64,000 nt of DNA from Simmondsia chinensis. Its lineage: Eukaryota; Streptophyta; Magnoliopsida; Caryophyllales; Simmondsiaceae. The stretch is taken from NCBI GenBank assembly GCA_018398585.1, contig JAGTTD010000015.1, positions 3,105,001-3,169,000 of the forward strand, read 5' to 3'. Shown here piece after piece: positions 1 to 64,000 of this stretch (positions are counted from its first letter, which is position 1; each line of letters opens with the position of its first letter). The position numbers were made by a program, and so were the translations under genes. The notes under the pieces were generated by a model. It did not search any database and was not told the DNA's origin. It saw only the letters and a list, made by a program, of their open reading frames with translations.

Positions 1-1723
1 CACCCACCATCGCACCTTTGTCGCCCTTGGTCATGGCATCGGTCCCAGCCTAGTTGCCCTCGGATACAGCACCGGCCTTGAAACCTGTGGCATCTCCTCT
101 AGCACTTGAGGGCCACCCTATGCGCACCCGTCTCAGAGATGGTATTCGTAAATTCAAGCACATACTTTCCCTCAATTCGATTGTAGTAGTCCAGGAACCC
201 ACCTGTTTTTCACAGGCTATTAAAAACCCTCAGTGGCAGGAGGCCATAGCTGAGAAATTTAATGCGCTTCTTTTAAATCAGACATGGGAACTTGTACCTC
301 CTTTTCCTGCTCAAAATGTTATTGGAAGCACCTGGAAATATAAAGTCGAGTATAAACCCGATGGCTCTGTTGATCGCTTCAAGGCTCGTCCTGTTGCACA
401 AGGTTTTCACCAGCGTGAAGGCCTTGATTATTTTGAAACATTTAGCCCCGTTGTCAAACCAACCACCTTCAGGTTTATTCTTGCACTGGCTATCACCAAC
501 TCCTGGTCCATTGCCAACTTGACGTTAAAAATGCGTTTTTACACGGTTTTCTACATGAAGAGGTATACATGTGTCAACCACTTGGTTTTGTACACCCCAA
601 ATTTCCAACGCATGTTTGCCGTCTGCGAAAGGCCTTATATGGCCTGAAACAGGCACCTCGAGCTTGGTTTCACAGGATTAGTTCGTTCCTTTACAGTCTT
701 GGGTTGTATTACAGTAAGGCAGGTCCCTCTCTTTTCATTCATCGCTCGCCTACCAGCATTGTGTGTCTTCTACTATATGTGGATGACATAATATTGATTG
801 GCTCGCACCCGGATCTCCTTACCAAGTTCATTGCCTTTTTATCCACTCAGTTTTCTACGAAGGACCTTGACCAGCTGCACTACTTCCTTGGTATTGAAGC
901 GCATCGCGCCTGACATGGCTTGTTTCTCACCCAGCATAAATACACCCTAGACCTTCTGGGAAAACATGACATGCTTGATGCCAAACCTATTCAGACTCCC
1001 ATTCCTGCCCAGGTTCAACCTTCCGAGGGTGACGGGGTGCCACTTGAGGATCCCACCATGTTTCGTAGTGCTGTTGGTGCTCTTCAGTAACTTACTATGG
1101 CTCAACCCGACATCTGCTATGCTGTTAACAGTGTGTTCCAGTACATGCATGCTCCGACGACTTTCCATTGGCAAATGGTGAAATGCATTTTATGATACCT
1201 AAAGCTCACTCCTGATCATGGCCTCACTATTACGCCTGGTTCCTGCACTACAGTCACTGCCTACGTTGATCCTGACCGGGGTGGGTGTCTTGACACTCGC
1301 CGCTCTACTACTGGGTTTGCCCCCTTCTTTGGACCCAATCTCATCTCCTAGTGTGTCAAAAAGCAACCAACGGTTGCTAAGTCCACCACTGAATCCGAGT
1401 ATCGAGCTGTGGCTAAGCTCGTGGCTAAGTATGACTGGATCCGCTATCTTATGCTTGACCTTGGATTGCGCCATTATGGTCCCATTCTTATTTACTATGA
1501 CAATGTGTCTACTACATACTTGGCTGCGAATCCCATCTCTAATGATCGCAGTAAACATGTTGATGTTGATTTTCACTATGTACAAGAGAAGGTGGCCAAG
1601 GGTAATATCCAGGTTTGATACACGCCTACCATCAAACAGGTTGCTGATATCTTCATGAAAGAGTCGGCTACTGATCGATTCCGCTTCCACAAAGCCAATC
1701 TGCACGTTGGTCCCAGCTTGTAG
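1..1723 (+). mobile_element. Ty1/copia retrotransposon pol remnant (reverse transcriptase and RNase H), decayed
   Basis: This is the 3' half of a copia polyprotein, broken by frameshifts and stops. The N-terminal part of the RT domain reads from about 200 to 520 and contains WQEAIAEKFNAL and GSTWKYKVEYKPDGSVDRFK. The frame then shifts. RT continues at 569-913 with [11 protein letters not shown] and the catalytic YVDD at 776-787, and ends in TGA at 911-913. The connection domain is readable only across further stops at 914-1400. RNase H follows at about 1409-1618 with IYYDNVSTTYLAANPISNDR. The frame ends at TAG 1721. Integrase and gag would lie left of the window. It cannot encode a working protein. 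No LTR is recognisable downstream. Confidence 0.92.
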
Positions 1724-1940
1724 CCATGACTAGATCTCCAACTTTGCAGCAATTAGTCTTGTGCTTGTAGCCTAGATCATAACATAACAGGATTTCACGC
1801 GTGGTCAGGGTTCAGGTTCTACCCAACCGTGAACCCAATCTTTTACGTAAATTAATATTGAATTAGGAGTAACAAAGGAATTAAGTAGTACTAATGAGAT
1901 AACCAATGCTACACTTAGGGTGCTAAGATAGGTTATGCCT
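1724..1940. other. No gene seen between copia remnant and palindrome
   Basis: AT-rich sequence without an open frame. It may be further LTR sequence of the left palindrome arm that has no partner on the right, because another element sits at the right arm's outer end. Confidence 0.5.
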
Positions 1941-2309
1941 TTAGACTAGTTCATTACCCTAAACCCTAATTTATATATTAACCCAAGCTTAAAGCTTGTA
2001 GCCTAAGTCCTTCAAATTAACGTTCTAAGTAAAATATAATAACGGTATATGTGTTAAGCTACCCAAAATTCACTCCCTAAACTAAGCTCAATTAAATTGA
2101 CACATTTACTTTATATTCAATTTTATTAATTTAGCCAACAATTTATTCAAACAACAAAAAAAATCCAAAAATTCAAATTGCTCGTTAACCACTAAGTCTA
2201 ACTTAACACGATTCCCTGTGGATACGACCCGTATACCCGACAAAGCTACACTATCTCGTACGCTTGCGAGTAGACGGTTTTAAAACACACTTTAAAATCA
2301 CATCAAGTT
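1941..2309 (+). repeat. LTR 3' part of the left-arm gypsy element
   Basis: Non-coding sequence directly upstream of a primer binding site, and therefore in the LTR position. It matches the reverse complement of 10725-11092, including the stretch 'tacgacccgtatacccga' before the site. No second copy (3' LTR) is recognisable 3' of the protease region in either arm. Confidence 0.6.
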
Positions 2310-2311
2310 TT

Positions 2312-2328
2312 TGGCGCGTTGCCGCGGA
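2312..2328 (+). other. Degenerate tRNA-Asp primer binding site, left arm
   Basis: 'tggcgcgttgccgcgga' is one deletion and one mismatch away from TGGCGCCGTTGCCGGGGA, the complement of the 3' end of plant tRNA-Asp that primes Athila-like Ty3/gypsy elements. It sits about 350 bp upstream of the gag start. Confidence 0.8.
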
Positions 2329-2677
2329 ATCGGTAGGCAAAGTTGATTAGAAATTAACGAGTTATTTTCTATTTTTTTGATTTTTATTTCTATTTTATTT
2401 GTTTTCAAAAAAAAAGAACCAACTTATTTTTTCATTAGATTTTTGTTTTATACACAATTTTTATATAGTCTTTTAACTCCCTCTTTTACATAATCTTTGA
2501 TAAAATCTTTTAAAATCCTCTTTACCCGATTTCAAGATTGTTTTTAATTTTTATTTTCATTTTATTTTGTTTAAAAGAATTTATTCATTTTTCAATAGTT
2601 CGTTTTTATGTTTTTTTCATTTCTCGTTTATTTTATTTATTTATTTAATTTTTTTTATTTTAATCAGTTTTATTAGT

Positions 2678-4042
2678 ATGGCTGATTTCGCACCACGCAC
2701 GATTGGGGACCACTTCATTCCCCAAACGTATGTCGCACCCACCGGGGTTACGTTACCTGCCGTGGGTAATGTCAACTTCGAGCTTAAACCTGAGATCAGC
2801 AACATACTTCCCATTTTCTACGGGAAGCTAACTGAGAGCCCATATGAGCATCTTGATGTATTTATGGAAATTTGTGAAACTTGTCACTATCAAGGTGTCT
2901 TGACAGATGCTGTTAGACTACGCCTTTTTCCATTTTCGCTAAAAGACGCAGTTAAGAGGTGGTTTCAATCATTACCCAGGGGTGAAATCACCACTTGGAA
3001 TGACCTCCAACAACTCTTTCTAGTCAAATTTTTTCCTAAAGCCAGAACAATGGCTATTAAGCGCGCAATAAATAGTTTTCAACAAAAGGACCACAAGCAA
3101 TTTCACGAGAGTTGGGACAGGTTCAAGGAGCTTCTTAAAAGCTGTCCCCACCACGGGTCTTCCAAGTGGGCTCTTGTGCAGAATTTCTATGATGGTCTCA
3201 CGGCTTCCAACAAGCAAATGGTTAATGCTTCATACGAGTAAGCATTTAACCAACAAAATGAGGGCGAGGCGTGGACGCTATTTGAGTGCCTCAACGAACA
3301 CTCTCTCGACCAAGCCTCTTTTGTGAGGGTAGTTAAAGGGGACACAAGCGGTGTCTACTAAGTAGCACCTACCGATGACATTAACCTTCGACTGGACGCC
3401 CTTAGCAGGAAGATGGATCAGCTTATGAACTTGCATGTGTATCCTACTAATGTGTGCCAAGTCTATGCAGCTGAGTTATCGAGTGGTACTACTCCGTATG
3501 GCATTTGTTCGGGTGAGGACCATTTTGTGCTTAATTGTTTATATGCGTCACAATTTTTCAAATATGTACAGGAACAGGTTCATACAGCTCAAGGATATTC
3601 GGGAAATAGCGACCCGTTCTCCAACACCTACAATCCTGGGTGGCGCGATCATCCGAACTTCTCGTGGAAGCAAAACGCCAATCATAATCAACCCATGAAA
3701 CAACAAGAACCCGGCTTTGTAGGTAACGCGCACCCTCCCATTCTGCAGGGAGGGCACATGTATGATACTCGACCTCACTCCAATGCTACCCATGATAACC
3801 CTCCTTCCCCACCTCCAGGATATACTTCACAATTTCAAGAGCGTATGCTCTACTTTATGGAAGACACCACACAACTGGTTCGGTCTCACTCTCAGTCTAT
3901 AGCTAGATTAGCAGACCATATAGGACAATTGGCCCAAGCACTTCACAAGCTAGAGGAAGAGAGGTTACCCTCCCAACCTCTCACACTTCCAGTAGGGTCA
4001 ACTAGCTCTAGCCCAAACTTGCCCCCTCACGAGCAAGTTTGA
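2678..4042 (+). pseudogene. Gypsy (Athila-like) gag, left arm, disrupted
   Basis: Retrotransposon capsid protein. The start at 2678 (MADFAPRTIGDHF) is preferred over the upstream ATG at 2567, because 2567-2677 encodes a low-complexity Phe-rich stretch in the AT-rich leader and the right arm also has its start at the equivalent site. The capsid core includes LRLFPFSLKDAVKRWFQSLP and TASNKQMVNASYE. Stops at 3239 (TAA) and about 3359 break the frame, then it resumes to 4042. The zinc knuckle reads YGICSGEDHFVLNC, so its first Cys is lost (the right arm keeps it). The C-terminal part is Pro/Gln-rich. Homologous to the minus-strand gag at 9123-10432. Confidence 0.88.
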
Positions 4043-4045
4043 GTT

Positions 4046-5027
4046 GTGTTAGTGTCTAGGGAGGGGAACCTTCGAGATGTGGAGGTCAAGGTTGAGAAGG
4101 AGAGCATGGACCCATCTCCCACTACTGACAGAGAGGGCCCACAAGGTAGGTTTTCCGAACCTACTATCCCTTTTCCTTCAGCCCTTAGAGGACCGAAGAA
4201 GAAGGATGACCAAAAGAGGACTGTGCTCATAGACTTATTTAAGGACGTGAAGATCAACTTACAGTTGATTGAAGCTATTAAACACATTCCTATATATGCC
4301 AAGTTCCTCAAGGACCTTTGCACCAAAAAGAAGCGCACAAGCGCATATCCCGAAAAAGGTCCGGCTCACCGAGAAGGTGAGCAGTATCTTAGTATCAGGC
4401 GCCCCACTCAAGTTTCGAGACCCCGGGGCTTTTACAGTTCCATGCGTCCTAGGAGAGTGTTACACGAGCAGAGCCTTGCTAGATCTAGGAGCGAGTGTAA
4501 ACCTCATCCCTTACTCAGTTTTTTGGGAATTAGGTATATGAGACCTTAAGCCAACGAATGTTACACTTTAGTTGGCTGATAGGACAGAGCGAGTACCTCA
4601 TGGGGTAGTGGAAGATGTACTTGTCAAGGTTGACAAGTTTGTCTTCCCTGTTGATTTTCTCGTCTTATATATAGACCCTACTCCTAGGCAAAAGCACAAC
4701 GCTCCCATTATTCTAGGTCGACCGTTCCTAGCAATGGGCAACGTTGTGATTCACTGTAGGACGGGAGTGTTGGAGGTTTCTTTTGGAAATATCAAGGGCA
4801 AATTGAAGGTCTCGAACTTTGTTCGACACCCTGAGACTGAGGACGAGTTGGAATGCTACAGGGTTGATGATATTGACCCTTTGGTAGAGCCAGGTAAGCC
4901 TGATTCTACTAAAAGTGACTATTGTAATAGTGTCCCTGTCTGTGTCGATAGCTGTGCTTCATCACCTATACTTAGTAGGCTAGAGATTTGCGACCTCGAT
5001 GCTGGTAATGTTTTTCTTCTTTGCTAG
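4046..5027 (+). pseudogene. Gypsy linker and retropepsin-like protease, left arm, disrupted
   Basis: The linker (4046-4350) is acidic and includes IDLFKDVKINLQLIEAIKHI. The protease core LLDLGASVNLIP lies near 4476-4510, with Asp at about 4482; DLGAS is the plant Athila/Tat form of the retropepsin active site. The frame stops at 4541 and resumes at 4572 with the flap and C-terminal part (VDKFVFPVDFLVLYIDP, then IILGRPFLAMGNVVI). After about 5027 the frame ends where reverse transcriptase should follow. No RT, RNase H or integrase is found before the post-pol block at 5160-5185. Confidence 0.87.
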
Positions 5028-6500
5028 TCACGGGTCTAGAAATGCTGTTGGGTTTGGAGATCGTCCCTACTGGGTCAACCTGAGTTCTATGGCAGACACT
5101 GCCTCGGATTTTGGTTGATATTGTGCTCTAAACTGCGTCCGACTGAAGACGTTAAACGTAGCGCTCTTGGGAGGCAACCCAACCTACTTTTAATTTTGTT
5201 TTTCCACATGAACTCTCTCAATTGTAGGTCCTTTTATTATTTCTACCATGCTAATTTTGTTTCTCTTTTACTAAACACTTGTATAATCCCTACTTCTAAC
5301 AAGTCCATTTAGTATTCTGTCTTCCATGTCTTCGATTGCAGCTTGCTATTTCTGTCTTTCCTTTTTGGATTTGCTCGCCACGCATAGCTGAATATGCCAT
5401 ACCTCAGGTCATCTCTTTCCTTTCCTTGCTTATATTTACTTTCGTTGATTTGCATTGAGGACAATGCAAGGTTTGGGTTTGGGGATGGCAGACGAGAGCC
5501 AACTTTGTTTGTCCTTTAAGCTTAATTTGGCATAAATTAGCTACATTTTTTAAGGCATAAATGAGTATAAGGGTGTAGTCCAGTTCTGTGATGTACTTTG
5601 ACGATTAGAATGATTATGAGACGAGATTATTGCTAGATTAGACTTTTGAATCTATATTTTTGTCTTTTAACTAGTTAGTGAGATTATTAATTTTCACCCT
5701 TAATCTTGTAACATATCCTACTGTTTGGGTCAAAATAATGGTAATAATTTTAGGAATAGGAATCCACTATTCTACTTCTAACAATGTTGAAATTAATTGT
5801 ACATTTCTTTATCTTAAGTAACCCCTTAAAAAAAGGAAAAAAAGAAAAAAAAATGTGACTGGTTGGTTCTAGTAGCCCCTGTGTCTCGAGCAAGTAAGCC
5901 CGCAGGGGTATCTTAAAACCTGTTACCTTGAGCCAACTGGTTCGGGAGCTGCCGGTCGAAAGCTCGCTACATGGGCCACAGGGAAAGCTTAAGATGAATC
6001 AACTTTATAGTTACTAAAATAAGCATTAAAAAAAAGGGTATGTGGTAACAGATTAGTTTGTGGATCCTTAAGACTCGAGTCATTAGGTCCATAGGGGTCT
6101 CTTAAAATCTAGTACCTTGAGCCAACTAGATCGGGAGCTGCCGGCCAAAAACTCGCTACATGGGTCTGAGGGAGACACACCTAACCAAGCGAAAAAAGAA
6201 AAAAAAAGAAAAAGAAAAAAAGAAAGGGAGAAAACAAGAGAGAAAAGAGAAGCCTTTTGATTTCACTATTGATTAGCGGTGAAGGGTTATGATAACTTAT
6301 TCTTTTACTTATTACCTTTATGTTTTCTTAAAGTCGAAGGGTTTTGAAGTAAGACGAAGGGGAGAGAAGTTCTAAGATCACTCACTAGTAAAAAGACCTT
6401 AATGACGGCGACTTAAGTTAGAACTAGTGCAATAATAACGTCACACAAAGATTCGCTATTCTCAAGTACACTCTCAAATATGATTGAACAATAATTTTCA
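5028..6500 (+). repeat. 3' non-coding region of left-arm gypsy element
   Basis: It contains 'gggaggcaacccaac' (5169-5183), a motif usually found just after the integrase gene of Athila-like elements, and a polypurine-like 'gtttgggtttggggatgg' around 5472-5489. Two diverged copies of one module follow: 5865-5993 and 6062-6178. Both hold 'ccttgagccaact', 'tcgggagctgccgg' and 'ctcgctacatggg'. They are separated and followed by A/G-rich tracts. No gene. Confidence 0.7.
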
Positions 6501-6621
6501 CAAGTGACCTTGAGGTTAAATGCCTGAATCGACTTTTCCCCTAGTATCTAGCTTAAATCGAATCTTGCTTGAGGACAAGCAAGGTGTGGGTTTGGGGATG
6601 TTGGCACCGTTGCCGGGGATT
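6501..6621 (+). other. Palindrome spacer: polypurine tract joined to a tRNA-Asp primer site
   Basis: The only unduplicated part of the palindrome. It holds a polypurine-tract-like 'gtgggtttgggga' (6586-6598) preceded by 'cttgaggacaagcaagg', and four bases later 'tggcaccgttgccgggga' (6602-6619), a one-mismatch tRNA-Asp primer binding site. In an ordinary element an LTR would lie between these two signals. Confidence 0.75.
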
Positions 6622-8073
6622 ATTGTTCAATTATATTTGAGAGTGTACTTGAGAGTAGCGAATCTTTATGTGACGTTATTATTGCACTAGTTCTAACTTA
6701 AGTCGCCGTCATTAAGGTCTTTTTACTAATGAGTGATCTTAGAACTTCTTTCCCCTTCGTCTTACTTCAAAACCCTCCGACTTTAAGAAGACATAAAGGT
6801 AATAAGTAAAAGAACAAGTTATCCTAACCCTTCACCGCTAATCAATAGTGAAATCAAAAGGCTTCTCTTTTCTCTCTTGTTTTCCCCCCTTCTTTTTTTT
6901 TTTTTTTTTTCTTTTTTTCACTTGGTTAGGTGTGTCTCCCTCAGACCCATGTAGCGAGTTTTTGGCGGGCAGCTCCCGATCTAGTTGGCTCAAGGTACTA
7001 GGGTTTAAGAGACCCCTACGGACCTAATGGCTCGAGTCTTAAGGATCCACAAACTAATCCGTTACCACATACCTTTGGTTTTTAATGCTTATTTTAGTAA
7101 CTATAAAGTTGATTCTTCTTAAGCTTTCCCTGTGGCCCATGTAGGGAGCTTTCGACCGGCAGCTCCCGACCCAGTTGGCTCAAGGTACCAGGTTTTAAGA
7201 TACCCCTACGGGCTTACTTGCTCGAGACACAGGGGCTATAAGAACCAACCAGTCACTTTTTTTTTTTTTTTTCAGGGGTTACTCAAGATAAAGAAATGTA
7301 CAATTGATTTCAACATTTTTAGAAGTAGAATAGTGGATTCCTATTCCTAAAGTTATTACCATTAGTTCGACCCAAATAGTAGGATATGTCACAAGATTAA
7401 GGGTGAAAAATAATCATCGCACTAACTAGTTAAAAGAAAAAAATATGGATTCAAAAGTCTGATCCAGCAATAATCTCATCTCATAAACATTCTAATCATC
7501 AAAGTAAATCTCAGAACTAGTTGACAATAAGGGTCACAAACAACCTTATACTCATTTATGCCTTAAAAAATGTAGCTAATTTAAGCCAAATGAAGCTTTA
7601 AAGGACAAATAGAAGTTCGCTCTCATCTGCCATCCTCAAACCCAAACCTTGCATTGTCCTCCATGCAAATTGAAAAAAAATAAATTCAAGCAAGGAAAGG
7701 AAAGAGATGATCTGAGGTGTGACATATTCAGCGACATGTGGTAAGCTAATCCAGAGAAGAAAGATGGAGGTAGCAAGCTGCAATCGAAGACATAGAAGAC
7801 ATGATACTAAACAAACTTGCTAGTAGTGTAGAAATTAAGAGCGTACAAGTGTTTAGTAAAAGAGAAACAAAGTTATCATAGGAGGGATAATAAACGGATC
7901 TACAATTGAAAGAGAGTTCATGCTAAAATAATAATAATAAAAAATAAATAAAATAAAACAAAACTAAAGATAGGTTGGGTTGCCTCCCAAGAGCACTAAG
8001 TTTAACGTCTTCAGCCGGACACAGTTTAGAACACGAGATCAACCAAAATTTGAGGCAATGTCTGCCATAGAAC
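6622..8073 (-). repeat. 3' non-coding region of right-arm gypsy element
   Basis: Reverse complement of 5028-6500. It contains the same paired modules (6930-7050, 7110-7240), pyrimidine tracts, the polypurine-like site near 7625-7650, and the 'gttgggttgcctccc' block at 7974-7988. No gene. Confidence 0.7.
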
Positions 8074-9098
8074 TCAGGTTGATCCAGTAGGGATGATCCC
8101 TAAACCCAACAGCGTTTCGAGACCCGTGACTATCAAGGAAGGAAACATTACCAACGTTAGGGGCACAAATTCTATCCTACTAGATATAGGTGATGAAGCA
8201 CCACTATCGACATAAACAGGGACACTATTACAATCATCACTTTTAGTAGAATCGGGCTGACCTGGCTCTACCAAAGGGTTAATATCATCAACCTTGTAGC
8301 ATTCCAACTCGGCCTTAGTCTCAGGGTGTCGAACAAAGTTCGAGACCTTCAAGTTTCCCTTGAGGTTTCCAAAAGAAACCTCCAACACTCCCGTCCTACA
8401 GTGAATAACAGCATCAGCCGTTGCTAGAAACGGTCAACCTAGAATAATAGAAGCGTTGTGCTTTTGCCTAGGAGTAGGGTCTATATCTAAGACAATAAAA
8501 TCAACAGGGAAGATAAACTTGTCAACCTTGGCAAGTACATCTTCCACTACTCCACAAGGTACCCGCTTTGTCTTTTCAGCCAACTGAAGTGTAACAATAG
8601 TAAGCGTAAGGTGTCCTATTCCCAGTTCCTTAAAAACTAAGTAAGGAATAAGGTTTACACTCGCTCCTAGATCTAGCAAGGCTTTACTAGTGTAACGCTC
8701 TCCTAAGATACATGGAAATGTAAAAGCTCCGGGGTCTCAAAACTTGGGTGGGGCACCTGACACTAAAATGTTGCTCACCGGACCTTTTTCGGGATATGCG
8801 CTTGTGCATGCTTTTTTTTGGTGCAAAGGTCCTTGAGGAACTTGGCATACATAGGAATGTGATTAATAGCTTCGATAAATGGTAAGTTGATCTTCACGTT
8901 CTTAAACAAGTCTATGAGTTTAGTCCTCTTTTTGTCATCCTTCTTCTTCGGTCCTCTAAGGGGCGAAGGAAAAGGGACAGTAGGTTCAGCAAGCCTACCT
9001 TGTGGGCCCTCCCTGTCAGCAGTGGGAGATGGGTCCGTGCTCTCCTTCTCAACCTCGACCTCCACATCTTGAAGGTTCCCCTCCCTTGACACTGACAC
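8074..9098 (-). pseudogene. Gypsy linker and retropepsin-like protease, right arm, disrupted
   Basis: Minus-strand homologue of 4046-5027. The linker is read at 8775-9098 (IDLFKNVKINLPFIEAINHI). The protease core LDLGASVNLIPYLVF begins near 8676 and continues without the left arm's frameshift to IDPTPRQKHNASIILG near 8434. The frame is then interrupted and resumes at 8388 (VSFGNLKGNLKVSNFVRHPE). Like the left arm it runs straight into the post-pol block with no reverse transcriptase or integrase. Confidence 0.87.
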
Positions 9099-9122
9099 AA
9101 CTCGAACTTGCTCGTGAGGGGG

Positions 9123-10432
9123 CTAGTTTGGGCTAAAGCTAGTTGACCCTACTGGAAGTGTGAGAGGTTGGGAGGGTAACCTCTCTTCCTCTCGCTTATG
9201 AAGTACTTGGGCCAATTGTCCTATCTGGTCTTCTAATCTAGCCATAGACTGAGAGTGAGACCGAACCAGTTGTGTGGCGTCTTCCATAAAGTAGAGCATA
9301 CGCTCTTGAAATTGTGAAGTATATCTTGGAGGTGGGGAAGGAGGGTTATCATGGGTAACATTGGAGTGAGGTTGAGTCACGCGTTACCTACAAAGTCGGG
9401 TTCTTGTTGTCTTGTGGGTTGATTATGATTGTCGTTTTGTTTCCACGAGAAGTTCGGATGATCGCGCCACCCAGGATTGTAGGTGTTGGAGAACGGGTCG
9501 CTATTTCCCGAATATCCTTGAGCTGTATGAACCTGTTCCTGTACATATTCGAAAAATTGTGACGCATATAAACAATTAAGCACAGAATGGTCCTCACCCG
9601 AACAAATGCCACACGGAGTAGTACCACTCGATAACTCAGCTGCATAGACTGGGCGAACATTAGTAGGATTCGCATGCAAGTTCATAATATGATCTATCTT
9701 TCTGCTAAGGGCATCCAGTCGAAGGTTAATGTCATCGGTAGCTGTTACTTCGTAGACACCGCATGTGCCCCCTCTAACCACCCTCACAGAAGAGGCTTGG
9801 TCGAGAGAGTGTTCGCTGAGGCGCTCAACTAGCGTCCACGCCTCGTCCTCATCTTGTTGGTTAAATGCTCCCCCGCATGAAGTATTAACCATTTGCTTGT
9901 TGGAAGCCGTGAGACCATCATAGAAATTCTGTACAAGAGCCCATTTGGGAGACCCGTGGTAGGGATAGCTTCTAAGGAGTTCCTTAAATCTGTCCCAACT
10001 TTCATGAAATTGTTCCTGATCCTTTTGTTCAAAATTGTTAATTGCACGCCTAACAGTCATAGTTCTGGCTTTAGGATAAAACTTGATTAGGAACTTTTGT
10101 TGGAGGCCAGCCCAAGTGATGATTTCACCTCTCGGAAGAGACTGAAACCATCTTTTGGCTACGTCCTTTAACGAGAATGGAAAAAGACGTAGCCGAACAG
10201 CATCAGTTGAGACACCTTGATAATGACAGGTTTCGCAAATTTCTATAAACGCATCAAGGTGCTCGTATGAGCTCTCAAGCGGCTTCCCATAGAAAATGGG
10301 AAGCATGTTGATGATCTCAAGCTTAATCTTGAAGTTAACATTACCCACGGCGGGTAGCGTAACTCCAGCGGGTGGGACTTATGTGTGGGGAATGAAGTGG
10401 TCCTCAATCGTATGCGGTGCAAAGTTAGCCAT
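9123..10432 (-). pseudogene. Gypsy (Athila-like) gag, right arm, nearly open
   Basis: Minus-strand gag. The ancestral start is ATG 10432 (MANFAPHTIEDHF), followed by an in-frame TAA near 10381. The frame is then open from 10348 to 9377, 323 residues, covering the whole capsid core (LRLFPFSLKDVAKRWFQSLP) and an intact CCHC zinc knuckle, CGICSGEDHSVLNC. At 9377-9380 a deletion relative to the left arm brings a stop; the Pro-rich C-terminus continues at 9123-9380. It is better preserved than the left copy but still not functional. Confidence 0.88.
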
Positions 10433-10706
10433 TCTAAAAAAATATAACTAAAACAAAAAATAAATAAATAAGTAAAACTAAACGAACAAAGAAAAATAAA
10501 ACAGAAAAATAAACTAATGAAAAATAAATTTTTTTTAAACAAAGAAAAAAATAAAATAAAAAAATAAAACAGTAAAATGAAATAACTAAAAATAAACAAA
10601 AAAAAAAGTAAAGTAATTTTTTTTATTTATTTAGAGTTTTTTCTTAAACAAAAAAAATAAAAAATAAAATAACTTGTTAATTTCAAAATCAACTTGGCTT
10701 ACCGAT

Positions 10707-10724
10707 TCCCCGGCAATGGCGCCA
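10707..10724 (-). other. tRNA-Asp primer binding site, right arm
   Basis: On the minus strand, TGGCGCCATTGCCGGGGA, one mismatch from the complement of the plant tRNA-Asp 3' end. It marks the end of the right-arm LTR (10725-11092). Confidence 0.85.
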
Positions 10725-11092
10725 AAAACTTGACATGTTTTAAAAGTGTGTTTTAAAACCGTCTACTCGCAAGCATACGAGGTCATTGTAACTAAATCGG
10801 GTATACGGGTCGTATCCTCAGGGAATCGGAGTTAAGTTAGATTTTGTTATTAACGAGCAGTTGAAATCGAGTTTTGAGTTGATTTAAATGATTTGTTAAC
10901 TAAAATAGCAAAATTGACGATAAACTAAAAGTGTCAATTTAATTAAAGTTAGTTTAGGGAATGAATTTAGGGTAGCTTAATACGTATCCCGTCATTATAT
11001 TTTACTTAGGACGTTAATTTGAAGGACTTAGGCTACAAGCTCTAAGCCTAGATTAATATATAAAGTAAGACTTAGAGTAATGAACTAGTCTA
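10725..11092 (-). repeat. LTR 3' part of the right-arm gypsy element
   Basis: Reverse complement of 1941-2309, adjoining the primer binding site. Cut at its outer end by the element starting at 11099. Confidence 0.6.
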
Positions 11093-11098
11093 AAAGTA

Positions 11099-11300
11099 GA
11101 ATAAATTACCAAACTGGCACACTTTCGAAAAAAATTTACCAAAATGGCACAGTTTCAAAAATATTTACCAAATTGGCACACTTTACTGTAGCAGAATCAA
11201 CGTACCCCGTTTAAAACGGCGTACGTTGATAATTTTTTTTTTTTTTTTTCAAATGGGGGGACGCCATTTCAAACGGCATCCCCCCATCCATTTTTTTTTT
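11099..11300 (+). mobile_element. One end of a foldback Mutator-like element
   Basis: It begins 'gaataaattaccaaactggc' and repeats 'accaaa(a/t)tggcac' three times before 'actttactgtag', then turns into a CG-rich stretch with 'aaacggcgtacg'. This is the same terminal layout as the complete element at 29881-30757. The partner end was not found, so this copy is truncated. Confidence 0.65.
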
Positions 11301-11368
11301 TAAATTTTAATATTATTAATATTATTTATTTTTTTAGATGGGTTAAATAAGGGTATTTAAAATTAATA

Positions 11369-11545
11369 TTTAAGTACTCAAAATTCTTTTATGTATTCTT
11401 ACTTTTTTATAGTATGTGTTGACATACATTTAACGTACTCAAATTTACCACCAATATAAGAGTACTTAAAAGAATTTTGAGTACTTAGGTAGTAATTTTA
11501 AGTACATTGGTAGTGAATTTGAGTACGTTAAATATGTGCCGATCA
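11369..11545. repeat. Interleaved inverted repeats
   Basis: 'aagtactcaaaattctttta' and 'aacgtactcaaatttaccac' on the left occur as reverse complements on the right ('aaaagaattttgagtactt', 'agtgaatttgagtacgtt'), but in the order A-B-a-b instead of the hairpin order A-B-b-a. Confidence 0.6.
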
Positions 11546-11649
11546 CATGCATAATAATTAAGAACGACTGTGTAATGTATAGGTGATATTTATATTTTAA
11601 AATATAATAGAATTATTTATATTATAGATTTATATATATATATATATTT

Positions 11650-11957
11650 TTTTTTGGCCAAATGACAAGTAGAATTTATATATATAAATCCAAAAAAACT
11701 ACAAAAATATCCACAAATACCGAGAACAGCAACCAACAAACTCAACCAACAGAAGACGCAACAAAAATCAAACAATACACCCAAGAACAATAAAACAACC
11801 CCTCACACTCCACTAATACAAAAAATTATATCGACTCCAGATGTTAAAAATAATCAAATGGACAAGAATATCTTTGCTTCTCCTTGTGTCACGAAATATT
11901 CGGGCATTACGCTCCATCCAAAGGTTATAGACAGCAGCGGCGACCAAATTGTGCTAA
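11650..11957 (-). mobile_element. L1-type LINE 3' end (ORF2 C-terminus and 3' UTR)
   Basis: The minus strand at 11950-11813 encodes a frame with AAAVYNLWMERNARIF, the conserved C-terminal signature of plant L1 ORF2 (zinc-binding RT region), ending in TAG at 11813-11815. A T/G-rich 3' UTR follows, ending in an A tract (T tract on the plus strand at 11647-11655). 5'-truncated and short. Confidence 0.75.
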
Positions 11958-12417
11958 TTTAATATAGTCAAATTTAGTATTATTATAATTTATATTGTGC
12001 TAATTTATTTATATAGTCAAATTTAAATTAAATTATTGATATAATTTTTAACATGACCATCATGTTAGATGTAAAAATTCACTCATTAACCCAATTTAAT
12101 ATCCACAACCGAATTATTAAAAAGTTTATTAAAACCTTAATACCAATTTACTATAGGGACTAAATTGACACGATATAAATTATATAAGGACTAAATTGAT
12201 ACAATTAAAAATACTTGAATTAAATTGACATAATTAGTAAAATACATAAATTTTTGGTGTTAATAACTCAATGTAATATTGTAAGATTATATTTGATCAC
12301 ATTGGAATTTCCCTGAATTTTATTAGAAATTTATTTACTCTTTTATTTTTATGTATTATTTTTGTATTGTATTTAATTTAATAGATGATAACTTAGAAAT
12401 TTACACTATCTTAAAAA
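11958..12417. other. No gene seen
   Basis: AT-rich, with repeated short phrases such as 'aaattgacacaat'. No open frame or recognisable element. The last nine bases are the target duplication of the next element. Confidence 0.5.
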
Positions 12418-13012
12418 GAGTCGGTTCCGAAAATAATGCTTAAAAATAAAAAAAATAAAAAAAATAATGCTGAAAAAAAAATAATTCCAAATCTACTGTT
12501 GAACCGCGTTTATAAAATGCGGTTATAGTAAACCGCGTCAAAGAAACGCATTTCAATTAAAACAAAACCGCGTGCCATTTTTTCCACTAAACCGCATGTT
12601 AAAGACGCGGTTGTATCTTAATAAAACCGCGTCTTTACCACGCGTTTTATCATAACAAAAACCGCATTCTAGAGACACGGTTTAGGGGCGTTCACCTCCC
12701 GGTGTTCCCCTCTGCTCGTTTTGTTAATGCGGTTCACCATAAAACCGCGTTTTGTTAACGCGGTTTATCCATAAACCGCGTTTTTACAATGCGGTTCATT
12801 TCATAGTGAACCGCTTTTTGTGAATGCGGTTTATTTAAAAGTAAACCGTGTTTTGTAAACGCGGTTTTTTGTTATTTTAAACGCCTTATGTTGACGCGGT
12901 TTAGTATAGCCGCGTTTTGTAAACGCGGTTCAACAGTAGATTTGGAATTTTTTTTTTCCAGCTTTATTTTTTTTATTTTTTTATTTTTCGGCATTATTTT
13001 CGAAACCAACTC
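12418..13012. mobile_element. Mutator-like MITE filled with AACCGCG-type repeats
   Basis: A 595-bp element between exact 9-bp direct repeats 'tcttaaaaa' (12409-12417, 13013-13021). The ends are inverted repeats, GAGTCGGTTCCGAAAATAATG versus GAGTTGGTTTCGAAAATAATG, extending about 100 bp with A-rich filler. The interior (12500-12930) holds roughly twenty AACCGCG / CGCGGTT words or one-base variants in both orientations, spaced about 15-30 bp apart. No coding capacity. The 9-bp duplication points to the Mutator superfamily. Confidence 0.85.
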
Positions 13013-13278
13013 TCTTAAAAATGCTTGAATTGAGGTTTAGATGCTTTTAATGATGTCCCATATAACTATTTCAATTGGAGCTTGCGGGCAGTACATATAT
13101 AGGGCATTAACTCTTATCAAAATGTGAGAGATGAAAAGATAAATTATAACCATTAGGTTCAAATTAAGAAACTCTATACTATTAACTTTAATCAAAAAGT
13201 ATAAAAATAATTTTAAAATTTTAACTCTTAGTTTAGATTTAATGATCATTATTTTCTCACTTTTTTCACAACAGTTTT

Positions 13279-13765
13279 AGGGCCTGTTTGGAATTGCTTA
13301 TTCTGGGGAAATACGTATTTTTTTTCTGAAAAAATCACTTTTCTGGAATCTGAAGGGTGTTTGGCAAATATCAAAAAGCGCTTTTTATTAAAAGTAAAAG
13401 CTGTTTTTCCGTTTATAAGCAGAAGTAGAAATTTGGTACTTCTGAATATAAGCAGAAGCAGAATAAAAAATTTAAATTTTTAGGACAAAAATACCCCTGT
13501 TCAAACATTAAAATTACATAAGACCCTATTATCTTTCAAAACTTTAATCTTCTACCCAATCAATTTAGTTCTTTTTGGTAATTTGACAAAAAAAAGTACT
13601 TTTCTTAAACATTGGCCGAACACTAGCAATAATAAAATAAGGTCTTCTGACTGATTGAGCCAAACACAAACTGCTATTTTAAAACAGTACTTTTTACATA
13701 AATACTTTTATAGAAAGAACTTTTAAAATAAATAATTTTTTTTATAGCCATTCCAAACATACCCT
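13279..13765. mobile_element. hAT-like MITE
   Basis: The ends AGGGCCTGTTTGGAA and (inverted) AGGGTATGTTTGGAA bracket 487 bp of A/T-rich filler with 'aaagtaaaagctg' and 'agcagaagcaga'. The terminal sequence is typical of plant hAT-derived MITEs. I could not find an exact 8-bp target duplication. Confidence 0.55.
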
Positions 13766-14734
13766 TTATATTGTTTTATAGACATTATTGTAATCATGTA
13801 TAATTTTTTTATAATTTTTACAAGAACGTCTTAAATTTTGTTTAATTTCGGCACGTGGCCCATTCGAGTACCCTAAATAGAAAATGTGGGCAGATGAATG
13901 TAGTTTTACAAATTTTGATTTCTATTTGATAGTATTACCCATAACAGCAACAATAAGAATTGTAATAATAATAAAAAGTAATTTATGAGTCCATAATTTG
14001 AGAGTTGAAGTGATTGATTTTGCAGCATATGCAATATGGTCACAAGGCTCTGTTTGTTTGGACGAAAAAGTAGATTTAGGAATAGGTTTTCCCCTTTTCT
14101 CTTGTTTGTCATGCAATAGTAGACGGAAAATGTTTTTCAACAGGTTCGAAAGCTCGATAAAAGCTCCGCTAGAGCTCGAGTTCAACAAAGAGGTGCTTGG
14201 CTCGTTTACACCCTTAGTTACCTGCGTCACATTTTGATGAGTGACAAATCCAGCAACTTAATGATGCCAGATCCATGTCCTACTAACAAAAAGTTATTTA
14301 TATTAAATGTCCTATTTTGATTATTCGATTAATTTACTCATTTAATTTTTTAATGTGTCAACTCAGTCCCTCAATAATTTATATTGCGTCAACTTTGTTC
14401 TTGGGTCCAACTGAACTTAAAATAATGGCGTATTTTTTAACAACAAATTCACATTAGATGCAAGTATTTCACTATCCACACATTGAACTCAACCTATAGC
14501 TAGACAATTAAGGATTTTATCAACAACTTAACATAAATTTTACTCAATGCACGAAATTGACATAATATGAATTATACGGAGATTAAATTGACACAATTAA
14601 AAGTATCAGGATTAAAGTGATATAATGAGTAAGTATAAGGATTTTTGGCATACATAACCCTAATGAAAATTAAAAAATATAAATAAATGCCAGATGCAGC
14701 ACATCGAAGAATTGATGATCTTATGGGTTCATGT
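13766..14734. other. No gene supported; fragment of a GAGCTCGA-type element at 14130-14216
   Basis: 14130-14216 contains 'agctcgagttcaacaaag' and ends 'ggctcgtttacaccctta', matching the right end of the element at 20498-20955. The short frames at 13922-14230 have no recognisable domain. The rest is AT-rich. Confidence 0.5.
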
Positions 14735-14930
14735 CGTTTATATAACCTGCTTTGATATCATGATAAATTTCATTGGATCATTAGGTCCAACCCATAAAAT
14801 TAACATACATAAGATTCACATATAAATTCAGGTGGAATTCCATCTACAACCAATTGGCTTATATATATAGATCTCTCTTTTCACAACTCCAATATGAGAT
14901 TATATAAGATTTATACATAAATTCTCAACA
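14735..14930 (+). repeat. Copy of a dispersed repeat (LTR-like), also at 24180 and 59440
   Basis: It shares the order 'accaattggcttatatat', 'agatctctcttttcacaact', 'ccaatatgagatt' with 24180-24375 and 59440-59615. A TATA-like 'cttatatatatag' lies in the middle. This looks like a diverged LTR or LTR-derived repeat family. Confidence 0.45.
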
Positions 14931-14940
14931 TTTACAACAA

Positions 14941-15081
14941 TAATAGGGTTGCCCATGAGGTGGCTAGGATTCATCGTTTGGGAGTCTGTTCCCATAATTG
15001 GGTCGATTGTCCTGACCCGATGCTCTTGTCCTTACTGGTTAATGATATTCATCAAAGATGTGCCTTCAGGTTTTTTTAAAA
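14941..15081 (+). mobile_element. L1-type LINE RNase H-like C-terminal remnant
   Basis: The frame from 14942 reads NRVAHEVARIHRLG and ends in TAA at 15077-15079, followed by an A-rich stretch. NRVAH..A is the conserved tail of the RNase H-like domain in plant L1 ORF2. Only about 45 residues remain. Confidence 0.6.
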
Positions 15082-15870
15082 AAAAATATAAATTATAATA
15101 AATAATAGTTAAAAAAAATTTTTAAACTTTTTTGAGTTGTTTGGCATACTGGCACAAAACAAAAAAAAAAAAAAAAAAAAATTTAAATTTGTAGCATATC
15201 AGATAAAAATTTTAGCAAAATGACACATGCATCATTGTGCCACCCCCAATTGGCACATTTAACCAATTTTTTTTTTTAGTTCAATTTCAGAAGCCCAATA
15301 AATGGGGCTACCTTTTTTTTATTATTATTTTTCTGTTTTAATTTATATTTTTATATTATTTTTAATTAATAAATATATTAAATTTTATTTTAAAATATTA
15401 ATAAATTTTTATATATTAAATTTAGATAATTTTTTCTATGTAATTATTCATATTAAGTTACTTTTTACCAACATAAATCCTAATTTTTGTAATTTTAATT
15501 CATTTTCTTAACATAGTTAATCATATTTTGAATCTTAAATATTTTTAATGTATTTTTGTCATTTGTCTTGAATTAACTCAGATAATTTAAATAATATTAA
15601 CTATTAAAATAAATAAAAAATATAAAAAAAGGGTTTAAAATAGAGAGGAGAAGCCCTTTTTTTTATGATGAGATAAAAATGGGACTTGGAATGGGATAGC
15701 CTAAGTGGCGCATTTACCAAATATATATATATATTTTTTTAAACGTTAGATATGCCACATTAAGTGGCGGATCTAACAAATATAGTTTTTTTTATTTTTA
15801 TTTGATGTGATGGAAATTGAAGATTTTGATTTTAGGTTTGGATAAGAAATATATTAAAATTAAATTAATT
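15082..15870. other. No gene seen; AT-rich with 'ggcac'-type repeats
   Basis: It contains an A20 tract near 15162-15181, phrases resembling the foldback-element ends ('ggcatactggcac', 'aattggcacattta') and a TA run at 15719-15733. No coding frame. Confidence 0.45.
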
Positions 15871-15980
15871 ATTTTTATAGTTTAATAATTGGATTCATAC
15901 CTGGGAGATCAACAATAGAAACCATTCATCTCTTACTGCGGACGATAGAACAATACAGGGAGAGACAAAAGGATCACCAC

Positions 15981-17036
15981 ATGGTCTTCATCGATTTGGA
16001 GAAAGCATATGATAGAGTGCCAAGAGAGGTACTGTGGAGAGTGTTGGGAAGGAGAGGCATCCCGATGCCTTATATTCAGGTCATTAGGAACATGTATGAA
16101 GAGGCACATACTAATGTGTGCACAGGGGAAGGGGAGACAGACACTTTCCCTATTACAGTAGAGGTACACCAGGGCTTTGCCTTGAGTCCCTTTATGTTCA
16201 TTCTAGTGATGGATGAGCTCACAAGACATATCCAAGGGAAGGTACCTTGGTGTATACTTTTTGCAGACGACATAGTTCTGGTAGGGGAATCCCGAGCGGA
16301 CATAAACAAGAAGCTGGAGCTATGGAGAGGCGCATTAGAATCGAGGGGTTTAAGGATTAGCAGAACTAAGACCGAGTATGTGGAATTCAAATTCGACCAT
16401 TCCACCGCGACTAGCACCGAGGAGGTTAAGATTGAATCAGAAACCGTACCAAATAAGGAGAGCTTCAAATATCTGGGATTCATGATACACCAGAATGGTA
16501 AAGTGGATGAGGATGTCAGCAACAGGATTAAAGTAAGCTGGCAGAAGTGGAGGATGGCATCCGGAGTGCTGTGTGATAGAAAGTTCCCGCTAAAGTTAAA
16601 GGGTAAATACTATAGGACGGTAGTAAGACCGGCTATGCTATATGGGGCAGAGTGTGGACCAATGAAACAAAATCAAACACATAGGATGAAGGTGGCAAAG
16701 ATGAGGATGCTGCGCTGGATGTGTGGCCACACAAGGAAGGATAAGATTAGGAATGATGTGATACGAGGTAAGCTGGGTGTAGCCTCGATCGAGGATAAAT
16801 TGAGGCAGCACCGCCTAAGATGGTTTGGACATGTTAGCAGAAGACCAACTACAGCCCCAGTCAGGAGGTGTGAACAGCTTCACATGGCGATAGGCAGAAG
16901 AGGGAGGGGAAGACCAAAGAAGAGTTGGCTGGAGACGATTCGTCAAGACCTAACCCACCTAAACCTAAGAGAGGAGATGGCCTCAGATAGGGCACGTTGG
17001 AGGACTAGCATAAGGGTAGCGGAGGTGGCAGAGTAG
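15981..17036 (+). CDS. RTE LINE reverse transcriptase C-terminal part
   Basis: A 351-residue frame (the reading frame extends upstream to about 15894) covering RT motifs from the DLEKAYDRV block through FADD to the thumb and the C-terminal Arg-rich region (GRRGRGRPKKSW). In an intact RTE element this enzyme primes reverse transcription at a nicked target. Here the N-terminal endonuclease is absent, and no host function is suggested. Confidence 0.85.
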   Translation: MVFIDLEKAYDRVPREVLWRVLGRRGIPMPYIQVIRNMYEEAHTNVCTGEGETDTFPITVEVHQGFALSPFMFILVMDELTRHIQGKVPWCILFADDIVLVGESRADINKKLELWRGALESRGLRISRTKTEYVEFKFDHSTATSTEEVKIESETVPNKESFKYLGFMIHQNGKVDEDVSNRIKVSWQKWRMASGVLCDRKFPLKLKGKYYRTVVRPAMLYGAECGPMKQNQTHRMKVAKMRMLRWMCGHTRKDKIRNDVIRGKLGVASIEDKLRQHRLRWFGHVSRRPTTAPVRRCEQLHMAIGRRGRGRPKKSWLETIRQDLTHLNLREEMASDRARWRTSIRVAEVAE

Positions 17037-17126
17037 AGTAGGGCGGGGAGTGGCTGGTAGTTTAAGATCCTTAGGCAGGCATAACCTAAAGTGTAACACT
17101 TATAGGCTAGCTTAGTCTCTGATCAT

Positions 17127-17187
17127 ACTTCTTCTTCTTCTTCTTCTTCTTCTCCTCCTCCTTCTTCCTCTTCTTCCTTTCTTTTAC
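17127..17187 (+). repeat. (CTT)n microsatellite in LINE 3' UTR
   Basis: Runs of 'ttc' then 'tcc/ttcc' inside the RTE LINE's untranslated region. Confidence 0.9.
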
Positions 17188-17244
17188 TTTTTCCTCATAA
17201 TGCATTGGTAATTGATGGGTGGTTTATCTGCAAGCACTCAACTA

Positions 17245-17370
17245 CTTCAGGTTGGGGGTCCCCGGAAACAGTCTCCTTTCCAGCTGGAAGGGGTAAGGCT
17301 GCGTACATCACCCCCCCAGACCCTGCTTTCTGCGGGAGCCGCAAGGCATTGGGACTGTTGTTGTTGTTGT
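17245..17370 (+). repeat. RTE LINE 3' module shared with the 5S-headed SINEs
   Basis: Order of conserved words: 'caggttgggggtcc', 'ggaaacagtctc', 'ggggtaaggctgcgtacatc', 'ccccagaccctgc', 'gcgggagcc', 'ggcattggga', (TTG)n. The same order makes up the 3' half of the SINEs at 18938, 28067, 54905, 62156, 58788 and 59058, and of tails at 50163 and 60928. Confidence 0.88.
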
Positions 17371-17388
17371 ATTTTTATAGTTTAATAA

Positions 17389-18553
17389 ATACATTATGTA
17401 TTAGTATTTAATTCCGTGTATTATATTTTATAATTGTAGCACTATCACAAAGGTTTTGGGTTACGGTTAAGGTTATGCTTAAAAGCATGAAAATTAAGGG
17501 GGAGAAATTATACCAAAGAGAATTCTTATTTTCCTTCTTTTGTCGTAAGTAGGGGTGCAAATAAATTGAATGTTCGATAAACTACTCATATTTGAAATCG
17601 ATTACAATTCATTCACTTTTGTTATAGGGGTTCAATAGCTTATTGAGTAAAGTTTAAGTAGGCTCCATAAGTTTAATGAGTCGAGTTCGAACAAAGAAAT
17701 GCCCTGCTCATCAAGCGAAGCCTCTATTACAATGATGCTTTGTTCTAATTTCTCGATTAAAAAAATTGTCTCATCGCTGCTAGATCACAATCTTTTAAAC
17801 ATTTTGAGTAGAATACAGTGAAAGACTATTTGTGGGAATTTTTTTGCAAAAATTAGAGTACAAGCCCCAAAAAAACATATTAGTGCAGGACATAGCGCAA
17901 AGGCAAACAACCAGAAACACCAAGAAATCTAATGCTGTAAGTCACTTCCTGCAATCTAGGCTCCAAACACACAATACCAATCGACATATCCAATAAAAAA
18001 TCGACATATCCAATAAAGACGCCCCTAACGATGTACAAATAATCAAACTCATGATGTAGCAATCTCATAAATTTTGAACCAAAAGTTACAAAATCCAACA
18101 TTCCTTTATATGTTGTCATAAAAATAATGTAATGGAAGATCAATAACTTTACAAGAACTTCATGAATCACCATTATTGTTCATTCACAAAATGTCAATAA
18201 AATCAAACTTCACCACCTTAACAAACACGAGACTTCATCGAAACGGAATTAGAAGATGGTCATATACGCCTGACTTTACTCCTGGTTTTTTAGAGATCTT
18301 GGTTGTCGACCCTTCGACTCATGAGCTTTCAGCTCCAACAACTCACAAACACAGAAGAAAAACCGAAAAATAAAGGAAAACGGAGATATGTTGTCATCAC
18401 AAGGTGTTCTTATATTGTTGAACTTTTCTGTAATTGTTTATACTTTATTCTTTTGGTCGGTATGATATCTGTCAATGAGAAAGTTGATTCCGCTGTATCA
18501 AGTGACCAGATTAAATTTATACCTTTAATTGTCAAATAATAAGTTCTAAAGAA
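17389..18553. other. Intergenic / probable 3' flank of the TBL gene
   Basis: No coding frame with a recognisable domain. It contains a 'taggggtgcaaata' fragment near 17550 resembling a GAGCTCGA-element end, and a 21-bp direct repeat of 'aatcgacatatccaataaa' at about 17979-18018. The TBL 3' UTR should lie at the right end on the minus strand. Confidence 0.5.
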
Positions 18554-21500
18554 TCATGAGGTAAGAAGAGCAGCATAGAGAAGTTGATTCCAAGTATCGG
18601 GCAAACCAGGGAGGCACCAGTGACTACAGTCGGTACCGAGATGATCACCACTGTAAGAAGCAGGGTGTGCATCTTTCCTTAGCTGTGACAAGGTCGTAAT
18701 GTCTAGCAAGTAAACTGGTTTCTTCATCCCTCTTATCACTTTCGTCACTATGTCAGTTGCTAGCGGTGAGCCTGCAGGGTACGTCGATCCTGAGAGCGGT
18801 CCTGCCTCCCCGCTACAGCTCTTCGACGTTGCACTCCATTCCCTGCCACTGTTATAATATTCGTGCTATTATCATGGATTCAAATAAAGGGTAAGTGTTA
18901 TGTAAACGATTTCTAGTTGACAGTTATGTGATTGATTAACCAAAGAGAGCACCAATACGCCGTCACCGGATCCCATTAGAACTCCGAAGTTAAGCGTGCT
19001 TGGGCGAGAGCAGTACCAGGATGGGTGGCCTCCTGGGAAGTCCTCACCCTCAGGTTGGGGGCACTAGGAAACAGCCTCTCTTCAGGTTAACACCCTGAAG
19101 AGTGAAGGCTGCGTACATCCGCCCCTCCCAGACCCTGCGTAGGCGGGTGCCTTTGAGGCGTTGGGTATGTTCCTTAGTTATGTGATTGATTGTTATGCGA
19201 TGATTCTATGTAATCTCATTCGCAAAGCATGCGTGCATTTTATTTTGGCTCGCGTGAAAAATTAATAAAGACATTAAAATTTATACATTAAACTTACATG
19301 GGAACCGATTACATTACGTTCACAACACCTTACTTTGGTAGTAACGTGACTGTAACCATGATCCGGTTCAACGGTTATGACTATCTTAAATGTGTCTTCG
19401 AAAGGGTGGCCTTAGTGTGATTAGCTAGATTATTCCATTATAAATTTTACTAAGGGCTTGTCTAGCATCATTATTATTTGTGACTTTTTATTTTTGAGAA
19501 AACTAAAAACTTATGTTTTAAAATGATTCGTTTTCTTGTTTTTATTTTTACGTTTTCTATTTTCACTAGAACTTAGAAAAACAAAAACCCCAAAAAGTCG
19601 CTTTCAAAACTAAGTTATTAGTTTATTAAAAACAAAAAAACTGCAAACAGTGAGAGTTGATCTCTCGATTTTTGACAGCATAAATTTTTTTTCTCTCTTT
19701 TCATACTTGTAGGTATGAATTACGATGGGGTCTAGGGTATTTAATGTGGGTTTCCGTTATTTTGGCTCTTGGTGTTGAGAGTAGGTATCTTAGATTTGTT
19801 TATGTGTTTCTTGTTATTTTCTTTTTTCCCATGTGTTTCTTGGGTCTCTATGTAAAACGTCAGCTTTTGTATTGTGAGTTTTTCTCGCTAATTATCGGGG
19901 GGCAAAAAAACATCCATGTTTAGAAATTAGGGAGGAAGAAGGAAAGTACTTGTAATGGGTAGGAGAGATGCCTTGGAAGAAGACCTTGGTCCTTGAAGTA
20001 TCCACATTTTGGTCTACCCATTGAGCCCAAGTGCTCATCCCTCTGTAAAATGCCATCAATCGGTCCATGTCCTTCAACACTTTTCCCCCATCTTCTATGT
20101 AATCCCACGGCTGAGATGCGCCCTTGTGGGTCCACCAGTGCCACGTGTTGAAGATCAACACATCGGAGTTCAACCAAGTGGTGCCGGCCCGGATGGAGTC
20201 GAGCTTGAGGACTCGACCGATGGGTTCGCTTACTATGTCCACCAGGTATGGTGTGCGGTACAGCACCATACTCACTCCATACTCCTGCACACCCATTTCG
20301 TTATATAACAACAATGTTATTATCATGATAAAATTATTGACAACAGAGTAAATTTGAAAAAATTATATCGAGCTAAATGAGTTTGTAAATCTCTATTTGA
20401 ATTCTCTAACTGAGTCAAGCCATGAGACAAATGTCATTTAAACAGCTATTCAAGCTACTAAGAAGCCATCCTCTACACAGCACTGAGCAATTAACATTAG
20501 GGGTGTAAACAAGCCAAGCCGAACCAAGTCAGGCACCCTCTTGTTCGAACTCGAGCTCGATAAGGCTTATCGAGCTTGAGTTAGATCCAAGCTCTTATCG
20601 AGCTTTCCAATCTTTGTTCGAGCTGGGTTTGATAAGATTTTAGTGTGTTTGATACTCAACTTGGCTCGTTAGGCTTATTGAGCTGAGTCAAGCTCTTTAT
20701 CGAGCATTAAACCAGACCGAGATCGCTATCAAGTTGAGTTCCTTAATAAGTTAAGCTTTTCAAGTTACTATCGGGCCATTATTCACGAACATTAATGAGC
20801 CGAGCACCTTCTGTTCGAACTTGGCTCGTTAAGCCTATCAAACCTGTTCGAACTCGGTTTGATAAGCTATTGAGCCCTCATAATGAACACCGATAAGCCA
20901 TAATCGATTTTAAATACTAATAGTTCATTGAATTTTCAATTTGTTTACACCCCTAATTAACAAGCTAGTAAAAGGCTCATTATGAGCTCTGGACACACTC
21001 TTAGCCAACTGTTCACAAAATTTAACTAATGAAGCACCTTTGGTCCCAGTTCAACAAACAAGAGCATTAATTAATTATCAACACGTGTTAGTTCATGTTC
21101 AAATGCTTGATTCATTTGCACCGATAATGGAAATTATTTGGTCATTTAAAAAAGAAAATTTATCACTTAGGTATCCTGATATTTTAATATATATAATAAG
21201 GTATCCTAAAATTTAAAAAATTTATCACTTAGATACCCCAAAGTTTAAAATTTTATCAATTAGGTATCATTTTTTAAAATTATATAGATTTTTTATTAAA
21301 AATTGCTAACGCAGGACATAGTTATAGCAATATATAGGTGTCTTCTATCATAATATTATAATTTTCTATCATAAAATGCTAACATCCCACTTTATTTCAC
21401 TCATATGGCAATATCTTCCGTCATAATTCAGTGACTTTTTTCCGTATTCTATTTGATTTTCATTGAAAAAATTGATATAGCTCATACGTATTATTATAAT

Positions 21501-23283
21501 CATGTATTGCATCAATATTTTATGATAAAAAATGCTAAAATTTTACGAAAATTCACTAAATTCGCATATAGGATACTTGAGTGATAAAATTTTAAAACCT
21601 TTGTGTACTTCATTGCATATATTGAACTGTCAGAGTACCTAGAGGATAAATAACCAAACATCAGGGTGCCTAGGTGATAATTTTCCTTTAAAAAATAAGC
21701 CATTAATATTAAATGGATTTTTTTAACATGTGTTCACATTTTTTACACTAAATTCTCGCATTTTATTGGTCCATATAAAAATAATAATATTTTTTTATTT
21801 TAATATTTAGATTATTTGGTAAAAATTTAATAAATACAAGTGCAATAAATATTTTTTAATGTGGTGGGCCGGAACTTCCAGCTAAACTTTAGTCTCAATT
21901 AATTTTTTTTTTTTTTTGTGAAATACACGTTTCAATTATTTGGTCCTTGCAATAATTGTAAACATTATTATTATTATTATGATTAAAAACCTATCAAAAT
22001 GAGTTGTACATAGAGAGAATTGAATTCGGCGTAATTAATATGTATAATATTCATTAAATAAACACGAAAAAAAAAGTTATTATTATCAGAAAAAATTATA
22101 ATCACGATCCTAATATAAACTTTTATAGATTAATATACACTGTTTTGATGATAACACATATTACACTGGTTATACTAACACCTGACGTAAAAAGATGCAA
22201 ATTTTGAGTCATTCACTTGAGTCGAGAAAATTTTCAAAATTTTGTTTATAATGAGCATATATGTATACTTAATTTTGAGATATGACTCACATGAGAGGGT
22301 GAGAAATAAGAGAAGAAAATAATGATTATCAGATCTAAATTAAGGAAATCTTGTCAATTAATTCTAGTAAAAGGTGTAAAAGTATCCTTATTTTTGATAA
22401 TTGAGAATATATTAAAAAAAAATGAGCGCAATACAAGCAAACAGCCACACTCGCGACTAGAACCTAACAGACGACCCACAAGACACCTCAGCATCTAAAA
22501 TACCGAACCGGGAACACCCGACAACTCCAAACCAGTATAACAGGGGCGCAAAGAACGCCACACGAACCCCACCTTTAGAAACCCTTGATTTAGATCTAAT
22601 AGTATTATTTTCTTCTCTAGCTTGATTTAGATCTAATGGTATTATTTTCATCTCGCTTCTCACCCTGTCAAATGAGTCATGCTGTATATTTATATATACT
22701 AACAAATAGAAAAATAGTCCTGTCTCCCAGTGGGGGAGCACAAGGAATTTCTTTAGAAAAAACACAACAAACTCGGAAGCAATGTTGTTAGAATTGAGAT
22801 TTTACTTAAAATTGGTAGAGGCTTTTAGAATCGTAACCGTATAATCGAATCGAGAATCATAAGATTCTATTAAATGTATATTATGATTATTTTTCGTATC
22901 AATATCAGTTATATAGTTCAAAAAGTATTAATAAAACCTTTACTTATATGGGTATATATAACAAATATAATCAAACATGATGGAAATATTATCATCAAAC
23001 ATAGATGTGTCATTACATGCTACAATAACCATGAGAGCTTTCAAGATAGATGATGCTAATTGAACTTTATATTAAGGATAAAACATAAAACTAAACTTAA
23101 TTTAAGTTTCTTAAAAGTGTATAATGCTTAATTAACTTTCTTTTACTTTAAACTAATTAAGTAAGTTTGTTTATAATATATGTTTTTTTTTACAATTTAA
23201 CTTTTTAAATTTCGTAAGATTCTAAGAATTAAATCAGAATTTTAATAACCATGTTCAGAAGAATAATGAAGACAAAAACAATG

Positions 23284-23321
<38 letters not shown>

Positions 23322-26300
23322 CAGTCATAATTGCAAGCTTATAATTGAACTGAAAAATATACAAATTAAGCGTCCCCTTCACTTCAAAGGATAACTTTTT
23401 TGAGTATTTTTTCCTGAATATTTTCACAAAAAATAATTTTTTTGTTAAAATTTTTCATTTATTTAGGGGCTGTTAGGTATCATTTTTTATTTATAAATTA
23501 AACATCACATTTTGAAAACAATTTTTTTAGTTTTAGACTTCTTTGTTTTTTCGGTTTAAAAACTAAAAGAAAACATTTGCAAAACCTAACTTTTAGTTTC
23601 ACAAAAATGAAAAACTACAAACATAAGACGTTATTAAACGGCCCTTTAGTTAAAGAAACGAATTTCATCATCTAATTTTACATAGAATTTACATTTGGAC
23701 AAGTTAATAGAAGATAATAGATTCTACTTATTTGGACAATGAAACAATAGAAATGTGAAGGAAAAACATTTCGGTTAGAATACGGGTCGAGTGCGTACCT
23801 CGAAAAAGATAGAAGAGAGCAAGCCAGTGCGAGAGAGGGTGTACTTAGCCATGGGCACTGAGGCATGAACCATACAAGCTAATGAGTTCCATTGGTTCAG
23901 GCTCAGTGAGTCCCCTACAAACATTATCTTTTTCCCTCGCCATCTTCTTAGAAGTTCCATCCCATCAAATCTGCATCATTCCCATACACACAATGAGAAA
24001 AATCCCGTTTTGCTAAGAACTAAACGTGTGAATCTATTAAGAAATCTCACACTGAAGTTACGATCAGTGTAAAAAAACTCGACATATAAGCCTACTGAGA
24101 AGCTCTACTCTGGTATATCGCGATGATGTTATGGCAGCGAGTATTGAGGCACTGATTACAGTTTAATAAACCAATGTTTTAAATTTCACGAGGCCTTAAG
24201 GTCTGACCCATGGAATTGGAACATACGAAGTTCAAATATGAGTCCAAATGGGAATCCATCTTAAAACCAATTAGTATTAGGTGGAGTAACTGACTAGGCT
24301 TATATATCGATCTCTTCTCTCTTACCACTCTAATAAGGGATTACTATTAGACTCACATGTGGAGTCGTTAACACGAGTTTAGGTGTCTTGGTGTCTCATT
24401 AGGTGTTTAGGCTTGCTCTATTTGCAATCCTATGAGAATCTAATCCTCCCCTTTTCCCGTTCCGGTACTTACGTATTATCTTCTCTGTTTTCTTTGCCTT
24501 CTAGCCCTCTCTTACTAGTAGTGTGCCTCGGGTTTTGCATCATCATTATCGGAAAAAAGAGCTTTATTTAATGCCAATTGATTTTGTGACAGAATACGGC
24601 TTGGATTTAGGTGGATCTTCTATAAGCTAAATTTGTGAATTGGGCCTAAGACTCGGAGATATTTTACATGGCATAACCTTCGAAATGCTACAAAAGTAGA
24701 GAGACGTATTTTGTTGTAGACGGATATTGATAGGTGGTTTACCATGATGTATTCTACGTGATTTTTCACGATAACAACTTAAAAATAGAAGAAAATTTTT
24801 CGTTGAAAATACAATCTTGTTACTACCAGAATAATATCTTTTAGATCAAATTTAGTCTTGTTAATCATATCTAATCAAGCTTTATCTCGTAGATTAGATC
24901 TCACTCCTCTCATATATTCATCTTATCTTCTCTATCTAGACAAAGAACAATCTGCTTTGGGGTGATCTGTTTTAGTCTGATCTTCATCTGTTTGGATCAA
25001 TGTGATCGTCCCGGCACAAGAGGCCTTTAGGGACTTGTATCGAAAAATAAAATTACAAAGAACAATATCGTAATGAATAATCCTACAGGTCACGAGAAAT
25101 AACCCATGAAAATGTCACAAGAAGGTTTGGTCACAGGCAGGCTAAGCAAACTAGGCACTTAGGGACAAGTTGATCGTTAACGACCAACTTTGCCCATTCG
25201 GCATTTTCGTTGCCCCCTTCTCGTACCGTATAGTAAAGCCCTACTGTAATTGCTCTGCTTTTCCGTCTTCTATAACTACTGAAAACGAAATGAAGATACA
25301 CAGAATCCCAACCAAAATTTCCATAATATTTTGATGCTCGTTTTCTAATATTATTTAGATTATATAAGGATTTTTCGGTCTTCATCTAATAGCTCAATCT
25401 TTTATAGTAATCAATTTATTAACATGATATTGAACTCTTAACCGATGCTCTTAGTCGATTACGTGAATTGATGTCTTAACTATAACAACTGAAAAATCAA
25501 ATCCTAAAATTAAATAGTATTAACAAATGTCAAGAAACCAAATATTCAAAAGTTAAGCTAACTAGTAAAGGTCGTGAATGACTTCTTACTTTAACACGGT
25601 GTTGCAAAAAATAAAATTAATCATGTGTAAGGCACGCGACCCAATAGTATTTTAGTTGATAGTTTTATTTCAGTGACAATGTAGAGCCATTGCCCAAAAT
25701 AGCACAAAAATAAAAAATATTTCGTAAACTAAATTTTTAAAAAAAATATTTCTCCAAATAGCATTCATGTCATCATTTTTTTATTTTTTTATCTTTTAAC
25801 ACATTTATAAATTTATAATATTTTATGTATTATAATAAATAAATTAAACTATATTATTTATTAAATTTTATATAAAATTATTTGTAGACAAATTTATTCT
25901 AAATATTTAATAAATAATTTATTTTAATTTATTTGTTGTGATTAAGAAAGTATTATAAATTTAAAAAATTATAAATATATTAAAAATAAAATAAGAAAGT
26001 AAAAAAAGTAAAAATAAAAAATAAAAAAGTTAAATGATAACATGGTGCCATTTTGGAAAATATTTTTCTTAGAAAGTTGGTTTAGAAAATATTTTTTATT
26101 TTTGTGTTATTTTGAGCATTGGCTCGACAATGTACTATAATTTCAAAGGGCATGTAAGGTTGCTTGTGGTAGCTCCTCTTTCTCTTCTCTCTCAATTTCT
26201 TCTCTTTTCTCCCAATTTCTGAACTAAACTTCAAAGAGAACAATCTAGCCGTTCGTTTTGGTTTTTCCTCTAACACATGCCCCCTTCATGCAAACACCCA

Positions 26301-26744
26301 TTTCATTGCAGCATGGACATCACACAAGTTCGTCGCATGACTAAAAGAACAAACTATCTCAAAACATAAACCGATACACAAATGCCCAGAAATAATTTTA
26401 TACTCTAACAGTAAGTACACCAATAGATGCAAAAATGATTACCTGGGGAGGACACAACCATCAGGTTTCCAAGCATACTGAAGAAACTGTTTGTCAGGTC
26501 TACCAAACTTAATGCAATCAAATTCAGGGTTAACGAAGGGGCAAGTAGAAGAGTTATAAAATGGGTTAGATGCAAAATCAAAAACCCATTTTCCTTGGAA
26601 AAAATTACAGCTACCCATTTGGTGTTTTCTCCTCAAATTGCTCACATTTTGAAACTCGTGTTTGTGCCTTAATGCTCTGCCATGTTGCAGTGTTACTAAT
26701 AAAGTAAAGAAAAATAGCAATAAAGATTGGATTTTGAAGCCCAT
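18554..26744 (-). CDS. Trichome birefringence-like protein (PC-esterase), TBL37-43 type
   Basis: Four exons on the minus strand: 26443-26744, 23799-23970, 19950-20284, 18554-18848; 1104 nt, 367 residues, all junctions GT-AG and in phase. TBL proteins are Golgi O-acetyltransferases of cell-wall polysaccharides. The N-terminus ([19 protein letters not shown]) is a signal peptide or anchor. The TBL domain follows with Cys-rich [14 protein letters not shown] and [13 protein letters not shown]. The GDS motif ([11 protein letters not shown], residues 120-122) and the C-terminal D343-C-S-H346 motif ([15 protein letters not shown]) supply the Ser/His/Asp set known for the family. It has the length and short N-terminus of the TBL37-43 group; the exact paralogue and acceptor sugar are not determinable. 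Introns are 2.5, 3.5 and 1.1 kb, inflated by transposons. Confidence 0.93.
18938..19175 (+). mobile_element. 5S rRNA-headed SINE, full length, in TBL intron 3
   Basis: A 238-bp insertion between exact 16-bp copies of 'agttatgtgattgatt' (18922-18937, 19176-19191). The head matches plant 5S rRNA (cattagaactccgaagttaa, then gcgtgcttgggcgagagcag, then 'aggatgggtggcctcctggg'), including the internal Pol III control region. The tail is the module shared with the RTE LINE, here ending 'gcgttgggtatgtt'. It lies antisense to the TBL gene. Confidence 0.93.
20498..20955. mobile_element. hAT-type MITE with GAGCTCGA-rich interior, in TBL intron 2
   Basis: The terminal inverted repeat is TAGGGGTGTAAAC / GTTTACACCCCTA, with 8-bp flanks 'attaacat' and 'attaacaa' (7 of 8 identical). 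The 458-bp interior is full of 'ttcgaact', 'gagctcga' and 'ggctcgtt' words in both orientations. No coding capacity. Fragments of the same family lie at 14130-14216 and near 17550. Confidence 0.75.
21154..21686. mobile_element. Mutator-like MITE, family A, in TBL intron 2
   Basis: Exact 9-bp flanks 'tttaaaaaa' (21145-21153, 21687-21695). Ends GAAAATTTATCACTTAGGTA and (inverted) GGAAAATTATCACCTAGGCA, with the phrase 'atcact(t/c)aggta' repeated inside. 533 bp, non-coding. Related copies: 52166-52720 and 56966-57411. Confidence 0.8.
22436..22575 (-). repeat. Possible L1 LINE 3' UTR fragment
   Basis: On the minus strand a T/G-rich, moderately GC-rich stretch ends 'tgtattgcgctcat' followed by a T run, like L1 3' ends. 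No protein signature is visible, so this is tentative. Confidence 0.25.
23282..23321. repeat. Poly(A) plus (AT)n microsatellite
   Basis: An A run interrupted only by its first bases, followed by about eleven AT units, in TBL intron 2. Confidence 0.95.
23465..23646. repeat. hAT-like MITE remnant
   Basis: Starts 'aggggctgttaggtatca' and ends 'aacggcccttt' with A/T-rich filler. Similar half-palindromic 'gggcttgt/ggctagtttgg ... aacaagcccta' segments occur near 19450-19660, 35660-35830, 36490-36720 and 43085-43210. Target duplications are not clear. Confidence 0.4.
24180..24375 (+). repeat. Copy of the 14735/59440 dispersed repeat
   Basis: 'ttaaaaccaattagtattag', 'aggcttatatatcgatctct' and 'ccactctaataagggattac' occur in the same order as in the other two copies. 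In TBL intron 1. Confidence 0.5.
25684..26125. mobile_element. Mutator-like MITE, family B, in TBL intron 1
   Basis: Exact 9-bp flanks 'gacaatgta' (25675-25683, 26126-26134). Terminal inverted repeats of about 100 bp begin GAGCCATTGCCCAAAATAGC versus GAGCCAATGCTCAAAATAAC and share 'acaaaaataaaaaatattt'. 442 bp, very AT-rich, no coding capacity. Confidence 0.85.
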
Positions 26745-26807
26745 TTTGGAGGTTTTATGTTGTGTGAAAGGAAAAAAATTGGTGTCTTTGGGTTTGAGAT
26801 TTGGAGA

Positions 26808-26815
26808 TATTTATA
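26808..26815 (-). promoter_or_regulatory. TATA box of the TBL gene
   Basis: TATAAATA on the minus strand, preceded by 'cccccc', 64 bp upstream of the ATG at 26744, which leaves room for a short 5' UTR. Confidence 0.7.
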
Positions 26816-26934
26816 GGGGGGGAAAGAAGAGCAATGATGAGAAGGAACAACTCTGTCAAGAGCTTTAGCTAAGACAGGCATAATCCCGAGCAACCACTTC
26901 ACCAAAATTTTAGTGACTTATTAAATTTTTATAA

Positions 26935-27407
26935 GGAATTTTACTAAAATTATCAAAATTTTAAAAGGTGATTTCAAAAAAACACCTACATCTTGTAATT
27001 TTTTAAAAGATCAACTTAATTTTATAAATTTTTTTAATGTCATACCTTAATGTTAACGACATAATTATCTATTAATTTTTGCTAATGTCGCATTTAAAAA
27101 AATATTTGTTAAAATATAAAAACTATGTTTTGTATAATCACAATTTTTTTAGATATTTAAAATGTTTGTTTAAATTGTTTAAAATTATTTTATATGTAAA
27201 AAATTATTTTATATGTAAATTCAAATTTTTAAAAATTATTTTCTTTTTCTTTTTAAAGACCTAGGTAAGCAAAAACTAATAGGCATTAACAATAAGGTGT
27301 GATTTTGAAAAATTTTGTAAAGTTTAGATGGTCTTTTGAAAAATTACAAAATCTAGGTAATTTTTTAAAACTGCACCTCAAATTTAGGCGATTTTCAATA
27401 AAACTCC
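26935..27407. mobile_element. Mutator-like MITE, family C, upstream of TBL
   Basis: Exact 10-bp flanks 'atttttataa' (26925-26934, 27408-27417). Inverted terminal arms of about 145 bp begin GGAATTTTACTAAAATTATC versus GGAGTTTTATTGAAAATCGC and contain 'ataccttaatgttaa' / 'acaccttattgttaa'. 473 bp, non-coding. It lies about 110 bp upstream of the TBL TATA box. Confidence 0.82.
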
Positions 27408-27417
27408 ATTTTTATAA

Positions 27418-28047
27418 TTAATTGCATATAAAGAGCCCTATTTGAAAATTTTGTTTGGGGCCTTGAAATATCAGGACCGGGCCTCATTTAGCTACTGTTT
27501 TAAGTTCAACAATTTATGCTCTAATATAATTTTCATATGAATGCCTATTGGGTTCAAAATGTGAATAATGTACATACTCGCTTTATCTCACGGATGCAAT
27601 TATATTATTTTTGAGAGTTGGGGTATTTAAGATTCCATTCGTGACCTCTAAGTCAACGAAACTCTTGATTATGAGAATAAAAATATTATTGAATGGCACG
27701 ATAATCAGGATTACAATGTATAGTATATAGAAAGCATATAGAGGGTAAAAATACGTAAGTAACACTAATTAAGATAGAGATATAAGAGTCGATCTAAATC
27801 TAGGGTAAAGTATGTACAATAGAATAGAATACAAGGGATAGAAGACACTGCTAAATATATCTTAGATATATTCTATCACTGATATTACATCAAAAATTAA
27901 TTACTTTAAAAATTTAAGCTAATGGGCAATATTAAGCAACAACTTTGTATTTTAAGAATGGTACATGCATTCAATTTTTTTTTGTATTAATTGTGTGTTT
28001 AACTTTTTATAGTATAAATTTATTAGCTTCTAAAAACCTAATGATTT
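27418..28047. other. No gene seen
   Basis: AT-rich intergenic DNA without a coding frame or recognisable repeat. Confidence 0.5.
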
Positions 28048-28066
28048 TATAACATTATAAAGTGCA

Positions 28067-28321
28067 AGGTTCATTTATCAGACACTAAGGCACCAGATCT
28101 TATTAGAACTCCGAAGTTAAGCATGCTTGGGCAAGAGAAGTATCAGGATGGGTGACCTCGTAAAAAGTCATCGTGTTGCCAATCCTATAAGATCGGGGGT
28201 CCGCGGAAACAGCCATTCGGCAGGGTTACACCGTGAAGGGTTAAGGCTGCGTACATCCATCTTTCCAGACCTCGATTATGCGGAAGCCCTTGAGACACTG
28301 GGCTTGTTGTTATTGTTGTTG
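28067..28321 (+). mobile_element. 5S rRNA-headed SINE, full length
   Basis: Flanked by 19-bp direct repeats 'tataacattataaagtgca' (28048-28066) and the same with one change (28322-28340). The 5S-derived head (gaactccgaagttaagcatg, 'atgggtgacctcg') is followed by 'cgtgttgccaatcctataag' and the RTE-like tail ending in (TTG)n. 255 bp. Confidence 0.92.
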
Positions 28322-28341
28322 TATAACATTATGAAGTGCAT

Positions 28342-29354
28342 AAATTAGGTATGCTTAAGAAATGGGTCCCTGTGTAGGAAAAATTGAGGGTGCAGGGGTG
28401 AATTCACATGATTTTGATGCCATTATCGTATAACATATGATATTAATATTATATAAAATCAATTAGCAAGATATAATATCCTAATAATAATGACACCAGT
28501 AATATATTTTCATAAAAAAAATGAGGGAATATTTATTATTATATATTTCATTGATAAAGCAAGTCATTTAGTCTGTATTGTTGTTTCTTTCTGGCTTCTT
28601 CTTTTCAAGGGGATAAAAAAAAAAGATATTGAGTATTTTTACTTGTTTATATTATGCATATTTTCAAGAAATATTGGCAAAGTCATAGAATAAATAGGTA
28701 ACTCGAAAAGATGACGCTTTAGCCACCCCGTAAACGGTAGTGAGAACAAAAAAAAAAAAAAAAAAAAAAAAAGGAGAGACCAGATCAAACAGGCACGAAA
28801 AGCAAACCACCCAAACACGACACAATAGACACCAAGCACAGGCCAGACAAGACGCGCAAGAGCCAGCTCAGACGAGGATCTCAAATGAAGGAGAAACCAG
28901 ACGAATAGCACGGGAAACAGGAGCAGGACTGATGCCTCAACCACAAACCCATCCGCCTCATTTGTATTATGCATATGTGAAACGGAAACGTGGAAATCGA
29001 TTAGAGAGAAAACTGGGATTTGATATTGAGAATTTCTTGAATGCCTAAAATGATCAACAATAAGGGTTGTTTATGATAAAAACTAAAGAAAACCCTAAAA
29101 TGCAAAATTACTGAATTTCACTATATTATTTGTAAAACGCAAAAGTGACCCAAAAATACGTTTAAAATGCAAAAGTGACCCAAAAATACGTTTAGAGGCC
29201 AAATTTAACGAAAATAGTCGGGCCACGGGGAAGGCACTGGGATTACATAGTTTGGTCTGAGAGCTTCATTTGATATGTAATTCTCTCATTACGAATCAAA
29301 AGTTATGGCATTGAAGTCACAACTGCAAATTAGTATTTCCGGTCTAACCGCTTG
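28342..29354. other. No gene supported; A25 tract and a 30-bp tandem duplication
   Basis: 28748-28772 is an uninterrupted A25 run followed by purine-rich DNA. The frame through it (28740-29048) is compositional and has no domain. At about 29134-29193 the phrase 'gcaaaagtgacccaaaaata' occurs twice in tandem. 29220-29354 may be the 5' untranslated region of the LTR element that follows. Confidence 0.45.
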
Positions 29355-29870
29355 ATACGATTCATAATCAATCAAGGTATTCGAGCATAAAAACATAATA
29401 ATTATATTATATTGATAGTAAAGAAAGGGGAGAACACTTAGAAGAAGGGGGAAGAAACATACACAGAATTAGGAGGGAGGAAGAGAGTACATCATTATCA
29501 ATACTAAGCATAATCCTAATGAGCCTATTTATAGAGAAGTAATACAAAATATCTAACTTAAATATCTAGGGCAAGGACTCGGTTGATTGAAGACGAGACT
29601 AACCAAGAGATGGCGTCTAACAGCCTGACGGGAAGATGGCATGTCATGCCGATGGCATGGCTACCCCGACTAGGCGAGATGAAGACTTGGCAAGTTGGGG
29701 GCTTGCCGTGCCCCTGGATAGGCGAGTAGGATAATTGGTGGTGGCAACAGCCCAGGCGAGAGGGGATTAATGAAATGGCATCCTTCGGTACACCTAATCC
29801 CCTTTTGGCTCGTATCACCGCTCGGGTTTTTAGCAATCCAATTACTCCGTATAATCTTCAGCTACTAGGC
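29355..29870 (-). repeat. LTR-like remnant (minus strand) with TATA box
   Basis: On the minus strand: a GC-richer upstream part with several TAGGCGAG words, a TATA-like 'ctataaataggctc' near 29527, a pyrimidine-rich part with 'cccctttctttactatc', then 'gattatgaatcgtatcaagc', which could be LTR end plus primer site. The downstream half is similar to 60280-60545. The right edge is broken by the foldback element at 29881. Confidence 0.45.
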
Positions 29871-29880
29871 CTACAAAAGA

Positions 29881-30757
29881 GATTAAATTACCAAAGTGGC
29901 ATATTTTGCAAAAAAAATTACCAAAATGGCATAGTTGAAAAAATATTTACCAAAATGGCATACTTTACTGTAGCGTCAATAGGAAACGCCGTTTCAAACG
30001 GCGGTCGGAGGCGTCACCTAACGGACGCCGTCCGAAACGGCGTACAGAACGGCGTCCGTTAGGAGCCGTCTAACGGACCCCGTTTCAAACGGCCTCCGTA
30101 CGCCGTTAGACCACACACCTTTGTATAAAGTAGAAAAAATTAACAATCCTCCTAACTTAATTAACAATAAAATGATAAAATAAAGTAGAAAAAAAATTTA
30201 GTAGAGTTACATTATTTAATGTATAAAGTAATAAAAAGGAAAAAAATGCACTGTAATAATAGATTACAAAAACCCCCTGATGTAATAAAAAAGGGTGTCG
30301 ATGTGATCCGGGATATGTTGCGTTAATCCAAACTGACGCAACACTCTATCAGGGCAATGCAGCTCTACAATGCCAAAGCATATCATTGGTAATCTATTAT
30401 TACAGTGCATTTTTTTCCTTTTTATTACTTTATACATTAAATAATGTAACTCTACTAAATTTTTTTTCTACTTTATTTTATCATTTTATTGTTAATTAAG
30501 TTAGGAGGATTGTTAATTTTTTCTACTTTATACAAAGGTGTGTGGTCTAACGGCGTACGGAGGCCGTTTAAACGGCGTCCGTTAGGAGTCGTCTAACGGA
30601 CGCCGTTTAGGTGACGCCTCCGACCGCTCAACGAACGCCGTTTGAAACGGTGTTTCCTATTGACGCTACAGTAAAGTGTGCCATTTTGGTAAATATTTTT
30701 TCAACTATGCCATTTTAATAATTTTTTTTGCAAAATATGCCACTTTGTAATTTATTC
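29881..30757. mobile_element. Foldback Mutator-like element with arms of about 385 bp
   Basis: Exact 9-bp flanks 'tacaaaaga' (29872-29880, 30758-30766). The arms 29881-30266 and about 30372-30757 are near-perfect reverse complements. Each starts GATTAAATTACCAAAGTGGC or a close variant, has three 'ttaccaaaatggca' repeats, then a CG-rich block of 'aaacggcgtccgttag' words, then A/T-rich DNA. About 105 bp of unique spacer remain, with no transposase. 877 bp in all. Confidence 0.9.
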
Positions 30758-30766
30758 TACAAAAGA

Positions 30767-31224
30767 TATCTTTATTTCTTATTATATATATAATTTAAAT
30801 AGAAGCATCTTGTCTTTTATATCGTTAGGTGGGAAATTTTGGATGGATATGAAGGAAAACAGTGGGAATGTGAGGTGTGGATTTGGATTGTTGTGTACGT
30901 TCAAACTTTTTTGCAGGTCACGGGTTTCTGATTCTCTTTTATCTTCAAAATTTTATAATATTCATCTTGGTTCATGTACAGCAATGTATCGTGCTCGGAA
31001 AAGGGAAAATCGGAAACTTATGCTGCACGTGGAGCAATAGCTCCATGTGCAGAGAGAAGGAAATAGAGAGCGACAAAAGAAACCGAGCAATTGCAAGGGC
31101 ACTCGGCACTTTTCATTAGCCAAAAGGCATTTAAAATATGGCAGATTTTAGTACACAAATTTTATGAAATAGTTCTTTAGTCCAATTAGCACTTCTCATA
31201 GCCTTTCTTTTTAACAATGGTAAT
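30767..31224. other. No gene supported
   Basis: Short open frames at 30810-31119 lack any recognisable domain. Confidence 0.4.
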
Positions 31225-31310
31225 GCCCTCGGGAGCTATGACCCTAGTGGGATAGAACCCGGATCGCACCATTGGCAGCCGAAAAATTCTGTCACTAGGC
31301 TATGTCCTTA
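31225..31310 (-). repeat. tRNA-like (Pol III box) remnant, possible SINE head
   Basis: On the minus strand 'catagcctagtgacag' resembles an A box and 'cgggttctatccc' a B box, about 45 bp apart. No cloverleaf can be drawn convincingly, so this is read as a decayed tRNA-derived SINE rather than a tRNA gene. Confidence 0.4.
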
Positions 31311-33244
31311 AGGAATATTATTATAGATTGTTGTCCAGGTGATGTTGACATGAAAGATACAGTACTTTGATAACTTCATCTTGCACCTTCTCACACACAA
31401 AGTGACAATCCTATTCAATATAATTGGTGCGCTCATGGAAGACAACATTATATGTGATGTACACAACTGTCTAGTTATCACAAAACAACAGTGCAGGTTA
31501 AGGATGAAGAGGATCCCACAGTCCGAATGACACCCAACAAGGTACACTTCGGAATCTCACCCCCGACAATGGTTCTAAACCTATTTTGGTGGGAAACAGC
31601 TCAGTACTATTTATGATGCACTCGGCTCCTCCGCTACATGCAAACCACTTCGTCGTCTTACACTATCACGCGTTTCATATGATCCCACACTCAACACACA
31701 ACTTAGCCTCGATTAAACGATTATGTCGTAACAACAGTCATACCATCGAGCTTAACAATTATATCACCAATGTTAACGAAAGAAGCTTACTGCCAAGGAC
31801 AAGAGCACGGTAAAAACTTTGTTTTGAGTGCATAATAGTAGACGACCTAACGAAAATGGATTAGATTTATGGATCAGATTATGGTAGAACATTCAAACCC
31901 GACAATAAAATTGAAACAAAAATACAAGTTATAATCAGTCAATGTCAGTTACACTAGATAAATAAGCACTTCCTAAAAGCAAAGTCTAAAACCCAGATAA
32001 AGCGCTAAATAATTAGTTTTAACCAACAACTTCATCTAATATTTTATTGTCTTAATAAAATTGAAAATAAAGTGGCTATTTATTTTGACCAATAATTTAC
32101 ACGTGTTGCCGACACTAAAGTTCAAAAGAGTAGCATTAGCTTATTGGTAGATAATTAATTTTTTTTTTTTTTACCAAATAAAGTCGTGTTTTGTGATAGC
32201 ATTCTTCTTTATTTATTTTTTCAATAATTGGCGATAAATTCGCACTCCATAATAGGCTACTCGAACAAATTCGAGGCCTAAGAGAATCCAAATAAGCTTG
32301 AGATATAGAAATACAAAACAGCAGAAACCCAAAAAAATGGAAAGCAAGAACAACAAACATACAAAAAGGAACAAAAACAGGCACCATATGACTATATCAA
32401 TATTGCGAGAGCCAGACTCAATATTCTTCCTTATTTATTGATTTATACATTTGATATTTTGAGAGTACAATCTTTCAAAAGCTAAACACGAAAATAATAA
32501 AAATTACAAATGAGAAACAGTGACACAATCATCTGCAAAAGCAGAATCAAAAGTCCCTCAATGCACCGTCATATTGGTGAGTCTAAATCTAATCTTGTAT
32601 CTTCATTCACCAGCTTAAACTTTCAAGATGAATGATTCCATTAACACAGCATTAGAACCTTGTTCAGCATGAGGTCACAGATATGAATCTCAACTACCTC
32701 CACTTTCATTATTTATACAATTTAGCAGAAATTACGAAATGAACACGGCACTACCCTCACTTTTTAGGGGAATAACATTCCAGGACAGAGGCATATTAGA
32801 ATACAAACCCGTTCATAAGTCTTTACCCACAAGCAAAACCTGAATGCAAGCAAACAAATATTGTTACCCGCATAACCATCCACCCATTTTATGAGACTCA
32901 GAAATGCAATAACAGCACCGATAAAATTACTGTTGTATCTTTCAGAAAAATATCAAAATGAAATGCTAATCAAATATTTCAGTTATCACAACTCATTGCA
33001 AGTCAACCACATTAACTGGAAATGAAAGGTCGAAAAGATTTGAGAAAATTGGTCATCCGTAACCACTAACGAAGGATTCCTTGAAAAGTTTACGATTAAC
33101 GCAAGTTCTATACATCAAATTTGACAAGTAGTCACGGAGAATGCCATTTATGAAAAACAAGGATGCTTTTAACGAAACTAGTTATCATCAAGCACATCTT
33201 CGCAGCAAGAGCGCTGGCCACATAAAACTGCATTCTAAAAACAA
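31311..33244. other. No gene seen
   Basis: About 1.9 kb without a recognisable coding frame. 32240-32390 (minus) and 32560-32640 carry phrases typical of dispersed plant repeats ('caccagcttaaactttca'). Part could be the distant 3' UTR of the UBA2 gene, but nothing proves it. Confidence 0.4.
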
Positions 33245-33686
33245 CGAACAAAGTTTCATTTTTCTACAACCTACCCGAAAAAGAAAGCAACCAACTGTAT
33301 GTGTTTGGTTCAACTTTTTAGCAGATTGAAGTTGTGAAAAAACACCAGTTGCCTATAGAACTTGTGTTAAGTTGATAGGAATTATCTTTGTATGTCTTTA
33401 TGACAACTTAAATAGGAATATGAAAATTTTGTTTCCTAAATGGAAAAAAAAAATAGTATCTTCAGTTTGAGCGCCAAAGATTTCTAACAAAAAAAGCTTC
33501 ATTTTTTACAACCTACCAGAAAAAGAAAGCAACCAACTAGAGATTAATGACACATTTGGTTCAATTTTTTAACAGTTTAAAGTTGCAAAAAAAATATATA
33601 TACTAGGTGACTATATAAATTATCTTTAATAACTTTTTGATAGCTCAAATAGGAATAAGAAAAAAAAATGTTTCATAACTAAATGG
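33245..33686 (+). repeat. Tandem duplication, two copies of about 200 bp
   Basis: 33245-33443 and 33490-33686 share 'acaacctac(c)(c/a)gaaaaaga', 'aagcaaccaact', 'tttggttcaa(c/t)tttttta', 'agttg(t/c)gaaaaa' and 'ctaaatgg' in the same order. No coding. Confidence 0.75.
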
Positions 33687-33749
33687 AAGCTTATTCAAAA
33701 AGATGTTTTTAAAAGACTATATTGACCTTAAATTTTTACTAGAATAATC

Positions 33750-34600
33750 CAGCTTCCCTTCCACCACTACTACCACCCACCACTATACCTTCCGTTATTA
33801 TGGCTCGCTATACTCACCGTCAACTAGCCACTATCATAATTCACCCTTAACCAACATTATTTAACACCACCATCTTAACATGACCACCAACACTATCTAT
33901 CATCATCCATCACAATAAGCCACCACCATGGTTGCACAGAGCAGGAGCAGGAGCAGGAGTGGGATCAGTTTCTATACGGGAGTGTTTATATTGCTATGTA
34001 CTAAATATATAAGAAATGTCAGTAATTGAACCGCGGAAGCATGATTAACAAAATAAAGTCAAAAATAAGCATGAACCAATAAAATTGAGTACCACAACAG
34101 ATAAAATTAGGACAATTGACTAAACATGTCCACATGATTCATTCATTCTCTGAATCAAGAGATATAATTAGCCAACAAATCATCTATTAAATATATTCTC
34201 ATTAAATGATTCAATCAAATATTGCTCGAATTGTGTTTCTGTTTAGTTTGACACAGTTTGAATCATGAATCTGACTTTGAAATGTCGAATCGCGTTTCTA
34301 AGCATGAAAAGTAAGCATTTTAGGAGTTCCATACAACTATATCCACCATCACCATGGTGTACTCTCACCACCCGCCACCCACCACTACGGCCACCGCCAA
34401 CACCCACCATCATAGCTTACATCCACTGTAATCTACCTCTACCGACATGACTACCCCCTTCGGTTACCATAGCTTAGCACAATTACAACCCACTAATAAG
34501 GCTTGCTATATCCATCATCATTATTTGGCACCACCATGATCCATCCCACGCCCATAGTCGACCACCACCACCATTAATTGACTTATATTACAGTGATCTT
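33750..34600 (+). repeat. Two CCA/ACC-rich low-complexity patches
   Basis: 33755-33930 and 34335-34600 are packed with 'ccacc', 'catcac' and 'accacca' words, set in otherwise AT-rich DNA. A (gcagga)n run sits at 33937-33957. The frames inside are short and interrupted. Confidence 0.6.
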
Positions 34601-36916
34601 CTACCAATGTAATAGATAAGTTCTTTTTTAAATAAATATGCAAGCATTCTGGTTTGTAGAAAAACACATTTCTACGTCACATAACCAAACACTACATTGT
34701 AAAAAAATACATATTTTAGAAACATCTTATTGAAACAGATAAATACAAAACAAGATAAGCTAAAAGCAAATGAAGCAAATTACACCCTAAAACATTTTCC
34801 TCATAATGCCACATATCTGAACCGGTCTTCTCTTTAAAAGAAAAGAATTAGCAGCAGTATGTAATAGATCCAACAGGCTATGAAACTAAAAATCCATATC
34901 AAAAGATCAAAACCATGAAAAGTATATAAACACATCATTAAGTCATGTAAGAACTGTGCCAATACCAGTTAAAACAAACAGATACCTAATCAATTATACA
35001 ATACCAGAGTTGAGCAGCTGAACAAGACGAACACGGAATACGCATCTAATATGTAGGAATTACCACGAAAACAAATAACACAACTTTGTCACGAACAAAG
35101 TACTAGAGTAAATGTAAGGAGCTTCTACGGCTACATTTTAGCAACACCACTAAATTGAAGTAAATATTACAGAGCAACTAGCCAGCAAAAGGGGGAAGCA
35201 GCAACACATGGAATCATCCACTACCAGTTAAGCAATTTGCATCCAAGTAGCTCTCACATACCTGAACCAAACATTCCACTCATAATTCAATTCATCATTG
35301 AACAATAAAACAAATACAAAAGCTAAACCTACAGGCTAGCGAATGCAATACAACAACAACAAACAGTCCCAGTGCCAGAAGGATTCCTGTCAAAGCAAGG
35401 CGGGAGGAGGAGTAGGAGGAAAGAGGAGAGGGGGGGGGGGGGGCACTTGAACCATTTGGTGAGTACTCGAATTGAGCCATTACTCCCAGGGCTGCCCACT
35501 AGCTCTTTATGCCACAACTTACACAATCACAAAAATGAATCCGAGTGGACAGTGGCTACAACCCAAGGATTAGCTAATGTATGGGCAAATAGCCCTGCTC
35601 ACCCGGTTACAGAAAACAAAAAGGTTTGCAACAAAAAAAAAAAGGTTTTGAGAAACTAAATACCAGACTTTAGGAACTATTTTTTCTTGCTTTTGGCTTT
35701 CTATTTTTACAAAAATAAGGAAACAATTGAAAACACAAAACCTAAGACAAAAAATATCATTTCCGAACTAAGGTTTTAAGTTTCTAAACAACCAAAAACG
35801 GGGAAACAAAAAGCACTATTGAACAAGCCCCAGTGAATGAATTCATATAAATTCAAATGAGAGAAATAAGGTTATATTTTCCAAAAGTTATACCAACTGA
35901 CAACCCATTCTGTGCAACAACTGAGTATGTCACATTATCAGTAATACAACTAATAGAACTAATGACAGCAGGCAAGATTTGTAGAATATGAACCAGGTCA
36001 ATCAAAAGGCGGTTACACATCAATTAGAAGCCCCGCAAGAGCATTGTTCAAGACATATTAATATACATTAATTGGGAAAATCAACAAAATACGTTAATGT
36101 TAAACGCATGCGTAGAATATTAAAGCAATGTTTTCAGAGCCTGTTCACGATCCCAGAAAAGGCAGTAACTTTAAACAATCAAGTTTCTCATATAAAGATA
36201 ACGTGAATGAACATGGTTCCAGGAGGAAAAAAATAACTTGCCAGCGTTCTGTTTTAGATTAGAACTCTAAAAATTTCTTACTTTATATAATCTTTTCAAG
36301 TATGCATACATTTTTTTTCATAATTGCAGATTAATCATCCTGTAACTTTTCTTGGTAAAATTACAAGAGTCAAGTTCCTATGTAATTTTCCCAAGCCCAA
36401 CGTCCCAATCCCAAAGTGTATTAATTATATTCTGATAATGCTTATATCAATAAGCAACCTAGATGCAAAACCTAGAAAAATGAATTTTCCTAAGGGCTAG
36501 TTTGGTATTACATTTTATTATCAATTTTCGGTTTTGAGAAGCCAAAATCCAGGTCTAGGAATAAGTTTCTATAGTTCTTAATTCTAATGTTCAGTTTTTA
36601 TCAAAGTCTTTAAAAATTGAATATAGGCATAATAAAAAATGTTCCACAGACTGATTTATGCTTTCTCGAAACCCGAAAATTGAAAAAAGAAAATGCTACC
36701 AAATAAGCCTTAAAACTTATCAAACATAATGCAGAAGAATAATTCAGCAGATTCTCACCATAAACAAAATCAAATCCTCCTGGAAAGGCAACATCTGATT
36801 TCCTACCAGACATAACAATCAAAATCAACATCAGATTTCCCACAAATCAAAAGAAGATTCCATGAGGTTGAAAACTTGAAATCTGGGTTATCAAAGACAA
36901 GACCGGCATCTCTAGT
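34601..36916. other. No gene seen; one LINE/SINE tail and hAT-like scraps
   Basis: 35351-35406 (minus) carries a short 3'-tail fragment of the RTE/SINE family: 'ggcactgggactgtttgttg'. 35431-35445 is a G15 run. 35660-35830 and 36490-36720 resemble hAT-like MITE halves. No open frame of interest. Confidence 0.45.
35351..35406 (-). repeat. RTE LINE / SINE 3'-tail fragment
   Basis: On the minus strand 'cttgctttgacaggaatcct', then 'tctggcactgggactg' and TTG units, equivalent to the last 55 bp of the tail at 60928-61063. Confidence 0.6.
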
Positions 36917-37470
36917 GATACCCAACTGAAACTGAAAACAAATGACATGTTACCAAGCATAGAAGCCCGGCCAAGAATTAGAGTTCAAAGTCATGCTTGC
37001 CTAACAAAATTGTAATCAACCTGAAATTCTGATGGGAGAAGGCTCTAGAAAAGCTTGGGCTGAGCATGGCTCAAGCTTTGCTAGTTTATGTAGAAGAGCA
37101 GCACAAACTTGTTAGGCAAAATACCCAAGTTTTGGGTTTGATTTAGGTACTAATTTGTTGATTTCAGAAAAAAAAAATATGAAGAGAAGAGAGAATGAAA
37201 CACAGTAACACTGTAGTTTACGTGGAAAACCCTCAAATGAGGGAAAACACGCGCCATAAACCCTATCAGATTCCCAACTCAAACTGAAAACAAACAGCAT
37301 GTCATCAAGCATACAAGTCTGGTCTACAGTTAAGAGTTCAAAGTCATGCTTGCCTAACAAAATTGTGATCCACCTGAAATTCTTATGGGAGAAGGCTCCT
37401 GAAAAACTATTGCTGAGCTTGGCTCTCGCTTTCCTAGTTTATGCAGACGAAAAGCACAAACTTGTTTTCT
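36917..37470 (+). repeat. Local direct duplication, two copies of about 200 bp
   Basis: 36917-37116 and 37271-37470 share 'caaagtcatgcttgcctaac', 'aaaattgt(a/g)atc', 'gggagaaggctc' and 'gcacaaacttgtt' in order. The 150 bp between them contain 'gtttacgtggaaaaccctc', a phrase common in plant LTRs and present in similar form near 57962. Confidence 0.75.
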
Positions 37471-38993
37471 ACTACTATGATAAAGAGACTAGTTCATCAA
37501 AGCCAAACATGCCCCTTCCCTAAACTCCTCTTGCCCTCTAGTCATCTTCTACAATGTCATACCTAGTCTCAAAATATTCGCTAAACAAGACCAGCGCGTC
37601 AAACGTTGTCTCGTCAATCCAAAGCCAAACCTGACTGACTGAACAGCTGGGAACAGTCAACCAAGTTAACTTAGGGTCAAACTCGATCAATCAAGTAGCT
37701 ATAGGAGATTGACCCATGCCAGATCTACCACAAGAGATCATGCCACAGGGTGGGTTACACCTTAAGTATGATACAATTCATGTCAACTTGAGTGTTGATT
37801 GTTGAGTATGTGTGTGCGCATATGGGTAGGGCTTGGTTCAAGTTTGACTTGAATCTGTCTTCAGCTCATTTTCTATTTATTTCGCAAACTTGAGTTAGAT
37901 TCATTTGTCGTGGATAAATTCAATGAACTGAGACTCCATGTCAACAAATTAATCCAAACAAGCGAATTCAAAATCAAGACATTTAAAAAAACCCCTTGTT
38001 TTAAATTCCTTTCTTTGCTCAAATGCCCAGTAACCATAAGTAACTTATCCAGACATAATGTTATTCTTAGCTTACGGGAATAGTAAACTACTACGATGCC
38101 ATAGTTCTTCTCCACCGTTGTGCAATCACAAACACCATGGATGGCAGGACTTCTAGTTTTAAAATAGTCGCAGAGGGATTCCATGATTATTTTTAGTCAC
38201 TAGTCAAATGGCTAATTTCCAAAAGTGCTCCCTCTTAAAAGAACAGCAAAAGCAACAGTCCACCGAGCAAAATATCAAAATATAAAGCTATAGATCAGAG
38301 ACCAACACAAAGCTAAATAGGCTTGAGATAAAAAAAAATGTACTAGACTCAACGAGAAAAAAGCAAGCTCCATTAGTTCGACTCATACACATATACCAAT
38401 AAAGAAAATAAAAATGCAAGCATACTAAGACCTGAATGCAAAGAAACAAAACTTTATACGGTGTGTTATGCGCAGAAGGTAGCAAACGTAAGAACACATA
38501 AGAACAAACGAGCGAAACTACACAAATAACAGACAAGAGGCCAACAAAAAGGAATGGTTCAAATACGAAATAGAATATGAGACACGAATCCACCACATAC
38601 AAAAGATCAAGAAACTTCAACAGACAATTCGCAAAAAGAAAGATCCATATGCACAAAAAATTGACATATACATGGCGTAGAAAACATGCTGAACTCGGCA
38701 AAACTTGTCAAAATATATGATGAAACTTGACTTGAATCACCTAGGCAAAGTTGCATCATGGCAAACAAATATGTTCATTTTAGACACAGAATAAACTAGA
38801 ATCTATAAAAATTGCACGCAGTATGCAGGATCACCACTCCTAATAAAAACTGGAAGAATCATTTTCCTTCCACAAAAAAAGACAACGGAGGTGAACAAGA
38901 TGAATAAGACCAAGAAACTATCAATTAAATCAATCAAACTAACTAATCAAAATTATGTGGAAAAAAAACATTATGGAAGGAAATCTATTTTAC
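37471..38993. other. No coding frame; probable 3' flank/UTR of the UBA2 gene
   Basis: No recognisable protein. Because the UBA2 stop codon is directly followed by a splice donor, minus-strand 3' UTR introns and exons may lie here. I cannot place acceptors with confidence. Confidence 0.4.
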
Positions 38994-40280
38994 CTAATAA
39001 TAGGGTGGCATTCTCTGATACGCCCCACTAGGTGGAACCTGTGGAGGCTGCGAAGGCGGATGGTTTTGTGTTCCATACCCAGCCGAACCCGACCCATAAA
39101 ACCCTGATTCCGGGTAACCACCTGTTGGCATTCCCATCGAGTTTGGTGGTGGCATCCTATACGAACCAAACTCGCCTGAACCGGGCACACTAAACTGGGA
39201 ACCACCACCATAAGAACCAGCCAAACCACCGCTATACCCACCACCTAAACCACCGCTATACCCACCACCCAAACCACTACTATACCCACTAGCCCCCGAA
39301 CCGATGCCTCCAGGACCATGACCACCCATTGAAGAAGGAACAGAAGAACTCAACGGACCTTGCGGGCCTGACCCCATTGGTAGGCCCTGATTAAACCCAC
39401 CACTATACCCACCATACGTTCCCAACCCAGTAGAGCCACCGAATTGCGGATTCACAGACCCACCCATGACGTTCGCTCCCATTCCCATTGCACCCACTCT
39501 CTCTCCTCCAGCCACACCCGTTACATTTGGAGCATTCCCCCCCTTCCCTTTCTTCCCATCCACAGCCAACTTACACGACACTTCATACCCATCAATCTTC
39601 TTCAGCGGCTCCACCAACGACGCCCTCGCCCCTTCCTCCGTCTTATACACGAAAAACGCAAACCCCCTTGGCTTCCCTCCCTGCCTATCAAACCCAAGTG
39701 GCCCCTCTTCAATCTCACCAAACCCCGCAAAGTAATCCAACAGCCGCTCAGCAGGTATCTCAAACGGCACATTCCCCACATAAATCTTCCGCAACGCCAC
39801 GTCATCCCCACCACTCTGTTGCCCAGCAGACGCCAACTGGGTCACCGTCATCCGGCCATCAATCCGCTTGCTAGGCTCCTTCAACGCAACCAAAGCACAA
39901 TCCACATGCTTAAACGTCACAAACCCATATCCCTTAGACTTACCCGTATTCTTATCTGCTACCACCACCGCCTCATTAAGCTCACCGAAAGCAGAAAACA
40001 CCGATTTCAACGACTCAGTAGTGGTATCCGGGCCAAGCCCACGAACAAAGAGCTTGCGGCGGGTGACGTCAGAGTCGGCGAGGGAGCGGACATCAGAGAG
40101 GACGTCAGGGTGACGGATGAGGGCGGATTGGAGGATGGAGAGGAGCTGGTCGTGGGTAAAGGGGTTGATTAACTTACGGGCGTCGTCTAGGGTTAGGGCT
40201 TGGGATGGTGGGTCGGTGACAAGTGGGGTTGTATAGGCGGTGCCGTTCTCGTCAGGCTTGCGTTTCTTTGAGGGATCCAT
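38994..40280 (-). CDS. UBP1-associated protein 2 (UBA2)-type RNA-binding protein
   Basis: A nuclear hnRNP-like protein of 428 residues in one coding exon. Start chosen at 40280 ([13 protein letters not shown]), because the frame upstream encodes Lys-runs and Ser/Leu repeats from a (CT)n 5' UTR. RRM1 spans about residues 76-140 (RNP2 LFVRGL, RNP1 KGYGFVTF), RRM2 about 165-240 (RNP2 IYVGNV, RNP1 RGFAFFVY). The tail is Gly/Ser/Tyr-rich with GGGYSGGL repeats. UBA2 proteins bind U-rich RNA with UBP1 and are linked to mRNA turnover and ABA or wound responses. The stop reads TAG and is followed at once by GTAAAA, a possible donor of a 3' UTR intron; spliced UBA2 3' UTRs are known in Arabidopsis. UBA2a versus UBA2c is undecided. 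Confidence 0.92.
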
Positions 40281-40360
40281 AAGAGAGAGAGAGAGAGAGT
40301 TGGGATCGGTGAAAACCCTAATTGGAGAGCAGGTGAGAGGGAGAGAGAGAGAGAGGGGAG
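40281..40360 (-). repeat. (CT)n microsatellites in UBA2 5' UTR
   Basis: Two GA runs on the plus strand (40284-40300, 40338-40356), i.e. CT runs in the transcript leader, with 'ttagggtttt' between them. CT-rich leaders are common in plant 5' UTRs. Confidence 0.8.
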
Positions 40361-40499
40361 ATAGGACTGAAGAGTATCGAGAGATAAAAATGAAGGTGGA
40401 GACACAGGCAAGTTTGTTTGTGTGCGTGCGGCGAATATTTTTGAGGGATTTTTTTTTTTTTTTTTTTTTTACTATCACCGAACGCTGAGGTCTTAAAAT

Positions 40500-41285
40500 A
40501 TTATCTAAATTTTTTAGTCTTTTATAACGATATCTAAATTTTTAAATATTTTTAATATCGTACTTTAATATAACACTATTGACATTTGTTAAGTTTTACC
40601 GATTTGGTATTTTTAAAAATATTTTTTGATATTTAAAATATTAAATTTTTTATGTTTTATATCATTTAGCTTTTAACCACCTAATTTTTTTTCTTCTCTT
40701 TTTTTTTGTTGCAAATGACCACCATAAGCAATATTTCGTTAGAAAAATAGAATATTTCATCCAATTTTGAAATATTCTATATTCGTTCTCAATTTTAGTG
40801 ATCAAAAGTTATATATTATAAAATACAGGTGGTTATTTGCAAACAATACTAAAATTATGAGGAACACTTAGTGTACTATTTTACATATTAACTCTTCAAT
40901 ATCACTCAAAGAAATGAGTTAAAAGCTATATATCATACAATATTTCAAAATTGTATGAAATATTATATTTTTAATAACGGAATATTCCATTCGGTAGTCA
41001 TTTGCAATCAAGAAAATTTTTTAGGTGGCTAAAAGCAAAAAAAAAAAAAACACAATTAGATGGTTAAAAGCTAAATGACATAAAACCTAAGCTGTAAAAT
41101 GCAAAAAATCCTACAATATTTTAAGTATTTTAATATTATTTTAAATGTAAATTTAAATTTTTTTTTAGTTATTTTCTTTTTTTTAATCCACATTAGAAAA
41201 AACTAACCAAAATTAATGGTGTTTACATTAAGGTGTGACACTTAAAAATTTTAAAAAGTTTAATTGTGACTTTCGGTTTCTAATA
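40500..41285. repeat. Inverted-repeat element of about 800 bp 5' of UBA2
   Basis: The left half (40660-40850: 'catttagcttttaaccacct', 'ttgcaaatgaccacc', 'aattttgaaatattctat') returns inverted on the right (40920-41110). The outer parts also pair loosely. The centre is near 40870-40910. AT-rich, no coding. It resembles a foldback or nested MITE. Confidence 0.65.
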
Positions 41286-42830
41286 TTTGTAACTTTATTC
41301 AAATTATTTCTTGTTTTTTTTGTTTAAAATGGTTCTAAATATTTTATTTTATAACAAAATTGGCATTTCACCTAGAGACAAAAATTAGGTCCAAATTAGA
41401 AAGATAAGGGATCAATTTAATTGTAAAATAAAATATTATAGGTCATTTTAAATAATTTAAAAGATTTTTTTTATAATTAGCAATAAAGTCATGATACAAC
41501 AATGATCTAATACAAACGAGACATTATTCAACCCATAGCAAAACGGGAAACAAAACAAAGACAAATAATTTAAAAGATAAAAATTAATTTGAACAAAATT
41601 ACAAAAATTAAAAACTAATTTAAATAAAAGAAAAGATGATAAATATTTGAACAAATTTTTAAAAAATAAGGGATTGTAAATAACTCCAATAAGAGAGAGA
41701 TATATGCCATAGGTTCAAGAATTAACGTATAGAATTATATGATAAAAATTAATTAAATTATGAAAAATAATATTCAATGAAGATTTCATATAATTCATTT
41801 ATATTTTATTACAAATATGTCACTCATGCTAATTAACTAGAACTTATTTGGAAAAGAAACAAAAATTATTACCATGCCATAAAATTCATCACTATTTCAA
41901 TGTCATACAATTTATATTATGTATATTTCGTGTATTCTTATGAGATATTCCTAAAGAAACTATAAACAGCCTCCTAAATTATTATATTGGCTCCGATAAA
42001 AAAAAAATGATTATATTGGCAAAAACATGAAAAACGATTTTCAAATAGTTTCTGGACTAGACTAGTAGAGGCCTAATTAAACTATGCCACCAAATAAACT
42101 CGTGTATAAACTCGGTCTAAGGATACATACATGGGGTTGAATAAAGTTACGTACATTTTTAAATTCAGTTATTCTTTGCCTGTCCGCCAAAGAGAGATGC
42201 AGCCATGATTAAAAAAAACAACTCAATTACGAACATAATGTTAAGAGTCGCTCCTAGTCTTGTTGATCTTATTTTCTTTATTTCATTTGTCCTTTACACT
42301 AATATACTTTGTTAGTCATATCAATTATCGTAAAAAATTTATCTATTCATAACCCAAGAATAAAAGGATCTCGCTATAGTAAAAGCATTACATATGGTAA
42401 GCTCCGAGATCAAAGTAAGTTGGCAAGAATAAAAGGCCAAGAAAACACACCTAAAACAACATAAAAGGATTATTCTTATAGAGCCTAGACACCACAAAAC
42501 ACGAAGCGACTCCAACTTTGACTAACGAATAACTCCTGAAATCAACGCATATGGCTCAAGGCCCGACTCATGCAACACCATTCAGGTCGAACATTTATCT
42601 CCTTTGTGGTCTAGTAGTCCTCGATACCTAGCTCGGATCTAGCTAAAATCATGTATGTCGTGAAAAAAATTACTTCAACACAAGTAACACACTAGAATAC
42701 ACTCATGAAACTCCATTAATCTTAATTCACACAGTTTTTATAATTAAAAAGAATATATACACGACCCACATCAATATAAGGTGGGGTATAGGTCAATAGG
42801 ACATAATCTACCAATTTCTCACACAGGTCT

Positions 42831-42902
42831 GACAATAATAACAAACCCAGTGCCTCAAAAGTTTCCTAATATGCAGGGTCTAAGAGGGTGGGATGTATGC
42901 AG
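42831..42902 (-). repeat. RTE LINE / SINE 3'-tail fragment, decayed
   Basis: On the minus strand 'ctgcatacatcccaccctct' and 'agaccctgcat', then 'gaggcactgggtttgttatt', in the order of the shared tail module. Confidence 0.55.
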
Positions 42903-43497
42903 ACAATAGATTATAATTAAAAATTAACGTATGGAATTAAAGTACAGGTAAGAGACGGAGAACTGGCTTCGTGATGGCTGTAGACCTAATGGATTGAAGA
43001 ACAATCTCAAAACAAGTTATTTTGACCGATCAGTGGTAACATCATTTGCTTTCTTCCAATGGGAACATGCTCTCTTCCAACTAAATAAGCCTATAAACAG
43101 AAAATAAAATAAAAAAACTAAAAACAAGAAAACATCATTCCTCATAATAGAGGTTTTAGTTTCTTAAAAACTAAAAATTACATATAAAAAACAATACCAA
43201 ACAAGCCCTAAGACTTCACGAATTCCAAGTAATATCAAGTTGGTATGTATTAGAGTACAAAATAAATCATGAGCCTTCATCTATCAGCTTAAACTTTTGG
43301 GAACAGATGGAGGATTGGTTTTATACTCTAACATAATCTTCCATGCTAAAAGTGAAATTATGATAAGAATGTGATGCTTAGTTAGGTAGTTTTGGGGAAG
43401 TGCTCTTCCCAGTGTAGTTGCTAATAATCTCTGGCGTTGAAGCGCTTGCATCAAAGGCGCACCTCCTTTCCAGTAATTGTAAGGATTTTGTTTTGGC

Positions 43498-43499
<2 letters not shown>

Positions 43500-43532
<33 letters not shown>
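43500..43532. repeat. (TA)n microsatellite
   Basis: About sixteen TA units downstream of ATG7. Confidence 0.97.
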
Positions 43533-43534
<2 letters not shown>

Positions 43535-44117
43535 AGTTGGAAAGAGTTATTTCTGCAGTAGGGTTTTGTCCTTTTCTCGGGTTCAAGCTCACCTTTCCCC
43601 ATTCCCTGTATTGGAGGCCCTACTTAAGCTTTTACTCCTTACCGTGTAAAAACAGAATTTAAATTAATTTTTTGATGTAAAATTTGATGCTATGTTGAGT
43701 TAAGCATCAAGTGGTTTCCTTCCAAAACCTTATTATATGGCCTTAGAAACTTAATCATCAAAACCATAAAAACAATGACAACCTCGACAATTTACTCCCT
43801 CATCATGTTCATAGAAAGGGTATTGCAGAAATTTTGTTGGGTTTCCTTATGAAAATCAATGTTTATTAAGTCTTAAATCTGTAGAAGTTTGGAATTAGGT
43901 GAAGGCCATAAAATAATCAATTTTGATGTGTCTGTTAGTTTTAAAGCTCGAGCACATATATAAATACGTTTTAATAAATAACCTACAACCCATACATTAT
44001 GATTACGATAACAGTTATTTGGTTCTGTGTTGCACCATAACATTGTATCTAATTCGGTTCAGGAAGTTAATTTTACCTCAGGTGTCAAAGTTAGCAACAA
44101 ACTGCGAAGAACATTCC

Positions 44118-47100
44118 TTAGATTTCAACACATTCATCATCACCACCGTCAAATTCTGCTTCATCGTCCCAGTCTACCTGGAAAGAGCTTGCTGATTTCA
44201 TTAATTCTGTGAGTCCAGTCAGATCCTCCAAATAGGTAGGGTGGTTAATCGCCTTAAGTATAAAATCCATCTCTCTCTTCTGGTACTCAGATACAACCTG
44301 AAACAATTTGAATTCCGTGTATGCAAATATAGATTTTAAGTTAGGGGTGCTCAAATGCATGTACAAACTGAAAACTTCTGAGCAAAATGAGTTATTTGGT
44401 CTGAGACAGACCAAACCGCAGGGCCGGTCCAGAGATTTTAAGGGTTTAGACCAAGCTTGATCTGTGAGCTTTCTGATAATCATGATGTCCATGCCAAATT
44501 AAACAAGCCTTGAATAACCCATTTTATATTATAATATCAGCTAATATATAGCTTTTCCTTTTATATTATATATTATATATATGTACATACACAGTCATAT
44601 ATCATACATACGCAGTTATCATGTATCATACATTACCCTTCGACAAACCAAATTTACATGAATTCAGTCTAGTATTGTCAGGATTCAAGTGAGGAGCATT
44701 TAGAAAGTGTCAACCATAGTTCTTTGAAGATTGGGCCTGGAGTGGTGTGGTTCTATTTGTTCCGGTCATTGGTTCACTGTTTAGGCTTTTAACGATTCTA
44801 GATTAAAAAAAAAAAAAAACAACAAACCCCCCCCAAACAGAAGCATATCCAACAGTGTGAACGTCATGCACCTTTGTTCGATTGATGAAATCAGGGTTAT
44901 CCGAGTATCTTGCAAGAAGGGCCAGCTTGATCACCAAAGCTCCGTTTGTTTTATCATAAAACATTATCCGTTTCAATTCTAATGTTTCTTTGCATAAATC
45001 CATAACAAGCACCACAAATAAGGAAAATATTTTCCTCAATTAAGAGGAAATTGAGTTCCCTTAATAGAAGGGGAAAATATTGTCTTATGTAATCTCATGT
45101 CATATACTTCATTTCAACCACAACCTGGGCAACTGTGAACCTCATCCAAATTTATAGAATGAAACCATTTTAGCTAGAAAGACAAATTTTTTTAGAAAAA
45201 ATATTTCTAATTGAAAATGTTCTTCGAAGAAAAATTTTTGGCAGAAAATGTTTTACATTGAAACAGACGGAGCCTAATTAGATTCATGCCTTAGAAATAT
45301 ACGTTACATGGGCCATTTAACTTTTTAGATGCATACAATAAAATTGGAGTGACGCTGAAAAGTTTAGCGATGAACCTTGTACAAGGATGACAAGCCACCA
45401 CAAATCCCTCAGATTCAGAGAACAGGAAAGAAAATGGGGGGAAAAACACTACCAAAACCCAAAAGCATAAGCAAGAAAGAGAAGAAAAAATGACGTTGAA
45501 ATCAGCTAAAGAAACTTACAATGCGGCTGCAAGCAGTGCAACTGTTTGAGGAGTGACCAATGAGTGTCATCTGAGAAAATTGAGATAGAGAGCCTCGAAT
45601 CTGGTGCGGCATTACACCTAGAGGCTGCTCACTGCTCCCCACCCCACTAGAACTCGCAACTTCACCTGGTGCGTGTATTCTGAGCACGCGCAGTCAATAA
45701 AAGCACGGAGATCTATATTAAGTAGATTGAAAACTCAGGTTTCATGCAAATTGAAATAGCTAAGTCTAATCACTACACAAATACTTATGCCTGACTCGGT
45801 ATTACCCAAATATATAGGTGGGAATGAGACATATTACATGGTTATTGCGCATCAGGAAAAATTCCCCACCCCACCCAAACACGCTCTTACCCAGAAAGAC
45901 GAGTATTCCCTTTTGCAATTCTTGTTTCTTATGCTAAAGATTAAAACTGAATACATAACCAGAAGTACTAATATATTAGATGATTTTATGATCCTGTCTC
46001 TATGTCTGGAGTCCACACTGCACTCATCGCTATCTACTCTTCCATTTCTCCCATGCTCTCCAATAGGATTTTCAAGTCTGTCTGGGTGCGCGTGAATTCC
46101 CTCTCAGTATGAACCAGAGTCATAAGTTTGCTCGACCATGGCTTCTTGGTTGACGCAACCAGAAGAACCCTATTTTTGGTTGAATCTCCTCCGATGCTCC
46201 CTAAATATTACGAGATGAGCAACCCCCAAATTTTTGACTTGCAGCATATTGATGAGGTTCAGGGTGATGTTGAAGGTAAGAACAACACCACTAAATACAT
46301 GCCAAGCTGTGAGTTGACCGGACCAAAACCCCCTAGATAAGTTTATTTGGTTACATACGATCAGAATGAATACTTTCAAGTTGCAGCTTAAATTTGCATC
46401 AGTTAAACTGCTACTCCATAATGGCATCATATATATTCAGTACCTATCTAATAATTAATATTATGAATATATACTCCTGAAAGTTTACCCAAGAGGATGA
46501 TGCAGGAGTCCAACTAAAAGTTCAACTGCAAGAGCCGAAGCAATAGGAGCAAGCCCCGGCCGTGTAACTGTACACTGCTGGTCCAAAGTGCGATTGGCAG
46601 TTGACTGCAAAATATTCTGAATGTTAGCATCATATTCACAACTAAGAATTTATAAATTCCTAACATATTCGAATCTTACATCGATTGGAGCAACCACGTC
46701 ATTGCAGAAGTAGCAGCCCAGCCTTTGCACTCCATCGTTATCCCCAAGAGACAAGTTGCTCATGTCAGAAGATAAAGCATTAGTAGCCTCATGAGAAGAG
46801 CTTTCTAATGGGCCAGCTCCATGGCGCATGACTAAGAGGCTATCGAACCCCAAAGCTGCAGTTATTGTAATCTGCAAGTTAATCACATTATCAATCTATT
46901 GTCAAAAAGAAAAATTCTTGCAGATACACTAATTCGACTTTTTCTTGGACGATGACTTCTGAAAGGAGGAAGTGGTAGATTTATGAGCAGCATGAGTCAC
47001 GGAATCAAATGAAGGCCTTAAATCATAACAGCTTTGGAGCCAGCTGTTACATAATGATGCTTTTGTAATGGCCTCCACAATACAAATATATTGTAGTTTA

Positions 47101-50100
47101 TATACTAAAGTATATTTCTCATTGAATTTACAAGTCCAAAAGCTATCAGAGAGATACAAAGATTAATAATTCTAATGCTATTCATCCAAATATTCAGAAA
47201 TACTGCTTATAATTAACTTATGTTCCCTTAAAACCTGAGGCAATCACTACGACCTTTACATAGTGTCAAATAACACGACATTGACATGACCAAAATGAAA
47301 TTTTATTCCATGATATGAAAACAATTGAGAAGACCAACCTTGTTGGCACTGGCACAAAGGAGAGAAGGAAGCCATCGACTTTCCCTTGTATCAGTCAACA
47401 AGAACACTGCATCATGAGAATCAATCAAACGACACAGTTCCCTGCAGTCATCCAACACACCATTCTGTTCTTGAACAGAAACTGGGTGCCCAGGCATCGG
47501 TATTGACATCACCACACCTTCCGCCTCCTAAGAATGATATGACAACCAGCCAAGCATATTGTAAGAGATAAATGGAAGTTAAATCAGGATGAGCCGAATT
47601 TCAAGTCATGATTGAGGCGATCGTTTACCACTACTGGAAATATCTGCTTTAGACTTTTCACCGCTGCTTTGGCCTTATAATCACCGCCATTAAGGCAGTC
47701 ATCCAGTGTGTACAAAGATTGCCTCAACGGATTAGACATGGCCACCTTGCCATTATCTACTAGTGTAATCTTTCGTACGCCCCAAGCCTGCAAAGCATAA
47801 TTATAATTACTGGTGCAGGTCAAGGATAAAGACGAGACCCAAAAATTTAAAATATTAGCAGATTCTTATCGGTCTCATGATTTGTATTATTTTATTTTTA
47901 GTCAGGATGAAGCTGTTTAGGTTAGATCATCTTTGATATTAGGATTCTTTGCTTTACTTTCAGCTCTATAAATACTAATTAGAGTCAGATTTAATGAAAG
48001 ATTGGCTGCTTCGGATATTTGGTCAGTTCGTTGCACACTAGACCATTCAACTATCCTCCTAACCACAAGGAGGCTTAGGAACCCTCCTAAAAAAATAACT
48101 TAAGTAAGAATCCTAGCATCTTGAGTACTTACCATAAGCATGCGAGCAACCTGGCATCCTAGTGTGCCTGCTCCTAAGAGAAGACACTTCGTCGCAGATA
48201 AAATACTGAGGTCCAAAGAAGGTAACGCCCGCCATCTCATTAACTTCAAATTCAGTTCCGCAGCAGATTCTGCTAGCCTGTAATATTATCTCATAAGCAA
48301 AGGTAACAAGCGGTTAACATAATCTCATTAACTCTATCGTCAACATACCTTATGGGGTCCATGGATTTAGCGAGGGTTATGCATCTGGGTGCCCTTTTCC
48401 CTTTGTTAAGTTCCCATCCAACAGCATTAGGTACATGTTGAGGATTTCTCCATTCTGTACGTCAGAGAACTCATCATTCAGAACCAGGATAAATGAACGA
48501 ATCCAGTGAAATGAAGGATCTCCAATTAGAACAGAGATGTTACCCAGCCTCTGCCGATCTACCTTGTGGAACTGACATTAGGGCCTCACCAACAAGAGAT
48601 AGCTTCATATCTGCAAACCCACGGTTCTCACGATAGCAGAAGAAGTGGACACGTGTGAGGTTCCACCTTGAAGAGATGAGTGCAAAAAAGTTGCGAAGTG
48701 GCCATCCAGGATTTTTTGGAAGATGGCATGGATCATAAAAGCCAAATAAAAGCTGCAATTTGTAGAACATAAGCATCCAGGATGAGAAACTTGGAAATCA
48801 GTGCTTAAGTTCTAAGGGGTCAGTTTCCACTGCATTCAATGAGATCAAACAGGCTCATGCATGTACATAAATAAAAGCCATTGTAAAATTTATGTTGTAG
48901 CAGGTAAATAAGCGTACCTTACAACCATTATGTTGACAGGATTCCCAATCACTAAGATGCCTAATAGTAGCATGCGAGTTGGGATCGAAGGTAACAAGAA
49001 AGAAAGGAACATCTGAAAGACATGAATTAGGATTTAAGAAAGATAGTGTGAGTAACCAGGCAAGAGATAAATGGCAACGTTAAAAGATATGAGAAGTATA
49101 CAAAAACAAAATTATAATATTTTACCAGTTGTGGCACTCGAGTTGCGCCAATCATTGCATGCCGCTGAAAGGGAGTCAGCCTATAAGTAAGATCAGTCAT
49201 TCCAACATCAAGGATAATAATCAAAGGTCAACAATAGGATATTCATGTATTTAGAGCACCTCGTCTGCACTTAACCACTCAGCAGCAGGCCTCAGATCAA
49301 TCAACCTTGCAGGGGGGTCCAGCACGACAGCTGGGAAAGCGAACCAGTAGTGAAAGCTCCATTTCTTGAGGTCCGCAAATGAGACAACAAGGAACTTTGA
49401 AAGTACTGCACAGTCTTTGTCCGCCACTCCAGAACGAATGTCGTCCCAGATCTACACAGCACAGATATAATGAGTTTCAATCAGAAAAAGAAAATTAGTA
49501 ACTTGAACGTCTGAAGAGAGCATACAGATCACAAACTAATGAAAATTAAAATAATCTGTCATGAATTTACAAAATACCTTTTTTGCTGCTTCTTTTAATA
49601 AGCTCTGTTTGTCAAGAGCATGGAAGCCTTCTATTGTATTTGTATTATAAATAATACCAGGGACAGGACACCTGTTGCGATTGCCACGACTTGACTCTGG
49701 TTCTGATAGCTGCTCGCTTTTGTCATGAGGCAATGATTCGGAAAGTAGAGTCAAATGGTTTGATACTTGAGGGTGTGAACAAGGAGCATAAAAACCTGTC
49801 ACGAGATAATTCACGCGTTATCTTGCAAAAGTGCAGTCAGAGGAACAAATGTGATTTGAGTCTCTGATTTTATTTTTTGAGTAAAACCACGAAAAGTTAA
49901 CTAGCATGTTTTATTTGCTCATGTTGTCAACCAAGGAGCAAAACCAAATATATCAAGTGAGAACTCTTTCTCATATAAAATCAAAACGTTAAGGCTCAAA
50001 AGGACAATTACAGTTAAACATTGAAAGCAGCTACCAAACTATATACTTCGTCAAAGATTTCAAATGCTTTGAGAAAAGTCCAGATCATGGCATGAAATAA

Positions 50101-53073
50101 TGGCCACTGCAACGTTCATTGGCATTGAATAAAGGAAATTAGCCTACCTGTTACATTACCAACAACAACAACAACAGGAGGCCCAGTGCCCCAAGGGCTC
50201 CCACGTGAGCAGAGTCTGAGAGGGGTATGGTGTACGCAGCCTTCCCCATCAGGGGGGTACCCTAACGAGAGGCTGTTTCCAAGGACCCCCAACCTAAAAA
50301 GTAAGAAGGGCATGAAAAGCAAGGAGAGCACTACAAGCATGGAAGCATGAAAAAGGTGTAAGCAGAAAGAAACAAGGCATAAAAGCATAAAAGCATAAAA
50401 GATCGAAAAGCTCCATTCCCACAACTTGTTACATTACCAACGCCTTAAATACAACTATGATCATTACGTATATCCAAACACCCCTAGATCAAGATAACAG
50501 CTATAGCATAAAACCATAGTCTAGATAAAAGATTGAAAAGCTCCATTCCCCTCTTCAATATCCAATTGAATTTTCAAGAATAAGTATGGCTGGAAAAAGA
50601 TTTGTCGGAAGTGGCAAGATCTTGTGGGCCAAATAACCCTGAACATGCCCACCGGAAAATTGACTGAAATTCTATGAATTGAACCAAAATTGACCCAAAA
50701 AAGTACTCGCCTGATCAGAAATCGCCACATGAAACTAAATGAACCAAGCAGCTTTAAGTAACCCAAATTCAAAGACAAAAACCTAAAAATGCAAAATCAA
50801 GCTTGACTTGCCCTCCTTCATTCTGACGAAATATCTCCTGCTATGTCTAATGAAAAGCTTGGTTTCCCTATTTTATAAGAAATTTTTGGAAAGGAAGGAA
50901 ACATGTAACCTAAGTTTGAGCTGGAAACTCAAACTGCAAAATGAACAAATACCAAGGTTTCGCAAACCCACCAAGCACAGTTTAGCGTGAAGTCAAACAG
51001 GTTGAACGCCAGCCACATTTGATGAGGTTTAACCAGCATAGGTTTCTTTCTCCTCCAAGCTAGACAATCCAACCAAACAGAATCATGATTCGACTATTTG
51101 GAAGCCTTGTTTTTCAAAGCGATCAATCATGAAAGCAACAAGCTCCTTTTTCTGATAGGTAACTGGGACTGGGGATATTCGATCCTGACACCTATCATCA
51201 TAAAGCCTCTACCTTGGCAGCTTTATCACTAGACTAAAGAGTCATCGACAAAAGCTACAAATGCAAGTTCAACACTTTCCTTATTTCTTCATCCAGAATC
51301 CCACAAGATTACATTACTGGATGCTAAGGCAAAAGATATGGGTTGAGTCTAGCTTGGGACGAGGCTTAGAGAAAGGTAGTTTTCGAGAGAGACGGCCGTT
51401 CTTAAGATCAACAACTCGGCGGTAATCCCATAAATCATTGTTTTGATATATCATGGAAATTCTTTGAAAGACAAGAATCAAATAATTCTCTGTGGTAGCT
51501 AAAAAAACGCCAGTCACTATCTGAATGACTAAACAAATACCAGCTAACGAACCAAATCCCCACCAATAACTAACATTGCTCGGGGTTGGATAATCTATCA
51601 AATGCTATTTGGAACATTTCGTTTTTGAGCAGAAGAGCCGTTTTCAAGTAGTGTTCGTTGGGCGGCCGGAAGGCTGCCACGAGTAAGTCAGTTTGGGGGA
51701 CCGAAGGCAGTTCTCTGTGCACCGGACACTTAGCTTACCGAATCAGTTGTCCACTGGAACTTGCTTTGTTCTCGCTCTGCTCGCCCCCACCTGTCTTCTT
51801 CCCACTATAGTGAAAGATCTTTCACTTCACCATAGCAGGAACCTTCCCTGTGGTTGACTGGGTTTTCTTCCTTCTTCCATACTTAAGGAGGAAGAGGTCG
51901 CCGTTGACCGGCTCAATGAGCCGCCTTTGAGTTTGAGCGATGGCCCATCTCTCACTTAAAGATCAATAGGCAGATCTTCCTCAATAGGAACTGAACGCTG
52001 GCATTAGGAAGAAAAGCGGAAAGAGCTAAATTGAGTTATTTGGGTCCTGGAGGACTGACAGGGCGAACTGCTAGTTTTCGGATACGAGAATTCATAAGAA
52101 GATTCCATGAAGCACCAGTTTCTTGCAAAAAAGTTTTCTTCCCTAATCTCACAAATATTATTTAAGGGAATTTATCACTTGGGTACTCTAAGGTTTGACC
52201 AATTATAACATAGGTACATTGATATATCAATATATATAATAAGGCACCCTGAGGTTTTAAAATAGTCACCTAGGTACCCTATACTCGAATCTCGTGAATT
52301 CTCGTGCGAATTCGACCAAATTTTACAGAAAACATTGACGGGTACATGATTACCATAGCATACAGGGTTATATCAGTGTTTTCCAACAAACATATCAGTT
52401 ATTGCGATAAAAATTCACCGAATTCTAATGAAAGACAATTCCATATTGCATAAATCATGTGCCAAGTCAATATTTTTTGGCAAAGAAATTATCATATTTT
52501 AATAGAGGATACCTAGACACATGTTCCATGTTAACATTTTCCATCAAAGGTCCACTGACTTATGGATAGAAGGTCCTTAATTAATAAAATTTTCAGACTT
52601 CAAGGTACGCAAGTGATAAATTTTCTAAATCGTTAGGGAACCTCATCTTATTTATTAAAACCTCAGCGTTCCTATTTCATAAATGCTCAAACCTTAGGGT
52701 ATCTAAAGAGATAAAATCCCTATTATTAAACATGGCTCACCGACTGCTGCAGAAAATCCAACACCACAACAACCTTATAAACTCTAGATTAAACTTTATT
52801 TCATCCACTTCCTCACATCCAAATCCACGATCAAAAATCGAATTGAAATCACAAATTACGGAACATTACTACACTAATCTCCTAATACAAGGGAAAATGC
52901 AACAATCGAAGGGTAAAAAACTAAGTTTTACCAGTAATTTGAATCGGAGATTCATCTATTCCCAAGCGATTGAGCTTGAGAGAAGACAATCGGTGCCAGA
53001 AACCCTCGTCAACGGAACTCTGAAAGGGCGCAAACTGAAGAATCGATTTATCATCACTGCCAGGATTCGCCAT
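44118..53073 (-). CDS. ATG7: ATG7, autophagy E1-like ubiquitin-like-modifier-activating enzyme
   Basis: ATG7 activates ATG8 and ATG12 and passes them to ATG3 and ATG10 in autophagosome formation. Fourteen minus-strand exons: 52932-53073, 49578-49795, 49260-49451, 49126-49180, 48918-49012, 48563-48752, 48349-48454, 48133-48277, 47629-47787, 47339-47527, 46680-46871, 46489-46604, 45520-45679, 44118-44297; 2139 nt, 712 residues, GT-AG and in phase throughout. The N-terminal domain starts [20 protein letters not shown] and includes [12 protein letters not shown]. The E1 domain has the nucleotide-binding [16 protein letters not shown] (GAGTLG at about 368-373). The catalytic Cys is residue 572 in [16 protein letters not shown]. 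CxxC pairs (GCYFCND, SCTACS) fit the structural zinc site. The tail [17 protein letters not shown] is acidic. Length is close to other plant ATG7 proteins. Intron 1 (3.1 kb) is full of insertions. Confidence 0.97.
50163..50426 (-). mobile_element. RTE LINE 3' end (or tail-only SINE) in ATG7 intron 1
   Basis: Flanked by exact 14-bp repeats 'tgttacattaccaa' (50149-50162, 50427-50440). On the minus strand the last 135 bp are the shared tail module ending in (TTG)n. The first 130 bp are T-rich with 'ttttatgc' repeats and have no 5S sequence, so this is more likely a short 5'-truncated LINE than the 5S SINE. Confidence 0.85.
51310..52140. other. Mitochondrial DNA insertion (NUMT) with cob fragment, in ATG7 intron 1
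   Basis: The stretch is visibly GC-richer than its surroundings and intron-like repeats stop at its edges. The minus strand at 51498-51604 encodes [18 protein letters not shown] and continues [18 protein letters not shown], matching plant mitochondrial apocytochrome b near its N-terminus. Upstream of HLIDYP and downstream of VFLA the sequence no longer matches cob, so the piece is chimeric. The flanking 51620-52130, including a plus-strand frame with [20 protein letters not shown], looks organellar but I cannot name it. The cob fragment is about 35 codons and cannot function. The outer boundaries are set by composition only. Confidence 0.8.
52166..52720. mobile_element. Mutator-like MITE, family A copy, in ATG7 intron 1
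   Basis: Ends GGGAATTTATCACTTGGGTA and (inverted) GGGATTTTATCTCTTTAGAT. The inner phrases 'cacctaggtaccct' and 'aagtgataaattttc' match the element at 21154-21686. Flanks 'attatttaa' and 'tattattaa' are similar but not identical. 555 bp, non-coding, about 210 bp downstream of ATG7 exon 1. Confidence 0.65.
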
Positions 53074-53143
53074 AGCTTGATTCTGATCGGATTTGACTTG
53101 CTGCCTTACATAGAAATCAAATTTCGCACCTAATTTACAGAAA

Positions 53144-53152
53144 TTAGGGTTT
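53144..53152 (-). promoter_or_regulatory. Telo-box in ATG7 leader/promoter
   Basis: AAACCCTAA on the minus strand, 71 bp upstream of the ATG. Telo-boxes are common near the transcription start of plant housekeeping genes. No clear TATA box is seen. Confidence 0.5.
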
Positions 53153-53159
53153 CAGAGAT

Positions 53160-54892
53160 AGATGAGAACTGAAGTTGAGCGGTTCTGACCACCTACTAGA
53201 GATCAAGCAAGCAAGATAGAAATTGATGAAAAAGCGAGGATAATATTATTAAAAAAAACAAAATTAATCTTTGCATAATAAAATTATAATTTTTAAGATA
53301 ATTTTATCACTTATATTATTTATAAGTTATTTGAAAAAAATATAATTCGTACTTCTATGTGGTGTATGTAATACCATAAAGATACTCTGATTTTAATTTT
53401 TTTAGCTCAGTTTTCTTACAAAGAAAACTAGAGATAAGTCTTTTTTTTCTTATCACGAACATGCACAAAAATAAATAAATTGATTATTTAAGTTAAATTT
53501 TGAAAAATTCAGTCAACTCTTAATAAAAATTTTATTTGGTCATTTAAAGAATAAATACGAATATAAATTGATTATCTAAGTTAAATTTTAGAAAATTCAA
53601 TCATTTAACTCTAAACAAAATTCTTATTTGATCATTTAAGTGGTTTAAACTGAATAAATTAAAGTAAAATATTTAATGAAGTATCAGAAGGGAAATGGGA
53701 AGAACTACAATCATAAGAAAGCTTAGAGACGAGAATGGAAAATCCAAGGAAATCTTTTCAGGTACATAATATCCAAAATTCAAGTTTTATAGAGATTATG
53801 GTAATTCTAGACGGTAAGAGATGATAGTCCATACAGAATATCCCAATAAAATGGACAGTCATTGAATCAAACTCTTTAATGGCCATTTCATGGGTATCTA
53901 ATCAAATAGTAACTTCATTACCATTGACAAATAACATTCATTGTGATATGGGAACAAGATCGGAAGACAAAGAGCTGACCATCAATACTTTGGTTATCTA
54001 GACAAATACCTCGTAATCCACCACGCATCAGTTCAATTCCCGTAGTTGCCCATTCAACCATTATAATTATACTAATAGTTTCGTGTCATTTCTTTTTTTC
54101 GCCGTTTTTGTTATACTTATCAATTCTTCTTAATAAATGATTTAATATAAAATGAGTATCTTTCTGTTATAGTTTGAGGTGTCTTGATTGTGCACAAGAT
54201 AAGAAGCCAATAAAGTAACAGACAACCTCACCAAATGATAGAATTAGCAAAACGCAATCACTGCTAGCATAGATGTAACGTTTCACTTTTGTTTTTGGTA
54301 CTTTTTAACCTTCTTTTGCATACTCTTATCATCTACAAGTACACTTTCTCACTTTCTTGCCTCTAGTTGTATCAACTAATCGAAAAACGATATGATACAA
54401 TCACAAAACTTTGACATGTGAGAAATTCGATGCATGGGTATTTCAATCTGCCATTACATGGAGAAGCCCCTAAAATCACGTCTCAATGATCACTCAATCC
54501 CAAGCCATCTCGCCTTCCTCGATCTCCACGTACCAAAATTCCTTCAAATGGAACATTAAAGACTCAGCTGTCAGTAAACCCCGTCCTGTCATAATAGAAG
54601 GTGTTCTTAGAGATGCACAAGTGTCCCTCCTAACCATCTTCTTGGCATTGAGCTCCTCACTATTTGATTTACTTTGGACTTTTCTGCTTTTAAAAGAATA
54701 TTTTTCTCAATGTCACAAAATCTATGAGTCAGATCGAGCTGACAAAGTCTCCTAGATGTACTCGTCAATTTTGTGCCCATGTAAATGGAACTTCCTAGTT
54801 AATGAGATTTCATCATTATTTTTGAGATATGATGAAGTTATTTCTGTAATACTAGTAGACAAGCTAGTTCCATTACGTACCATTTTATAAAG
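53160..54892. other. ATG7 upstream region; no gene; tandem duplication at 53476-53639
   Basis: 53476-53547 and 53565-53639 are diverged tandem copies sharing 'aaattgattat(t/c)taagtt', 'aaaattca(g/a)tca' and 'atttg(g/a)tcatttaa'. The frame at 54486-54755 has no recognisable domain and is not called as a gene. Confidence 0.5.
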
Positions 54893-54904
54893 TTAGGCGT
54901 TACA

Positions 54905-55150
54905 AGGCTACCAAAGAGGGTACCAACACGCCGTCACCTAATCCCATTAGAACTCCGAAGTTAAGCGTGCTTGGGCGATGGCAGTACTAGGATGGGTAAC
55001 CTCCTGAGAAGTCCCCACCCTCAAGTTGGGAGTACTCGGAAACAGCCTCTCTTCAGAGGTAATACCCTGAAGGGGAAAGACTGCATACATCTACCCCCCA
55101 AACCCTACTTAGGCGAAAGCTTTTGGGGTATTGGGTATGTTGTTTTGCTT
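54905..55150 (+). mobile_element. 5S rRNA-headed SINE, full length
   Basis: Flanks 'ttaggcgttaca' (54893-54904) and 'ttaggcattaca' (55151-55162) differ at one base. The head is 5S-derived (cattagaactccgaagttaa, gcgtgcttgggcgatggcag), followed by the RTE-like tail ending 'tattgggtatgttgttttgc'. Closest in layout to the copy at 18938. Confidence 0.9.
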
Positions 55151-55276
55151 TAGGCATTACATAGTACATCATTATAAATGTGCAATATGGCTCGATTTGT
55201 TACTCAAACTCAATACGATTTGTCTTTTTAAGCTAATTGAATATTTTTAATATTTTTAATACGATTTGTCTTTGTG

Positions 55277-55350
55277 AGGGGTAAGATGTACGCAATCTTA
55301 CCCCATTAGGGTGAGACCCTGATAAAAGACTATTTTCGAGAACCCCCAAC
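55277..55350 (-). repeat. RTE LINE / SINE tail fragment
   Basis: On the minus strand 'caggttgggggttctcg', 'aatagtcttttatcagggtc' and 'ggggtaagattgcgtacatc' occur in the order of the shared module. It has no 5S part and no TTG end. Confidence 0.7.
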
Positions 55351-55467
55351 CTGAAAATATGGCCCAATTTGGGTGAGTACGTAGTATACTCGTTGGTGTA
55401 CAATCATTCATCCCTAATGAGACAGAAAAGGAGAACAACAATAGCAAGCAAGCATATAAGCACATAA

Positions 55468-55546
55468 TCAGATAAGTATGTATGCATGTATGTATGTAAG
55501 TAAGTAAGTAAATAAGTAAGCATGCGTGCATGTATGTATGCGCATG
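55468..55546. repeat. (GTAT/GTAA)n microsatellite
   Basis: 'gtatgtatgcatgtatgtat' passes into 'gtaagtaagtaagtaa' and back to 'catgtatgtatg'. A purine-rich GAGA tract follows at 55575-55640. Confidence 0.9.
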
Positions 55547-55640
55547 TGAACAAAGCGTGCGAGGCAAGGGAGGAAAAGAGGGAGAGGGATAGGGGGATAG
55601 AGAGAGAAGATAGAGAGAGGGAGAATTAGAAAGAGTGTGT

Positions 55641-56965
55641 GAGAGGGTGTACCGAGTATCGTAGAGAGTGAAGTGAAATAGGGTAAAGAGTAAATCCTAA
55701 GATTCCTAAGCGCTCTACACGCATCCGCACTGCGTGTCTACAAGGTAGCCTGAAATAGCCTACTGATGCGTAAATGCTCCCACACAGCTAAAATAGGTAT
55801 TACTAAGCTCAAATTGGGGTCGTCTCTTCATTTAAATTGGGGTAGGCGAGGTCCTGACCACTTGTCTTTATGGAATTCTTCTTTAATTCTTTGTCTTCAG
55901 TGAAGGAATAGGTGTCCCAGTAGGTAGGCATTCACATATCTGGGTGAGTTTCTAATCAACTCTTGATTTGCCTGCTTCTTCCTCCATTCGCATCTGTCGA
56001 GTATACTCCATCCAACCGTAGGAGCACCAAGCAACTCTTGAATTTTTTTAATAATTAACATAAAGTACTAATTATTAGTTAATATAGTTATCTGATTTTG
56101 TGATAATTATAATAAATACAAATAGGGTTTTTTTTTTTATAATTAATAGGGATGTGACAAAACTCTTAATAGTACAAAAATCCATCAAAAGAGCAAAAAA
56201 AAATCAAGGAAAAAAACATAAAGCTGGCCAAGTACCTAAGTCCCACCGTAACCAAACCTTAGCGTAAAATTGCTTAGAGCTTTAAACATGGTTTATAACT
56301 GATTTGCTTTCTATAAATGCAGATACATGTACAAAGCGTTCTGTAACTACAAAAGGCTGCGGTGAATAATTTGTATAGATCTTCCATGCAATGGTGAATA
56401 GATATGCCTGTGGAACCAATTGTTGTTTGAAACCAAGAAATCACCCGTACTTTGATAATTGTCGTGGATGCGTGTTCAGTTAGGGATTGCGCTCTAAAAA
56501 GAGGTGTTGTTATTATCAGAACAAAAAGATATTGTCACCAAAGCAATATTGTGATTTGTAAAAAATAATATCCATAAATTTTTATAAAATTACTATAATA
56601 TTAATATTTTGTCTCGATAATAACATTACCCAGAAGGTTTGCGAGTGCTTGAAGCATTGGAAGTCCAAGATTCTCCCATGAACAATGAACCTGACAAGCC
56701 GCCATGTCTCCACTTCACCCACCAATCAATACAAAATTGCGGGTTTTCAGTACGTAAGTTCTTATATTTTTGTTACGAACAATGCTACACGACACGAGAG
56801 ACGCACAAAAATATCACGAATAAGGTACAAACTGGTTTCTAAGTACCCTGTTTCTTATGCCATTTTCGTAAGCTTTTTCTCGTGTCTATTAGAATTTTCC
56901 TTTCGTTGTTATTTTGCTATTTCTCTTGTTATTAGTTTAAAAGAAATTATCGTTTACTTTCAAGT
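55641..56965. other. No gene supported
   Basis: Frames at 56639-56969 are short and without domains. 55840-55855 carries one 'gtaggcgagg' word. Otherwise unremarkable intergenic DNA. Confidence 0.4.
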
Positions 56966-57411
56966 TTGAATATTTATCACTTAAATATTCTGATATTTTA
57001 ATATATATATATATATATTTAAATATTTTATCACATTTGATGAATTTTTATATAAATCTGAATAATTTTATATAAAAAATGTCAATATAAAACATTATTA
57101 CGATAATATCTGTATATCGCGCCAAATTTTCATCAAAATTAGTGAATTATGATAAAATATTAACCGAATGTTGATGTAAATTACTTAAATATTGCCACAA
57201 CCATGTGTCACTTTCTCATATTTTGGAAAAATATCAAATTTCAATGAAGATATTAATATATTGTTGAAATCGCGTTTAACTTTTAGCATTTTTTCAACAA
57301 AATCTATCAAATTCCAACAAAAGGGCATGTAATTGATAAAATTTTAAAATCTCAAGGAACCTACGAGATAAATGGCCTAATCTCATGATAGTTGAGTAAT
57401 AATTTCCCTAG
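56966..57411. mobile_element. MITE family A copy, decayed
   Basis: Starts 'gaatatttatcacttaaata' and ends 'gagtaataatttccc', with 'ctgatattttaatatatata' as in the copy at 21154. No clear target duplication. Confidence 0.5.
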
Positions 57412-57894
57412 TTTATATTTTAGAGAATAAATAAGCTTAGGTTATCTCTCTGTATTTTCTCTCTCTCAGTTTTTCTCATGTCCTTTATAATCTTCAAAAT
57501 GTTCTAAGGTGAGGTGCACCTGAATAATATTCTTGCTATTAGCTCAGATATGGCGACTTTATGAACAATGGCTCGATTCCTAGCTATTTTTTATATTACT
57601 CGAAAATTAAGTTACTTGGCATTTCCGAATAAGAGATACAGATTGTGATGTTTGTAAAGAAAGAGTTGTCCAACTTTGTGCATATTAGGAGGAGTATCTC
57701 GACCAGAGGGGAGTCACTTCGAAGTTTCTAGAATGCCTAAAGGGCATCCTATCCTAAATAGGCGAGATCCTCCCCTATTCTGGCTTAGGCGAGTTGGGGT
57801 ACTCTTCTTCGTGTTTTCATTCGACGTGACCTGTTATATACCGTCAGAATATGTCCTATTATAGTATTTCCAATTTAATATTTGATGTTGGGAA
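57412..57894. other. No gene seen; TAGGCGAG-containing GC-richer patch
   Basis: 57665-57810 is GC-richer than its neighbours and has 'aataggcgagatc' and 'cttaggcgagttg', words also found in the LTR-like remnant at 29560-29770. Confidence 0.4.
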
Positions 57895-58350
57895 AATTCC
57901 CAATAAAGCACAAATGGAAGGGTAAAATTAACAAAACAACATCAAAATAATATACCATAATTTACGTAGAAAACCTCTTTCAACTAGAGAGAAAAACCAT
58001 GGGACCCAAACAGTTGTCTTATCTACTATGAAATTTAAGAATTACAATATGTAATTATAACCTCAAACTCTATATATAACCATTATCAATCATCATCATT
58101 GTCGGACAGCGAGTTGCTAAACCTCTCAAAATGCAGTTGTTGCACAGTGAGCCATCAACCCTCTCAAAATGTAGTTTCTACACGGTGAGCCACCAATCCC
58201 CCTCAACGTAGCTTTGGAAAAAGAAGCTACAAAAACTCTCGTCAAGACACCGATCAATCAAAAGCTATCAAAAACATCTCTCTCCCCTTACACGGTTGCC
58301 CCCTAGGCACCCCTTTATAACACCCTTATTCTCTACGTCTTTTCCTCTCT
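57895..58350 (+). repeat. LTR-like repeat with short internal tandem units
   Basis: It contains 'tttacgtagaaaacctctt', a phrase common in plant LTRs, a TATA-like 'ctctatatataacc', and two tandem copies of a roughly 40-bp unit 'cctctcaaaatg(c/t)agtt' ... 'gtgagcca(t/c)caa' (58115-58196). Confidence 0.4.
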
Positions 58351-58787
58351 TTTTTTCTCACATCTCAAACTTCAATCCTCAATTTCTATTTATAATTGAG
58401 TTATCCAATTATAATCGCAATAAAATCTCACTTGGATTATGTAACTAAATCATATCAAATATCACAAAAATCAAATATAAATAAATTAATGAATATTAAT
58501 TTTAAGATAAATAATATACGAACATTTGATTACATATCAAATAATATAAATATGTTGAAGATTTATTATTTTTTAAAATTTAATTAATTTAATATTATTT
58601 TATAATTTAATAATTTTTTATCATATTGTTAACTATTTAATATTTTCACTGTCATCCAACATTATAGGAAGGGGAGACTAACTTTACGTAAGAAACTTTT
58701 CTTTTTTGCAACAATCCCATCATAGTTTTAAATTTGACACCAGTGTTTGAAAAAATTTAAGTAAAAATACTGTAAAGCAACATTTTT

Positions 58788-58945
58788 AGTGTCCAAGGGC
58801 TCTTGCTTAAGCAGGGTCTGTGAGTGAATGTACATAGTCTTCCCCCTCCAGGGGGCTACCCTGAAGAAAGACTGTTTTCGAGAACCCCCAATCTGAGGGG
58901 TGCAACATGAGGACTTCCCGAGAGGTCAACCATCTTGGTACTATT
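58788..58945 (-). mobile_element. 5S rRNA-headed SINE, 5'-truncated
   Basis: On the minus strand it begins in the 5S 3' part ('gggaagtcctcatgttgcac', then 'ccct', close to the true 5S end) and continues into the shared tail ('cagattgggggttctcg', 'agaccctgcttaagc'). Confidence 0.82.
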
Positions 58946-59057
58946 AGTCAAAATATAAAAATAGAAAATAAAATATCACAATAAATGGTTCACGAAACCT
59001 TAGATTTTAATTTTTCAAATATCAAAAACTGCAATAAGAATATCATAATCATAGCAT

Positions 59058-59236
59058 TAGGATAGGTGACTTCCTGGGAAGTCCTCATATTGCTAACCCT
59101 TTAAGGTTGGGGATCCTCAAAAACAACCTCTCGGTGGGGTTATACCCTAAAGGGGTAAGGCTGTGTACATCCAACTCTCCCAAACCCCGCTTATGCGGGA
59201 GCCCCTGAGGCACTGAATCTATTATTGTTGTTATAT
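59058..59236 (+). mobile_element. 5S rRNA-headed SINE, 5'-truncated
   Basis: Begins 'gcattaggataggtgacttc' (5S 3' third), then 'gggaagtcctcatattgcta', then the shared tail to 'ttattgttgtta'. Oriented opposite to the copy at 58788-58945, about 110 bp away. Confidence 0.85.
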
Positions 59237-59439
59237 ACCAGAGAAGCCCTAACTTATCAAGTGAATATTTGTCGCACACCTTTTTTAAGAGCTTGAAGTC
59301 TTGAGACTAGATCCTTTTATAACGGCTTTACTATGATGTGCTTCGTTAGCTCCCCCAACCCCTGCTGTTGTGATTAGTTTTCTTTGTATTTTATTTTTGT
59401 ATCACTCTTTGTTAAATTTTTTCACCAGGCCTTTAGGTT

Positions 59440-59615
59440 CGATTTACTGAGTTGGCATACATAAGATCTACATATGAGTTGAAGTGTGGTTTTAACTAAA
59501 ACCAATTGTATTAGGTGAAATAACTCACTAGATTTATATATTGACATCTTATCTCTTACAACTCCAATATAAAATTCAACTAGATACTCATATGTGGAGT
59601 ACTGAATATTCTTTA
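59440..59615 (+). repeat. Copy of the 14735/24180 dispersed repeat
   Basis: 'ctaaaaccaattgtattagg', 'tgaaataactcactagattt', 'atatattgacatcttatctc' and 'ttacaactccaatataaaat', in the order of the copy at 24180. Confidence 0.5.
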
Positions 59616-60279
59616 TTTCTTTATAGATTTTAATTCTGTAGATACTTTTATTGATACTTTTCATATAATGGTTTTTTTTTTTTTTCATTTTATACAGATT
59701 TTGTTGGTAAAGAGTGGCTATAACTTGCTATGGAATATTCTTTTGTTTATTTATTTATTTATTTACGTTATGTTGCTTTAGACACAAGTGGGTTGACAAC
59801 TTTGCTGAGCAACGATGGGATCCCATGGAATCTTCATAATTGTTAGTTAATTACTGTGTTGTCATGTTACAATCATAATTTTCATGTCACTGTTTCTAAT
59901 ACCACCTATTAAAATTACATATAAGATAACGAACCAAAAATGATAGAGTAGGGTATTATTCGGTTTGATTTCCTATCTACATCGTTTCCAACTATAGTAC
60001 ATTGGCTTACTCCCTTATTCCTAATCCATCCTATCCAATGGTGGTTGTAGCTAGCCCTAAAGCGTCGGTTGATTTTTTCCTATATTTATCATGTAATCCT
60101 GTTTTCTTGATCTTTTGTTTTATTTTTATCTCTATTTTGTTCCCTGCTTCTACATAGGTTGACTTAATTCTCGTTTGTATATGTTGTCTGTTTTATACTG
60201 CAACTTTGTTGTTGATTATCATGTAATACGGGTCAAAATAGGGTAAAAAGGGGACTAATATAAACACACTATAGATTCT
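59616..60279. other. No gene seen
   Basis: AT-rich, with T14 and (ttta)n runs. Nothing coding. Confidence 0.5.
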
Positions 60280-60545
60280 TCTAGTAGTTTCTAGCCTTCC
60301 CCATACTTTAGTATAAATAAGAGTAATAGATTAGGATAAGAGTTATGCTGAGCGTTATGTGGATGTATTTTCTCTCTCTCCTGCTAATGTTTTCTATATC
60401 TCCTCCCCTTTTATTTATATCTTTTCCCTTTTCTTTACTATCCTAATATAATTTTATATTGTAAATGTTTTACGAATTAAGTTGATACCGATTTAACTAA
60501 TTCGATTATGAAGCGTAACATCATGAATAAAGGCAAAGCAATGCA
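60280..60545 (+). repeat. LTR-like remnant related to 29355-29560
   Basis: TATA-like 'agtataaataagag' near 60311, then pyrimidine-rich 'cccttttctttactatcc' and 'taatataat', then 'cgattatgaagcgtaacatc'. The same order occurs on the minus strand at 29560-29355. Confidence 0.45.
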
Positions 60546-60927
60546 AATACACCAATAGTGTGCACCATAATACATCCGATAAGGTTCTCAACGTTGGATA
60601 TTCCGTGTGGGCTTATCCCAACTCAATATTGGACACTCTTTTTCTTTTTCTTTTTTTTTTTTTTAAATTTCTTTATTACGGAATCTCCTAGATTCCTGTT
60701 ACTTTCATGCATCAATCACTCAGTTAATTCCCTGTAATTTTATTTTGTAATTAACAAAATAAGTCCTCGAAAAAGTACCTGAGTTAATTCTCTACAGAAA
60801 CAAGAAACAGAAAAAAAAATAAAAAAAACAGAACAGTAAAGAATGAAAAAAAGGCAGAAAATATGAACTTAAATCCCCAGTCTAGTTACGTCTTATGATC
60901 AAAGCCAGACGAAAACATTCAGCTTTG

Positions 60928-61063
60928 TCCATTCGGAGGAAACAGCCTCTCTTCAGGGTACCCCCCTGAAGGGGGGAAGGCTGCGTACATCTACCCTCCC
61001 CAGACCTTGCTTTTGGCAGGAGTCCTTGGTGGCACTGGGTTTGTTGTTGTTGTTATTGTTGTA
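60928..61063 (+). repeat. RTE LINE / SINE 3' tail
   Basis: 'ggaggaaacagcctctcttc', 'ggaaggctgcgtacatctac', 'cagaccttgcttttggcagg', 'ggcactgggtttgttgttgt'. Only the shared 3' module remains, so LINE and SINE origin cannot be separated. Confidence 0.8.
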
Positions 61064-62139
61064 GACTATGGTCAATGTCTATAATGACAACTGAGTAATA
61101 TGTGTGTCAGTTTCGCACAACCAATCTCACATAAATAATTCAAATTTGCTACAATATCTTGTTATTGTTTGAGTGTTTTAGGAGTCCTAACTAAGTGATA
61201 TTTTTAAGCAAAAAATATTTGAAATGTTTACTATATTTGAGAAAAGAATAAAAAAATGCATGAGGCCAGTGTAAAAATAAAAAATAAAAAGTATCATATT
61301 TCGGAGAAAGAGTAATAATATGTTCCGAGAAAATAACAAGTGCAAATATGAAACTTTAAAACCCATTTTTCTTTTCTTTTCTTTTCTTTTTTTTCCTTCA
61401 ATAGCGTCAAGAGCACATTCTTTTGTTGAATGTGATGTACACCTGAAAACAATAATATATTTCTGACAAAAAAGAGAAGAGCGATGGATTAAAAAAAAGC
61501 GTATAAATATAACTAAAGTGTTCATTTTTGTATGAATAATACCATATTTTTGAATTTTTGACATGATTTCTTTCTTGTGCTAACAGTAAATATTATGCTA
61601 TATTGTTCTTAAACATAATACTCTTTTTTTCATAGGTAATTAAATATTGGCTAGTTCTGTCTTTCTCTGTTGTATGTTTTTATGTGGGCTGGCTCAGGCC
61701 TTGTTTTCGTGAATTTGCTTGTTTTATACCGTGTCACTCATTATTAAAAAAAAAAAAAAAGCATTAGTGATGAGGGAATTTGACCCAAGAACCTTTTGTC
61801 CTAGGCTCGCCTTCTGAAATATATATTATTTTTGTCCAAATTTTGTGATTAAACAAATATAAGAATTTTTTTTTTCCTCTTCTAGAATTGAGTTGTTTCT
61901 GTTATAAATTAAACTACAAAGATAAATAGTCTTACAATAATATCGGATCTGTTTAATATTGTTTTTATTCAAAGTATTTGGCTTTTTAAAAACTTAAAAC
62001 CATATTCTAAGAATAATTTTTCCAACGAAAATAAAAACCCAAAATAAAGAAAATCATGCAAAATTTAACTTTTAATTTCTAAAAAAATAAAAGAATACCA
62101 GCAAAAAATGAAACAGACCTTAGAAAACTCGATGCCAGT
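61064..62139. other. No gene seen; possible tRNA-like scrap at 61755-61825
   Basis: 61755-61825 (minus) reads 'gagcctaggac' and 'ttgggtcaaattccc' before a T/A run, suggestive of a decayed tRNA-derived SINE. The remainder is AT-rich with no gene. Confidence 0.4.
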
Positions 62140-62155
62140 AATCCTATTGCCTTAA

Positions 62156-62398
62156 CAACAACAGATCCAGTGCCTCAAGGGCTCCTGCATAAGCAGAGTC
62201 TGGGAGGGGTGGATGTACGTATCCTTAACCCTTCAGGGTATAACTATGCAGAGGGGCTGTTTTCGAGGACTCCCCAACCTTATAGTGTTGGCAACACGAG
62301 GACTTCCCAGGAGATCATCCATTCTGGTACTACTCTCGCTCAAGCACGCTTAACTTCAGAGTTCTAATGAGATTCGGTACCTTAGTGTCTGGTAAATG
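62156..62398 (-). mobile_element. 5S rRNA-headed SINE, full length, upstream of the protease gene
   Basis: On the minus strand the head is 5S-derived ('cattagaactctgaagttaa', 'gcgtgcttgagcgagag'), followed by 'cctcgtgttgccaacactat' and the shared tail ending 'ctggatctgttgttgtt'. Flanks 'aatcctattgccttaa' (62140-62155) and 'aatcctaatcatgttgcctt' (from 62399) are the same except for six bases. It ends about 160 bp from the protease TATA box. Confidence 0.88.
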
Positions 62399-62559
62399 AA
62401 TCCTAATCATGTTGCCTTAAACGGTTATTAAAACTGTCTAAGATTATGCCGAGTCAAAAAATATCCATATATGTAATTAGGTCAGCATGCATGGGTCTTA
62501 GTCAGAATATTTTTCAAGGCACGTAGGAAAAAGGCATGCCATAACATTATTTTTTTGCC

Positions 62560-62567
62560 TATAAAAT
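62560..62567 (+). promoter_or_regulatory. TATA box of the cysteine protease gene
   Basis: TATAAAAT 91 bp upstream of the ATG at 62658, in good position for a short leader. Confidence 0.65.
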
Positions 62568-62657
62568 GTCATCCATTTTCTTGCAAATTTTTGCACCCTA
62601 ATCAAAAAGCTTATTAAACACATAAAAAGCATATACTAAAATAATATTATAAGCTTC

Positions 62658-63096
62658 ATGGCGATGACAAGCCAACTTATGTGCTTGACAATTCTCTTTG
62701 TTTTCGGGTTTTGCGCTTCCCAAGCCTCGTCACGCCTTCTCAACTATGAGCCATCCATTGTCGAGAGACACGAGCAATGGATGGCTCAACATGGACGAGT
62801 CTATACAGACGAGATTGAGAAGGTGAGACGTTTTGAGATATTCAAAGAGAATGTTGAGCGCATTGAAGCTCTGAACCAAATGAATCGAGGATTTAAACTG
62901 GGTGTTAATGAGTTTGCTGATTTAACAAACGAGGAGTTTCGAGCTTCTCGTACTGGGTTTAAGAGGGAATCTTCCCAGTCCCTATTGGAACCAAAATCGA
63001 AATCTTTTAAGCATGAAAATTTTACTGCTATGTTGCCAGCAATGGATTGGAGAGTTAAAGGTGTTGTGACACCGATCAAAGACCAAGGAGATTGTG
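62658..63096 (+). CDS. Papain-like cysteine protease (C1A, SAG12 type), exon 1 only
   Basis: Secreted or vacuolar protease precursor, often senescence- or stress-induced in this subfamily. Exon 1 codes for 146 residues plus one base and ends at the GT donor 63097. A signal peptide (MAMTSQLMCLTILFVFGF...) is followed by the I29 inhibitory prodomain, with the spaced E-R-F-N-I residues (EKVRRFEIFKENVERI) and FKLGVNEFADLTNEEFR. The mature enzyme starts near LPAMDWRVKGVVTPIKDQG. The exon stops at DCG, just before the active-site Cys, a usual intron position for this subfamily. The catalytic Cys, His and Asn must be in exons beyond position 64000. The exact paralogue cannot be fixed from exon 1. 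Confidence 0.92.
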
Positions 63097-63781
63097 GTAA
63101 GGAATATCGAGTCGTCTTTTATTATTTATTTTCTATTTTGTTATAGATTGTATTTAAATTATGAAAACATTTCAAAGGCCTATGTCAAAAGTTGGTAATG
63201 ATGGACTTCCGTGATTTTGACACATGATAAGGCACAATTTATTTGGCCAAACATTTCTATTTGGTCAAAGTGTACTTTTTTTATCACCAATTGACAAACA
63301 ATCATATAATAGCATGTTAAGTGCTTAGGGATAATACCGGAGTTCTACTACTGCCAACGACGTGATTCGGGTTCGATCTTCACAAGGCTCAAATGTGGCC
63401 CCCCTTTAAGGGGATTTCATAGGGTTATCCCCTCCCCTCCCCGTCCTTATCATTGGAAAAAATAAAAAAAAGATATATATATAGGGTGATATTCTTATGA
63501 AAGCGTGAGAGTGTCGAATTCTGACCCTCCATTGTAATGGACGGCCAAAATTTGTTAGATATTAAAAAAATAACAATTTATGGCCTGTAACTCTTCACGG
63601 GGTAGAAAAAAAGAAGGGGTAAGGGAAGAAAATTATTTTTTTTTAATACTTAACAAATTTTAATCGTAAATTGTTATTTTTTCTTTTAAAGTCTAATAAA
63701 TCTTAGTCATTCATTACAATGGAGGGTCAGGATTCACCCCTTTCACACTCTTACCCTCTCATAAGAATGCTATCCTATATA

Positions 63782-63823
<42 letters not shown>

Positions 63824-64000
63824 TATTTTCTTTCAAAAACATTTGAAAAAAATACAATAGTTAATATAAAAGTAACTTACATATATCTCAATGTATCAAA
63901 AACTAGCCCAACTATATCTCTTTATCAAAAAATAACTCAACTCTAAGTTTTCTATCAAAAAATAATCCAAATCTATTTCTTAACCAAAAAATAATTCAAC
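63097..64000 (+). other. Intron 1 of the cysteine protease gene, runs off the window
   Basis: AT-rich, no acceptor followed by a CWAFS-like sequence is seen. A weak B-box-like 'gggttcgatct' at 63369 may mark a decayed tRNA-derived repeat. A MITE and a (TA)n run (63789-63821) lie inside. Confidence 0.7.
63484..63775. mobile_element. MITE with inverted ends in the protease intron
   Basis: The ends are inverted copies of about 60 bp: 'gggtgatattcttatgaaag' versus (inverted) 'ggatagcattcttatgagag', both followed by 'agagtgt' and then 'ctgaccctccattgtaatg'. 292 bp. The flanks are TA-rich so the target duplication cannot be read. Confidence 0.75.

Follow-up and report, generated by a model that had tools for sequence, protein, structure and literature searches.

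5S rRNA-headed SINEs of Simmondsia chinensis share a 3′ module with RTE-type LINEs

Results

An RTE-type LINE carries the module within its own target site duplication

We analysed a 64,000-nt window of Simmondsia chinensis DNA (GCA_018398585.1, contig JAGTTD010000015.1, positions 3,105,001–3,169,000, forward strand). An RTE-type LINE insertion, whose subfamily we named RTE-1, occupies positions 15889–17369 (+) and is flanked by a perfect 19-bp target site duplication (TSD; TATTTTTATAGTTTAATAA at 15870–15888, repeated 19/19 at 17370–17388, both +), with a score that was matched by 0 of 300 random segments. The 3′ part of its ORF (15891–17036, +), comprising the reverse transcriptase and the C-terminal region, is open up to the stop and encodes a non-LTR reverse transcriptase (RT) according to Pfam (RVT_1, 3.3e-29), with R2 and LINE-1 as the best solved relatives; of the 120 homologs listed, those with names include proteins from Malus, Solanum, Capsicum, Cuscuta, Triticeae and orchids. 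The RVT_1 match starts at model position 43, placing the 5′ end of the insertion inside the RT domain, so the element is not full length, a detail in which an earlier, sequence-only reading of this DNA has to be corrected. The ORF is followed by a ~122-base 3′ module ending in (TTG)n (17248–17369, +). Because the 19-bp TSD surrounds the ORF, the module and (TTG)n together, the module is the LINE's own, and 15889–17369 is a single 5′-truncated LINE insertion with no SINE alongside.

The RTE-1 ORF was scored at 108 places in the genome, counting the window copy, with 85–91% amino acid identity at the others. Using a module profile built on SINE modules alone, without LINE sequences, we detected the module in 39/40 further RTE-1 copies of the same genome and a 5S head in none of the 40. 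It was likewise present at the 3′ end of all 20 copies of a second subfamily, RTE-2, two of which contain only its first ~70 bases; across both subfamilies it occurs in 59 of 60 fetched copies and reaches its end in 57. One RTE-2 copy (L032) holds the module inside a 20-bp TSD, and an RTE protein match was found in 6/6 fetched RTE-2 upstream stretches. The boundary AGGTTGGGGG is common to the two different LINE 3′UTRs and to the 5S-headed SINEs. Both subfamilies end in (TTG)n and not in poly(A), in agreement with the rule described for flowering plants, where the 3′ terminus is (TTG)n or (TTGATG)n in RTE LINEs (7/7 families) and poly(A) in L1 elements (224/233 families) (PMC3747384).

Three lineages of 5S-headed SINEs are present in the window

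An nhmmer search with LINE positions 17101–17375 recovered all six SINE copies that the sequence-only reading had named (E 1e-13 to 2e-10). Four copies carry a 5S-derived head, as SINE3 elements do, matching model positions 1–120 of the Rfam 5S rRNA family RF00001 with 46–69 bits. Lineage A is represented by the SINE at 18938–19175 (+; 5S at 18939–19056, module at 19052–19175; 68.5 bits), with a 16/16 TSD (18922–18937 / 19176–19191), and by that at 54905–55149 (+; 5S at 54910–55027; 55.3 bits), with a weak 11/12 TSD (p ~0.08). Lineage B comprises the (TTG)n-tailed SINE at 28067–28321 (+; 5S at 28065–28184; 46.3 bits), flanked by an 18/19 TSD (28048–28066 / 28322–28340), and the SINE at 62156–62403 (−; 5S at 62286–62407; 52 bits), with a 15/17 TSD (p ~0.017). 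Two further copies are 5′-truncated inside the 5S head: one of lineage C at 58773–58943 (−), in which a complete-looking 5S 3′ end adjoins the module and no convincing TSD was found, and one of lineage B at 59053–59236 (+), in which no TSD was found. Lineage C retains GTGTTGCACCCCTC directly 5′ of the module, and lineage B differs from A and C in both its 5′ start and its 5S–module junction. At ~240–255 bp, dispersed, multi-copy and TSD-flanked, with a 3′ end in common with a LINE, these elements share these features with SINE3.

That LINE and SINEs carry the same 3′ module, as had been claimed, is confirmed by the LINE's own TSD and by the further RTE-1 copies. The accompanying claim that they all end in TTG units held for the LINE and the SINEs at 28067 and 62156, and 59058 has TTG units that are decayed; it did not hold for 18938 (GTATGTTCCTT), 54905 (GTATGTTGTTTTG) or 58788 (AATGTTGCTTTA). 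A TTG ending is the rule in one SINE lineage only; in lineage A, which is the youngest, the tail closes with TATGTTCC(TTTCC)n.

Five window module copies had been left unlisted by the earlier reading. One of them, at 50164–50426 (−; nhmmer 50165–50298), is an insertion that carries (TTG)n and whose part upstream of the module is not 5S; it lies within a 15/15 TSD (50427–50441 / 50149–50163). Its upstream part matched neither RTE-1 3′UTRs nor the upstream part of L032, and the insertion may be the 3′ portion of an element from a further RTE subfamily. Copies without a 5S head occur at 60930–61064 (+; nhmmer 60912–61056), with no firm TSD, and, cut at the 3′ side and with no TSD found, at 55271–55356 (−; nhmmer 55278–55443). 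Two weaker matches are confined to the end of the module, one spanning its final ~70 bases and a TTG-like tail (42831–42904, −; nhmmer 42831–42903, E 0.02; module profile E 5e-12), the other its final ~50 bases and (TTG)n (35352–35401, −; nhmmer 35347–35401, E 0.04; module profile E 4e-4).

Over 200 kb, the module was hit 18 times: once with RT, seven times with a 5S head and ten times with neither. Some of these ten look like 5′-truncated insertions made by LINE machinery (e.g., L029:1988, TSD 15/16); for non-5S copies and L032 only duplications with at least 15 matching bases were used, since the random segments of the control could overlap the searched stretch, which made it invalid. The upstream parts of non-5S copies gave no RTE-1 3′UTR match and, compared mutually, were alike only in short AT-rich stretches; the one listed upstream match (L035:7586) lies on the module of a neighbouring copy (L035:7281). 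Pattern scans for the module in viral and bacterial contigs returned 0 hits, and the RTE protein as query found no locus in viral and bacterial collections.

RTE-2 fits the SINE tails better than RTE-1

The SINE tails were identical to RTE-2 at 117/127 and 109/123 positions and to RTE-1 at 96/120 and 88/116, corresponding to consensus identities of 89–92% and 76–80%, respectively. In addition, RTE-1 lacks 7–8 nt of a hairpin loop that RTE-2 has in common with all three SINE lineages (A, B and C). RNAalifold on a first alignment returned a single weak hairpin. A stem model (P1–P3) gained no covariation support over shuffled controls: pairing held in 83% of cells, compared with 40–60% when the model is slid, but was at least as frequent in 161 of 500 shuffles; in the P3 alignment, the RTE-1 rows are one column out of register. 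We therefore set aside a conserved RNA fold as evidence.

Lineage A inserted recently and with an RTE-type target signature

Using the 18938 SINE as query, we scored 39 other full-size places among 5508 first-look candidates, giving 40 lineage A copies on many contigs; these are the best-scoring copies, not a random sample. Lineage A has spread recently, the 40 scored copies being ~93–100% identical to the window copy. TSDs scored at least 10 in 31/40 and at least 12 in 29/40, leaving nine copies without a TSD of score 10 or more, and the 29 strong TSDs measure 15–25 bp. They begin with T in 22/29 and with TA in 14/29, and TTT lies at −14 to −6 in 16/29. Against a null that allows chance extension into the T-rich tail, the p values are 0.001 for T first, 7e-7 for TA and 0.002 for TTT; simple binomial values (4e-6 for T first, 8e-5 for TTT) are too lenient. 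Lineage A displays the signature described for RTE LINEs of plants and the SINEs that depend on them, in which the TSD starts with T, often TA, and a T-run lies ~10 nt upstream (PMC13295347). For RTE-1, examined on the 3′ side only, a TTG tract was recognised in 36 of 40 copies, and in 21 of these 36 the next bases are TA, the T possibly being the tract's own. This signature is indicative of RTE as a whole and does not single out a subfamily. TTTT before the tail was absent from the lineage A consensus (28 copies), and one lineage A copy (L094) has an A-rich end.

Discussion

The 5S-headed SINEs of Simmondsia very probably borrow the copying enzyme of an RTE-type LINE. In the reading that we hold with considerable confidence, the ~125-base module is the conserved 3′ end of a group of RTE-type LINEs in this plant, and an RTE-2-like LINE, rather than the window RTE-1, would have been fused at the module start AGGTTGGGGG to the 3′ end of 5S rRNA. 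The simplest origin of such a fusion would be a template switch, in which the RT, while carrying out target-primed reverse transcription, moved from LINE RNA onto 5S rRNA. Its product would combine an internal 5S-type RNA polymerase III promoter with the LINE's own 3′ recognition end, and the SINE RNA would be reverse-transcribed and inserted by the RTE protein. Against this, the lineage A ending is an exact copy of no LINE 3′ end seen.

The sequence-only reading had proposed that the window RTE family mobilises the SINE, and had named a LINE family with a better match to the tail as grounds for refutation. RTE-2, itself an RTE subfamily, does match the tails better; an RTE-type driver is upheld by the lineage A signature and by the module in the LINE, but its assignment to the window's family is not. 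Judged from sequence comparison, RTE-type LINEs are best named as the driver and an RTE-2-like element as the donor of the tail, and not RTE-1 specifically, because RTE-2 matches the tails clearly better and shares the hairpin loop with the SINEs. RTE-1 is abundant and has the same module and TTG tail, and it could supply the enzyme in trans; that it was itself both donor and driver is nevertheless unlikely, given its lower identity and missing loop. Against its own proposal, the earlier reading had raised the case that the window LINE ends in the module only through the insertion of a SINE within or next to it. The module is indeed part of SINEs nearby, but the TSD enclosing LINE and module, the 39/40 RTE-1 copies with no 5S head and the 20/20 RTE-2 copies rule this out, and we give it practically no credence.

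The module outnumbers recognisable LINE ends (one RT-bearing hit of 18), as it would if it were an independent tail unit, e.g., of tRNA-headed SINEs, captured by LINEs, with borrowing running from SINE to LINE. We regard this as very unlikely: the module is retained in two RTE subfamilies with unlike 3′UTRs, as expected of a LINE recognition end, and some of the ten other hits resemble truncated LINE-type insertions. Insertion by L1-type LINEs or other machinery, with the tail likeness being historical, might be read from the mixed lineage A tails and the A-rich end of one copy; yet poly(A) tails are not the rule, and TA-first TSDs with an upstream T-run are those described for RTE (PMC13295347), making this explanation highly improbable. 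RTE-type LINEs with an RTE-2-like donor remain our preferred account.

One plant genome holds a 5S-headed family, its likely tail donor, a worse-matching sister LINE, graded junction forms and recent copies. This set allows direct tests of the rules by which RTE proteins recognise tails and of how a SINE is born from 5S rRNA.

Nishiyama and Ohshima (2018) reportedly dealt with Au-like SINEs together with RTE LINEs of legumes; the heads of Au SINEs are tRNA-like, unlike the 5S heads here. SINE3 elements also occur in fish. The Angio-SINE superfamily has a 37-bp 3′ Angio-domain, which is conserved close to the terminus in many SINEs of angiosperms (Seibt 2020, as described in PMC9033089). The Simmondsia module, likewise a conserved 3′ domain, may contain it.

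Au-like SINEs share a tail with leguminous RTE LINEs and, like lineage A, have TSDs starting with T and a T-run about ten bases upstream; the SINE ends in a T-run, whereas (GTT)n closes the LINE (PMC13295347). Lineage A and RTE differ here in much the same way. Tobacco TS and potato RTE-1_Stu are likewise a plant SINE and an RTE LINE with ~100 common 3′ bases and TTG repeats, although the TS head is a tRNA (PMC3747384). The springhare Ped-1 SINE combines a 5S rRNA head with a tail of the RTE-clade BovB (PMC3747384), but in a mammal, and the two 5S SINEs very probably had separate origins. SINE tails borrowed from LINEs are already known, and so is a mammalian 5S SINE with an RTE tail.

Literature searches, based mostly on titles and abstract openings, found no plant 5S-headed SINE. 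The Simmondsia heads stand against the view, in a 2022 review, that plant SINEs derive from tRNAs (the term "5S rRNA" is absent from the review's text; PMC9033089), and against a 2024 paper that cites 5S-type SINE promoters as known from animals (PMC10853983). SINE3 elements use a 5S rRNA head as internal promoter (PMC10886601) and are described from moths (PMC3272025) and Aspergillus (PMC5063351), i.e., from animals and a fungus, and our comparison with the plant elements covers the heads. Cassandra, a plant TRIM with a 5S promoter, belongs to the LTR elements and carries 5S within the LTRs (PMC10853983); our elements are SINEs in which TSDs directly border the 5S–module unit on both sides, and we rejected identity with Cassandra on this placement of the TSDs. 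It has been speculated that Cassandra acquired its 5S promoter through the insertion of a SINE3 (PMC10886601). It is conceivable, if decidedly doubtful, that an RTE template switch onto mature 5S rRNA founded the SINE lineage, perhaps twice since lineages B and A/C differ in 5′ starts and junctions, and that the 5S promoter in the Cassandra LTR came from such a SINE, which would then be its missing donor in plants.

Results

The 3′ module is part of the LINE

The 3′ end of the LINE at 15889–17369 (+), a 5′-truncated RTE-1 insertion, matched the terminal module of all six 5S rRNA-headed SINEs (18938, 28067, 54905, 62156 and the truncated 58788 and 59058), with E values of 1e-13 to 2e-10. Good alignment started at (C)AGGTTGGGGG and continued to the 3′ end; about 35 bases upstream of this start were also aligned in some local alignments, at low quality. 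Rfam identified full-length 5S rRNA in four window SINE copies, and five more module copies in the window have no 5S head, two of them being weak with the LINE as query. The sequence-only reading, in which LINE and SINEs have the same 3′ module and end in TTG, thus stands for the module, while TTG-like tails belong to the LINE and one SINE lineage.

The LINE is flanked by perfect 19-bp copies of TATTTTTATAGTTTAATAA, a target site duplication (TSD) whose score was matched by none of 300 random segments. A protein search with the LINE against its own genome (nuclear plant DNA, 831 Mb, 35 contigs; window at G000:C7:3105001-3169000) gave 108 scored places among 21310 candidates; 3′ ends were retrieved for 40 of the remaining 107 places (rows 2–31 of the list plus ten lower-ranked). 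Using a profile built from the six SINE modules, with no LINE sequence included, the module was found in 39 of these 40 RTE-1 3′ ends (E 5e-27 to 7e-16) and was absent from one, L078; a 5S head was found in none of the 40. The junction mostly consisted of close variants of gcactcaactacttC followed directly by AGGTTGGGGG. The duplication around the whole LINE and these counts refute the alternative that RTE copies lack the module and that a SINE with its own duplication lies within or beside the LINE.

A second RTE subfamily fits the SINE tails better

Surveying 20 arbitrary 10-kb genome stretches (200 kb in total), we obtained 18 module matches: 7 with a 5S head, 1 with reverse transcriptase and 10 others. 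If this sample is fair, 5S-headed copies number, very roughly, 29,000 genome-wide. The sole reverse transcriptase-bearing match, L032, lies inside a 20-bp TSD and defines RTE-2, with 40 scored places among 4658 candidates (84–92% identity, L032 itself excepted). The module was present in all 20 fetched RTE-2 3′ ends (the best-scoring places other than L032), with just its first ~70 bases recognised in L116 and L120, and all six fetched upstream stretches matched RTE protein, in pieces mostly of 52–74% identity. The 3′ part of RTE-2 (L032:5348-6379), the whole of which was matched by most of the 40 scored places, contains, one after the other, two stretches similar to the C-terminal end of the RTE ORF; the ORF end of this subfamily seems duplicated or chimeric.

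Module consensuses were derived from 28 SINE-A copies, 7 of 8 SINE-B copies (L030 omitted), and 38 of 39 RTE-1 and 16 of 20 RTE-2 modules (odd lengths omitted). SINE-B was identical to RTE-2 at 117/127 positions and to RTE-1 at 96/120; the corresponding values for SINE-A were 109/123 and 88/116, and RTE-1 and RTE-2 agreed at 99/120. Per-copy module scores also favoured RTE-2 over RTE-1 (p 1.5e-5 and 6e-5, optimistic because the copies are related), and 7–8 nt of a hairpin loop are common to RTE-2 and the SINEs and missing from RTE-1. No covariation was found in the module fold analysis, which adds nothing. A closer tail match in a different LINE family, the outcome named beforehand as counting against the earlier claim that the window's RTE family mobilises the SINE, was thus obtained at the level of subfamilies, RTE-2 being a LINE of the same kind.

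Three lineages of 5S-headed SINEs

The window and the survey stretches, 264 kb together, hold 6 and 7 5S-headed copies respectively, and these 13 were sorted by eye into three lineages. Lineage B (8 copies) has a junction like GTGTTGCCAACCCTATA then AGGTTGGGG and tails mostly of TTG units, and lineage A (3 copies) has CACCCT(C/T) then AGGTTGGGG, with the tail TATGTTCC in genomic copies. Some lineage A tails carry TTTCC or ATGTTCC units, and 54905, of this lineage, ends GTATGTTGTTTTG; in L006, L089 and L095 the ATGTTCC units are repeated, suggesting that reverse transcription slipped as it began. Lineage C (2 copies) has GTGTTGCACCCCTC before the module, a sequence with the look of a complete plant 5S 3′ end; of the three lineages it most resembles 5S rRNA fused straight onto the end of the LINE. 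The loci L030 and L034 are 5′-truncated within the 5S, with TSDs matching at 16/17 and 17/19 positions, as target-primed reverse transcription would leave.

Two SINEs of different lineages (58773-58943 and 59053-59236) lie head to head ~110 bp apart, both cut at about the same 5S-head position. At another locus, L015, the TSD of a 5S SINE (TAGGTTGTTATTGTTGTA) resembles the tail of TTG units in an older copy of the module, which looks like a nested insertion into that copy. The lineage B SINE at 62156-62403 lies just upstream of an ORF (62640-63146) that by eye looks like a papain-type cysteine protease.

Insertion signature of lineage A

The 18938 SINE has 40 full-size scored places, the window copy among them; TSDs scored at least 10 in 31 of these and at least 12 in 29 (median 18 bp), and none scoring at least 10 was found in the other 9. 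In the 29 strong-TSD copies, 22 TSDs had T as their first base and 14 opened with TA, TTT occurred within −14 to −6 in 16, and T was found in 18/29 at −10 and likewise at −11. Since T is frequently the last base of the SINE tail (18/29), a TSD may gain its first T by chance; our null model builds in such extension (expected fractions T 0.462, TA 0.111, TTT 0.281). Under this tail-aware null, p was 0.001 for T, 7e-7 for TA and 0.002 for TTT (per position, uncorrected), weaker than plain binomials for T (4e-6) and TTT (8e-5). Of 40 RTE-1 copies scanned, 36 had a TTG tract recognised by our pattern, and TA followed it in 21.

Other features of the window

A very long imperfect inverted repeat spans ~9 kb (1933-11101; arms up to 1081 nt, 75–95% complementary), with long ORFs on opposite strands, 2504-4042 (+) and 9377-10378 (−), that by eye look like Ty3-type gag. 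The structure at 29892-30747 resembles a foldback DNA element of recent origin: its arms 30084-30270 and 30386-30572 show 99% complementarity over 187 nt, and its outer arms 96%. At 36917-37466, a ~200-bp unit occurs as two direct copies 352–353 bp apart, 78–87% identical. In homology searches, the two best named matches of a UBP1-associated-2C-like gene were Rumex and Carnegiea (both Caryophyllales), and Sarracenia, Lonicera and Cornus ranked higher than Beta and Chenopodium among the named matches. Membership of the plant in Caryophyllales is likely on this basis.

Discussion

We observed a common terminal module, its presence within LINE insertions, a 5S head, TSDs and the lineage A signature. 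A 5S-headed SINE of this kind may have been born by template switch; it would be transcribed by pol III, and its module would be recognised by the RTE protein.

Plant SINEs derive from tRNAs according to passages of a review (PMC9033089). Our literature search found no plant 5S-headed SINE among the papers it listed; an earlier description is possible, because subscription papers and Repbase lay outside its scope. PMC13174262, with Kojima 2018 as its source, states that tRNA or 5S rRNA can combine with RTE LINEs to give new SINEs, and also reports LINE-1/small-RNA chimeras arising via template switching or RNA ligation. The split signature, as scored in lineage A, is described in PMC13295347 for RTE LINEs of plants and the SINEs that go with them. 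Tail sharing between SINEs and LINEs, a TTG-ended plant RTE with the TS SINE, and a 5S/RTE SINE in springhare were already known, as recorded in sections of PMC3747384.
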